Positions 1-36,750 of a DNA stretch of 36,750 nucleotides are shown in pieces. The notes below the pieces were generated by a model that was not told where the DNA came from, did not search any database, and saw nothing but the letters and a program-made list of their open reading frames with translations. Where the stretch lies: positions 1 to 36,750 of the forward strand of contig NZ_RDBH01000065.1 of NCBI RefSeq assembly GCF_008042145.1, written 5' to 3'. The position numbers and the translations under genes are program-made. Position 1 is the stretch's first letter; the number at the start of each line of letters is the position of its first letter. This DNA comes from Streptomyces sp. adm13(2018). Lineage in GTDB: Bacteria > Actinomycetota > Actinomycetes > Streptomycetales > Streptomycetaceae.

Positions 1-27
1 GCTCCGTCGTGCGCGACGCCGCCCCGG

Positions 28-272
28 TCAGGACGACTGCCCCGGCGTCCCGCCGATCTCCGGGGCGACCGGGCGCTCGAAGAAGGTCTCCCGTACCACC
101 GTCGCCCGCGTCCCGCTCACCCCGTCGATCGCGTAGAGCCGCCGCAGCTCGTCCCGCAACCGCTCGGGGTGACGATCTCATCGACGTGGGTCACGAACAG
201 ATCCGCCTGGCCGCACCGGAAGCATCCTCCGATCGTCCACTCGTAGAGGGCGAGGATCGCGTCAGGTGTCAT
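28..272 (-). pseudogene. Frame-broken small ORF, about 81 aa if repaired
   Basis: Reading starts at an ATG at 272 preceded by a GGAGA ribosome site and runs MTPDAILALYEWTIGGCFRC..., then meets a stop at 117. If one C is added to the four-C run at 166-169 (GGGG on the plus strand), the frame continues as ERLRDELRRLYAIDGVSG... and ends at 28-30. Both halves read like ordinary protein, while the unshifted tail (Ser, Cys, Gly, Thr only) does not. A single-base loss in a homopolymer, either real decay or a sequencing error, is the simplest reading. The N-terminal half has a CxxC-like pair (CFRC). The family is not recognised. It points away from the genes at 573 and beyond. Confidence 0.5.
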
Positions 273-431
273 GCCGGTCTCCGTTGCCGTGGCCGAGTGG
301 CGACCTGTGGCCGCACTAGTGCATGGAGGGAGCAGCCATCCAGCCTGCCCTCCCTTATGACCAACGGAGAGGCTTGTCACCTGGTGGTTCATCCTTTCGA
401 GTGAACGTGTGTTCTATTCGAGAAGATACCT

Positions 432-466
432 CTAGCCCTGCGGCATGGGCCAGACCACAGGGCTAG
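432..466. repeat. Inverted repeat, 9-bp arms
   Basis: CTAGCCCTG at 432-440 is answered by its exact reverse complement CAGGGCTAG at 458-466, with a 17-base loop. It lies in the 300-base gap between the broken gene at 28-272 and the XRE gene at 573. No T-run follows on either side. It could be an operator or a hairpin between the divergent units; the sequence does not decide. Confidence 0.45.
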
Positions 467-509
467 GACCGATCGATTCCGGTCATACCCTTTCGGCCGC
501 AGTTGAATC

Positions 510-552
510 ATGATCATCAAAAGCGGCAAAGTAGCTGCTGACAAATGATCAT
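510..552. promoter_or_regulatory. Paired ATGATCAT palindromes, candidate operators
   Basis: The 8-bp palindrome ATGATCAT occurs at 510-517 and again at 545-552, with centres 35 bp apart. It is AT-rich in a GC-rich background and sits directly upstream of the XRE-type regulator starting at 573. Two palindromic sites in front of a repressor-like gene fit autoregulation. No convincing -35/-10 pair could be placed between them. Confidence 0.4.
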
Positions 553-572
553 GACCAGTCGAGCTTGGACGC

Positions 573-839
573 GTGCCCGCCGACCAGCCCGAATGGATCG
601 CCCACGCCCAACGGGCGCTCGGCGAGAACGTTCGTGGCGCCCGGGTCTACGCCAACCTCACACAAGAGGAACTCGCTCACCGGGCCGAGATCGACAGGTC
701 ATCCGTTCAGCGGCTCGAGGGCGGCCACAACGACGTGCGGTTCAGCCACCTCCTCCGGGTCGCCGATGCGCTGAACGTGACGCTCGCGGAGCTGATGCCG
801 CGCGTCACAGCCAGGCGCGTCCAGGGCGACGGACCTTAG
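573..839 (+). CDS. XRE-family helix-turn-helix regulator
   Basis: This is an 88-aa protein that is almost entirely one Cro/C1-type HTH domain. Residues about 18-75 carry the usual pattern: an N-terminal helix, TQEELAHRAEIDRSSVQRLE as helices 2 and 3, and a closing hydrophobic helix HLLRVADALNVTLAEL. The GTG at 573 is chosen because the protein then begins just before helix 1, as in most short XRE proteins; the ribosome site is weak. The family binds palindromic operators as a dimer, and two ATGATCAT palindromes lie 20-60 bp upstream. Whether it controls the minus-strand phage genes or only itself is not shown. It could equally be a host gene flanking the element. Confidence 0.8.
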   Translation: MPADQPEWIAHAQRALGENVRGARVYANLTQEELAHRAEIDRSSVQRLEGGHNDVRFSHLLRVADALNVTLAELMPRVTARRVQGDGP

Positions 840-929
840 CGGGGATCATGCCGGAGTGATGCCGTCCGGCAACAGTGTCCGGGTACATCTTTCTCGCCCC
901 GCAGGGCCCGCCTTGTCAGTCCCGCCTCG

Positions 930-935
930 TAGGCT
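930..935 (+). promoter_or_regulatory. -10 box (TAGGCT) of a leaderless gene
   Basis: TAGGCT fits the actinobacterial TAnnnT -10 pattern and ends 7 bases before the ATG at 943. There is no ribosome site between them, so transcription would start at or next to the start codon. Confidence 0.5.
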
Positions 936-942
936 TGCACCC

Positions 943-1113
943 ATGACGATGCCCGAGCAGTCGCCGGCCCAGCCCAGTGCCGCGGCCATCAACGCGGAGA
1001 TCCGCGCGCTGTGGGTCGACGGGGCGCTGCCGGCCGAGCGCCGTGGGGAGTACGCCCGGCTCGTCGTCGCTTGGGCCGAGGCGATGCGTGCCGAGCAGGA
1101 GCTTGCAGCTTAG
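943..1113 (+). CDS. Small hypothetical protein (56 aa)
   Basis: The short protein begins MTMPEQSPAQ, has a low-complexity N-terminus and then one amphipathic helical stretch (AEIRALWVDGALPAERRGEY and onwards) ending EQELAA. It has no recognised domain. The start at 943 is supported by a TAGGCT box 7 bases upstream and by the lack of a ribosome site, the arrangement of leaderless mRNAs. Its stop codon TAG forms part of the TAGGAT box of the next gene. Small proteins of this kind next to DUF6221 and DUF6233 genes are common in Streptomyces chromosomes and plasmids. No function is proposed. Confidence 0.6.
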   Translation: MTMPEQSPAQPSAAAINAEIRALWVDGALPAERRGEYARLVVAWAEAMRAEQELAA

Positions 1114-1116
1114 GAT
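1111..1116 (+). promoter_or_regulatory. -10 box (TAGGAT) overlapping a stop codon
   Basis: TAGGAT starts with the TAG stop of the previous gene and ends 7 bases before the GTG at 1124. The spacing matches the box before the gene at 943, suggesting a second leaderless start inside a tight gene pair. Confidence 0.45.
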
Positions 1117-1123
1117 CCGCCTC

Positions 1124-1318
1124 GTGGCGATCGAACTCTCTGACGAACTGATCAAGCTGGAGCAGGCCGCATGGGCCGAGATCCAGGCGAAGGAACTGAC
1201 CGCGGACACCGCGATCGCGGTACAGGCCGCGGTCACGGCTCACGCTCAGGCGACCAGGCAGTCCCGGTACGACGTGGAGATGGCGCTCAAGAAGCAGGTG
1301 CGGGGGGCCGCCGACTAG
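1124..1318 (+). CDS. Small hypothetical protein (64 aa), helical
   Basis: The GTG at 1124 opens an all-helical, strongly amphipathic protein (ELSDELIKLEQAAWAEIQAK ... QVRGAAD). No catalytic or metal-binding motif is visible. It follows the gene ending at 1113 by 10 bases and has a TAGGAT box exactly 7 bases before its start and no Shine-Dalgarno sequence, so it may be made from its own leaderless message as well as by read-through. The pattern resembles small Streptomyces proteins of unknown function; an antitoxin-like or coiled-coil role cannot be argued from sequence alone. Start choice is fairly firm because no other start in this frame has a plausible signal. Confidence 0.6.
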   Translation: MAIELSDELIKLEQAAWAEIQAKELTADTAIAVQAAVTAHAQATRQSRYDVEMALKKQVRGAAD

Positions 1319-1324
1319 CTACGG

Positions 1325-1657
1325 CTACGGCCGCCACGCGTCCTGATAGTCAGGGTGGCCAGCGTATGCGAGCGCAAGTACCCGCAGAACATCGATGCCC
1401 CACGGAGCGCCCTCACCGGGAATGAACCGCGGCTCGTTGTCGCCCAGGCCCCTGACGTCGACAAGTGGCGGTTCGCACAGTGCGATGATCTGGCGCTTGG
1501 CGTCCAGCTCGGCTCGGAATCGGGAGGCGGACATCAACACGGTCGTGCCCTGCATGGTGCCCACCACCCACCGCATACCGCTGATGCTCTGGGCGTCGCC
1601 TAGTCCTCGAGTGTCCTCGTCGAGGCGGGCGCGGAGGAACGCGATCAGGTCGTCCAT
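1325..1657 (-). CDS. DUF6221-like protein
   Basis: This 110-aa protein begins MDDLIAFLRARLDEDTRGLG and ends with LAYAGHPDYQDAWRP. The opening (acidic helix with FLRARLDED) and the HPDY..AWRP ending are the features I associate with DUF6221, a family of short proteins widespread in Streptomyces and of unknown role. The middle contains RFRAELDAKRQIIALCE, matching the family's 'EAKRRIVAL' helix. The ATG at 1657 is chosen because TACAGT lies exactly 7 bases upstream on this strand, a leaderless arrangement, and a longer open frame upstream reads as low-complexity shadow. It is divergent from the DUF6233-like gene at 1721, with 63 bp between starts. Often found on accessory DNA. Confidence 0.75.
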   Translation of the reverse strand: MDDLIAFLRARLDEDTRGLGDAQSISGMRWVVGTMQGTTVLMSASRFRAELDAKRQIIALCEPPLVDVRGLGDNEPRFIPGEGAPWGIDVLRVLALAYAGHPDYQDAWRP

Positions 1658-1664
1658 GGGCCTC

Positions 1665-1670
1665 ACTGTA
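1665..1670 (-). promoter_or_regulatory. -10 box (TACAGT) of a leaderless gene
   Basis: On the minus strand TACAGT is followed by 7 bases and then the ATG at 1657. Together with the box at 1708-1713 it makes a compact back-to-back promoter region. Confidence 0.45.
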
Positions 1671-1707
1671 CGAGCAGCCGCTGACAGCCGGGCGCGTTCC
1701 GCAGGAC

Positions 1708-1713
1708 TAGAAT
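1708..1713 (+). promoter_or_regulatory. -10 box (TAGAAT) of a leaderless gene
   Basis: TAGAAT ends 7 bases before the ATG at 1721 with no ribosome site between, matching the spacing seen before 943, 1124 and 1657. Confidence 0.5.
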
Positions 1714-1720
1714 CGAACGC

Positions 1721-2065
1721 ATGTCCGATGAGCTGACGTCGCCCGAGCTGGAGAAGTTGCGCTTCCTCTACCGCGTGCAGCTCAGCCACGTCGCCCAGAC
1801 CGAACGCTGGATCGAAGCCGAACTCGCCCGGGTGCGGGAACGCGCCGCCCGCCGGCCGATCCCCGACGGCCCGGCGTTCGTCCTCTCCTACCTGCGCGTC
1901 GGCGGCAAGGCGACCGCGGACTCGGTGCACCTCGGCGACTGCCGCATGGCCAGCCACCACACGAAACCGCTCGACCAAGAGCAGGCCCGGCAGGCCATCA
2001 CCTCCGGCGGCATCCGTGCCTGCGAGATCTGCCGGCCCGACTCGGAGCTCGGCGTGCTGGAGTAG
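1721..2065 (+). CDS. DUF6233-like protein
   Basis: The 114-aa protein has a helical N-terminal third (LEKLRFLYRVQLSHVAQTER), a Pro/Arg linker, then a compact C-terminal part with VHLGDCRMASHHTKPLDQEQ followed by ACEICRPDSELGVLE. The combination H-x-G-D-C ... C-x-x-C-RPD-x-E-LG-LE is characteristic of DUF6233, a Streptomyces family that may bind metal through its conserved Cys and His residues; its function is unknown. The start at 1721 is preceded by TAGAAT at a 7-base distance, so the message is probably leaderless. It lies head to head with the DUF6221-like gene. Proteins of this family are often found with other DUF62xx genes in variable regions. Confidence 0.75.
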   Translation: MSDELTSPELEKLRFLYRVQLSHVAQTERWIEAELARVRERAARRPIPDGPAFVLSYLRVGGKATADSVHLGDCRMASHHTKPLDQEQARQAITSGGIRACEICRPDSELGVLE

Positions 2066-2088
2066 GCGGGACGTCGCATTCTGGAGGG

Positions 2089-2298
2089 ATGAGTGCCCCG
2101 ATAGTCGTCCACCGGCCCAGCCCAACCGGCGGCCGCCGCGTCACCGCCGGCGGCGAGATCCTCGGTCTGGCCTACGACGACCACGACCTCATCGAGTTCC
2201 TGCGCCGGGCCGGTCTGCCTGACGGGGAGCGGATCCTGGACGACCCGCAGTGGGTGGAATGGCGGGGCGGGCGAGCGCACCAGTACCAGGCGGCGTGA
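2089..2298 (+). CDS. Small conserved Streptomyces protein (69 aa)
   Basis: The sequence MSAPIVVHRPSPTGGRRVTA... LILDDPQWVEWRGGRAHQY-type ending (exactly: GLPDGERILDDPQWVEWRGG) reads like a compact folded protein. It matches my memory of a hypothetical family common in Streptomyces, without an assigned function. GGAGGG lies directly against the ATG at 2089, too close for an ideal ribosome site; CATTCT at 2077-2082 could serve as a -10 box for a near-leaderless message. It follows the DUF6233-like gene by 23 bp and converges on the minus-strand gene at 2329. Confidence 0.65.
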   Translation: MSAPIVVHRPSPTGGRRVTAGGEILGLAYDDHDLIEFLRRAGLPDGERILDDPQWVEWRGGRAHQYQAA

Positions 2299-2328
2299 GT
2301 GCTTGCCGGTTGGTCGTCATTCAGAGGG

Positions 2329-2535
2329 TTACCCTTCGAACGCCCTGCGCTGAAGCTGCTTGGCCTGATCGGCATGGAGCGCGTGGAGTTGCTCAATGAG
2401 GCCTGCCATGCGCCACGTCGCAGCGTGCACCGTATCGATGACGCCTGGACGTTCCGCGCTGACGCCGAACTCGAAGGCATTACACAGTGCCGCCACGGCT
2501 CGTGTCGGTCCTGCGAACGTGATGGTGTGGCCCAC
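2329..2535 (-). CDS. Hypothetical protein (68 aa)
   Basis: The frame opens with GTG at 2535 preceded by AGGAG at a 6-base distance, and reads MGHTITFAGPTRAVAALCNA ... HALHADQAKQLQRRAFEG. The N-terminal part looks like a beta strand followed by a helix; the C-terminal half is helical and charged. I do not recognise the family. Codon use in this frame looks protein-like, whereas the overlapping plus-strand ORF does not show a credible start. It converges with the gene ending at 2298 and lies beyond the strong hairpin that closes the phage late operon, so it is probably a separate unit. Confidence 0.55.
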   Translation of the reverse strand: MGHTITFAGPTRAVAALCNAFEFGVSAERPGVIDTVHAATWRMAGLIEQLHALHADQAKQLQRRAFEG

Positions 2536-2621
2536 AGCTAGCTCCTAGCCTCAGACGCTGGATAACTGGCACTGTCGACAATCTACTGGGCGGCGTGCCA
2601 GCACCCGCAGCACAGCAGAAG

Positions 2622-2648
2622 GCCCCCGCCGCGTGATGCGGCGGGGGC
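2622..2648. terminator. Strong hairpin terminator of the late operon
   Basis: GCCCCCGCCGC at 2622-2632 pairs perfectly with 2638-2648 around a 5-base loop (GTGAT). It lies a few bases past the stop of the last minus-strand gene of the lysis region (2653). It is GC-rich without a long U-run, as is usual for Streptomyces terminators, and could work in both directions. Confidence 0.8.
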
Positions 2649-2652
2649 TCTG

Positions 2653-2802
2653 TCATTCCTCAGGGATCGGTTCGGGTGCCGGCTCGTCCGGCGGGGGTTC
2701 GGGCTGCGGTTCGAGTACGCCCAGGTCGACCAGGGCGGCCACGTCGCCGCCTGTCTCGTCGACCCGCAGGAAGACCCGCCGCTCGGACAGTGGTTCGCTC
2801 AT
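2653..2802 (-). CDS. Small acidic protein at the end of the lysis operon
   Basis: This 49-aa frame runs from ATG at 2802 to TGA at 2653-2655. It begins MSEPLSERRVFLRVDETGGD, continues VAALVDLGVLEP and ends in a Pro/Glu-rich tail of PEP/PDEP type. The charged, hydrophobically patterned first half and the acidic tail read as protein, and the position fits: 11 bases after the stop of the membrane-protein gene and directly before the terminator. The ribosome site is poor (CTGGA), so translation may be coupled to the upstream gene. The family is not recognised. Similar short C-terminal-tailed ORFs often close actinophage lysis cassettes. Confidence 0.6.
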   Translation of the reverse strand: MSEPLSERRVFLRVDETGGDVAALVDLGVLEPQPEPPPDEPAPEPIPEE

Positions 2803-2813
2803 AGCAATCCAGT

Positions 2814-3173
2814 TCACACGTCGTGGTGGATGAACTCGCGGGCCCTCTCCGGGATCGGCGGCGCGACCGGCGGCTCCAGTCCCGCGGCCCGGACCCAGTC
2901 GGTGAGCCCACGTACTCGGCCGATGAGGTAGCTGATGGCCACGCCTGCACCCTCGAGACGCTTCTCTTGCACCTCTGCGGCCGCCTCGAGTTCGTCGAGC
3001 CGCCCGGCCTGCCGGCCGATCTCCTTTCGCATGGCGTCCGTGACGACTGTGAAGTCGTCACGCCGGTGATCCCGCCGGGTCCGGCGGGCTGCCCGGCCGG
3101 TCCACACGGCCGCGCCGGCCGACGCCACCCCCACCACGCCGCTGGACACTGCGGTCCACATCTCGACGCTCAC
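2814..3173 (-). CDS. Membrane-anchored coiled-coil protein, lysis region
   Basis: The 119-aa protein has one hydrophobic segment at about residues 5-25 (TAVSSGVVGVASAGAAVW), an Arg-rich stop-transfer stretch (GRAARRTRRDHRRDD), then a helical region with heptad character (MRKEIGRQAGRLDELEAAAE) and a Pro-rich end. The GTG at 3173 follows CTGGAG at 7-8 bases and sits 4 bases after the upstream stop. It is the third membrane-type gene after the endolysin. Such proteins accompany holins in actinophages, possibly as a second holin or holin regulator. The sequence supports membrane anchoring; the lysis role is inferred from position. Confidence 0.75.
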   Translation of the reverse strand: MSVEMWTAVSSGVVGVASAGAAVWTGRAARRTRRDHRRDDFTVVTDAMRKEIGRQAGRLDELEAAAEVQEKRLEGAGVAISYLIGRVRGLTDWVRAAGLEPPVAPPIPERAREFIHHDV

Positions 3174-3177
3174 GGGC

Positions 3178-3600
3178 TCACTCCAGTTTCTTGGGGCGCG
3201 GGGGTTCTCTCCACCCGGCCACCACGATCACCGGCACTGTGGCTACCGCCCAGATCAGTGCCGTCACCCACCCCCTTGCGTTGTCTCCGAGAGGCCACCA
3301 CGACACGAGGTACGAGAGCATCCAGGGGACGACGATCACCAGCAGGGCAGGGAAACCGATCCAGTCCCGCCCCTCCGGTAGCGCTGACGACGCCGCAGCG
3401 AGCAGGCCGGACACGATCCAGCAGCAGGCCCAGGCGTCGAGAGGCATCAGATTGAGCAGCAGCCGGATGCCGCGGGTGTCCGGCAGAGGCTCGACGAGCT
3501 GCCCGAATCCGTACAGCGCCCACAGCATGCCGAAGCTGGCTAGGAAAGCTCCGCGGCGGCCGAGGATCCGGGACAGCCGCCGGGCAACGCGGCGCGGCAC
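3178..3600 (-). CDS. Four-helix membrane protein, putative holin-like
   Basis: The 140-aa protein starts with a basic, Arg-rich segment (MPRRVARRLSRILGRRG) followed by four hydrophobic segments at about 18-35, 45-70, 82-101 and 109-128, and ends with a short charged tail (PPRPKKLE). The GTG at 3600 abuts the TAG stop of the holin-like gene, so the two are almost certainly translated together. Position between the holin-like gene and a second membrane-anchored gene suggests a part in lysis, or an effect on the host membrane such as superinfection immunity. I do not recognise a named family. Confidence 0.7.
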   Translation of the reverse strand: MPRRVARRLSRILGRRGAFLASFGMLWALYGFGQLVEPLPDTRGIRLLLNLMPLDAWACCWIVSGLLAAASSALPEGRDWIGFPALLVIVVPWMLSYLVSWWPLGDNARGWVTALIWAVATVPVIVVAGWREPPRPKKLE

Positions 3601-3984
3601 CTACACCCCAGCCGGCCCGGCCGCCTTCACGGGGCTGGACTGCTCGAGGCGAGTGACAGCGACCGGAGGCGTGACCTGAGTCCGTTCCCACAGAGCGAGG
3701 AACGCGGCGACCGCGGCCATGACCATGCCCTGCTTCTCCGCCGTCCAGTCCAGGCCGAAGCCGACGAAGAGCGCCATGCCGGCCTGCGCCAGCTGCATGA
3801 TCGCGGCACCGAGAGCGCCGTCGCGGGCGACGATCGCGATCCACACGCCGACCACCGCGGCGAGGACGGCGTTGATGAGCGCCTGCTGGGTGGCGGAGAC
3901 GTCGAGCCCGAAGGCAGTCAGGAGCTTGAGCGCCGCGGCCACGAAGCCGAGGAGCAGAGCCGGTTCACGTCCGAAGATTCTCAT
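3601..3984 (-). CDS. Holin-like protein
   Basis: The 127-aa protein begins MRIFGREPALLLGFVAAALK and has three hydrophobic stretches, about 8-27, 36-53 and 58-78, with a fourth weaker one near 86-98, then a polar C-terminus. Size, spacing of segments and the position right after the endolysin gene (16 bases downstream) match the holins of many Streptomyces phages, which insert in the cytoplasmic membrane and open holes late in infection. The initiator ATG at 3984 is the first in frame. Which of the three adjacent membrane proteins is the actual holin cannot be settled from sequence, but this one fits best. Confidence 0.75.
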   Translation of the reverse strand: MRIFGREPALLLGFVAAALKLLTAFGLDVSATQQALINAVLAAVVGVWIAIVARDGALGAAIMQLAQAGMALFVGFGLDWTAEKQGMVMAAVAAFLALWERTQVTPPVAVTRLEQSSPVKAAGPAGV

Positions 3985-4000
3985 GATGGGTCCGATCGGG

Positions 4001-4273
4001 TCAGGAGTTGGTGGGGCCGGTCACGTCGACGGACACCGTGACAACGGCGTCCTTGATGGCCTTCTCGACGGCGGCGACGACCGCGGCCGTGTCGACGTCG
4101 TCGCCGAGCTGCGAGGCGAGGGCCTTGATGGCCGCGGTCTGGGCGGCGACCTGGGTGGCGAGCCCGTTGAGGATGGCCCAGGCGTCCGTCTTGCCCTTGC
4201 CCTTGTAGCCCCAGGTGCCGAACTGCACGAGGTTGCGGATCTCCTTGAGCTGCTTGGCCTGCTCGGGCGTCAT
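4001..4273 (-). other. Possible internal translation start, endolysin C-terminal domain
   Basis: Inside the endolysin gene, ATG at 4273 (Met180) is preceded by GAGGAGG with 5 bases between, as good a ribosome site as that of the full gene. It lies exactly at the linker/domain boundary and would give a separate 90-aa copy of the C-terminal domain. Internal starts yielding extra binding-domain subunits are known for several Gram-positive phage endolysins. Because GAG also encodes the acidic linker (EEDD), the site could be chance. Confidence 0.35.
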
Positions 4274-4810
4274 GTCGTCCTCCTCGGGACTGGGTGTCGG
4301 GGTGGTTCCGGGGCGGGGTGCGCCGCGCTGCACCCATGCGTAGAGGGGGCCGCCCGGGCAGGCTGTGGCGAAGCCGTCGCGGTGGCCCTTAATCTCGCTG
4401 CCGGCACCGTTTCTGCGCAGGAGTTCGATGCCGTCGCGGATCGCGTGCAGCATCGCGTCGGGCGGATCGGTCAGCCCGGACGAGCCGACGAGCCCGACGA
4501 TCGCGTAGTGGCCGCGGTTCAGCTCCTGGTTGCCGTTGGCGCCGGTGCGGCGGCCAATGCCGCGGCCTTCCAGGAGGTAGCCGTGGGGGCAGGCGGCGTA
4601 GTTGTAGGCGACGTCCGAGTAGTTCTCGACCTTGTTGGCGAGGTGGCTGGCGCGGATCGCCTTCCACTCTTCGAGGCAGGCGTCGTGGTCGGTGAGGAGC
4701 CGCGTGCTGACCGGCGTCCCCTCGTAGTGGACTTTCACGCCGTTGGTGCTGGACTGCTGGGGGGCGGCGGACGGCGGCCAGCCGAGCGCGGCCCGGGTGA
4801 CGAGCTTCAT
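4001..4810 (-). CDS. Endolysin, PGRP/amidase type
   Basis: This 269-aa protein fits an N-acetylmuramoyl-L-alanine amidase of the Amidase_2/PGRP fold, which cuts the bond between muramic acid and the stem peptide. Putative zinc ligands are H28 (KVHYEG), H143 (GHRD) and C151 (ACPG); GRGIGRRTGANGN and the conserved Tyr/His region at 100-105 also fit. A Pro/Thr linker (TTPTPSPEE, about 169-177) leads to a C-terminal helical domain (about 180-269) that may bind the wall or oligomerise. ATG at 4810 has GGAGG 5-6 bases upstream. The next genes are holin-like. It has no signal peptide, so release should depend on a holin. An in-frame internal start at 4273 is described separately. Confidence 0.88.
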   Translation of the reverse strand: MKLVTRAALGWPPSAAPQQSSTNGVKVHYEGTPVSTRLLTDHDACLEEWKAIRASHLANKVENYSDVAYNYAACPHGYLLEGRGIGRRTGANGNQELNRGHYAIVGLVGSSGLTDPPDAMLHAIRDGIELLRRNGAGSEIKGHRDGFATACPGGPLYAWVQRGAPRPGTTPTPSPEEDDMTPEQAKQLKEIRNLVQFGTWGYKGKGKTDAWAILNGLATQVAAQTAAIKALASQLGDDVDTAAVVAAVEKAIKDAVVTVSVDVTGPTNS

Positions 4811-4833
4811 GCACGCCTCCAGAGATGACGAAA

Positions 4834-4856
4834 GCCCCGGCCAGACGGCACGGGGC
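4834..4856. terminator. Small hairpin upstream of the endolysin gene
   Basis: GCCCCG (4834-4839) pairs with CGGGGC (4851-4856) across an 11-base loop, and on the minus strand the stem is followed by TTTCG. It lies between the tail-region gene ending at 4875 and the endolysin. It could be a weak terminator or attenuator separating tail from lysis genes. Confidence 0.45.
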
Positions 4857-4874
4857 GGACGGGGTGAGGGTTGG

Positions 4875-5123
4875 CTAGGCGGGCGGGCCGGTGACGGGCA
4901 CCTCGCTGCTCACGGACTCGTGCCGGATGATGCTCGTGATGTCGGTACCGAGCCGCGTGGACAGGGCCCGCGCGAAGGCGCCGACTTCCTCGACGACGGC
5001 TTCGGCGTCGATGTCGCCGCGGGTCGGGACGCCGATGACAACGGGCACGCCGCCAGTGAGCTCGGACCACAGGTTGACCTTGTAGACGACGCCGTCGGGG
5101 TCGAGACCGGGGAATTGGATCAT
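4875..5123 (-). CDS. Small phage protein between tail and lysis genes
   Basis: This is an 82-aa protein starting MIQFPGLDPDGVVYKVNLWS. ATG at 5123 is preceded by AGGAGG at 7 bases, an excellent ribosome site, which rules out the longer upstream frame. The first half is rich in beta-type residues; the second (ALSTRLGTDITSIIRHESVS) looks helical, then a short PVTGPPA tail. No domain is recognised. Genes of this size commonly sit between the last tail-fibre gene and the endolysin in Streptomyces siphoviruses, and are thought to be virion or lysis-associated, without firm evidence. Spacing to the upstream gene is 14 bases, so it belongs to the same operon. Confidence 0.7.
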   Translation of the reverse strand: MIQFPGLDPDGVVYKVNLWSELTGGVPVVIGVPTRGDIDAEAVVEEVGAFARALSTRLGTDITSIIRHESVSSEVPVTGPPA

Positions 5124-5137
5124 GGGTGACCTCCTGG

Positions 5138-5734
5138 TCAGGTGGTGAGCGAGTAGGAGACGTTGTCGAGGGCCGCCCATGACGCGCCGGTCGGGGTGGA
5201 CGGCGGGATCGTGATGATCACGCTGCCTGCCGCGTTGATCTCCATGCGCGCGTACATGTCGGCCGCCCACTCGGTCGCCGTGATGAAGTACCGCGAGGCC
5301 GCCGGGCGGGCGCCGGACGGCAGCGTTGCGATGGTGAGGGCGGTGGCCTTCGTGAAGGGGGCTGCGGTCGAGCGTTCGAAGGTGCCGCGGAGTTCGACGG
5401 CGTCGCCGAGGATGCGGTAGGCCGGGCTGCCGCCCTTGGCGACGTAGCCCGCGGCGAACGTGATCGGAATCCAGGCGCCCGAGCTGATCGTGCGCCATGT
5501 CCCGTCGCCCATCCGGGCTTCGTACCGGTCCTCGGTGGCGAGGTAGGTGATCATGCCGGGCACGGGGGCGGAGGCGCCGGTGAGCGTGGCGGTCCTTGAG
5601 GTGGCTGACGTGAACCGCATGACGGTCCGCGGGGCGACCGCGTCGACGATTCCGGCGGCCAGTGACTGGGCGTTCGGGGCGTCTGTGAGAGCGGCGACGC
5701 TGATGGACTGCCCATACGGGTCCGATGTGGGCAT
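5138..5734 (-). CDS. Putative tail fibre / minor tail protein
   Basis: The 198-aa protein is rich in Thr, Ala, Ser and Gly with an alternating beta pattern throughout (TVMRFTSATSRTATLTGAS, SSGAWIPITFAAGYVAKGG). It starts MPTSDPYGQSISVAALTDAP. The segment from about 60 on (MITYLATEDRYEARMGDGTW, then RTISSGAWIPI) resembles the 'YLADTDRYEVYDGSAW' turns typical of phage tail-spike or fibre tips that carry receptor-binding heads. No collagen repeats or catalytic motif are seen. ATG at 5734 has GGGAG 6 bases upstream. It follows two other tail proteins of like composition, so a role in the tail tip or host binding is a reasonable inference. Confidence 0.7.
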   Translation of the reverse strand: MPTSDPYGQSISVAALTDAPNAQSLAAGIVDAVAPRTVMRFTSATSRTATLTGASAPVPGMITYLATEDRYEARMGDGTWRTISSGAWIPITFAAGYVAKGGSPAYRILGDAVELRGTFERSTAAPFTKATALTIATLPSGARPAASRYFITATEWAADMYARMEINAAGSVIITIPPSTPTGASWAALDNVSYSLTT

Positions 5735-5746
5735 GGAGTACTCCCG

Positions 5747-6430
5747 TCAGGCGATCTTGTAGGTGAAGCCGAAGGAGGCGTAGTCGCCGTTGGCCCAGGT
5801 GAAGGGCGTGGTGGCACGCCACTCGGTGGCCGCGCTGCCGGTGGCCGTGGTCGGACTGATGCCGACCAGGTAGGTGCCACCGCCGTTGATGCGGCAGATG
5901 CCCGAGTAGTAGGCGAGGCCGGCGTCACTGCACATTGCCGAACCGGCCCAGAACATGTTCGAGTTCGGCAGGGCGGCGGCCGTGAACGGCAGGCCCCAGC
6001 GCAGGCCGCCCGACCCGAACGTCGTCGTGCTGCCAGCGACAAAGGAGATCCGGGTGTGGCATTCGTCGCCGTTGAGGGTGTACTCGGCGTCGATCAGGCC
6101 GTTGCCGAGCGCGGCGCCGCCACCCGATGCGGCGTAGGTCGGCGTGTAGGCGGTCCATGCAGAACCGGACCCGGAGGCGAACCGGCCCCAGCACGCCCAG
6201 CCGCCGGCCTGCGAGACGGTGATGACGACGACGTCCCCCGCCTTGGCGCCCACGTAGGGTTCCATGCGGCGGGCGACGATTCCGTCGGTCGTTGTGACGG
6301 TGCCATCCGAGCCGACCGTGGCGACGACCGCATGGCGCCAGTCCGCACCCCGGATGCCCGGGTCCGCTGCCGCGGCCCGCTTGCTCTCCGCCGTCAGCGC
6401 CTCAACGAGACTGACCCCGAGCGACGTCAT
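5747..6430 (-). CDS. Putative minor tail / tail tip protein
   Basis: The 227-aa protein begins with a helical segment (MTSLGVSLVEALTAESKRAA), followed by a small beta domain (VVATVGSDGTVTTTDGIVAR) and then a Gly/Ser/Thr-rich beta region to the C-terminus (GGLRWGLPFTAAALPNSNMF; CRINGGGTYLVGISPTTATG). The domain order, a short OB-like N-terminal part followed by a jelly-roll-like distal part, resembles baseplate or tail-tip fibres of Streptomyces phages, which bind the host. ATG at 6430 overlaps the TGA of the upstream DUF5047-like gene (ATGA). No enzyme motif is evident. Confidence 0.7.
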   Translation of the reverse strand: MTSLGVSLVEALTAESKRAAAADPGIRGADWRHAVVATVGSDGTVTTTDGIVARRMEPYVGAKAGDVVVITVSQAGGWACWGRFASGSGSAWTAYTPTYAASGGGAALGNGLIDAEYTLNGDECHTRISFVAGSTTTFGSGGLRWGLPFTAAALPNSNMFWAGSAMCSDAGLAYYSGICRINGGGTYLVGISPTTATGSAATEWRATTPFTWANGDYASFGFTYKIA

Positions 6431-7518
6431 GAGCCCTCCTTAGCGGAGACCGTCTGCACCGTGAAAGCCCCGCCGGCAGTGAGGGGCACCGTGAAGGAGG
6501 AGACCTGGTGCAGCTCCCGTGTCCCGTCCGGATAGACCACGCGGAGGACATCGCCCGGAGCCAGGGCAGGGTTCGGCAGGGTGGACAGATCGGCTCGCGC
6601 GTTCGGCGCCTTCGCGGACCGCAGCAGCACGGTGGCCGCCTGGGTGCAGGCGCCGGTCGTGAGAAGGGTCGTAGAGGAGTGGAATGTGGGCCGCCTGCCG
6701 AACGGGCCTCCCCAGTAGGTGCTTGAGGTGGGGTCGGAATCGGTGACGAGCGCCGACACGGGGGCGGCGCCGGTCTCGGTGGATTCGCCGCGGGCGTGGA
6801 CCGCGTTGAAGACGCCGTCGGCGGAGGTGCCGCGGACCGCCGAGATGTACACGCCGCCCTCCCCGCCGGCGACCGTCCACACCGGGGTGGCGGTGGTGAT
6901 GTCGGGGAACTCCTGGATCACGAACTGACCGTCTGCGTCGCAGTACACCTGGGCGCCCAGAACAGCTGCGATCTCCTGTGCGGCAACCCACGGGTCGTCG
7001 CCGACATCCCACGTGCGGGCCCCGATCGCCGCGTCGACGACCGTGCTGACGACGGCGGCGTCCGGGATGCTCCGCAGCACGAGCGCGGAGATCGCGGCCA
7101 CCGCAGTCCCCGTCGCCCGGTAGGGTGCGATGAACTTGTCGTCGGAGACGACGCATTCCAGGCTCTTGCCGCCCAGGGACACCGGCCCGATGTCGACATC
7201 TCCCTCGACCTCGTCGATGCGGAAGACACCGAGCGGCACGAGTTCGGGCGAGCCGTCGGAGTAGCGCACGCCGCGGCTGATCCGCAGCCGGGCCCCGTTG
7301 GTCAGGATCTCGTCCAGCGGGCTGCGCGGGATCAGGTTCAGGTCAAGGGCGCTGACCGTGCAGGTGCGACGGCACACCGACCGCTGGTCGACCGTGACCG
7401 ACCCGCCCTCATGGTCGAGACGGTCGGCGCTGCCGTCGGTGCGCAGGAGGACGACCTCGGTCACGGGCACGTGGTCCTCGGCAAGGGTGGCCAGGAACCG
7501 ATCGGAAACCGGATACAC
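6427..7518 (-). CDS. DUF5047-like phage tail protein
   Basis: The 363-aa protein starts VYPVSDRFLATLAEDHVPVT from a GTG at 7518. Features that match my recollection of DUF5047 are the opening YPVS-RFL, the 'LLRTDGSADRLDHEGGSVTVD' strand pair, RRTCTVSALDLNLIPRSPLD, ARLRISRGVRYSDGSPELVP and LGVFRIDEVEGDVD. The C-terminal half carries PWVAAQEIAAVLGAQVYCDA, typical of baseplate hub proteins, and a final beta domain. The family occurs in actinophage tails next to the distal tail protein, and likely forms part of the tail tip. The GTG is one base after the TGA of the upstream gene, so the start is firm; a longer frame into the upstream gene is only shadow. Confidence 0.82.
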   Translation of the reverse strand: MYPVSDRFLATLAEDHVPVTEVVLLRTDGSADRLDHEGGSVTVDQRSVCRRTCTVSALDLNLIPRSPLDEILTNGARLRISRGVRYSDGSPELVPLGVFRIDEVEGDVDIGPVSLGGKSLECVVSDDKFIAPYRATGTAVAAISALVLRSIPDAAVVSTVVDAAIGARTWDVGDDPWVAAQEIAAVLGAQVYCDADGQFVIQEFPDITTATPVWTVAGGEGGVYISAVRGTSADGVFNAVHARGESTETGAAPVSALVTDSDPTSSTYWGGPFGRRPTFHSSTTLLTTGACTQAATVLLRSAKAPNARADLSTLPNPALAPGDVLRVVYPDGTRELHQVSSFTVPLTAGGAFTVQTVSAKEGS

Positions 7519-7519
7519 G

Positions 7520-9751
7520 TCACTCTCCGATCGGCCGGTTGAGGTAGACGTCCTCCCACGTGGCATACCGAGCCAGACCGTCGGCCCACGAGCCGTTCTC
7601 TGTAAGGAAGTCCTGCCAGGTGCGGCCCGCAGACCCGGCGACGCCGACCGTGGTCGGCATGTCGGCCTCCCGCAGCGGCAGCTGCCACTCCCGCCACGGC
7701 TCCGGGGCGTAGGGCGTGACCCGCGCTTCGTCGATCTGGGCGACGTTGACGTACATGTCGGAGACGCCCATGCCGGGCATCGCCTGCCAGAGCAGCACGG
7801 TCCCGGAGTCGAGCAGCCAGTGCAGGGCTTCGCGTTCCTCGTCGGTCCGCGTCCAGACCGCGAGGTTGCCCTCCAGTCCGCCGCGTACATCCGACAGCAC
7901 CACCGAGTTGCGGCGGCCCCGGACGCGGTACTCGGTCTGTGCGATCGGGCGCTGCCAGCTCGGGCCTGCCTTGACCAGGAGACGCAGGTTCCGCTGCGGA
8001 TTGCCCGGGTCCTTCAGCCAGCATTCATTGCTGTCGGCGAGGCTGATCGTGACCGTGCTCGACGTGCGGTTCGCTGCCAGGGTGGCGCCTGGGGCGAGAG
8101 CCTCCATGTAGTAGTAGACCGGCACGCCGAGAGGCGCCTCATAGTCCTCGACCACCACCGTGGTGGAGGTGACCGCCACACCGGAGATCAGGCCCGACGA
8201 TCCGCGGACCAGGGTCCGGCGGCCGTCCGGGGTGACCCGCCACAAGGTGAGGGCATCCCCGAGAGTCAGCTCCCGGAACGTGATGCGGGAGCTGCCGGTG
8301 GAGTCGTCCGGTTCGACCTCGCCCGTCGGCAGGGCCGCCCAGATCGCCCCGACATCGAGCCGCATCACCGACGCGGGCGCCGTCGCGGCGACAGTCCACT
8401 CGAAGGCCACCTGCGTGGCCCCCGCCGGCCGGACATGGTCGTCGATGAGGTTCCACCAGCCCGGAGTGGGTGCCGGGCTGGCCGGCACCGACGTCACGCC
8501 GAGGCTGACGTTCGCCGCGTCGTACCAGCGCAGGCCGCGCGTCAGAGTCCACCCGCCCGCGGTGACCGTCACGTGCATCGAGGACCGGAACGAATCCTCC
8601 CCCGCCGGCAGCGGATACCGGCCCGACCGGATCACCGACGACGTCGCCGTAGCCGACGTGACCGTCATCGCGTAGAAAGCGTCGATCGACGGCGCCCACG
8701 GCGAAGTACGGGCCAGCGTGGCCACCCCGGAGACGACCGTCCACGTTCCCACTCCCGCCTCGAAAGACGTGTCGGAGTAGGGGATGACAGAGCCCGTCAC
8801 CAGGACGGGGGCGATGGTGATGGCCGACGTGTCGGTCCGCAGCACCTGGCCCGCCGTGGCGCCCGTCAGACCGAACGCGACCGACGCGTAGACGGCTGTG
8901 GGTGGCGCCACAGCGGAGACGGACTGCATGTAGTAGTTCGTGCCGGGCGCCGCCAGATTCGCCCGGGTCGCCTGGATCTGGGAGTGCGCCGCATCGTAGA
9001 AGCGGAGCTCCAGCCACGCCGTCGACCCGGAAGTCGGCGGGTTGAGGTGCGAGGTGGCCATGTACTCCTGGCCGGGCGTGACCGTCGGCTGCTCGGTGCA
9101 CCGGAAGCTGGCGTCACCGTTCGCGGTGACCGTCATCGCGGCGACCGTCCCGCCGCCCACATAGTTGATCGTGGGCCAGGAGACCGGCGGGACCGCCCGG
9201 GCGATCGAGCAGTTGGAGACGGCGACATACGGCCAGTTCGACGCCTGCTCGTGGCTCTCCGCACCATGCGTCAGCAGATTGCCCACCGTGCGGACTGGCA
9301 GGCCGAGATACACGTTCTCCAGGTAGGAGGACACGGCGCCGGCCGCGGGCGTCGACGAGAAGACGACCTGCGCCCGGGCTGCCGTAGCAGGAGCCGTGGC
9401 TGTGACCCCGATGCGGTGCCACGACGCCGACGCCGACGATGTCGTCAGCGACCAGCTGATGCTGATCTCCGCATGCCCCGACGTCAGCCACCGGATCCCG
9501 ATCCGCTCCGGGACTGTGCCGCCTGCCGCGTCCGCGAACACCTGATAGTCGGTGCCCTCGTTCACCAGGTAGAACGCCAGCGTCCGGGACTGCATCTCGC
9601 CGGCCGCCACCGACTTCATGGTCAGGCAGCCGTCGCCAACCCGGCCGCCCGTGCCCATGAGGAGTGTGCAGTTTTGCTTCGGAGTCCAGCCGGTGATCGC
9701 CGGGTCCATCGACGACGTCGACTCGCTGAGCATGTTGCCGGGGATCGCCAT
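7520..9751 (-). CDS. Minor tail protein with carbohydrate-binding-like domains
   Basis: The 743-aa protein directly follows the tape measure gene, where siphoviruses carry the distal tail or tail-tip proteins. Residues about 1-500 contain three tandem beta-sandwich units, each with a pattern such as 'TPGQEYMATSHLNP ... WLELRFYDAAH' and 'GWTLTRGLRWYDAANVSLGV', resembling carbohydrate-binding (CBM4/9-like) modules. The C-terminal 150 residues (SWQRPIAQTEYRVRGRRNSV, then WTRTDEEREALHWLLDSG) look like the distal-tail fold that closes the tube. Host-surface sugar binding is inferred from the repeated modules. ATG at 9751 lies 3 bases after the tape measure stop. Confidence 0.78.
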   Translation of the reverse strand: MAIPGNMLSESTSSMDPAITGWTPKQNCTLLMGTGGRVGDGCLTMKSVAAGEMQSRTLAFYLVNEGTDYQVFADAAGGTVPERIGIRWLTSGHAEISISWSLTTSSASASWHRIGVTATAPATAARAQVVFSSTPAAGAVSSYLENVYLGLPVRTVGNLLTHGAESHEQASNWPYVAVSNCSIARAVPPVSWPTINYVGGGTVAAMTVTANGDASFRCTEQPTVTPGQEYMATSHLNPPTSGSTAWLELRFYDAAHSQIQATRANLAAPGTNYYMQSVSAVAPPTAVYASVAFGLTGATAGQVLRTDTSAITIAPVLVTGSVIPYSDTSFEAGVGTWTVVSGVATLARTSPWAPSIDAFYAMTVTSATATSSVIRSGRYPLPAGEDSFRSSMHVTVTAGGWTLTRGLRWYDAANVSLGVTSVPASPAPTPGWWNLIDDHVRPAGATQVAFEWTVAATAPASVMRLDVGAIWAALPTGEVEPDDSTGSSRITFRELTLGDALTLWRVTPDGRRTLVRGSSGLISGVAVTSTTVVVEDYEAPLGVPVYYYMEALAPGATLAANRTSSTVTISLADSNECWLKDPGNPQRNLRLLVKAGPSWQRPIAQTEYRVRGRRNSVVLSDVRGGLEGNLAVWTRTDEEREALHWLLDSGTVLLWQAMPGMGVSDMYVNVAQIDEARVTPYAPEPWREWQLPLREADMPTTVGVAGSAGRTWQDFLTENGSWADGLARYATWEDVYLNRPIGE

Positions 9752-9754
9752 GCC

Positions 9755-12700
9755 CTACCCCCTTCTGCCTGCTCGTGCCGCATCGATCGCAGGCCTCAGC
9801 GTGTTCGACACCTGCAGGTTCGCCCGGTCATCGACGTAGGCGGCGAACTCGCGACCGTCGACGACGAGGGCGAGCGCGTCGCCTGGCTGCAGTCCGCCCG
9901 ATCCCTGGTTCGCCACCCGGGTGAGGGCGTTGGCCTGTGCCGTGGTGAAGACGGGCTCGGGCCGGCCGGTGCCGTTGTAGGCCAGGTTGAGGCCGGGCTG
10001 GAGGTAGCCGCCGCTGTCGTATGTTCCCTGGTAGGCGTAGTGGTGCGTGAAGAGCTTGTCGTTCCAGGCGCGGGCCCCCTTCCCGATCACCACTCCGTCG
10101 CCGCCGCGAGACTCGACGTTGACGCCGTTGATGGTTCCAGCGGTGTGGCCGACGCCTGCGTTCGTGATGCCGATGCGGTAGGGGCTGCGGCCGTTGAGGA
10201 CCCATCCGGGCGGGGCGGTCTTGCCCGAGAAGGAGCCTGTAGCCCACCTGCGGTGAGGGTCCTGGCCGCGGATCACGGACTCGACGGCGGACACGAGACC
10301 CGAGCAGTCCCAGCTCGGGTTGCCGTTGCCGCCCCACTGGTAGGGCAGGCCGGCCTGCGTTCGCGCCCAGGCCAGACCTCGGGCGAAGCCGCCGCCACCG
10401 ATGCCGACCTGTCCGAGCCGCTTGTCGGCTTCCCCAGAGAACCCCAGGATCGTCTTCACGATCTTGCGGGGGATGCCGGTCACCATGTCGCGGTACAGCG
10501 ACGCCGAGCCGGAGATCCGCTTGATCAGCGGTTCCACTACGGCGTTCAGGCCTGCCGTCGCGGAGGCCTTCACGCCGTCCTTAAGCCACGACGCCCCTGC
10601 CTGGGCCAGGTCGACCACCTTGGACGAGGCGCTGCCCACCCAGTCGAAGATGCCGCCCTTCGCGAACCCCTGGTACTGGTCCAGCGGCTTCCCGGCCATA
10701 GCTGCCCGGTTCACGGCATGCAGGCGGGCCCGCTCGTAGGGGTCGCGCATGGCTTCGGAGACGTAGACGCCTTCGCCGCGGCGCATGGGGACGAGCTGGT
10801 CGTCGCCCTGCCGGAACGACGACTGGCCCGGCAAAATGCCGCCGCGGGCCCAGCCCTTGGTCTCCATCCTCTCGATCTCGGGGGCGCCGAACGCCTTGGC
10901 GATCATGTTCCACGTCGGCACGATGCCCGCGTTGTAGACCTTGTCGATGATGAAGCGCACCGGCTTCTTCGCGATGTCGGCGACCTTCGACCAGGCCCGG
11001 TCGATGAAGCCGCGGGTGGAGTCGAAGCTCTTCCCGACGGCCTCGATGCCCGTCTTGATGTTGGCGAAGGCGGGTTTCAGGGCCTTCTGCCACAGCCAGC
11101 CGGCCTTGTCGCCAATCCAGCTGAAGACCGGCTTGAGGATGCTGTCCCACACCCACTTCGCTGCGTCGCCGAGCTGCCGAAAGCCCTTCTTCAAGTTCTC
11201 AAAGGCCGGCCGGACGCCGTTCTCCCACAACCACTTTGCGGCCGCGCCAATCGCGGTGAAGATCGGCGACAGGATGTTCTTCCACAGCCACGTGGCGTCG
11301 CGTGCGATGCCCTCGAACGTGGGCTTGAAGACCTTCTCCCACAGCCACTCGGCGACCGCGGCCAGCGCCTTGAAAGCGAGGACCAGAGGTGCGATCAGGA
11401 TCGTGAGAATGGCCGTGAACAGGACCGCAGCCGCGTCCGCGATGAACCCGAACACCGGCTTGAGAATGGTCTCCCACAGCCATACCGCGGCCTCCGCGAC
11501 CGCCTTGAATGCGGTCACGAGGCCCTCGAAGACGGGCTTGAGGACGTTCTCCCACGCCCACTGGGCCGCGACCTGGATGCCCTTCCACACCGCCTGGACC
11601 GTGTTCCGGAACCAGTCGAAGTTCTTGTAGGCGTAGACGACGGCTGCGACCAGGGCGATGATCCCGAGGATGATCAGCGTGATCGGGTTGGCGGCCATCA
11701 CCAGGTTGAACGCGATCATCGCCAACGTCCACAGCTTCGTCACGACCCACGCCGCGTACATCAGCTGGATCAGCCACGGCAGCGTCTCGGCGATGCTCGC
11801 GAGAGCAGACGCCACGGCTCCCAGCGCCTTGAGAATCGGCCCGGACAGCGGGGATGCTGCCCTCGCGATCTCGTACAAGGCGCTGCCGATGGCACCGAAC
11901 GCGCCCGCGATGATCGGCGCCTGCTGGGCCGAGTAGGACAGGAAGCGCTCGAACTTGTCGCTTCCCTTCAGGCTCGTGCCCCAGGCCGCGAACCGGCCTG
12001 TGATGGCCTGCATGCGGTCACTGATCGACTGCATGTGCGGCAGGAACGCGTCGATGATGCCGGCCATGCCCTTGAAGATGCGGCCGAACGACACACCCAG
12101 GCCCTCTGTGGCCGGCCCCACCGACCCGGCCAGCTCCGCCTTGAACTGCTTCCACCACGGCGACTTGAAGCCGCGGGAAACCCGGTCCTGCAGTCGTCCG
12201 ATCGCCTCCGCGGCAGCCAGGACGAACGGGGTCAGCCCGGGAAGCGAGTTCTTGAGGCCATTCAGCGCCCGGGTGAAGATCGGCATTACGGCAGGCTGGA
12301 GCGACTCCGACCATGCCGTGAAAGCCGAACGCAGTGAAGTGAAGGCGTCGAACGTCGCCCGCGCCGCAGGGGTGAGCTTCGCCAGGGACTGCTCGTACTT
12401 GGCCTGTGCAATGGCAGCCTGATCTATCCCCCCGGCCGCGGCGGCTGCTGCCGACTGCTGGGCGGAGGCGATCTGACGCTGCGCGGAAGCGATGGAGTCG
12501 GCTGCGGACTGCTGTGCGGCGGCCAGGCTCTCCTGGGCCCGGGCAACCGACCGGGCGCCGTCCTCCTGGACACGGATCACGTTGCGCTGGGACTCGGCAA
12601 CCTTCTCCTGGGCCTCAGCGATATCGCGCTGGGACTGGACCTGCTGGCGGGCGGCATCCTTGCGGGCGTCACCGAGGGCCTTCTGCTGCTCGGTGACAGC

Positions 12701-14221
12701 GCTCTCGGCTTCCGCGATCTGTTCCTGAGCGGACTTGACCGCCTCCGAGCCCTCGACGCCGGCCTTGTCGGCGGCCGCCTTCTCGGCCGTGAGGCGCTTC
12801 GTCTCCGCCCGCTGTTCTTTCAGTCGCTGTACGGCCTGGTCGTAGGCCAGCTGAGCCCGCTGTTGCTCGAGAAGGGTCGCCTTGGACCCCTTCGCGGTCG
12901 CAGCGCGCAGCCGCGCCTGGGCCTCCTGCACGGACAGCACCGCGTCCTGCTCGGACAGCTGAGCGTTCGTGAGCCGGTCGCCCAGCTCCGCCAGCTCCAG
13001 AGCGGCGTCCTTGCGGGCCTGGGTGAGGTCCAGCTGCGCCTGACGGGCGGAGCGCTGAGAGTCCGCCAGGGACTCCTCGGCCCGAGCGACCCGCTCCGCG
13101 GCGTCCAACTGGCGGTCGGCGGCCTGCTGCACCGCATCGGCGAGAGCCTGCCGGGCCTGAGCTACTTCCTGCACTGCACGGGTGTTGGCGTCGGCGGCCG
13201 ACCGGACGGCGTCGGATACCGATTCCTCGGCCTGACGGATCTGACGGGCGGCGTTGCGGTGAGCGGTGGCGAGAGCCTGCTGGGCCCCTGCCAACTGCAG
13301 GGCAGACGACGCCCCGCGGGAGGACGTCTGCGCGCCGCGCAGTGAGGACGTGGTGGCAGCATCCTGAGCGGCCTTCTGGGCCTGCAGCGCGCCCGCGATA
13401 CCGATGATCGCGGGCACTGCCACGGCCGCGAGGGCGCCCACGCCGACAGTCGCGGCCACGGCCGCCGAAGCGATCGCTCCGATCCCTGCAGCGATAACGG
13501 GAATCGCGGGAATCGCGGCCAGGCCGCCTATCGCCACAGCAAGGTGGAGGACCGCAGACGTGGCGCCGGCCGTGTCGACGTCGATGCGGGCCCGCTTCCC
13601 GTCGACGGCGTCGATGGCCGCATGCACGGCGCCGAGCTCGGCCAGCGCCCTCGCCGTGTCCGCCCGGACCTGGACGTTCGGGTGGCTGGCGCCGAGCCGG
13701 GTCAGCTCCGCCTCGATGAGACGGATCTCGGCCCGCGCATCGGTGGCCTCGATGTCGATGCCGATGCGCTGGTCGGCCAGCGTCTCCATGCGGAAACGCA
13801 GCGCTTGAAGGTCAGAGTCCGCCTCGGACGTATCCGCGTCGATCGTGAGCCGCGGAAGCGACCTGAAAGCGGCTTCTAGGTGAGTCCTAAGGGCCCTGGA
13901 AAAGGCGCCGGCGGTCTCGTCGCCCTGACGGGTGGCGGCAGGCCGGGCGGTACGGCCCGCTTGGTTGACTCCGTCACGGACTGAGTCCCGCAGAGACGCG
14001 GTGAGGCGGGTCGCGATCTGCTGCCCGATCTCCTCCCCGATCCGCAGGCCGACGTCCCCGACCTGCCGCTGCATGGCCGGACCGAAGCTTCGCCCCGCCG
14101 CAGTGCCGGCGTCCTCCCCAGCGCGGGTCGCTGCGGGCACAAGAGCTGCCCGCAGCTGGGTGTAGATGCCGCGGGTGTTCGGGACGACATCGACTTCGAC
14201 AGAGCCGACCTGGATCGCCAT
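9755..14221 (-). CDS. Tape measure protein with NlpC/P60-like domain
   Basis: At 1488 aa this is the longest gene. It sets tail length; at the usual 1.5 angstrom per residue the upper bound is about 220 nm. Order: polar N-terminus; hydrophobic stretch at about 222-280; long Ala/Gln/Arg coiled coil at about 280-620; further hydrophobic segments at about 830-870; seven Trp-rich repeats (WLWExxLKPxF type) at about 888-1046; then an NlpC/P60-like domain with DCSGL (C1306) and GVGHTAG (H1359), as in phage peptidases that cut peptidoglycan during DNA entry; last a short C-terminal segment. ATG at 14221 has GGGAGG 7 bases upstream. It lies directly after the tail chaperones. Confidence 0.95.
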   Translation of the reverse strand: MAIQVGSVEVDVVPNTRGIYTQLRAALVPAATRAGEDAGTAAGRSFGPAMQRQVGDVGLRIGEEIGQQIATRLTASLRDSVRDGVNQAGRTARPAATRQGDETAGAFSRALRTHLEAAFRSLPRLTIDADTSEADSDLQALRFRMETLADQRIGIDIEATDARAEIRLIEAELTRLGASHPNVQVRADTARALAELGAVHAAIDAVDGKRARIDVDTAGATSAVLHLAVAIGGLAAIPAIPVIAAGIGAIASAAVAATVGVGALAAVAVPAIIGIAGALQAQKAAQDAATTSSLRGAQTSSRGASSALQLAGAQQALATAHRNAARQIRQAEESVSDAVRSAADANTRAVQEVAQARQALADAVQQAADRQLDAAERVARAEESLADSQRSARQAQLDLTQARKDAALELAELGDRLTNAQLSEQDAVLSVQEAQARLRAATAKGSKATLLEQQRAQLAYDQAVQRLKEQRAETKRLTAEKAAADKAGVEGSEAVKSAQEQIAEAESAVTEQQKALGDARKDAARQQVQSQRDIAEAQEKVAESQRNVIRVQEDGARSVARAQESLAAAQQSAADSIASAQRQIASAQQSAAAAAAGGIDQAAIAQAKYEQSLAKLTPAARATFDAFTSLRSAFTAWSESLQPAVMPIFTRALNGLKNSLPGLTPFVLAAAEAIGRLQDRVSRGFKSPWWKQFKAELAGSVGPATEGLGVSFGRIFKGMAGIIDAFLPHMQSISDRMQAITGRFAAWGTSLKGSDKFERFLSYSAQQAPIIAGAFGAIGSALYEIARAASPLSGPILKALGAVASALASIAETLPWLIQLMYAAWVVTKLWTLAMIAFNLVMAANPITLIILGIIALVAAVVYAYKNFDWFRNTVQAVWKGIQVAAQWAWENVLKPVFEGLVTAFKAVAEAAVWLWETILKPVFGFIADAAAVLFTAILTILIAPLVLAFKALAAVAEWLWEKVFKPTFEGIARDATWLWKNILSPIFTAIGAAAKWLWENGVRPAFENLKKGFRQLGDAAKWVWDSILKPVFSWIGDKAGWLWQKALKPAFANIKTGIEAVGKSFDSTRGFIDRAWSKVADIAKKPVRFIIDKVYNAGIVPTWNMIAKAFGAPEIERMETKGWARGGILPGQSSFRQGDDQLVPMRRGEGVYVSEAMRDPYERARLHAVNRAAMAGKPLDQYQGFAKGGIFDWVGSASSKVVDLAQAGASWLKDGVKASATAGLNAVVEPLIKRISGSASLYRDMVTGIPRKIVKTILGFSGEADKRLGQVGIGGGGFARGLAWARTQAGLPYQWGGNGNPSWDCSGLVSAVESVIRGQDPHRRWATGSFSGKTAPPGWVLNGRSPYRIGITNAGVGHTAGTINGVNVESRGGDGVVIGKGARAWNDKLFTHHYAYQGTYDSGGYLQPGLNLAYNGTGRPEPVFTTAQANALTRVANQGSGGLQPGDALALVVDGREFAAYVDDRANLQVSNTLRPAIDAARAGRRG
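11080..11560 (-). repeat. Trp-rich protein repeats in the tape measure gene
   Basis: Seven copies of a motif close to W-L-W-E-x-I-L-K-P-x-F are coded here, starting with WAWENVLKPVF and ending with WLWQKALKPAF. Distances between first Trp residues are 26, 45, 19, 19, 26 and 19. Periodic Trp/Phe repeats are known from other tape measure proteins and are thought to register with tail-tube rings. Confidence 0.7.
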
Positions 14222-14234
14222 CGGAAGGCCTCCC

Positions 14235-14274
14235 CTCCGCGCGTCAGACCGCGCCTCCGCGCGTCAGGCCGCGC
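14235..14274. repeat. Tandem 20-bp repeat at the 3' end of the chaperone gene
   Basis: CTCCGCGCGTCAGACCGCGC at 14235-14254 is followed directly by a copy with one change (A to G) at 14255-14274, and a third copy starts (CTCCG) and breaks off. On the minus strand the unit contains TGA, so the stop codon of the chaperone frame at 14264-14266 is repeated 20 bases later. Confidence 0.8.
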
Positions 14275-15066
14275 CTCCGTTAATGAGCGAGAAGAGGCGG
14301 TCCGCGTTGGACTGCGAGAGCCCCGATTTCTTGGCCTTCTTCGGAGCGGCACCGGGGCGCCGCATGGGCTCGGGGCGAGGCGGCCACGCCGCCTTCTTCT
14401 CTGTGTTCACACAGATCAGGACGTGTTCGATCCGCCGGAGTGCGTCATAGCATGAGGCAAGCAGCTGCTGATCCTGCGACCAGCGCCCCTTCTCCGGCTC
14501 GCCCTCCTCCGCCTGGACCTCGATCTCCTCCGGCGTGAGGGCGTTGCGGAGCGCGGTCATCGTCGACGACTCGGGCGGCAGGTGCTGGATGAGCACCCGC
14601 AGCTGCCGCCAAGTCATGCGCCCACGATGAACATCTAGAAGATCACGGCGGTAGTAGCGCCATAGATCGGCCTCTACCGCCTCCGCGTGTTCCTCGGCGA
14701 GGGCCTGGGTCCACTGGACTTTCCCACCGGTTCGCCGATGGCATTCACCCTGTCCATGAAGTCGTTGAACTCGTCGTTGGTCGGGTCGACCTCGACGTAC
14801 AGGTCGAACGACTCAGGGCTGAGCACGTCCTCCATGAACTCGTCGAAGAACCCCTGGCGCAGCTTTCTCATCGTCGAGTGCCGCCAGGCGCTTGCAGGGA
14901 CCAGCTCGAGCAGGACGCCGCAGAGCTCGGCAGAGACGTAGTGGCCGGCAGCCTCAACCTCCTGCGCCTCTGCGGCGGTCGCTTCCTCGTAGGACTTCGG
15001 AGCCGCGGCTCGACGGGGTGTCGACGTAGCTGTGCGGGGGGACGTGGTACGACTGTTTGCGGCCAT
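14264..15066 (-). CDS. Tail assembly chaperone G-T fusion by -1 frameshift
   Basis: The lambda gpG/gpGT pair is the model: a short protein ends in frame, and a minority of ribosomes slip back one base to give a longer fusion. Here G reads from 15066; at 14719-14725 the minus strand carries GGGAAAG in phase G GGA AAG. After a -1 slip the frame reads VQWTQALAEEHAEAVEADLW and RYYRRDLLDVHRGR, joining without a stop to MTWRQLRVLIQHLPPES... and ending at 14264, about 267 aa in all. The T part is charged and ends with KKAKKSGLSQSNADRLFSLI. The product helps the tape measure and tail tube assemble and is absent from virions. The T part has no separate ribosome site. Confidence 0.85.
14674..15066 (-). 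CDS. Tail assembly chaperone (G-like, unshifted product)
   Basis: The 130-aa unshifted product begins MAANSRTTSPRTATSTPRRA, a disordered N-terminus, and continues with a helical acidic domain (GHYVSAELCGVLLELVPASA, FFDEFMEDVLSPESFDLYVE) ending VGKSSGPRPSPRNTRRR. Position between major tail protein and tape measure, and size, match gpG-like chaperones. ATG at 15066 has AGGAGG 8 bases upstream. The basic, low-complexity last 20 residues after the slip site are those expected when ribosomes fail to shift. The TAG stop lies at 14674-14676. Confidence 0.85.
   Translation of the reverse strand: MAANSRTTSPRTATSTPRRAAAPKSYEEATAAEAQEVEAAGHYVSAELCGVLLELVPASAWRHSTMRKLRQGFFDEFMEDVLSPESFDLYVEVDPTNDEFNDFMDRVNAIGEPVGKSSGPRPSPRNTRRR
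14719..14725 (-). other. Programmed -1 frameshift site GGGAAAG
   Basis: Minus-strand GGGAAAG, in the phase needed for simultaneous slippage of two tRNAs (G GGA AAG), is identical to the lambda G-T slippery heptamer. No strong downstream pseudoknot was worked out by eye. Confidence 0.82.
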
Positions 15067-15106
15067 GGCGCGGACCTCCTGTGTTGTTGGCGCGGGCAGA
15101 AGTACA

Positions 15107-15150
15107 GGTGGGCGGGCCGGGCCCGCGCCGACGGTGACGACCCGCCCACC
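15107..15150. terminator. Hairpin between major tail protein and chaperone genes
   Basis: GGTGGGCGGG (15107-15116) pairs perfectly with CCCGCCCACC (15141-15150) around 24 bases. On the minus strand it begins 4 bases after the stop of the major tail protein gene, where siphoviruses often have a partial terminator that keeps chaperone output below major tail protein output. Confidence 0.55.
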
Positions 15151-15153
15151 CGA

Positions 15154-15738
15154 TCAGGACCCCGTGTAGGCGGGGGTCGCCGGGACGCGGTCGGCGTGAT
15201 AGACGGTGTTCCCGGACTCGTCGGGGTAGGCCGTGATCGTCCACTGGAAGCCGGCGACCTCGTCCTGCTTATGAGTGACGTCCGACCGCTCGGTGATCTC
15301 CCCCTGCGGGACGTAGAACCCGAGCTGCAGGTCGCCGTCCAGCACGACGAACCAGAAAGCCCTGCGGTCCGGTACCGGCGACGCCGTCTCGGCGAACGTC
15401 GTCAGGCCCGACGCAGGCTCCAGATCCTCGACTGGGATGCGGTACTGGAGGCCCTTTACCGTCGTCCGGCCCGTCTCCCAGGCCGTGACCGAGAACGTCC
15501 GGATCGAGCTGGTGATCGTGGTCCGGATCGGCGAGGTGTAGCCCCACGGCGTGAAGGACTGGGAGTCCTCCTCGAAGCCCTGGACGAGGCCGTCGTCGGA
15601 CAGGGCGCCGAGCGGCAGCCAGGGGGCGAGCGGCTGGACCTGGGGGTCGCCGGGCGAGGCGGTGCCGAGCGGCGCGACCCAGCCGCCTCCGTTGGCGCCG
15701 ACCTCGAGCAGGTCCGCGGCGCGGGTGATGTTGACCAT
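15154..15738 (-). CDS. Major tail protein
   Basis: The 194-aa protein has the size and composition of siphoviral tail-tube subunits: MVNITRAADLLEVGANGGGW at the start, then a beta-rich core with IRTTITSSIRTFSVTAWETG, RAFWFVVLDGDLQLGFYVPQ (a typical tube strand pair followed by GEITERSDVTH) and VAGFQWTITAYPDESGN near the end. It lies between the tail terminator-like gene and the chaperones, the standard place. ATG at 15738 has GGAG 5 bases upstream. It is flanked on both sides by hairpins, fitting the need for a large amount of this product. Confidence 0.87.
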   Translation of the reverse strand: MVNITRAADLLEVGANGGGWVAPLGTASPGDPQVQPLAPWLPLGALSDDGLVQGFEEDSQSFTPWGYTSPIRTTITSSIRTFSVTAWETGRTTVKGLQYRIPVEDLEPASGLTTFAETASPVPDRRAFWFVVLDGDLQLGFYVPQGEITERSDVTHKQDEVAGFQWTITAYPDESGNTVYHADRVPATPAYTGS

Positions 15739-15759
15739 GACGTCTCCAGACGTGAAGAA

Positions 15760-15798
15760 GCCCGCGCACGGGCGGGAGCTGACGGGTCCGGCGCGGGC
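15760..15798. terminator. Possible hairpin upstream of the major tail protein gene
   Basis: GCCCGCGC (15760-15767) and GCGCGGGC (15791-15798) form an 8-bp stem with a 23-base loop, in the 69-bp gap between the tail terminator gene and the major tail protein gene. It could be an attenuator or an mRNA-stabilising structure; no U-run is seen. Confidence 0.4.
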
Positions 15799-15807
15799 CC
15801 AGGCCGG

Positions 15808-16209
15808 TCAGGAGACCGGGTGACTGTAGATCTCGTAGGTGGCGCCGACTCGGCGCAGAGCCGTGTTCTCGTAGGGCCGGACTGCCGGCGGAGGCGACGA
15901 GGTGACTCGGCTGAAGACGGCAGTAGCGGTGACGCTGCCTGGCAGGTCTGTGAGCAGCCAGCCCCGGACCTGGGCGGCCAGGGCGATGGCCGCGGCCCGA
16001 GTCGAGTGGTAGACGTCGACGTCGACCAAGGCCCTGTCGAGCCGGATGCCGTCGTCGCCTCCGGCGGGCAGCCGCTGGACCTGAATCGTGGGGAGTTCGC
16101 TGAGGAGACGGTTGTCGACCTCGTCGCGGACGACGACAGACGGCCCGGTTCGGGCCTGAAGCCACTGGATCAGCTCCAGCTCGACATCGACGCTGCCGAC
16201 CGCCGCCAT
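15808..16209 (-). CDS. Tail terminator-like protein
   Basis: The 133-aa protein begins MAAVGSVDVELELIQWLQAR, followed by VVVRDEVDNRLLSELPTIQV and DRALVDVDVYHSTRAAAIAL, ending VGATYEIYSHPVS. The alpha/beta order, with a first helix, a strand pair around 'LPTIQVQRL', a strand 'DVDVYH' and a helix 'AAAIALAAQVRGWLL', is that of lambda gpU-like tail terminators, which cap the tail tube before head joining. ATG at 16209 overlaps the TGA of the gp10-like gene (TGATG). Place in the operon, directly before the major tail protein, agrees. Confidence 0.75.
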   Translation of the reverse strand: MAAVGSVDVELELIQWLQARTGPSVVVRDEVDNRLLSELPTIQVQRLPAGGDDGIRLDRALVDVDVYHSTRAAAIALAAQVRGWLLTDLPGSVTATAVFSRVTSSPPPAVRPYENTALRRVGATYEIYSHPVS

Positions 16210-16538
16210 CAGCGGCCGCCTGCCTGAGCGGCGCGCAGAAGGACGTGGTGGGCGCGCACACGCTCGGTGCCGTACTCGACATGCGCCCCGTAGGGGGCCG
16301 TGTTGCCCACGACCGCGACTGCCCTGTCCCGTCGCCGGCCGCCGCGGCGTAGCGGCTGCACGAAGAAGGAGTCCTTGTACAAGCCGCGGTGCGGATCCTC
16401 TGGGCCGCCGACAGGCGCGATAGCCTCCGCGACGCCCTTGATGACCTCGGCGCGGCGGACCATCTCGGCGAGCACCAGGTCGCTGCGAAGGAGCTGCCCC
16501 ACTCCACGCCTGGACATCCTGAAACGAGCTGCGGCCAC
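16209..16538 (-). CDS. HK97 gp10-like head-tail connector / tail completion protein
   Basis: The 109-aa protein starts at GTG 16538, with AGGAGG 5 bases upstream; the longer frame beyond that overlaps the previous gene and reads as shadow. It is basic: MAAARFRMSRRGVGQLLRSD, then VLAEMVRRAEVIKGVAEAIA, a strand RDRAVAVVGNTAPYGAHVEY, then GTERVRAHHVLLRAAQAGGR at the end. The string 'N-x-APYG-x-x-VEYGT' is the hallmark of the HK97 gp10/minor capsid family, in which a His/Asn/Tyr loop lies next to the neck. Stop and the next start overlap (TGATG), so production is coupled to the tail terminator. Confidence 0.83.
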   Translation of the reverse strand: MAAARFRMSRRGVGQLLRSDLVLAEMVRRAEVIKGVAEAIAPVGGPEDPHRGLYKDSFFVQPLRRGGRRRDRAVAVVGNTAPYGAHVEYGTERVRAHHVLLRAAQAGGR

Positions 16539-16561
16539 GGCAGCCTCCTTGTCTGGGTTGG

Positions 16562-16924
16562 CTATCCGGTGACGCGGTCCGCCGCGAACTGCACAGGCCC
16601 CGCGGTGCCGGTGAAGACGCTCCGGCCCCAGTCGCCGGGCTCGCCCGTGATCTCGCACGTCTCGCCGCGGATCCTGACCTGGTCGGTGGTGAGCCAGGTC
16701 GTGCCGGGCGGGGCGTACACCGTCCAGCCGACGATCACTGTGTCCCGGGCCTGCTGTTCGTCGCCGCCGACCTGAGGAGCAGCCTGGCGGGGAGTCACCA
16801 CACACCCCGGCACCGGGGTCTCGACGAGAGGGCCCGGGATCGGCTGGCCGCGAGGATCACGGCCCGGCGAGGGCCCGTAGCGCAGGCGCACCACGGTCTC
16901 GCCGAACGGGTACGGGCCGGGCAT
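16562..16924 (-). CDS. Head closure / stopper-like protein
   Basis: The 120-aa protein reads MPGPYPFGETVVRLRYGPSP, a Pro/Gly linker and then a small beta barrel with RDTVIVGWTVYAPPGTTWLT and DQVRIRGETCEITGEPGDWG, ending SVFTGTAGPVQFAADRVTG. The barrel resembles SPP1 gp16/HK97 gp9-like head-completion proteins, which seal the portal channel until the tail joins. Location between the adaptor-like gene and the gp10-like gene is the usual one. ATG at 16924 overlaps the upstream TGA (TGATG). The assignment rests on fold pattern and order, not on a distinct motif. Confidence 0.75.
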   Translation of the reverse strand: MPGPYPFGETVVRLRYGPSPGRDPRGQPIPGPLVETPVPGCVVTPRQAAPQVGGDEQQARDTVIVGWTVYAPPGTTWLTTDQVRIRGETCEITGEPGDWGRSVFTGTAGPVQFAADRVTG

Positions 16925-17340
16925 CAGGGATACCCCCAGCCCGGTTCGTAGGGCTCACCAGGGACTCGCCCGTCGATCACCGGCCACGTGGGCGACGCTG
17001 TCGCCTCGTCGGGAGTCGGGTCGACGGTGAAGGCCCCTCCTCTGCCGGCCAGGGCCTTCAACGCTGCCTTGTCCGCCTTCGTCAGGTAGAGGCCGCCAGA
17101 CCCGGCAGGGCGCTGCACAGACTGCGGCCCGATCGTCTCGTAGGTGACCTGCTGCGGGTTGATGTAGGCGCGGCCGGCGACCGAGAGGACTACTGCCGTG
17201 GCCTGATCCGGAAGCGGCTTCACCACCGACTCGGACAGCGCGACAGCCTGCTCGATCAGCAGGTCCGCCCGGTTACCCTGAATCTCGCCGAGGCCCAGAT
17301 AGAGTGCCAGGTCCTCGGCCGTGGGGGGCGTGAACGTCAT
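16924..17340 (-). CDS. Head-tail adaptor-like protein
   Basis: This 138-aa protein starts MTFTPPTAEDLALYLGLGEI, a form often seen in adaptor (HK97 gp6/SPP1 gp15-like) proteins, followed by a helix bundle: ADLLIEQAVALSESVVKPLP, TAVVLSVAGRAYINPQQVTY. A Gly/Ser segment and a second helix (YLTKADKAALKALAGRG) follow, then a Pro/Trp-rich tail. Such proteins bind beneath the portal ring. ATG at 17340 has GGAGG 5 bases upstream, 9 bases after the stop of the glycosyltransferase gene, so it is in the same transcript. Confidence 0.8.
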   Translation of the reverse strand: MTFTPPTAEDLALYLGLGEIQGNRADLLIEQAVALSESVVKPLPDQATAVVLSVAGRAYINPQQVTYETIGPQSVQRPAGSGGLYLTKADKAALKALAGRGGAFTVDPTPDEATASPTWPVIDGRVPGEPYEPGWGYP

Positions 17341-17349
17341 CGTCGCCTC

Positions 17350-18366
17350 CTAGCAGGCCAAGGCCTCCACGGCCTCGCACCAGGCAGCCAGGTCGGGGGC
17401 GGGGTCGAGCTCGGCCGACCGGGCCCGTGCTCTCTTCGCCACCAGCCGGTACTCGGCCGGCGTGGACAGAAGCTTGCGCAGGACCGCCTCGTAGCCGTCG
17501 ACGTCATGCAGGTCGACGAACACCCCAGCCTCGCCCAGCGACTCACACAGGCCCGGGGTGGGGTGCGCGATCACCGGGATGCCCGAGGCGAGAGCCTCGA
17601 CGCCTGCCCTGCCCCACGACTCATACGAGGACGGCATCAGCAGCACCTTCGTGCGGCTGTACACCTTCTCCCGCATGTCGTGGCCGCACATGTGGCCGAT
17701 CACTTCGACGTTCGGCAGGTCGGGGACGATCTGCTCGCCGTAGGCGCCGGTCACCGCGAGGAACTCGACGTCCGGCATGCGGCGTGCGAGCTTCCCGAAG
17801 AGCCGGCCGCCCTTCTCCTCGTTCAGGTTGATCAGCGTCACCTTGGAGCCCGGCTTCGTCCGGTACTCCTCGGCGAACACGGGCGGCCGGACGATGACCT
17901 CCCGCACCGGTCGGACGCTCTTGGGGTACTCGGCGAAGAACAACCCCGCGTCGCGGGCCATCCACTGGCTGTTGTAGACCGCCAGATCGCAGCCGGCAGC
18001 CATCTCCCGGAAGGACTGGCGGTGCGTGTTGTGGCAGATGACCGCCAGCGGCTTGCCGTATCCGCGGGCCAGTGCTCCGGCAGACGGGACGTTCTCCAGG
18101 TGCGAGACGACCACGTCGGCTCTTCGAATCGCCGATGCGGCGTCCAGACGCGATTGGAGTGGCACAACCTGGACGCCGTCGAGCTCGTAGTCAGTCTTGT
18201 CGTCGGTGTAGCGGGACAGCCACACCGACACGTCGTGGCCTCGCTGGACGAGGGCCCGGAGCTGTGAATGGACCATCCACTCCGCTCCGGCGTTGTGGCG
18301 CGGCGGGTAGCCGTGCAGCCGGGCGACGACCCGCATCGGCGCCCGGCCACCCTCCACGCCCGGCAT
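17350..18366 (-). CDS. GT-B family glycosyltransferase inside the capsid gene cluster
   Basis: The 338-aa product has a two-lobed GT-B pattern. The N-terminal lobe starts MRVVARLHGYPPRHNAGAEW, includes RRADVVVSHLENVPSAG and PLAVICHNTHRQ; the C-terminal lobe has SKVTLINLNEEKGG, KVLLMPSSYESWGRAGVEAL and SGIPVIAHPTPGLCESLG. E249 and E257 form the EX7E signature of GT4-like retaining enzymes that use nucleotide sugars. ATG at 18366 overlaps the major capsid stop (TGATG); Met11 at 18336 is an alternative with a natural-looking N-terminus. Lying between capsid and adaptor genes with coupled translation, it probably modifies the virion; capsid and tail glycosylation by phage enzymes is known in actinophages. 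Sugar and target are not deducible. Confidence 0.85.
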   Translation of the reverse strand: MPGVEGGRAPMRVVARLHGYPPRHNAGAEWMVHSQLRALVQRGHDVSVWLSRYTDDKTDYELDGVQVVPLQSRLDAASAIRRADVVVSHLENVPSAGALARGYGKPLAVICHNTHRQSFREMAAGCDLAVYNSQWMARDAGLFFAEYPKSVRPVREVIVRPPVFAEEYRTKPGSKVTLINLNEEKGGRLFGKLARRMPDVEFLAVTGAYGEQIVPDLPNVEVIGHMCGHDMREKVYSRTKVLLMPSSYESWGRAGVEALASGIPVIAHPTPGLCESLGEAGVFVDLHDVDGYEAVLRKLLSTPAEYRLVAKRARARSAELDPAPDLAAWCEAVEALAC

Positions 18367-19322
18367 CAGGAGGAGCCGCCGGCCGCCAGGTACTTCACGA
18401 AGGCCTCCTCGTCGCCGAGGACGAAGCCGTAGTAGGCCTCCGCGAGGAGGAGAACGAGGTTCTCCTGGAACGCGGAGTGCACGCCGCCGTCCTCGTCGAT
18501 GTACGTCGCCTCGCGGGAGATCTTGACGGTGATGTCCATGCCGACGCCGTAGGCGGTCTGAGACCAGTCGCCGCCGATGCCGCGCAAGCCGGTGTCGATG
18601 GTCCCGGACTGGCGGCGGAGCTTGCCCGACACCGAACGGGAGTAGGCGACAGGCTCGCCGACGAGCGTGCCTGCCAGGGCGGCGCCCGTGCCCGGCTGGG
18701 TCGTGTCGACGAAGATGGGGCGGCCGGTGGTGTCCGTCGCTCCGAGGAGGCTGGGCTTCATCCGGTGGTCCAGGACCGTGCCGGTGTAGTCCCAGTCGTC
18801 GTCGATGGTCTCCTTCATGCCCTTGACGATGTCGCCGTAGATGCCACCGTTGGCCTGCGTCGTGCCGCCGATGGTCACCGACTTCGTGGTCATCGCCAGG
18901 TAGTCCGCGAAGGGGCCGGTGGCGCCCTTCATGGTCTTGCCGTGGATCGTGGCGCGGTCGAAGGCGCGGGCGAACGCGGTCGGCAGGTCGCGCTGGAGCT
19001 GCGTCCACAGGCCTGCCGCGTTGGAGTTGGCGACCTCCATCGCGACCGGGATGAGCACGGCGATCTTCTTGCCGGTCATCTGCTTGATGTCGATGCCGCC
19101 GGTGCTGATCGGCTTGCGGCCGGCCTGCTCGACCCAGTCGGCAGTCGGAACGTCGAGCGGGACAGGGACCGCCGTGTTCGCGGTCATCGCCAGCGGCACC
19201 CGCTTGGCGAGCGACATGATCGCCGACTGCTCGACGGACTTCTCGAAGATGGGCCCGACGAGGGTCTCGGGCAGGAAAGTGCTGTCGATATCCGACAGCT
19301 TGATGGGCGGCGTAGCAGCCAT
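18366..19322 (-). CDS. Major capsid protein (HK97 fold)
   Basis: The 318-aa protein has the expected order: N-terminal arm (PIKLSDIDSTFLPETLVGPI), an early strand pair with VPLAMTANTAVPVPLDVPTA, E-loop-like region around 'AGRKPISTGGIDIKQMTGKK', the P-domain spine helix (AAGLWTQLQRDLPTAFARAF), and C-terminal strands with MDITVKISREATYIDEDGGV and a last helix (FQENLVLLLAEAYYGFV). The gene is placed after the scaffold and before connector genes. ATG at 19322 has GAGAGG upstream. There is no delta domain or protease motif in it, in keeping with a separate scaffold protein. The glycosyltransferase gene overlaps its stop codon. Confidence 0.92.
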   Translation of the reverse strand: MAATPPIKLSDIDSTFLPETLVGPIFEKSVEQSAIMSLAKRVPLAMTANTAVPVPLDVPTADWVEQAGRKPISTGGIDIKQMTGKKIAVLIPVAMEVANSNAAGLWTQLQRDLPTAFARAFDRATIHGKTMKGATGPFADYLAMTTKSVTIGGTTQANGGIYGDIVKGMKETIDDDWDYTGTVLDHRMKPSLLGATDTTGRPIFVDTTQPGTGAALAGTLVGEPVAYSRSVSGKLRRQSGTIDTGLRGIGGDWSQTAYGVGMDITVKISREATYIDEDGGVHSAFQENLVLLLAEAYYGFVLGDEEAFVKYLAAGGSS

Positions 19323-19334
19323 GGTCTACCTCTC

Positions 19335-19925
19335 TCAGCGGCCCCCGTGGAGGGCCCTCTTCATGAAGCCCGCGAACTCTTCCGCCGGGCTGTTGGGGGT
19401 TCGGTTGCCGTTGCCTGACGAGCCCTGAGTACGGTCCGGCCGCGGGGATCGCGGGCCCTCTGGGGCCTTGGCCCAGTGCGGCTTGCGCTTGAGGAGGTCG
19501 GCGAGATCGCTCTTGATGGCGTTGGTGTCGATGGCGCCGTCGTCGTCGACGTAGCCGGACAGGTCCAGCGCGCCGGCAGCGTCCTCCGGGTCGGCGAAGT
19601 CCTTTGCGGCGAGCGCCTCCACCTTCGAGGCCACGGCCGTGCGGATGGCCTTGGCCGCCTTCTCCTGCTGGGCGGTCAGCTGCTCAGAGAGCCGTTCCTG
19701 CTCGGACTTCTGGGCGTCCTCGAGCTCCTTCGCCTTGCGGGCGAGAGGTTCGAGCTCCTTGAGGCGATCGCGGAGGCTCTTGTTCTCCGCGTTCTTCTTG
19801 TTGATCGCCTTCTTGGCGCGGTCCGCGTCGAACGGCTCCTCCTCGGCGCCCTCCGCCTCCGGGGCGGTCTCGGGCTCCTGCGGCTGCTGCTCGTCGACCT
19901 GCTCGGTCGGGGTCTCTTCAGGCAT
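19335..19925 (-). CDS. Capsid scaffolding protein
   Basis: The 196-aa protein is acidic and unstructured at first (MPEETPTEQVDEQQPQEPET), then forms a long coiled coil (about 33-95; SLRDRLKELEPLARKAKELE, DAQKSEQERLSEQLTAQQEK) and ends with a basic segment AEEFAGFMKRALHGGR of the type that docks on the capsid protein. Composition and position directly before the major capsid gene identify a scaffold, which is lost as the procapsid matures. GGAGGG lies about 10 bases before ATG 19925. No separate protease gene was seen nearby, so the route of scaffold removal is unknown. Confidence 0.9.
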   Translation of the reverse strand: MPEETPTEQVDEQQPQEPETAPEAEGAEEEPFDADRAKKAINKKNAENKSLRDRLKELEPLARKAKELEDAQKSEQERLSEQLTAQQEKAAKAIRTAVASKVEALAAKDFADPEDAAGALDLSGYVDDDGAIDTNAIKSDLADLLKRKPHWAKAPEGPRSPRPDRTQGSSGNGNRTPNSPAEEFAGFMKRALHGGR

Positions 19926-19979
19926 GGTGAACTGGCCCTCCAGGGGCTGAGAAAGGCCACCTCCAGGGCGGCCGCGGGA

Positions 19980-20750
19980 TTACAGAGCGGGCGTATGCCC
20001 GTGTTCGGCGAGCGCCAGGCGGAACCGCCTCAGCTGATCGCCCGAGTGAGGGGCTGCGAACTCGCGGTACAGCCGCTCCCACTCGCGTGCGTGGTCGGAC
20101 AGCTCGAACCGCTGCCCTTTGAACACCGGCACGACGCCGCAGTGGCATCCGTCGTGGGCTTGGAAGTCGGCCGTGTCCTGCTTGTAGACGGCTCCGCGGG
20201 TCGCCAGAAGCTTGCAGAAGCTGCACGCCCCCAGCGCCGCCGAACGGGCCCAAGCGGTGGCTTGCCGGTCGCGCCGTACCGCCTCCTGGACGGTTGCGCG
20301 ACCCTGATCGACAACCAGCTTCTGGGTGACCGCTTCGGCTTTCCTCTCCGCCTGGCCCAGGCGCACCTCCAGAGGGGCGAGCTGCGCCTCCGTGGTGGCG
20401 GGGTCCTCCGGGTCACGCGGCCAGAGATCCTTGGTTGCCCAGCGCAGACTGTTCTCGACCTGCTCGTCCGGCGGCGGCTCGGCCAGCGGAACGCTGAACC
20501 GCCCCGGAGCCCGGGCGCCGATCCGTTCGGCGTCGTAGTAGTCCGCCGAGAGCGCGGATGATGCGGCACCGTACTGGTCCACCAGCGCCCGGACCGCGGC
20601 AATCCAGTCGGGGACGGTCGCCTCAAGCCGCGACGGGATGATGATGCGGCGCAGGCCCCGCACGTCGCGGGTCAGGCGGGCCGTGAGCCTGCGCTGGGCG
20701 GCCCGCTGCCGGGCGGCCGCGGGACTGACGTCAGAGACCGCTGTCGCCAT
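19980..20750 (-). CDS. MuF-like minor head protein
   Basis: This 256-aa protein follows the portal gene, overlapping it by 20 bp. The N-terminal two thirds are helical and charged (RQRAAQRRLTARLTRDVRGL; LVVDQGRATVQEAVRRDRQA). The C-terminal third carries GACSFCKLLATRGAVY and then AHDGCHCGVVPVF: two Cys-x-x-Cys/Cys-x-Cys-type pairs and a His that could bind zinc. This Cys pattern is common in MuF/VG15-like minor head proteins of actinophages, which sit at the portal inside the capsid and may be ejected. No toxin domain is fused to the C-terminus. Family assignment is firm; details of the role are not. Confidence 0.85.
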   Translation of the reverse strand: MATAVSDVSPAAARQRAAQRRLTARLTRDVRGLRRIIIPSRLEATVPDWIAAVRALVDQYGAASSALSADYYDAERIGARAPGRFSVPLAEPPPDEQVENSLRWATKDLWPRDPEDPATTEAQLAPLEVRLGQAERKAEAVTQKLVVDQGRATVQEAVRRDRQATAWARSAALGACSFCKLLATRGAVYKQDTADFQAHDGCHCGVVPVFKGQRFELSDHAREWERLYREFAAPHSGDQLRRFRLALAEHGHTPAL

Positions 20751-22158
20751 CGTCGCCCTCCGCCTCGGTGGGCTCGTCAGCGGCGTCCGCGGTCAGGGAC
20801 GCCAGCATCTGGCGCCCCTGGGCCCGGCGGCGCTCGGAGGCGACCCTCTGCCGCTGGTCCTCCGTGAGCCCCGCCATCTCCAGCGCGACCTCGGAATCGG
20901 CAGGCAGCAGGCCGGCCTGAACCATCTTCACTGCGGCGTCGGTCTGCGCGGCGATCGTCGGCGTTGCCGGGTTGCGCCACACCGTTTCGACGCGGCGCGA
21001 CGGATCGGGCGGCTCCCCTTCCCGCACCCACAGGGCCAGCCGCATCGTCGCCCGATGCGCGGCCCCGAACCGGCGTATCCGCCGCTCCGCCTTCTTCACC
21101 AGCGCCCCCTCGGCAGAGCGGATCGCGTCCGCGCTGGCCGGGTTGTCGCTGGTATAGCCGAGCATGTGCGGCGGCACCGAGAGCTGCGAAGACATGATCC
21201 GGGCGTACAAGTCGATGATCTTCGTCTGTCCGGAGGGATCGTGGGCGGTGAACGCCCCGACCGTCGGGACCTCACCGTCCTCGTCCCGCTCCAGGGCCAG
21301 AACGCGCCCGATGTACGTCTCCCACGCGCTCTTGGCGTTCCCCTCGGCGTCCTGGAACGCGGACTCACTCGCGCCCAGGATGTATCGCTGCGGGGCGCCG
21401 AAGAACTCGGCGGCCACCTCGATGCCCATCAGCCGACGGCATGCAGCGTCGGTGATGGACCGGACCTCGGGAGTGATCTCCGACTTTCCGACCCGGTCAC
21501 CGGTTCGCTGCCGGTTCGCCATGCGCAGGACCGTCACCGTGCCGAGGCCGTGCTCGTCCCGGTCGATGACCTCCCAGCCGTTCCCTCGCTGCACCGTGTA
21601 GACGTTCTGGTCAGGCAGATACAGCGTGACCAGCCGCTCGTCCGGCGTCAGGCCGAAGTCGTAGCGGTCCTGGCACTCGCGGAGCGCGTTCAGCGGCTTA
21701 CGTAGCCGGGCATCCCAGGCGAGCGTCATGTCGAGCGGAGACTCGTAAGTGATGATCGGCGGGGCGTCTGCGTCGTCCGCTGTGCCGACCGTGACGTACT
21801 CTCGGCCGTAGGTCAGGGCGTCCAGGTGGGCAAGGCTCGACTCGTCGTACAGGTCGTTCGCCTCGGCGATCTCTTCCAGCTCGGAGGAGTCCGATCCGTC
21901 GGCCCAGCGGAACGCCTCCAAGTCGAGGCGCTGCTCGAGCGCCTCGACTCCGACGCGAGGCCATCCGATGACCGTGTGCAGCGTCTTGAGCTGCGGCGGA
22001 ATGCTGATCCCAAGGTCGCGGATGACCTGCTCACCGTTGAAGTAGGCGTCCAGCAGTTCCAGCTTGAAGCGTTGCGCCAGCAGATCGGTTCGGAGAAGGG
22101 TAAGGATCTGCTGCTCGTCGTCCGACAGCCCGACCAAGGGCAGGGTGGGAATCGTCAC
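20731..22158 (-). CDS. Portal protein (SPP1 gp6-like)
   Basis: The 475-aa protein starts at GTG 22158 (MTIPTLPLVGLSDDEQQILT), overlapping the TerL stop (GTGA). Typical portal elements are LLDAYFNGEQVIRDLGISIP near the start, followed by VGVEALEQRLDLEAFRW, the wing with ITPEVRSITDAACRRLMGIE, and the stem/clip region SSQLSVPPHMLGYTSDNPAS and ADAIRSAEGALVKKAERRIR. The last part (LLPADSEVALEMAGLTEDQR) is the usual C-terminal helix. It forms the twelve-fold ring through which DNA enters and leaves. The longer frame upstream of 22158 lies within the TerL gene and is rejected. Confidence 0.92.
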   Translation of the reverse strand: MTIPTLPLVGLSDDEQQILTLLRTDLLAQRFKLELLDAYFNGEQVIRDLGISIPPQLKTLHTVIGWPRVGVEALEQRLDLEAFRWADGSDSSELEEIAEANDLYDESSLAHLDALTYGREYVTVGTADDADAPPIITYESPLDMTLAWDARLRKPLNALRECQDRYDFGLTPDERLVTLYLPDQNVYTVQRGNGWEVIDRDEHGLGTVTVLRMANRQRTGDRVGKSEITPEVRSITDAACRRLMGIEVAAEFFGAPQRYILGASESAFQDAEGNAKSAWETYIGRVLALERDEDGEVPTVGAFTAHDPSGQTKIIDLYARIMSSQLSVPPHMLGYTSDNPASADAIRSAEGALVKKAERRIRRFGAAHRATMRLALWVREGEPPDPSRRVETVWRNPATPTIAAQTDAAVKMVQAGLLPADSEVALEMAGLTEDQRQRVASERRRAQGRQMLASLTADAADEPTEAEGDDGDSGL

Positions 22159-23885
22159 CGCAGGACCACCACCCTTCCCTTGCCGCGGGCCGTGGACCGC
22201 TTCGTCCAGGCTGCCGAGTTCATGACCATCCGTCGCAGCATCCGCGCGCCGATCGCGCACACCGCCAGGTCGACCTTGCGGGCGGACTCACGGTGCTCTT
22301 TGCCGATCGTGTAGCCCCACGCGTTGGTACGGCGGCGGGCGTTGGCCACGTGCTGCCGCAGTACCTTGTGGCCGTCGTGGGTGAGCTGTCGCTCGAGGAC
22401 GTCCCGGTAGAACCTGTCCACCGCCTCCGTGAAGATCTGCTGCCTGCGCCGATCACGCATGTCCCACATCACCGCGTGCTGACCGTGCCCAGAGGTCACC
22501 GCCTTCAGCTTCAGCCGCCGGCCGTACCGCTGGGCCCAGGCGTCGATGAAACCGTCCCAGTACCGCTCGCCGTCCGCCTCGTCGAAACCGGATCCGGGGT
22601 CGGCGAAGAACGCGAGCGGCTTGTACGTGGCGAAGGCCAGATCCACGACGCCGTCGACCTCCTCGCGCGGCACCCGCCACGGCACCCCGTCAGACCAGTT
22701 CGCCGGCCGCTGCCAAACGCCCAGAGTCTGCACGTGCCCATCGGACAGGCGACAGGCCACGAGACCGGTCGCATCGTCAGACTTGGAGCCGTCGAAGAAC
22801 ACGACGATCTCGTCGCCCACCTGCAGCTCGATGCCCTCGTGCGGGCAGGCATTCCACTCGTAGGGCGCCAGGTAAGCGTCCTCCGAGGCCGTGATCTGGT
22901 TGAACCAGAAGCGTCGGCTCCGAGAGGGCGGATTGCGGACGTCCAGGATTGACGCCTTCAGCCGCTCGATGTCCAGCCAGGTCGAGTCGCCGCGAACCGC
23001 GCGCAAAGTGGGCTCGATCCAATCCTCGGACAGCTTCGCTTCGGCAGGCGCCTCGAGGCTGTCGTAGAACAGGCCGACGTCCGCGGCACGGCCGGCCTCC
23101 GCCGACTCGAACGCCTCCCGCGTCCTCTCGGCCACCGAGTCCTCGCCGGGCTCGTAGGCGTTGGTGTTCGCCAGCGTCCGCGACATGCCGTCCGCAGACT
23201 TGGTGGCGTTACGCTCGATCACCGCGGCCATCTCGTGGCCCTGATTCGCCTCCACCCAGTGGTGCGTCTCGCCAAGCGACACGAAGGTGGGTCGCCCGCC
23301 TTCCAGCGCCCGGGGCGAGGACGTAACCGCCTCAATCCGGGCCCGGCCCTTGTCGGCGTAGATGATCTCCTTGCCGAGGTCGATCCGGAACTCCTCGATC
23401 GCCCGCTTGGTCAGGATCGACGGGAACAGTGTCATCGTGTTGCGCGTCTGGTCCTGCGACACCGCCGCGATCTGCACCCAGGCCGCAGGATGCGGCTGCC
23501 CCAGGGGCTGCCCCGGCGGGACGCCCCACTCGTTCCCCTCGTCGGCGACCTGGCCGAAGCGGCAGGGGCCGACGAACTCGAAGGCGGCGTAAGTCGCAAC
23601 CAGCGGGTCCTTGCCGTGACCCTTCATCCGCTGGATCACGCCATCCCGCCACAGGAAGCGGTTCGTCGCCGGGTCCATGGCGTACCACCACAGCGTCAGC
23701 CGGGCCTGCTCGGCGGTGTAGCGCCAAGGGGCGCCCACGTAATGCTGCAGGTAGGTCGCCGTCCATGCCAGAGCCTGCCAGCCGAGTGTGTACTCGGGGA
23801 GGACGAACTTCCCGTCCCTTCCACGCCGCCAGGTCGGGCCGATCGTGAATGGAGTGACGACCTCGGGGACTTCGCCGTCAGCCAC
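22155..23885 (-). CDS. terL: Terminase large subunit
   Basis: The 576-aa motor packages DNA into the procapsid. ATPase domain: Walker A-like MKGHGKDPLVA (K88-D93) with Asp where most P-loops have Ser or Thr; Walker B-like FVSLGETHHW with E206; a coupling-type segment ANTNAYEPGEDS near 240-250. RNase H-like nuclease domain: VVFFDGSKSDD with D365, FFADPGSGFDEADG around 425, and a late acidic residue in VDLAVCAIGARM. GTG at 23885 is chosen because the protein then starts before the first helix and overlaps TerS by 8 bp, as is usual. Together with TerS and the nearby HNH gene it suggests cos-type packaging, which is an inference. Confidence 0.93.
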   Translation of the reverse strand: MADGEVPEVVTPFTIGPTWRRGRDGKFVLPEYTLGWQALAWTATYLQHYVGAPWRYTAEQARLTLWWYAMDPATNRFLWRDGVIQRMKGHGKDPLVATYAAFEFVGPCRFGQVADEGNEWGVPPGQPLGQPHPAAWVQIAAVSQDQTRNTMTLFPSILTKRAIEEFRIDLGKEIIYADKGRARIEAVTSSPRALEGGRPTFVSLGETHHWVEANQGHEMAAVIERNATKSADGMSRTLANTNAYEPGEDSVAERTREAFESAEAGRAADVGLFYDSLEAPAEAKLSEDWIEPTLRAVRGDSTWLDIERLKASILDVRNPPSRSRRFWFNQITASEDAYLAPYEWNACPHEGIELQVGDEIVVFFDGSKSDDATGLVACRLSDGHVQTLGVWQRPANWSDGVPWRVPREEVDGVVDLAFATYKPLAFFADPGSGFDEADGERYWDGFIDAWAQRYGRRLKLKAVTSGHGQHAVMWDMRDRRRQQIFTEAVDRFYRDVLERQLTHDGHKVLRQHVANARRRTNAWGYTIGKEHRESARKVDLAVCAIGARMLRRMVMNSAAWTKRSTARGKGRVVVLR

Positions 23886-24312
23886 CGATCGAGGATCGGT
23901 AGTCGGCGATGGCAGTGACGGAAGCCGGTACTGCCTTGACCGCTGGCTGTCGCTCCAGCTCGATCCGGGCCCGGCGCCGGTCGCCCTCGGTCGTCAGCAG
24001 GCTGCCCATCACACTGTTCAGGGCAGCGACGAGCTGCCCGTTCGGAGCGCGATCGGTGCTCAGGATCCGGGACATGAGCTCGGCCGCGTACCGGGCCGTC
24101 GCCCAGTCGGACGCCTGGTAGAAGGCAGCCTGCCCGGACTGCTGCAGCGAGAGGTACCAGTCCGTGGCGATGTCGTGCCAGTTCGGATCGGGTTCAGGGA
24201 GGGCTGGCACGTTCACCGGCCCGGAAGGGGCCTGCGCGATGGCCGGCCCGTCGTCCTTGTTGCGGCGGCGGCGCTCAGCGCTGCGCTTGGGGATGGGTCC
24301 GCGATCACCCAT
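23878..24312 (-). CDS. terS: Terminase small subunit
   Basis: The 144-aa protein starts MGDRGPIPKRSAERRRRNKD; the 'GxRGPxPK' opening is the standard form of actinophage TerS proteins (P27-like). Helices WHDIATDWYLSLQQSGQAAF and ASDWATARYAAELMSRILST follow, then LVAALNSVMGSLLTTEGDRR and a short end with VTAIADYRSSIGG. It recognises the packaging site and activates TerL. ATG at 24312 has GGAGG 5 bases upstream; the extra residues of the longer frame are not conserved-looking. The 200 bp before it are non-coding and structured. Confidence 0.9.
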   Translation of the reverse strand: MGDRGPIPKRSAERRRRNKDDGPAIAQAPSGPVNVPALPEPDPNWHDIATDWYLSLQQSGQAAFYQASDWATARYAAELMSRILSTDRAPNGQLVAALNSVMGSLLTTEGDRRRARIELERQPAVKAVPASVTAIADYRSSIGG

Positions 24313-24516
24313 GTCGACCTCCAGGGTCAGCAGGCACGTCACCAGGACGCGCGGGGTGGGTTGCGGCCGTCGACGGCGCCTCCAGGGCGGTCGTAACGGC
24401 CTGTAGTCGAGTGAGCCCCGGCCAAGGGAACCCGTACAGAAAGTCGGGTGCTATACGGCCCCGATAGGGACAGGGGCCGGCAGGGGGGTACCCCCCCAGG
24501 TACCGGCTGGTATTGA
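24313..24516. other. Structured non-coding stretch before terS, candidate cos
   Basis: No credible gene lies here. It contains a perfect 14-bp palindrome GGGGGGTACCCCCC at 24483-24496 followed by GGTACC at 24499-24504, and an inverted repeat CGGCCCC (24456-24462) / GGGGCCG (24473-24479). Location directly upstream of terS is where cos sites lie in many cohesive-end phages, and the HNH gene nearby fits. No known cos sequence was recognised; the same structures could be transcription signals. Confidence 0.35.
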
Positions 24517-25539
24517 TCAGCCGAAGGCTGTCGCGTCGATCACTGAGCCGGCCGCGACCAGGACGGCTGCGGTGACCTGGATGATCAGCCCGTTGGCCGT
24601 CTGTGAGCCTGCCTTGACCCGTGTCGTGGCCTTGCCGATCAGGCCTTGGCCTCCGACGACCTCGACCTGATAGGTGCTGCTTGGCATCGGCGTCGTCCAG
24701 GTGACCGCCTGCTCGTAGGTGGCTCCGAGGGCGATGAGTGGCAGTACGACTGTCGCCCTGCGGATGGTGCGTGCCTGCAGGGCGGTGACTGCAGCCTCCA
24801 GGGCTGTGAGCTTGGCCTGCGCAGTGGCGACGCCAGCCGCAGCCTGGTCCGCCTTGGTGCTCGCTGCTGCTGCGGTCGCCTGTGCCTGGCTGGCTGTGGT
24901 CTGCGCGGCTGTCGCTGTGGTCCGTGCGGTGGCGGCGTCCGTGCCGGCCTGAGTGGCAGAGGCCTTGGCTGCTGTGGCGTCGGTACTGGCTTGTGCTGCC
25001 GAGGTCTTGGCTGTGCTCGCCTCAGTCTGCGCTGCAGATGCCTGCGCCTTGGCCTCGCCTGCTGCGGCCTGCGCTGCGGCGCCCGCAGCCGCGGCCTGTC
25101 CTGCCTGGGTGCCGGCCTCGGTGGCGAGAGTGCTGGCCTGTTCTGCCAGGGATGCCGCGGACTGCGCGGCACCGAGGGCTATGGCCGCCTGGTTTTGCGC
25201 GGCCTGCCCTGCGACGCCGGCGGCTTCTGCTGCGGACTGGGCGTCCTCGGCCGTCTCCTGCAGCCGGGCGATGGCTTGGTTGGCTGCGTCGATGAGGCCT
25301 TGGAGTCTGGCGTGCTCCTCGCTGGCGTTCTGCCGTAGCGGGGCGAGCTGGGCGGCGATGTCGCCGAGGGTGGCGAGCCTGGTCGCCATGTCGGCTGCGA
25401 GGCGCTCCTGCTCGGCTTTCTGTGCGGCCAGCCGTTCGGCGACTTCGGTGTTGTCGGCGAGTGCCGCGTTGGCGACTGTCTCGACCATGGCTTTGGTCGC
25501 GGCGTCGGGCACCTTGGGCGTGTAGGCGGTGCGCTTCAT
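24517..25539 (-). CDS. Ala-rich coiled-coil fibre-like protein
   Basis: The 340-aa protein begins MKRTAYTPKVPDAATKAMVE and then has about 200 residues of Ala/Gln/Thr-rich heptad-like helix (ATKAMVETVANAALADNTEV ... TAKTSAAQASTDATAAKASA). The last 90 residues are a small beta domain, starting ATVVLPLIALGATYEQAVTW and ending AAVLVAAGSVIDATAFG. A coiled-coil shaft with a terminal beta head is the plan of trimeric phage fibres and whiskers. It lies before the terminase genes, away from tail genes, so a head or neck fibre is possible. ATG at 25539 overlaps the upstream TGA (ATGA), which fixes the start; a longer frame is shadow. Confidence 0.7.
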   Translation of the reverse strand: MKRTAYTPKVPDAATKAMVETVANAALADNTEVAERLAAQKAEQERLAADMATRLATLGDIAAQLAPLRQNASEEHARLQGLIDAANQAIARLQETAEDAQSAAEAAGVAGQAAQNQAAIALGAAQSAASLAEQASTLATEAGTQAGQAAAAGAAAQAAAGEAKAQASAAQTEASTAKTSAAQASTDATAAKASATQAGTDAATARTTATAAQTTASQAQATAAAASTKADQAAAGVATAQAKLTALEAAVTALQARTIRRATVVLPLIALGATYEQAVTWTTPMPSSTYQVEVVGGQGLIGKATTRVKAGSQTANGLIIQVTAAVLVAAGSVIDATAFG

Positions 25540-25835
25540 GTCCTGGTCACCGACACCTTCGGGGAGCCGGAGGAGATGAGTTTGACGACGGTCGGCCCTG
25601 CGGTGGGCGGCTCTACCTGCGCACTGCTGATGGCTGCGGGAAGGACTCTGCTGCCGCGGCCTTCGACTGAGGGCTCGTTGCCGTCGACGGTGAAGTAGAC
25701 GGGCGCCGCGCCGTCGTGGGAGAGGACTTCGACTTCGTTGACGTCGTCGGGGAATCGGAAGCTGGTGACTTGGCCAGGCTGGAGGACGACGCCGTGGATG
25801 CCCCATTCGCCGGGTTGCACCTGGTAGTCAGTCAC
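25536..25835 (-). CDS. Small beta-rich phage protein (99 aa)
   Basis: The protein reads MTDYQVQPGEWGIHGVVLQP, then GQVTSFRFPDDVNEVEVLSH, a strand APVYFTVDGNEPSVEG and a Thr/Val-rich tail TVVKLISSGSPKVSVTRT. The pattern, a small beta sandwich, is that of a virion decoration or fibre-base protein. Translation is coupled to the fibre-like gene downstream (ATGA). The same gene pair appears to be conserved in Streptomyces phages as far as I recall, but I cannot name the family. It may form the foot or cap of the coiled-coil fibre; this is inference from adjacency only. Confidence 0.65.
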   Translation of the reverse strand: MTDYQVQPGEWGIHGVVLQPGQVTSFRFPDDVNEVEVLSHDGAAPVYFTVDGNEPSVEGRGSRVLPAAISSAQVEPPTAGPTVVKLISSGSPKVSVTRT

Positions 25836-25841
25836 GGTGGA

Positions 25842-26054
25842 TCACTCCCTTGGTGGCGCGGGCTCCTCGTCTGGGGTGTCGACTCGCTCGATGTGGGCGC
25901 CTTGGCCACCGGGGATGGCGAGGCAGACGCCGTTGTTGTCGGTGAAGACGGCCCATCCGCCGGTGAAGGCGAGTTCGAGGGTGCCGTCCTCAACGAGTAC
26001 GTCCTCGCGCCGCAGCTCGGCCGGATGCCGGATGAGATAGGCGGGCACGGTCAC
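25842..26054 (-). CDS. Small hypothetical phage protein (70 aa)
   Basis: It begins at GTG 26054 (MTVPAYLIRHPAELRREDVL) and contains LELAFTGGWAVFTDNNGVCL followed by an acidic Pro-rich end. The start overlaps the TGA of the HNH gene (GTGA). The core looks like a short antiparallel sheet. I recognise no domain. The tight spacing on both sides places it in the operon with the HNH nuclease and fibre genes. Confidence 0.65.
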   Translation of the reverse strand: MTVPAYLIRHPAELRREDVLVEDGTLELAFTGGWAVFTDNNGVCLAIPGGQGAHIERVDTPDEEPAPPRE

Positions 26055-26344
26055 CTCATTCCAGGGTGCTGCTCTGCTGGCCGGGTGCGTCCGGGGCGCG
26101 GGGTGGCCCTCTGGGCGGCGTTCCCTTCGGCGCTGGACTTCTGGTCGTGGCAGGGGCCACAGACGCCTTGGAGGCCGGCATCGCTGTGGTCGTCTTCCTT
26201 GGCCACGATGTGGTCGCAGAACGCGGACGGCCTGACGTCGCAGATCTTGCAGATCGGGTCACGTTCTAGGATCCGGGCCCGGATGCGCTGCCAGCTCGGC
26301 GGGAGCCGCGCGACGCGGTTCGAGCCCTTCCAGCCGCCGCTCAC
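26051..26344 (-). CDS. HNH endonuclease
   Basis: This 97-aa protein has the full HNH zinc-finger pattern: ERDPICKICDVRPSAFCDHI with C32, C35 and H45, then DAGLQGVCGPCHDQKS with C62, C65 and H66. The upstream part (PPSWQRIRARILERD) is the usual lead-in of phage HNH proteins that work with terminase in cutting cos DNA, as shown for HK97. The C-terminus is basic and disordered. GTG at 26344 overlaps the stop of the upstream gene (GTGA). It is six genes upstream of TerL; a homing endonuclease is less likely since no intron or intein is visible. Confidence 0.9.
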   Translation of the reverse strand: MSGGWKGSNRVARLPPSWQRIRARILERDPICKICDVRPSAFCDHIVAKEDDHSDAGLQGVCGPCHDQKSSAEGNAAQRATPRPGRTRPAEQHPGMR

Positions 26345-26541
26345 GTGGCGGCCTCTGTTGGGGCCTCAACCCTGTAGCGACCGGACCCGTCGGGGTAGGG
26401 TCGAATGATCTCCTCGGCCTCGTCCGGGACAGCCCTGCCCTGCCTTCCAGCGAAGTAGCGGGCATAGACCCGGGCGACATCCGGGTTCGGGGGCCGTTCG
26501 GGGCTGTGAACGGTGAAGAAGATGCAGTGAGCGTCGCTCAT
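26341..26541 (-). CDS. Small hypothetical phage protein (66 aa)
   Basis: The product begins MSDAHCIFFTVHSPERPPNP and continues DVARVYARYFAGRQGR, then EEIIRPYPDGSGRYRVEAPT. ATG at 26541 has GGGAGG 7-8 bases upstream; a TTG 15 bases earlier is less likely. A strand, helix, strand order is suggested. No family is recognised. It sits between a small protein and the HNH gene, overlapping the latter by four bases, in a string of short genes typical of the region upstream of terminase in actinophages. Confidence 0.6.
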   Translation of the reverse strand: MSDAHCIFFTVHSPERPPNPDVARVYARYFAGRQGRAVPDEAEEIIRPYPDGSGRYRVEAPTEAAT

Positions 26542-26561
26542 GGCGCTACCTCCCAAAGGAG

Positions 26562-26786
26562 TCAGGCCTGTTCAGCGCGGATGCTGATGCTGCGGGCAAA
26601 CATGGTGATGGTGACGGTGACGAGCTCTTCGTCCGTGATGTCGCTGATCCGGATCAGAGAGTCCGCAGGGATGGAGACTGCGACCCCGTTGATCCGGACG
26701 TGGTTAGGGAGCACGATGTCACTGCCCTCGACCGGCTGCTTGCGCTGCTCGATGATCTCGATGTCGACTCCGCGGAGTTCAGCCAC
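26562..26786 (-). CDS. Small hypothetical phage protein (74 aa)
   Basis: It starts MAELRGVDIEIIEQRKQPVE at GTG 26786 and continues DIVLPNHVRINGVAVSIPAD, then SLIRISDITDEELVTVTITM and FARSISIRAEQA. The strongly alternating beta pattern suggests a small sheet protein. This type of sequence ('VRINGVPV..P..s') recurs in Streptomyces phage genomes near structural genes, but its job is unknown to me. It overlaps the methyltransferase gene end by 8 bp. No unusual base use is apparent. Confidence 0.65.
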   Translation of the reverse strand: MAELRGVDIEIIEQRKQPVEGSDIVLPNHVRINGVAVSIPADSLIRISDITDEELVTVTITMFARSISIRAEQA

Positions 26787-27321
26787 GGCGGGACCACCAC
26801 CACACGCCGAGCGTCTCGCCGTACTCGTAGTCGAGCTTGCCGCCGAGGGCGTTGAGGACCTGGCACATGTCGTCGGCGTCCCAGTGATGAATGTGAGCCT
26901 CGTGCGGGTTGCCGTCGACCTGGCCTTGCGGCGCTTCGACGATCGGGAGGGAGGCGAGGATGTTCCAGCAGCCGGCCGCCTCGGCCTTGTGCAGGAGTGC
27001 GATCGCGTCCTCGCGGGGCATGTGCTCTAGGACGTCGCCGAAGATGACGAGGTCGCGGTGGAAGAGGTGGTCCTCGGATTCGCGGGCGTCCCCGATGTGG
27101 AGCTCGTCGTACATGGTTCGGGTCTTGGTGGAGCGCAGCTTGTACTTGGCCACGTAGGGCTTGTGGATCTCGATGCCAGTCCACCAGATGCCGCGGTGTA
27201 GGGGCCGGAACAGCTTGGCGTAGGTGCCTTCGCCGGGCCCGACGTCGGTCACGGTGTCGGGCAGGTGGCGGGCGAATCGTTCGAGGGACCAGTCCTTGCC
27301 CTCGGCGATACTGGTGGGCAT
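26779..27321 (-). CDS. Class I SAM-dependent methyltransferase
   Basis: The 180-aa protein has the Rossmann-type motif I VTDVGPGEGTYAKLF (about 24-38), an acidic end of strand 2 (WTGIEIHKPYV, E51), motif II-like LHIGDARES (74-82), and motif IV DLVIFGDVLEHM (90-101). These bind S-adenosylmethionine. The VLEHM form is typical of small-molecule or sugar/lipid methyltransferases, not of DNA enzymes, which would carry DPPY or PC motifs that are absent. ATG at 27321 has GAGGAGG 6 bases upstream. Standing in a virion gene block that also has a glycosyltransferase, it could methylate a virion sugar; that link is speculative. Confidence 0.82.
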   Translation of the reverse strand: MPTSIAEGKDWSLERFARHLPDTVTDVGPGEGTYAKLFRPLHRGIWWTGIEIHKPYVAKYKLRSTKTRTMYDELHIGDARESEDHLFHRDLVIFGDVLEHMPREDAIALLHKAEAAGCWNILASLPIVEAPQGQVDGNPHEAHIHHWDADDMCQVLNALGGKLDYEYGETLGVWWWSRRG

Positions 27322-27340
27322 TGGCGGCCTCCTCTGATGG

Positions 27341-27377
27341 GTCCCGCCGTCCGCGACGGGGGCGTGGACGGCGGGAC
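27341..27377. terminator. Hairpin after the lipoprotein gene
   Basis: GTCCCGCCGTCC (27341-27352) and GGACGGCGGGAC (27366-27377) are perfect 12-bp arms around 13 bases. It lies 22 bases after the stop of the minus-strand lipoprotein gene, separating it from the methyltransferase gene, and suggests that the lipoprotein is its own transcription unit. Confidence 0.7.
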
Positions 27378-27399
27378 GTTCAGGGGGCGACCTCGGCTG

Positions 27400-27975
27400 T
27401 TACAGCTTCCACTCGCCGGTCTGGTCGGAGAAGCCGCTGTTCATGCCGAACTGCACGGTGGTGATCTTCGAGTTCTTGGGTGCTTCGAAGACGAGCCAGC
27501 CGAGCGCTTTGGCGCCGGGCTTAAGGGTGACGCCAGAGGCCATCGAGGGACCGGCTTTGATGTCGGCAATGACGCCGTTGAACCTCTGGCCGTCGGCGTC
27601 GGCGATCTGCATGCCGTTGCTGGGGCTGTCGTCGTACACGGCGGTGCCGCTGTTGACGATCTCGATCTGGAAGCCGATCCAGCGGTTGCCGTCGTCGGGG
27701 TTGAAGAACTCGTCCTTCGGGGCGGCCGGGTCGGAGACCTTCTTGAGCGTGACCGAGATCTGCTGGCCGTCTTCGATGCCCTTGAGGGTGATGGCGTCCC
27801 CCAGGCCGGCGTCCTTCGGCGCGGGCGCTTCCGTCTTCTTGGCAGGCGTCTCGCTGGCTGTGGGGGCGGTCGGCTTCGGGTCGGGCTTGGTGGCGACCTC
27901 GGGCTCGGTGCCGGTGCAGGCGGCGAGCGTGAGGGTGAGGGCCGCGGTGGTTGCGGCGATGGCGGTGCGTCGCAT
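27400..27975 (-). CDS. Secreted lipoprotein, DUF4352-like
   Basis: The 191-aa precursor has a classic lipoprotein signal: MRRTAIAATTAALTLTLAAC, with C20 as the lipidated residue (lipobox LAAC). A Pro/Thr/Lys-rich spacer of about 40 residues follows, then a beta-sandwich domain (ITLKGIEDGQQISVTLKKVS; NRWIGFQIEIVNSGTAVYDD; KALGWLVFEAPKNSKITTVQ) matching DUF4352. The mature protein would sit on the outer face of the cell membrane. ATG at 27975 is chosen because it opens the signal peptide. A following hairpin suggests independent expression. In temperate phages such genes often act in lysogenic conversion or superinfection exclusion; that is inference. Confidence 0.85.
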   Translation of the reverse strand: MRRTAIAATTAALTLTLAACTGTEPEVATKPDPKPTAPTASETPAKKTEAPAPKDAGLGDAITLKGIEDGQQISVTLKKVSDPAAPKDEFFNPDDGNRWIGFQIEIVNSGTAVYDDSPSNGMQIADADGQRFNGVIADIKAGPSMASGVTLKPGAKALGWLVFEAPKNSKITTVQFGMNSGFSDQTGEWKL

Positions 27976-28074
27976 GGTCCCCCCAGGACGTTGCGTGATG
28001 AGAGGTCTCATCGTTGTCCCTGCTGCGAGGGTTGGAGGCGTTGTCTCCGTTTCGTGACCTATGCGGTACGCATC

Positions 28075-28359
28075 TCAGTTGATGCTGAAGCGGGGGCTGG
28101 CGACGACCGGCTTCTCGGGCGGCGCGGTGATCTCGACCCACACCCGGTAGGCGCCCGGCCCGAGTTCCACGACCCCGTCTGGGCCGACGAGGAGGCTGGC
28201 GTGCGGGATGCCGCCGATGGTCTTCCACTCTGCCGCATGCCAGTCGTCGGCTTCGGGTCGTTCTCCGTCGGGGAGGACTGCGACGCGGACGCTGTACGAC
28301 GTGGGGTCGCTGGCGGACACGACGGGCGTGAGGAGCTCTTCGAGGCTGCTGCGGTCCAC
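28075..28359 (-). CDS. Small phage protein (94 aa), possible virion component
   Basis: The protein starts at GTG 28359 (MDRSSLEELLTPVVSASDPT), then SYSVRVAVLPDGERPEADDW, HAAEWKTIGGIPHASLLVGP and ends with ELGPGAYRVWVEITAPPEKP and a short tail. A Gly-rich turn followed by 'AYRVWVEITAPPEKPV' suggests an immunoglobulin-like or beta-sandwich piece of the kind that decorates virions. GAGGGGGC lies before the start. It stands 10 bp after the LamG-like gene, in the same transcript. No function is assigned. Confidence 0.65.
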   Translation of the reverse strand: MDRSSLEELLTPVVSASDPTSYSVRVAVLPDGERPEADDWHAAEWKTIGGIPHASLLVGPDGVVELGPGAYRVWVEITAPPEKPVVASPRFSIN

Positions 28360-28369
28360 GGTGCCCCCT

Positions 28370-29290
28370 CTATGTCCGTGGCGTGCCTGCGCTCCAGGCG
28401 GGTGTGCGCGGCCGCCGCGCGGTCCACAGGCTGTGGGGTGTTCCGGCTGCGACCCTGTCGATGCCGTCCCCGCCTGCCGCGGTGAGCGGTCTCGCGGTGC
28501 TGGTCTCGATGGCGACGCCGAGGACCGAGGTCTTGGCGCCTGTCAGCAGCTGGGCGGTCTCGGTGGCTGTGGCTGCCGTGAGGCTGCGGCTGATGGCGCC
28601 GGTGAGGGCCTGAGCCGTCTCGACCGCGGCCGCAGCGGTGAGGGCCGCCATCTTGGCGCCGGCCACGGACTGGGCGGTGTCAGCCTCCAGCGTGGCGCCG
28701 AGCGAGCCCGCCTTGCTGCTGGCCAGCCCCTGCGCGTTATCGGCCTCGGCGGCGATGCCGAGCGTCACCCCAGCGGTCACGTCCGCGGCAGCGAAGTCGT
28801 CGAAGCGGATTGCGGCGGTGGAGACCGACCGGAGGCCGACGCTGGTGCCGCTTGCGACAGCCGTGTCGGTGACGGACACCCGCTGCACGCCGTTGACGAA
28901 GGCCTTGATCGTCGACCCGACGGCCTGGACCTTCGCAACGTTGCCCGGGGCCGCGGCTGCCGCGTAGGAGCCGATGGCCGTGAACGTGCCGCTGACGACG
29001 CTGAAGAGCGTCCACTCGCTGCCGTCGTTCCGCCACAGGTACCCGTTGCTGATGTTGCTGTTCCCGCGGCACCACACCCCGTGGCTGGCCGCGGTGGTGG
29101 CTGCGATGGTGACCTGCGCCGAGTGGTCGCTGCTGTCCATGGGCCCGGCCGCGCGGAGGATGATCGTGCCGCCGTCCGAGCCCGGGCTGAGTTGGTTGGA
29201 GGCGATCGCCCAGAAGCCCGATACCTGCACCCAGCCGGCGCCCAAGTTGCTGCTGTCGGCGCGGTTGAAGTCGTCAGTGAAGCTGGCCAC
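28370..29290 (-). CDS. LamG-like virion protein with 20-residue repeats
   Basis: The 306-aa protein begins MASFTDDFNRADSSNLGAGW, the entry to a concanavalin/LamG-like beta sandwich: GFWAIASNQLSPG, YLWRNDGSEWTLFSVVSGTF, STIKAFVNGVQRVSVTDTAV and AIRFDDFAAADVT. This 'DDFNRADS.LG..W' form is common in actinophage and secreted proteins that bind glycans. From L177 on come five tandem 20-residue repeats with consensus near L-x-A-x-x-E-x-x-x-A-Q-x-L, then a short Pro/Arg tail. GTG at 29290 has GGGAGG 6 bases upstream. A surface-exposed binding role is likely; whether it is on head or tail is not known. Confidence 0.78.
   Translation of the reverse strand: MASFTDDFNRADSSNLGAGWVQVSGFWAIASNQLSPGSDGGTIILRAAGPMDSSDHSAQVTIAATTAASHGVWCRGNSNISNGYLWRNDGSEWTLFSVVSGTFTAIGSYAAAAAPGNVAKVQAVGSTIKAFVNGVQRVSVTDTAVASGTSVGLRSVSTAAIRFDDFAAADVTAGVTLGIAAEADNAQGLASSKAGSLGATLEADTAQSVAGAKMAALTAAAAVETAQALTGAISRSLTAATATETAQLLTGAKTSVLGVAIETSTARPLTAAGGDGIDRVAAGTPHSLWTARRPRTPAWSAGTPRT
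28469..28762 (-). repeat. Five tandem 20-aa repeats (60-bp units)
   Basis: Residues 177-274 of the LamG-like protein hold five head-to-tail 20-residue units: LGIAAEADNAQGLASSKAGS, LGATLEADTAQSVAGAKMAA, LTAAAAVETAQALTGAISRS, LTAATATETAQLLTGAKTSV and a shortened LGVAIETSTARPLT. The Ala-Gln (Arg in the last) and the following Leu/Val are nearly invariant. Confidence 0.85.
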
Positions 29291-29323
29291 GGCGACCTCC
29301 CGCCCCGGTCGGTAAGCCGGCCG

Positions 29324-29770
29324 TCACGCGGTGGAGGTCGCGCGGTAGAAGTCGGCGACCGTCAGCTGGAAGTTATTGCCGTCAGGGGTCATCGTGACGT
29401 CGTGCTTCGTCAGCGGGATCAGGTCGGCGTCCGTCCCGGTCGTGGTGTCAGGGTCGTAGCAGATGACCACGGCGCCGATCGGGTTGCCAGTCGCGGCAGT
29501 CCAGGTGATGGCGCTGCAGTTCAGAGCAACCCGATCGAGCGTGTCGTCGACGGTGACCGTGACGCCCGAGAGCGTCTTGCGGCCCATGCTGGTCTGCTCG
29601 TTGGACGTGCCTGCGAGGAGGCTGGCGAGGTCGTCGTAGTCGCGGATCACGGCGTCCGTGGCGAGGCCCGTCGCTTCGAGGGGGACGGCGATCAGTGCGT
29701 CGTTGGCGGCCGGGAGGGCGGCGAGCGCCGCGACGCGTCCCAGGGCGGTGTTGAAGACGAGGTTCGACAT
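29324..29770 (-). CDS. Putative virion protein (148 aa)
   Basis: The protein opens MSNLVFNTALGRVAALAALP and continues ALIAVPLEATGLATDAVIRD, then YDDLASLLAGTSNEQTSMGR, TVTVDDTLDRVALNCSAITW and ICYDPDTTTGTDADLIPLTK before a Phe/Tyr-containing end. The 'N-x-ALG-x-x-x-x-ALP' start and the 'D-x-D-D-x-A-x-LLAGT-x-NEQT' box resemble a structural protein often placed near the fibre genes in Streptomyces phages. ATG at 29770 has AGAGGAG 6 bases upstream. It precedes the LamG-like protein by 33 bp. A capsid-decorating role is possible but not shown. Confidence 0.7.
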   Translation of the reverse strand: MSNLVFNTALGRVAALAALPAANDALIAVPLEATGLATDAVIRDYDDLASLLAGTSNEQTSMGRKTLSGVTVTVDDTLDRVALNCSAITWTAATGNPIGAVVICYDPDTTTGTDADLIPLTKHDVTMTPDGNNFQLTVADFYRATSTA

Positions 29771-29795
29771 CGTCGGCTCCTCTCGCGTGGGTTGG

Positions 29796-30038
29796 TCAGG
29801 CGGCGCGGGCCCGCTGCGGTGTGCGCTTGTAGCCGGCGGCGAGTGCCTCTATCTCGGGGAGCGCGTACATGGTCTTGTACTCGTGGCCTTGGCCGGAGTA
29901 GTGGCGGGGGTCGCCCTTGTAGCGGGCGACTTTCCCGCGGGAGGCCCACTTCCGGATGACGGGCTCGGGGACGCCGGTGGCGGCGGCGGCTTCGTGGGCG
30001 TAGACGAGATCTTTGGGGTAGAGCTCGGTCGGGTCCAC
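29796..30038 (-). CDS. Small helix-turn-helix protein, first gene of the virion operon
   Basis: This 80-aa protein starts at GTG 30038 (AGGGGG 4-5 bases upstream). MDPTELYPKDLVYAHEAAAA is followed by TGVPEPVIRKWASRGKVARY, a MerR/excisionase-like helix-turn-helix with a wing (GDPRHYSGQGHEYKTMYALP), then a helix EIEALAAGYKRT. 'PxSxIRxWxxRGKI' is the standard recognition-helix form of such winged-helix proteins. Because the unit is preceded by a terminator and the whole late block follows it, the protein may control late transcription; a TerS-like or recombination-factor role is an alternative. The longer upstream frame runs through the terminator and is discarded. Confidence 0.78.
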   Translation of the reverse strand: MDPTELYPKDLVYAHEAAAATGVPEPVIRKWASRGKVARYKGDPRHYSGQGHEYKTMYALPEIEALAAGYKRTPQRARAA

Positions 30039-30058
30039 GGTGCCCCCTGACAAGCAGA

Positions 30059-30084
30059 AAGCCCCCGGCGGATGCTGGGGGCTT
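30059..30084. terminator. Hairpin terminator between transfer-like and virion blocks
   Basis: AAGCCCCC (30059-30066) pairs with GGGGGCTT (30077-30084), and with one G-U and two further pairs the stem reaches 11 bp around a GGAT loop. On the minus strand it lies after the gene ending at 30163 and before the HTH gene, so it marks the border between two transcription units. Confidence 0.7.
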
Positions 30085-30124
30085 GAAGTAGCTGCGGACA
30101 CACTGGTATCCGGATGGGGGCAGT

Positions 30125-30151
30125 GTGACATACGGCTGCTCGGGCTGACAA
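30125..30151 (-). promoter_or_regulatory. Two GTGACA-type motifs upstream of the HTH gene
   Basis: The plus strand has GTGACA at 30125-30130 and CTGACAA at 30145-30151, 20 bp apart, in the 124-bp gap that must contain the promoter of the virion operon. The hexamer is the one repeated in the array at 31781-31922. A -35-like TTGTCA on the minus strand is present at the second site, but a well-spaced -10 was not found. Confidence 0.3.
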
Positions 30152-30162
30152 CTACTGATCTG

Positions 30163-30432
30163 CTATGCGTCTTCTCGCTGCGTTCGCGCGAGGGCGGCGG
30201 TGCATCGGCCGCAGAGGTCTCCGGTCTCGTCACTGGGCCCGATGCAGAGGTGGCTGCCGCAGTAGTAGCCGCCGCAGCCGTGCTCGTCGCCGCCGGGTGT
30301 CTGGCCGCAGAGGTGGGCGAGTCCGCGGTCGATGTCGGCATCGCAGCCAGGCTCTTCACAGGTGGCGTCGATGCCGTACCCGGCCTCGATGGTCTCGCCG
30401 TTGCGCTGGATGGTGTAGCTGGCGTATCCCAT
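30163..30432 (-). CDS. Cys-rich small protein, probable zinc-binding
   Basis: The 89-aa protein begins MGYASYTIQRNGETIEAGYG and contains TCEEPGCDADIDRGLAHLCG, EHGCGGYYCGSHLCIGP and DLCGRCTAALAR. Eight to ten Cys with His residues in CxxxxC, CxxxYYC, HLC and CxxC spacing indicate one or two structural zinc sites. Such proteins are common on Streptomyces plasmids, AICEs and some phages, near traB- or repSA-like genes. ATG at 30432 has GAGGAG 6 bases upstream. It is the last gene of the transfer-like block before the terminator. No enzymatic role is seen. Confidence 0.72.
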   Translation of the reverse strand: MGYASYTIQRNGETIEAGYGIDATCEEPGCDADIDRGLAHLCGQTPGGDEHGCGGYYCGSHLCIGPSDETGDLCGRCTAALARTQREDA

Positions 30433-30459
30433 GGTCTTCTCCTCTGTTTGCGTTGGGTC

Positions 30460-31038
30460 TTACCCGTTTGATGCCTGGGTGGCTTCTCGAATGAGCTGAA
30501 GAGCTTCGGCCTGTGTCCGCCCGGGTTGGTCGTTCCATGCGTGGTAGTCGGCTTCGATCCCCCGCCGCCGGAGCACGTTCTGCATGGCCTGCCCGGCTGC
30601 TTCGGCGGTCTCCTCGTCCCCGTAGCCGAGCCGGTAGAGCACGGCTTGGGCGCCGAGGATGCAGCGTGCGCCTCCGCGAGATCGGAGTCCGCCGCGGTGG
30701 TGGCCGTACTGCTCGAGTACGAGCGCGGTGAGTTCGAGGTGCTGCTGGACGGTGACGGGTCGGCCGGCGCCGTGGAGGCGCCGGGCGGGGGTGAGGGCGA
30801 GGGCCCAGTCGGGGATGATGCGCCACCAGCGTGCGGGGGCCTGGAGGACGGGCGCCGCAGTGACGAGCTCGGCCTCCGGCACGGCGAGTGCTTCGGCGAC
30901 GAGCTGGGCGGTGGTCTTGGTGACGAGCGGGTGCGCGGTCTTCGGGGCCTGCTGGGCGAGGTAGGCCTCGATGTCGGCGATGAGGGTGGCCGCGTCGACT
31001 GTCAGTTCGGCGGGGCGGGTGGCGGTCGACGCGGCCAT
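30460..31038 (-). CDS. DUF6197-like protein
   Basis: The 192-aa product has a variable N-terminal half (MAASTATRPAELTVDAATLI ... RRLHGAGRPVTVQQH) and a C-terminal domain LELTALVLEQYGHHRGGLRS, GARCILGAQAVLYRLGYGDE and AEAAGQAMQNVLRRRGIEAD, then WNDQPGRTQAEALQLIREAT. The 'L-x-x-YG-x-x-x-G-x-x-x-x-x-GxxC-x-LGA' box followed by a helix and 'WND..GRT..E' is the DUF6197 pattern, a family abundant in Streptomyces mobile DNA with unknown function. ATG at 31038 has AAGGAG 8 bases upstream. It lies between paralogous small genes and the Cys-rich gene, in one operon. Confidence 0.75.
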   Translation of the reverse strand: MAASTATRPAELTVDAATLIADIEAYLAQQAPKTAHPLVTKTTAQLVAEALAVPEAELVTAAPVLQAPARWWRIIPDWALALTPARRLHGAGRPVTVQQHLELTALVLEQYGHHRGGLRSRGGARCILGAQAVLYRLGYGDEETAEAAGQAMQNVLRRRGIEADYHAWNDQPGRTQAEALQLIREATQASNG

Positions 31039-31075
31039 GGGGTGTCTCCTTCGATGCGGTCGTTGGTGGGGGTGG

Positions 31076-31471
31076 TCAGCGGCTGGCGGCGGTGCGGTAG
31101 CGGCGGGAGAGGTCGTCGGCCTGCTGCCTGGCGTGGAGGTCGGCGACGGCCTTGGCGGCGCGCTGGGCGTCTTCGGTGTAGGCGTCGTGGGAGTCGCGGG
31201 CGCCGAGGTTGGGCAGGTGGCTGGGCCGCTGGGTGAAGATCTTGCGCTCCTTGCGGAGGAGGCTCTGCGCGGTGGTGACGGCGCCGTTGGTGGGCGACTC
31301 GACCTCGCGGTTGCCCATGAGGCTGGTCGTGTCGGTGACGATCCACTCGCTGTAGGTGGGGCCGCGGTCGTAGTGCTCGTTGATGACGTACAGGTGGTCG
31401 CCGGGCTTGATGCTGCGAAGGAGCTTCTTCTCGTCGCCGCGGGTGGCTTCGTAGGAGGACTGGAGTCCCAT
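31076..31471 (-). CDS. Hypothetical protein, paralogue of the upstream gene
   Basis: The 131-aa protein begins MGLQSSYEATRGDEKKLLRS and contains IKPGDHLYVINEHYDRGPTY, SEWIVTDTTSLMGNREVESP and LLRKERKIFTQRPSHLPN, then a helical, basic end. The stretch 'xxPGDxLYxI...Y..S-x-WIVTD' and 'LLRK.RKIFTQ' match the upstream gene product (31497-31736): the same GD-x-LY-x-I, IVTDD-x-S and IFTQ landmarks in the same order. ATG at 31471 has AAAGGA 7 bases upstream. The family is unknown to me; tandem copies suggest a surface or DNA-binding beta module. It is read in the same direction as the ftsK-like gene. Confidence 0.65.
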   Translation of the reverse strand: MGLQSSYEATRGDEKKLLRSIKPGDHLYVINEHYDRGPTYSEWIVTDTTSLMGNREVESPTNGAVTTAQSLLRKERKIFTQRPSHLPNLGARDSHDAYTEDAQRAAKAVADLHARQQADDLSRRYRTAASR

Positions 31472-31496
31472 GTCGGTTCCTTTCGGGTTGGGGGTC

Positions 31497-31736
31497 AGGG
31501 GTGGGGGGCTGGGTGAAGATGCCGCCGTGGCGGGAGAGGAGTTGCGGGAGGCTGATGGAGCCTGGGCCGGTGGTGGTGTCGGCGGGGCGGACGAGGTGGC
31601 TGCCGAAGGCGGCGCTGATGTCGTCGGTGACGATGTACTCGCCGCCGATGGCGTAGAGCCGGTCGCCGGGCTGTACGTCGTTGGCGAGGTCTGCGGCGTC
31701 GGCTCGGGTGCGCTGGTAGTAGGGCTTGAGGGGCAT
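31497..31736 (-). CDS. Hypothetical protein, 3' end unclear (paralogue of next gene)
   Basis: From ATG at 31736 (AGGAG 9 bases upstream) the frame reads MPLKPYYQRTRADAADLAND, VQPGDRLYAIGGEYIVTDDI and SLPQLLSRHGGIFTQPP. It shares GD-x-LY-x-I, IVTD and LL...IFTQ with the downstream gene product. After about residue 80 the frame stays open to 31002 but reads as Arg/Pro-rich shadow of the downstream gene. One extra C in the six-C run at 31503-31508 would put a TGA at 31495-31497, right after the shared IFTQ landmark. The end given here is therefore the last residue I trust. Either the run has lost a base, or an overlapping extension is really made. Confidence 0.5.
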
Positions 31737-31770
31737 GTCCGGGTCTCCTCTCAGGTCGGGATCTTCTTCA

Positions 31771-31799
31771 CATATAGGGCGTGACAGGGCCGGTGACAG
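31771..31799 (-). promoter_or_regulatory. Promoter: CTGTCA-17-TATATG
   Basis: On the minus strand a -35 CTGTCA (31799-31794) is separated by exactly 17 bases from a -10 TATATG (31776-31771), upstream of the gene at 31736. The -35 and the spacer each coincide with one GTGACA/TGTCAC motif of the array at 31781-31922, so a protein bound there should block or modulate RNA polymerase. Confidence 0.6.
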
Positions 31800-31922
31800 C
31801 CCATGACAGTGCAGGTCAGGGGGCTGCGAGGGGTGTTGACGGGCCGGTGACATGTCACGGGCTGGAGGTCGGTGTCAGCGGCTTGTCACGGGGTCTGTCA
31901 ACGCCGTGACCTGCGATGTCAC
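31781..31922. repeat. Array of TGTCAC/GTGACA motifs around a palindrome
   Basis: Plus-strand motifs: GTGACA at 31781 and 31793, ATGACA at 31803, the perfect 12-bp palindrome GTGACATGTCAC at 31847-31858, then GTGTCA at 31872, TGTCAC at 31884, TGTCA at 31896 and TGTCAC at 31917. Copies left of the palindrome point one way and those right of it the other way. The array fills the 200-bp gap between the end of the ftsK-like gene and the next gene. It may be an operator cluster, or a DNA-loading site for the translocase, or both. Confidence 0.75.
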
Positions 31923-31940
31923 CGGCTCGCCAGGGGCGAG

Positions 31941-33983
31941 TCAGGCGTCTTCGTCCGTGAGTTGGAGCAGCGTGGCCAGCAGGTAGCCCTTGTGCCGGTC
32001 GGGGCCGTCCCGCCACTGCTTGGTCTTCATGTCGACGTTGGGGGCGATCTGTGCAGCCTGCTTGCGGAGGGCCTCCTGGAAGCGCGCCATGGCCTTGGCC
32101 GGCTCCTCGTCGTCCTGGGGCGCCCACGTCTCGGAGGCGGAGGAGACGTACTCGTAAATCTCCTCGCTGGTCATGCGCTCGGGGTCACTGCTGGCGGTGA
32201 AAGCGAGCCGAGCGAGCTCGACGGCTTCGGGGAGAGCCGTGCGGGGCTTGACCGTGTGGAGGTCGTCGAAGGTGACCCCGGCGGCCTGAAGGGAGATGTC
32301 ATCGATCCACGGGCGGCCAGCTGCGGCCCGGGCTGCTGCACGCTCCTTGCCCTCAGCGGGGGTCATGGAGATGAACTTGTGGATGAGCGGGTCGTGCTGG
32401 CCGCCGCCCATGATGTACGCCTTGCCGGCGTCGGCCGGGTCCTCGCCCTGGGCGGGGTGGAGGCGGTCGGGCCTGTAGCCGTTGGCGCCGGCGCCTGCAC
32501 CGAAGACCTGGACAATGTCCTGGTGTCGGGCCGGTCCGACAATCTTGAGGGCGATGCTGTCGGCGATCGCGGCACCGATCGAGTCCTTCGTCGCTTCCTG
32601 GGCGGCGAGACCGACCTGGACGCGTGCTTTACGCCCGACGCGGAGGATCGCGACGACTAGGGCCTTGGCTTTCGGGGACAGCTGCGGGTACTCGTCGATG
32701 AGGGCGACGATCGCCGGGTACTCGTGGGACGGGATCCAGTTGTCGCCCATACCGAGGTGGCCGAGGAGCGTCGCCCGGGCCTTGGCGATCTTGAGGAGCT
32801 TCTCCAGGACGGCTTCGATGATGTGCATCTGGTCCGCGCCGACTACTCGCACTCCGACGGCTTCGGCGAGGGGTTCGAGGCCGTTGCCGCCGGGGTCGAG
32901 GTCGATGACGACGGTGTCCTCGCATGCGGTGAGGACATCGCCGATGGACCTCATGGTGACGGACTTCCCGCCGCCGGATGAGGCAATGACGATGAAGTGC
33001 AGCCCGAGGAATGACAGTTCCGTGGGCTGCCCGTCCATTCGGAGGGCGAGCAGGGCCCGGTCCCGCAGCCGACCACTGTTGGGCGCCCGGTCGGGCAGGG
33101 CCGGCATCTTGACGAACGGATCGCCTTCGACGAGGCGAAGGGTCGCGCGGGCCCGGCTGGTACGGAGCGGCTGGCAGAGGAGGCCGTCGACGGGCAGGTC
33201 GAGGGGGGTCTCCAGGTCGCCGGCCTTGGCGATGAGGTCGGCGGGGGTGCCCTTCTTGAGGCGGACGTTGATCTCCCAGCCCCAGTCGTAGCGGCGCCCG
33301 GCCTCGACTTCGGCGACCGCGATTCCTTCGGAGACGAGGGCGCGGCGGACGCATTCGGCGGCTTCGGTGCGGCTGGTGGCGTCGGCGATCGGGAACGGCT
33401 CGCCGTCAGCCGAGAGGATCTCGATGCGACCGGGGTCGTCTTCGGCAGCGATGACGCTGGGCTGGCCGCGCCAGGCGCCGTAGCCGATGGTGACGAGGCC
33501 GAGGAGGAGGCTGGTCCACACTCCGCCGGTAGCGACGGCGACGCCGCCGGCGGTTCCGGTGGTGGCCATCCAGGCGCCGGTCTTGGCGCCGTAGACGAGC
33601 CGGTGGTGCTTGTAGGCCTCGCGGAGCCGGACGACGTTACGGGTGGCGGCCTGCTCGGCTTCGGCGTTGCCCCTGGCGGCCTTCCGGTCGGCGCGGGCGG
33701 TGCGGATCATCTGGGGGTAGTCGTCGCGGTAGCCGTCGACCCAGCGGGCGGCGAGGCGCCAGTAGCCGCGGGCGGCCCAGGGCAGGTAACCCCAGTTGGT
33801 GGCGGCGTGCTGGCGGGCGAGCCGGGCGCGTTCGCCGGCGGACAGGACCCATGCAGGCCGGGTGGCGAGCTCGGCGCCCTGGTGCTCGACGACCGTGCCC
33901 TCGACGGCCGGGAGGGTGTCGTCCTTGACGAGGGTGAGCGGGGGGCGCTCGGGAGTCTGCTGGGTGTGGGCTGCGGTGGTCAC
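31941..33983 (-). CDS. FtsK/SpoIIIE-type DNA translocase (TraB-like)
   Basis: The 680-aa protein has a basic N-terminal part, a hydrophobic segment at about 138-170 (WTSLLLGLVTIGYGAW), a middle domain (about 185-315), then a RecA-like motor: Walker A ASSGGGKS (334-341), VVIDLDP (358-364), Walker B IVALIDEY (425-432) and GLAAQEATKDSIGAA (458-472). The C-terminus (MTSEEIYEYVSSASETW and what follows) could be a winged-helix DNA-reading domain. In Streptomyces plasmids and AICEs such a single protein (TraB/TraSA) moves double-stranded DNA between hyphae. GTG at 33983 overlaps the DUF2637 gene stop (GTGA) and has GAGGAG 5 bases upstream. It is far from any cell-division gene, so a mobile-element role is favoured. 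Confidence 0.88.
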   Translation of the reverse strand: MTTAAHTQQTPERPPLTLVKDDTLPAVEGTVVEHQGAELATRPAWVLSAGERARLARQHAATNWGYLPWAARGYWRLAARWVDGYRDDYPQMIRTARADRKAARGNAEAEQAATRNVVRLREAYKHHRLVYGAKTGAWMATTGTAGGVAVATGGVWTSLLLGLVTIGYGAWRGQPSVIAAEDDPGRIEILSADGEPFPIADATSRTEAAECVRRALVSEGIAVAEVEAGRRYDWGWEINVRLKKGTPADLIAKAGDLETPLDLPVDGLLCQPLRTSRARATLRLVEGDPFVKMPALPDRAPNSGRLRDRALLALRMDGQPTELSFLGLHFIVIASSGGGKSVTMRSIGDVLTACEDTVVIDLDPGGNGLEPLAEAVGVRVVGADQMHIIEAVLEKLLKIAKARATLLGHLGMGDNWIPSHEYPAIVALIDEYPQLSPKAKALVVAILRVGRKARVQVGLAAQEATKDSIGAAIADSIALKIVGPARHQDIVQVFGAGAGANGYRPDRLHPAQGEDPADAGKAYIMGGGQHDPLIHKFISMTPAEGKERAAARAAAGRPWIDDISLQAAGVTFDDLHTVKPRTALPEAVELARLAFTASSDPERMTSEEIYEYVSSASETWAPQDDEEPAKAMARFQEALRKQAAQIAPNVDMKTKQWRDGPDRHKGYLLATLLQLTDEDA

Positions 33984-35266
33984 GACTGCTCCTCGGAGGC
34001 GGCGTTGGACTGGCGCTTGGCGTCGGCCGCGAGGGCTCGGGCGACCGGGTGAAACGCGGGGGTGTCACCGCGCTTACGGCGGGGCGGCATGGGCCTGTAC
34101 GAGGAGCGTCGCGACGGGGCCTTCACTTGGTTCACACGCTGGGCGTTCGTGGCCTTGACGGGCTTCTCGCCGGGGGCTTCGGAGCGGGCTGCGATGACGC
34201 GCCTGGCGGCGATGTTGCGACCTCGGATGATGTCGACAGACTCGGCCGGGTCGGTGCCCTCGATGTCGTTGTGCGCGCGCTTCCAGACAGCCTCGGTGAC
34301 GGCCGTCTCGCCGGTCGCGGCAGCGAGCTTCACGGCGTGCTGCCAGACCTTCGGGAAGTACTCGGCGCGCTGCCTCGCGAGTTCCTGCGCCTGTTCCTCT
34401 GCGACCTTGCGCGCCTCCTCCTTAGCGGCGGCTTCCTTCGCCTCCGCGACCGCCCGCTCGGCGGCCTCCGTGCGGGCCGCCTTCTTCTCGGCGCGGCGCT
34501 GGCGCCAGGTGAGGGCACCGTCGCGGCGGGCAATCCGGCCGTGCTCATGGAGATCCCACATGCCGGGCCCGGCGATCGAGGCGAGCGCGGTGCCGAAGGC
34601 TGTGGCGGCATCGAAAGCGTCGAGGCCGTGGACGATGTTGATCGTGGCGGCGGTGAGCGCGCCACCCCAGGCGACAAGCCGGTAGTGCCAGTGCGGGCGG
34701 CCGGCGGTGACTGCGGCGGCGGCACCGACGAGGGCGACGAGGGCGATGACCTCAATGAAGACGGGGGCGACGAGGAGGTACTCGGATCCGGGCTTGTAGA
34801 AGGCGGCCATCTGGACGGGGAGAGCCACGGTCGCGCACAGAGCGTAGAAGCCCTTGGCGGTGTTCCTCCATCGGCCGCTGGCGGTCTCGACGGCCTGTAC
34901 CGTATCGGCCTCGGCCTGCTTGGTGGCTTCGGCCTGCTCGCGCTCTTCAGCGGCGGCCCGCTCTTCGGCTTCCCGCTTCCGGTTCGCCTCGGCGATCTTG
35001 GCGAGCTCGGTGGCCTTCTCCCGCTCGAAGCGGAGCGCGGCCCGCTCGTTGGCGAGGCGCTGCCGCTCGGCCTCCTCGGTCGCCTTGATGCGGACGGCGT
35101 CGGCTTCGGCTTCGGCTTTGATGCGGCGCTCTTCGATCTCGGCGGCGGTCAGGGCGCGGATCTTCTCGGCCTCGGCCTCGGCGATACCGGCCCTCGCCCA
35201 CGACTCGGCGTGCGAGGTCTGGGGCAGCTGGTGCCCGTTGACCTTCTCGATGGGCGTGACGCTCAC
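33980..35266 (-). CDS. DUF2637 membrane/coiled-coil protein
   Basis: This 428-aa protein has a long N-terminal charged coiled coil (about 25-128; AEAEKIRALTAAEIEERRIK and similar), four membrane segments at about 138-156, 163-188, 195-214 and 218-235, a second coiled coil (about 250-300) and a basic tail. The membrane core with 'WHYRLVAWGGALTAATINI' matches DUF2637, found next to FtsK/TraB genes on actinobacterial plasmids and AICEs and thought to aid plasmid spread. GTG at 35266 is preferred over a TTG nine bases earlier because AAGGGA then has correct spacing. The stop overlaps the translocase start, so both are made together. Confidence 0.83.
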   Translation of the reverse strand: MSVTPIEKVNGHQLPQTSHAESWARAGIAEAEAEKIRALTAAEIEERRIKAEAEADAVRIKATEEAERQRLANERAALRFEREKATELAKIAEANRKREAEERAAAEEREQAEATKQAEADTVQAVETASGRWRNTAKGFYALCATVALPVQMAAFYKPGSEYLLVAPVFIEVIALVALVGAAAAVTAGRPHWHYRLVAWGGALTAATINIVHGLDAFDAATAFGTALASIAGPGMWDLHEHGRIARRDGALTWRQRRAEKKAARTEAAERAVAEAKEAAAKEEARKVAEEQAQELARQRAEYFPKVWQHAVKLAAATGETAVTEAVWKRAHNDIEGTDPAESVDIIRGRNIAARRVIAARSEAPGEKPVKATNAQRVNQVKAPSRRSSYRPMPPRRKRGDTPAFHPVARALAADAKRQSNAASEEQS

Positions 35267-35287
35267 GGTGATCAATCCCTTCGGGGG

Positions 35288-35506
35288 TTAAGTGCGGGTG
35301 CGCTGTGGCGGGATGGTGGTGGTCTTGGCGGAGTGGGCGATGCGCTGTTCGTCGAGGAGTCCGTCGAAGGTGACGGCTGCCGCGGCGAGGCCGACGAGGG
35401 CGAGGCGGGTGAGGAGCGGGGCCTGGAGCCCGAAGACCCAGGCGAAGCCGGCGAAGAGGAGAAAGACGCGAGCCCGGGTCAGGCCGATCAGCAGGCCGAG
35501 GTTCAC
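35288..35506 (-). CDS. Small membrane protein (72 aa), Spd-like
   Basis: The protein opens at GTG 35506, overlapping the TGA of the DUF6919 gene (GTGA). It has two hydrophobic segments, about 2-8 with 14-26 (RVFLLFAGFAWVFGLQAP) and 31-45 (RLALVGLAAAAVTFDGLL), and a short polar end. Small two-segment membrane proteins encoded beside tra genes in Streptomyces plasmids are called spread (Spd) proteins; they help intramycelial movement and share little sequence. The name is therefore by context. It is followed 21 bases later by the DUF2637 gene. Confidence 0.68.
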   Translation of the reverse strand: MNLGLLIGLTRARVFLLFAGFAWVFGLQAPLLTRLALVGLAAAAVTFDGLLDEQRIAHSAKTTTIPPQRTRT

Positions 35507-35994
35507 CGGACTACTCCAGCCAGTGCGGGCCACAGGCGGTCGTCGCGACCCCAGACCGGGTCGTAGATGTGGATGCTGGCGCCGTGCTCCCGCAGCTCGC
35601 GGAGGGCACGGTGGCCGACACCGCGCCACATGGTGTGGACGTAGTCGCGGCGCCAGCGCCAGCCACCGAATGTGGTGAACGGGCGACCGTTCTCCTCGGT
35701 GATCACGTGCTGCTGCTTCGGCCAGCCGCGAACGACGGTGAATCCCTGGCCCTGAAGGGCAAGCAGCCGGCCGAATAGCGGACCGTGGTCGTGGACGATG
35801 CCGTCGACCGACGCTCGCTGGCGGTAGCGTCCGTCAACCTCGCCGGGCTGGGAACCGACGGTGACGAACCCGGCCCGATTGAGGGTTACCAGGACCGGCA
35901 CGAGGTGCCGGGCGCCGTTCTCCTCCTCCGCGCCGAACTCATCGGACAGGTAGCCGGGCCAGTTCGGGACCCGGCCTTCCAGCCAGCCGGCCAT
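35503..35994 (-). CDS. DUF6919-like protein
   Basis: The 163-aa product reads MAGWLEGRVPNWPGYLSDEF, ARHLVPVLVTLNRAGFVTVG, SQPGEVDGRYRQRASVDGIV and ends with HGASIHIYDPVWGRDDRLWP. 'WLEGR-x-x-x-x-PGY', 'L-PVL-x-x-LNRAGFVT-x-x-SQPGE' and 'RQRA-x-V-G' are the key features of DUF6919, a family seen on Streptomyces plasmids and AICEs. Family members usually have about 20 more residues before WLEG; here the ATG at 35994 has no ribosome site and lies inside another frame (36056-35886). A lost base that detached the N-terminus is possible. Its first two thirds (35702-36000) recur exactly at the right window edge. Confidence 0.7.
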   Translation of the reverse strand: MAGWLEGRVPNWPGYLSDEFGAEEENGARHLVPVLVTLNRAGFVTVGSQPGEVDGRYRQRASVDGIVHDHGPLFGRLLALQGQGFTVVRGWPKQQHVITEENGRPFTTFGGWRWRRDYVHTMWRGVGHRALRELREHGASIHIYDPVWGRDDRLWPALAGVVR

Positions 35995-36000
35995 GTTCTG
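35702..36000. repeat. 299-bp exact repeat, internal copy
   Basis: Every base from 35702 to 36000 is found again at 36452-36750, offset by exactly 750. The copy covers the N-terminal 98 codons of the DUF6919-like gene. Base 35701 (G) and 36451 (C) differ, marking the left junction; the right end cannot be judged because the window stops. Confidence 0.95.
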
Positions 36001-36056
36001 TCGGCGTCGGTGGGCTGGTAGCCCTTCGGTTCCGGCTCGCGGCTGAACAGGCCCAT
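35886..36056 (-). CDS. Small ORF overlapping the DUF6919-like gene
   Basis: ATG at 36056 has an excellent ribosome site (AAAGGAG, 6 bases) and the start reads MGLFSREPEPKGYQPTDADR, a natural-looking beginning. After residue 20 the frame enters the DUF6919 coding region in another phase and turns into Arg/Ser/Pro shadow, ending at 35886. Either a short 56-aa protein is made with a junk tail, or an indel near 35995-36000 has split what was once one gene. I favour a real start and a disturbed end. Confidence 0.45.
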   Translation of the reverse strand: MGLFSREPEPKGYQPTDADRTWPAGWKAGSRTGPATCPMSSARRRRTAPGTSCRSW

Positions 36057-36078
36057 GGCGGGCTCCTTTCGGATGGGG

Positions 36079-36276
36079 TCAGTCCTGGCGGCCGGGGGTC
36101 GGCTCGGCGCCGGGGAGCATGGCCGCGATCTGGAAGCCGGCCCAGGTGATGACGACGCCGAAGATGAGCCCGGCCTGCGACTCGGTGATGTCGGCGGCCT
36201 GCGCGAGGACCGGGGCGAGGTGCACGCCAACCAGGCCGAGGCCGAGGGCGATGAGGAGGGAGACGGCGATGCGCAC
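36079..36276 (-). CDS. Small membrane protein (65 aa)
   Basis: It opens at GTG 36276 with AGGAG 7 bases upstream and reads MRIAVSLLIALGLGLVGVHL, then APVLAQAADITESQAGLIFG and VVITWAGFQIAAMLPGAEPT. Two membrane segments at about 3-24 and 34-53 are joined by a short loop, and the end is polar. Like the 72-aa protein at 35288 it resembles Spd-type spread proteins of Streptomyces plasmids by size and topology; a holin-like role is an alternative but the place, far from the lysis genes, speaks against it. It lies 10 bases after the gene that ends at 36286. Confidence 0.65.
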   Translation of the reverse strand: MRIAVSLLIALGLGLVGVHLAPVLAQAADITESQAGLIFGVVITWAGFQIAAMLPGAEPTPGRQD

Positions 36277-36285
36277 GGCGGGCTC

Positions 36286-36744
36286 CTAGCGGGGGTCGGG
36301 GGTGTCGAGGACGTGCTGGCGGTAGCGGAGTGCGGCGGCGAGCGCGGCGTCGCATTCGTCGCTGCCGCCGTGTCGGTCGGCTTCGGCCTTGCCGGCCTGG
36401 GTGGCGGCGACGATCTCGTCGGCTGCGGCGAGGGCCTGGTCGCGGGTGACCATCACGTGCTGCTGCTTCGGCCAGCCGCGAACGACGGTGAATCCCTGGC
36501 CCTGAAGGGCAAGCAGCCGGCCGAATAGCGGACCGTGGTCGTGGACGATGCCGTCGACCGACGCTCGCTGGCGGTAGCGTCCGTCAACCTCGCCGGGCTG
36601 GGAACCGACGGTGACGAACCCGGCCCGATTGAGGGTTACCAGGACCGGCACGAGGTGCCGGGCGCCGTTCTCCTCCTCCGCGCCGAACTCATCGGACAGG
36701 TAGCCGGGCCAGTTCGGGACCCGGCCTTCCAGCCAGCCGGCCAT
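36286..36744 (-). CDS. ORF fused at a repeat junction (DUF6919 N-part plus small protein)
   Basis: Read from ATG 36744, the first 97 residues equal those of the DUF6919-like protein, ending WPKQQHV; then the sequence switches at 36451/36452 to MVTRDQALAAADEIVAATQA and a helical end, QHVLDTPDPR, stopping at 36286. The second part is itself a plausible 55-aa protein with its own ATG at 36453, whose three bases span the repeat junction. No ribosome site precedes that ATG in this arrangement. The fusion is therefore most likely a product of the duplication or of misassembly at the window edge, and the native gene is probably 36286-36453 with different upstream DNA. Confidence 0.45.
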   Translation of the reverse strand: MAGWLEGRVPNWPGYLSDEFGAEEENGARHLVPVLVTLNRAGFVTVGSQPGEVDGRYRQRASVDGIVHDHGPLFGRLLALQGQGFTVVRGWPKQQHVMVTRDQALAAADEIVAATQAGKAEADRHGGSDECDAALAAALRYRQHVLDTPDPR

Positions 36745-36750
36745 GTTCTG
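36452..36750. repeat. 299-bp exact repeat, copy at window edge
   Basis: This is identical to 35702-36000 up to the last base of the window. The copy may continue beyond the edge, in which case the unit is a tandem duplication of at least 750 bp holding the DUF6919 5' part and three small genes. Confidence 0.95.

Follow-up and report, generated by a model that had tools for sequence, protein, structure and literature searches.

A Candidate clt Site beside the TraB-Type DNA Translocase Gene of a Putative Streptomyces Siphoprophage

Genes and Features of the Locus

The window, i.e., the whole stretch of DNA analysed here (36,750 nucleotides of a Streptomyces sp. adm13(2018) contig), carries virion genes and a DNA-translocation module joined on one strand, as had been proposed by the initial annotation. 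A search of other strains, which that annotation had suggested, recovered the same junction in other genomes; therefore, it is not an assembly join, and an assembly chimera at 30,000-31,000 was ruled out. The packaging, head and tail genes, by which a siphophage is recognised, are present in the window and are borne out by PHROGs matches to terminase, portal, protease, capsid, neck, tape measure and structural proteins, all on the minus strand (10 proteins of the virion block scanned, two of them without a match).

9755-14221, minus strand: tape measure protein (phrog_4197, E 1.9e-137)
18366-19322, minus strand: major capsid protein (phrog_10, E 1.2e-43)
19335-19925, minus strand: unassigned gene between the protease and capsid genes
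19980-20750, minus strand: head maturation protease (phrog_193, E 3.9e-38)
20731-22260, minus strand: portal protein (phrog_104, E 8.8e-137)
22155-23885, minus strand: terminase large subunit (phrog_9, E 6.7e-70)
28370-29290, minus strand: virion structural protein (phrog_2804, E 1.9e-10)
29324-29770, minus strand: conserved phage protein of unknown function (phrog_26662, E 2.3e-61)

The module upstream of these genes contains an FtsK/SpoIIIE translocase, in agreement with the earlier assignment, together with a set of small companion genes and a repeat array.

29796-30038, minus strand: MerR-like HTH protein, 80 aa, between the module and the virion genes (phrog_2474, E 1.7e-5)
30460-31038, minus strand: DUF6197 protein (PF19698, E 4.4e-22)
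31076-31471, minus strand: small protein just after the array
31782-31921, minus strand: candidate clt, a TGACA array of five direct then four inverted copies, centre GTGACATGTCAC (31847-31858)
31811-31818, minus strand: TGACCTGC, second arm of an inverted repeat within the array
31907-31914, minus strand: GCAGGTCA, first arm of the same inverted repeat
31941-33983, minus strand: FtsK/SpoIIIE (TraB-type) DNA translocase, 680 aa (phrog_12531, E 1.8e-110)
31941-32261, minus strand: winged-helix domain formed by the last 106 aa of the translocase, proposed array-reading part (AlphaFold2 pLDDT 84)
33980-35275, minus strand: DUF2637-like protein, 431 aa (BLAST E 2e-7 to a DUF2637-annotated pFP1 protein)
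35288-35506, minus strand: small membrane protein of 72 aa, resembling Spd in size and place only, two hydrophobic segments
35503-35994, minus strand: DUF6919 protein (PF21897, E 1.5e-26)
36079-36276, minus strand: small membrane protein, 65 aa, two hydrophobic segments

Over the matched portion, the translocase shares 44-51% identity with those of plasmids pFP1, pSLUN2, NBC_00285 and WAC 01438. Searched against the PDB, its family profile matched 2iuu (FtsK, E 3.5e-10) and 6o1w (a "DNA translocase coupling protein", E 7.8e-7); Pfam FtsK_SpoIIIE was not among its Pfam matches, and the motor is called from PHROGs and the PDB profile. The N-terminus has a single weak hydrophobic segment (146-164), while the C-terminal 106 aa, modelled alone, follow the fold order H-E-H-H-E-E-H; the full-length AlphaFold2 model was poor (pLDDT 52) and served only as a hint. 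With the C-terminal domain model, VIA-align 2 returned generic winged helices only (best Z 5.8), Foldseek found nothing at E <= 0.001, and the FtsK gamma domain was not among the fold matches listed by either program. A C-terminal profile searched against PDB sequences found nothing below E 0.69.

The gene of the 431-aa protein shares 4 bp with the start of the translocase gene, and its product has one hydrophobic segment. Its previous naming as a DUF2637 protein is backed by the BLAST match to pFP1 but not by Pfam, where it had no DUF2637 match; the pFP1 protein is itself a sub-threshold match to Pfam DUF2637. Likewise, the Spd-like label given to the membrane proteins agrees with their small size and hydrophobic segments, and nothing beyond those supports it; the 72-aa protein has 52-77% identity in three relatives, and the 65-aa protein is 71% identical in genome G249. 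The DUF6919 assignment holds for 35503-35994, with relatives on pFP1 (41%) and NBC_00285 (39%), but a second DUF6919 frame (36286-36744) is probably a scaffold artefact because the exact 299-bp copy of 35702-36000 inside it abuts a run of N (36751-36850), and this repeat was set aside as biology. The protein at 31076-31471 has two tandem relatives at the same place in G015 and G249, and an NCBIfam scan of the module proteins gave nothing at its cut-offs. The small HTH gene noted between the two blocks proved to be MerR-like. As for the hairpin described by the initial annotation as a separator, the sequence near 30056-30080 is G+C-rich and hairpin-like, but a terminator and promoter scan of 29500-32200 found nothing, there or elsewhere in that range.

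Prophage Nature and Linkage across Genomes

The window's contig runs on to 49,375, past the window end, and the extension carries phage early genes, RecT and YqaJ among them. The initial annotation had likened the transfer module to those of plasmids and AICEs and pointed rightward for replication and integration genes; among the proteins scanned there, no RepSA or prim-pol was noticed. A close relative on the single-contig chromosome of G015 is a 62-kb prophage with the gene order of the window, flanked by a direct repeat of 60 bp, exact in its two copies (positions 2281108 and 2343119). The second repeat copy overlaps a tRNA-Val(TAC) gene, and an integrase-like gene, whose Pfam integrase match is weak (E 0.001), adjoins the first. 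On the contig of the window, which stops short of the matching place, neither integrase nor att repeats were seen. The window's genome has a tRNA-Val copy on contig C344 and a 44-bp piece on C34, neither tied to the window's contig (C309), and the best matches of the G015 integrase in that genome are weak (best E 4.3e-14, 24-32% identity) and were assigned to no element.

Among 392 Streptomyces genomes, 36 translocase loci were counted, and 22 of them have terminase or portal genes no more than 25 kb away, the translocase in each case being upstream and on the same strand; the matched stretch is free of stop codons at all 36 places. Of the 16 portal-bearing genomes, 12, the window's included, have a translocase 8-23 kb upstream that shares contig and strand with the portal gene, while a linked translocase is absent at E 1e-40 in the other four. 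No Rep of the RepSA, RepAM or Prim-Pol type was noticed among the genes called in the contig extension and in G015, for which part of the proteins were scanned, and ParAB, not noticed in G015, was seen only on two related plasmids. Since neither Rep nor Par genes were noticed among the proteins scanned in the contig extension, and the G015 relative is integrated, plasmid or AICE maintenance is disfavoured. Because that relative has an integrase-like gene and a tRNA-Val repeat, and because the junction linkage recurs, the element most likely belongs to a lineage of integrating prophages, not of plasmids or AICEs.

The TGACA Array and Its Distribution

The main new observation is the dyad array of TGACA, which sits in the gap just 3' of the translocase gene. 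Nine copies of TGACA/TGTCA occur in 204 bp against 0.18 expected, whereas elsewhere in the window no 205-bp stretch has more than three, and the array score was equalled by none of 200 dinucleotide shuffles. In a seven-sequence alignment the core columns are conserved above the spacers (0.93 vs 0.67), and both arms of the inverted repeat are invariant. Folding of the array strand gave z -2.2, with 4 of 200 shuffles equally good, and no hairpin is claimed. A blastn search with the array as query found no match among plasmids or phages, which is expected since the motifs are short and swapped.

A direct-plus-inverted 5-mer score beyond all 200 shuffles was reached at 29 of 43 translocase loci, including all four pFP1-type plasmids, while 14 loci failed to beat every shuffle; no array excess was seen at eight of the 43 (L046, L049, L051, L052, L108 and the Karimac-type phages L105-L107). 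When 656 genes were scored, 28 reached at least 7, namely all seven translocases and 21 of the 649 others. Moreover, such arrays were found 3' of two unrelated translocase motor types, in prophages and plasmids alike. A literature search of titles and abstract openings, in which few subscription journals are represented, returned no phage- or prophage-borne clt. The clt-like array was absent from the initial annotation, and its place beside the translocase adds evidence for the suggested TraB-type role.

Array Motif and Translocase C-Terminus

Across 406 pairs, which are not independent and for which motif labels were assigned by eye, a shared motif core was predicted by similarity of the last 75 aa with an AUC of 0.997, compared with 0.86 for the motor and 0.79 for the N-terminus; for the whole 5-mer the values were 0.97, 0.82 and 0.78, respectively. 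Loci L078 and L087 share the TGCTC motif with L039, L040 and L045, with C-termini 45-59% identical and motor alignment scores of only 34-37. With L060, on the other hand, their motors are 60% identical and the C-terminal scores only 47-51, and the motifs differ (TGCTC vs CGGAC). The L087 translocase had no match in the phage collection. Because a motif is shared by unrelated motors whose C-termini are alike, and not by related motors whose C-termini differ, the array motif is seen, in these comparisons, to track the predicted C-terminal winged helix rather than the motor.

The same pattern is found close to the window. Relative to G015 and G371, residues 301-540 are 94-96% identical, the last 40 aa 58%, and the array 73% and 68%, respectively, with TGACG as the G015 motif in place of TGACA. 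Relative to G249, residues 301-540 are 79-80% identical, the last 40 aa 92% and the array 91%. The window thus resembles a natural recombinant: the final 40 codons of its translocase gene seem to have been carried over jointly with the array. That the two adjoin weakens the co-variation argument, since recombination alone would move both; it does not explain, however, why nearly every array copy changes at once.

Comparison with Known Systems

pZL12, described as both a plasmid and a phage with a lytic cycle (Zhong 2010, cited in PMC4487206), and like phage-plasmids of ~90 kb combine virion and DNA-transfer genes on one Streptomyces element, as the window does; pZL12 is likened by description, and the sequence comparison covers the NBC_01005 and NBC_01369 plasmids. 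These two ~90-kb ParAB phage-plasmids carry genes of the window's 6427-24312 cluster in the same order at 47-78% identity, and two further window genes (5138-6430) at 36-38%; the phage-plasmid reading raised earlier thus holds for these relatives of the virion genes. However, their translocase slot holds other ATPases (717 and 757 aa, the latter weakly HerA-like) and no array, whereas the window lineage combines a TraB-type translocase and an array, and its G015 relative is chromosomal. AICEs resemble the lineage in combining an integrase, a tRNA att site and an FtsK-type Tra in one element; a survey of AICEs requires a Rep of the RepSA, RepAM or Prim-Pol type (PMC3218068), and the window lineage differs in having virion genes and, among the proteins scanned, no such Rep noticed.

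The pFP1-type plasmids pFP1, pSLUN2, NBC_00285 and WAC 01438 are mobilizable (MOBF by PLSDB). Three of them have a DUF2637-annotated protein upstream of the translocase, two carry DUF6919 relatives, and all four show a dyad array of CTCTA just 3' of the translocase. They differ from the window in their C-terminal domain and motif, and no annotated virion genes were present in the 26 of 63, 26 of 47, 33 of 39 and 37 of 46 kb examined, respectively. The 14.3-kb plasmid pWTY27, with a 688-aa FtsK-type TraA, is reported to have a 175-bp clt at the traA 3' end, composed of four TGACACC direct repeats plus inverted repeats, and experiments described there found it required for transfer and bound by TraA (PMC3583192). 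By that published description, the window array has nearly the same motif and place. Karimac-type phages (~130 kb) also encode an FtsK-like translocase, 47-51% identical over the matched part among the 40 of 89 matches listed; in the three examined no array lies 3' of the gene, which the next gene directly follows.

Proposed Mechanism and Alternative Explanations

We consider it somewhat probable that the element is a temperate siphophage with a TraB-type translocase, companion proteins and its own clt-like site, at which the motor would be loaded for virion-free DNA transfer. From the computed prophage nature of G015, the linkage, the array and the co-variation, we infer the steps of binding, loading, membrane anchoring, transfer and two-motor geometry as follows. 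An integrating temperate Streptomyces siphophage lineage may have taken up a conjugative-plasmid style transfer unit, consisting of the TraB-type double-stranded DNA translocase, the DUF2637-like protein, small membrane proteins, the DUF6919 protein and the clt-like array. The TGACA repeats would be read by the C-terminal winged helix of the translocase, which would load the motor there, while a membrane-anchored N-terminal part might keep it at a septum or where hyphae touch. From that position the motor could drive uncut double-stranded phage DNA, either the excised circle or a replicative form, into a neighbouring compartment or hypha, so that the prophage would spread or be inherited without lysis. 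Since the array turns round at the dyad, a pair of motors facing opposite ways might pull on both arms of the circle. If this reading is correct, the prophage may spread between cells without virus particles, and the earlier suggestion of spread by both virions and mycelial transfer is possible.

The translocase and array might instead act in the manner of FtsK/SpoIIIE, clearing phage DNA from closing septa and delivering it to spores or compartments within a single mycelium, so that an excised or replicating phage is not lost. We hold this to be rather unlikely, even though the translocase has FtsK/SpoIIIE homology and a related motor in Karimac-type Streptomyces phages is annotated only as FtsK-like. 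Orienting sequences of FtsK/SpoIIIE systems change orientation around the terminus, and the array orientation flips at the dyad in a similar way. Nevertheless, the companion genes and the 3' place of the array match pFP1-type plasmids, a chromosome-borne prophage such as that of G015 needs no segregation system of its own, and the clt of pWTY27 is described as needed for transfer (PMC3583192).

It is improbable that the array is an iteron-type replication origin or an operator for another phage protein, with its link to the C-terminus a matter of hitchhiking: iteron origins of Streptomyces plasmids are described as likewise mixing direct and inverted repeats (pWTY27, PMC3583192), and the C-terminal codons adjoin the array and hence recombine with it, yet arrays follow two unrelated motor types in prophages and plasmids, the motif matches the C-terminus in pairs without other motor similarity, and pFP1 replication has its own described rep/iteron locus. 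A captured module without a present role, whether a relict or a moron, would fit the variable slot, with other ATPases on the two phage-plasmids and the four portal-bearing genomes lacking a linked translocase; the uninterrupted matched stretches of the 36 translocase places and the conservation of array cores over spacers make it very improbable.

Significance

A more general proposal, which is tentative and on balance doubtful, is that Streptomyces prophages of a widespread class combine virions with virion-free, TraB-motor passage of double-stranded phage DNA across septa or hyphal contacts, using opposed motors at a dyad clt to move both arms of the uncut circle, and exchange the winged helix and array between elements as a specificity cassette, by which the DNA to be moved would be chosen. 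Dyad arrays 3' of translocase genes offer a simple search route for proposing clt sites. In addition, the pairs with swapped domains or arrays hint at a natural specificity code of TraB-type translocases, i.e., which wing residues read which base, and TraB-clt specificity becomes directly testable through wing and array swaps.

Joining of virion genes and a DNA-transfer module

As proposed in the initial annotation, virion genes and a DNA-transfer module are joined on one strand: both lie on the minus strand of the window, with the module 5' of a siphophage virion cluster (terminase, portal, protease, capsid, neck and tape measure). A small HTH gene comes 5' of this cluster and is followed by the module, in which a 680-aa FtsK/SpoIIIE-like translocase (phrog_12531, E 1.8e-110) is accompanied by a DUF2637-like protein, small membrane proteins and DUF6919. 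The window (1-36750 of contig C309) comes from a 7.92-Mb assembly of 346 contigs; beyond it, C309 continues to 49,375 with early phage genes, including a divergent NUDIX-type gene and an HNH/helicase protein.

31941-33983, minus strand: translocase gene (motor and predicted C-terminal winged helix)
31737-31940: gap 3' of the translocase gene, with the TGACA array
35702-36000 and 36452-36750: exact 299-bp direct repeat within the DUF6919 gene
36751-36850: N run
C309 extension: RecT (PF03837, E 1.5e-36)
C309 extension: YqaJ recombinase-domain protein (PF09588, E 1.3e-25)

The Streptomyces genomes G015 and G249 each have a single place that aligns to both 299-bp copies, and the repeat, whose second copy adjoins the 100-base N run, is probably a scaffolding artefact of the assembly.

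The closest complete relative, on a single 8.2-Mb contig of G015, is collinear in pieces with the window from 384 to 36000 (portal 90%, translocase 86% identity). This element is a 62-kb integrated prophage, bordered by an exact 60-bp direct repeat at 2281108 and 2343119, the second copy of which overlaps a tRNA-Val(TAC) gene (2343132-2343205). A 430-aa integrase-like gene with a weak Pfam integrase domain (E 0.001) adjoins the first copy, and the genes run from the integrase through regulators, early genes and the transfer module to the virion genes. Predicted IMG/VR viruses of 58.9, 61.8 and 62.1 kb encode translocases 67-86% identical to that of the window.

In the window's own genome, C344:59971-60089 matches the tRNA-Val att region at 97%, and a 44-bp stretch of that region recurs exactly and separately at C34:806693-806736, where it may mark the far att of another integrated element. 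Contigs C300 and C166 of this genome carry pieces 73-93% identical to the early region of the G015 prophage, and a second related prophage may therefore be present.

Recurrence across Streptomyces

Among 392 genomes of the genus, the portal was found in 16 (E 1e-100 or better), and in 12 of these, the window's own included, the translocase is on the portal's contig and strand, the two genes being separated by 8-23 kb; in the other four (G074, G157, G167 and G287), no translocase was detected there at E 1e-40. The translocase itself occurs at this threshold in 33 genomes at 36 places, 22 of which (both twin copies of G367 counted) are within 25 kb of a terminase (phrog_9) or portal (phrog_104), and at all 22 it is upstream on the same strand. 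Several of the other 14 places cannot be judged, their assemblies being broken up and virion genes either absent or on separate contigs. In G387 and G381, a terminase stands beside the translocase without a phrog_104 portal, and the module therefore seems to move between different types of virion.

Contig C111 of G367 carries portal, terminase and translocase twice (near 60,684-79,363 and 150,565-169,244), the two sets being equal in score and separated by about 89.9 kb; a tandem prophage, a phage-plasmid dimer or an assembly duplication would each account for this.

The TGACA array

The gap 3' of the window translocase contains 9 TGACA/TGTCA words (0.18 expected), while any other 205-bp stretch of the window has at most 3. 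Direct copies run to a meeting point, GTGACATGTCAC, and are followed by inverted copies. When the best direct-then-inverted 5-mer in 220 nt was scored at 43 translocase loci, which are not independent of each other, the score exceeded all 200 dinucleotide shuffles at 29; two further loci were reached by 1/200 shuffles and four by 2-3/200, and eight (L046, L049, L051, L052, L108 and L105-L107) showed no excess. At L076, L082 and L083, the highest score falls on a word other than the TGAC core. As a control, 656 genes of the window and six relatives were scored, and 28 reached at least 7, namely 7/7 translocases and 21/649 others; 18 of these 21 words are G/C-only and three contain A or T, as do all seven translocase words.

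In an alignment of seven close relatives, identity is 0.93 in the TGAC/GTCA core columns and 0.67 in the spacers (p 1e-4, 10,000 permutations; neighbouring columns are not independent). The corresponding gap in G015 holds 8 GTGACG/CGTCAC, with at most 3 in any other same-size stretch of the prophage. The pFP1-type plasmids (WAC 01438, pSLUN2, pFP1 and NBC_00285; L008-L011) also carry, just 3' of the translocase as in the prophage, CTCTA/TAGAG dyad arrays, which are candidate clt sites. The Karimac-type phages Karimac, Tomas and MulchMansion (L105-L107) encode the same motor family and may use it differently, because the next gene follows directly and there is no 3' array.

Co-variation of the C-terminal domain and the array

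The last 106 aa of the translocase form a predicted winged helix (AlphaFold2, pLDDT 84), with structural matches to generic winged helices only (best Z 5.8). Of the 43 loci, 29 were given motif labels by visual inspection, and three of these labels carry a question mark; those unlabelled had no clear array or a protein cut short (L046, L049, L051, L103, L105-L108), a short protein (L008), or were near relatives not chosen (L076, L083, L094, L095, L101). Over 406 pairs, which are not independent, so that the AUC is descriptive, similarity of the last 75 aa predicted a shared motif core with AUC 0.997 (motor 0.86, N-terminus 0.79) and a shared whole 5-mer with 0.97 (0.82 and 0.78).

The swap cases are the telling ones. 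The motors of L078 and L087 show no detectable similarity to their counterparts in L039, L040 and L045 (scores 34-37), but the C-termini are 45-59% identical and the motif is TGCTC in all; compared with L060, their motors are 60% identical, the C-termini dissimilar (scores 47-51) and the motifs different.

The wing is four residues longer in the window and G249 (L073), where, not counting the invariant GCAGGTCA/TGACCTGC pair, 9/10 and 10/11 copies are TGACA. TGACG prevails in G015 (L080, 8/8), G387 (L037, 10/11), G371 (L074, 6/7), L077 (8/10) and G138 (L075, 5/5), and the more distant L082, L084, L085, L086 and L097 are mixed. Over residues 301-540, the window protein shares 94-96% identity with G015 and G371, against 79-80% with G249, whereas for the last 40 aa the figures are 58% and 92%, and for the array 73% (G015) or 68% (G371) and 91% (G249); residues 181-300 do not discriminate. 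The window thus looks like a natural recombinant, with a motor of G015/G371 type and a translocase end and array of G249 type. Since wing and array adjoin, one crossover moves both, which is a caveat on the co-variation; a specificity cassette would also look like this.

Plasmid relatives of the virion genes

The cluster at 6427-24312 matches the plasmids of NBC_01005 and NBC_01369 (L012-L015) at 47-78% identity with order kept, and two further genes (5138-6430) at 36-38%. These plasmids of about 90 kb carry ParA and ParB, virion genes and a type III PKS (PhlD) gene. The PhlD gene of NBC_01369 is common to 34 Streptomyces plasmids (E 1e-80 or better), 85-102 kb in 19 of the 20 listed, which suggests a large phage-plasmid family. 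They look to be of pZL12's general kind, because the type III PKS gene of pSLE1 resembles one of pZL12, according to PMC4487206. Whereas the window has the phrog_12531 translocase and array, the slot in the two plasmids is taken by ATPase-like proteins of 717 aa (sharing 24.5% identity with the translocase of the window across 163 aa, E 4.6e-5) and 757 aa (weak HerA likeness, E 6e-4, below the Pfam cut-off), and no array was found at these genes.

Proposed function

According to PMC3583192, transfer of pWTY27 needs the FtsK-type TraA and a 175-bp clt, composed of the last 16 bp of traA and the 159 bp that follow; this clt has four TGACACC repeats, to which TraA binds in EMSA and footprint assays. 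The same paper recounts, citing Vogelmann 2011, that TraB of pSVH1 forms hexameric rings and recognises 8-bp repeats by helix alpha3 in its C-terminal winged helix; 8-bp repeats in clt are likewise described in PMC4170104. In the window, the motor, the winged helix, and the motif and place of the array agree with this scheme, and given this fit we think that the translocase would load on the array and transport uncut phage DNA from one compartment or hypha to another, and the dyad may let two motors work on both arms. The main rival is that the motor serves segregation of phage DNA into spores instead.

Elements combining virions with plasmid transfer are known in principle, pZL12 of Streptomyces reportedly being one; its transfer genes are recounted in PMC3583192. 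A literature search, with most subscription journals outside its coverage, found no earlier description of such a phage motor with a clt-like site or of motif/reader exchange. The architecture and co-variation are strong, and the mechanism is a proposal. Judged from sequence, two points appear new: a TraB-type motor accompanied by its own clt-like site occurs repeatedly in integrating temperate phages, and the array motif and its putative reader domain seem to be exchanged together.
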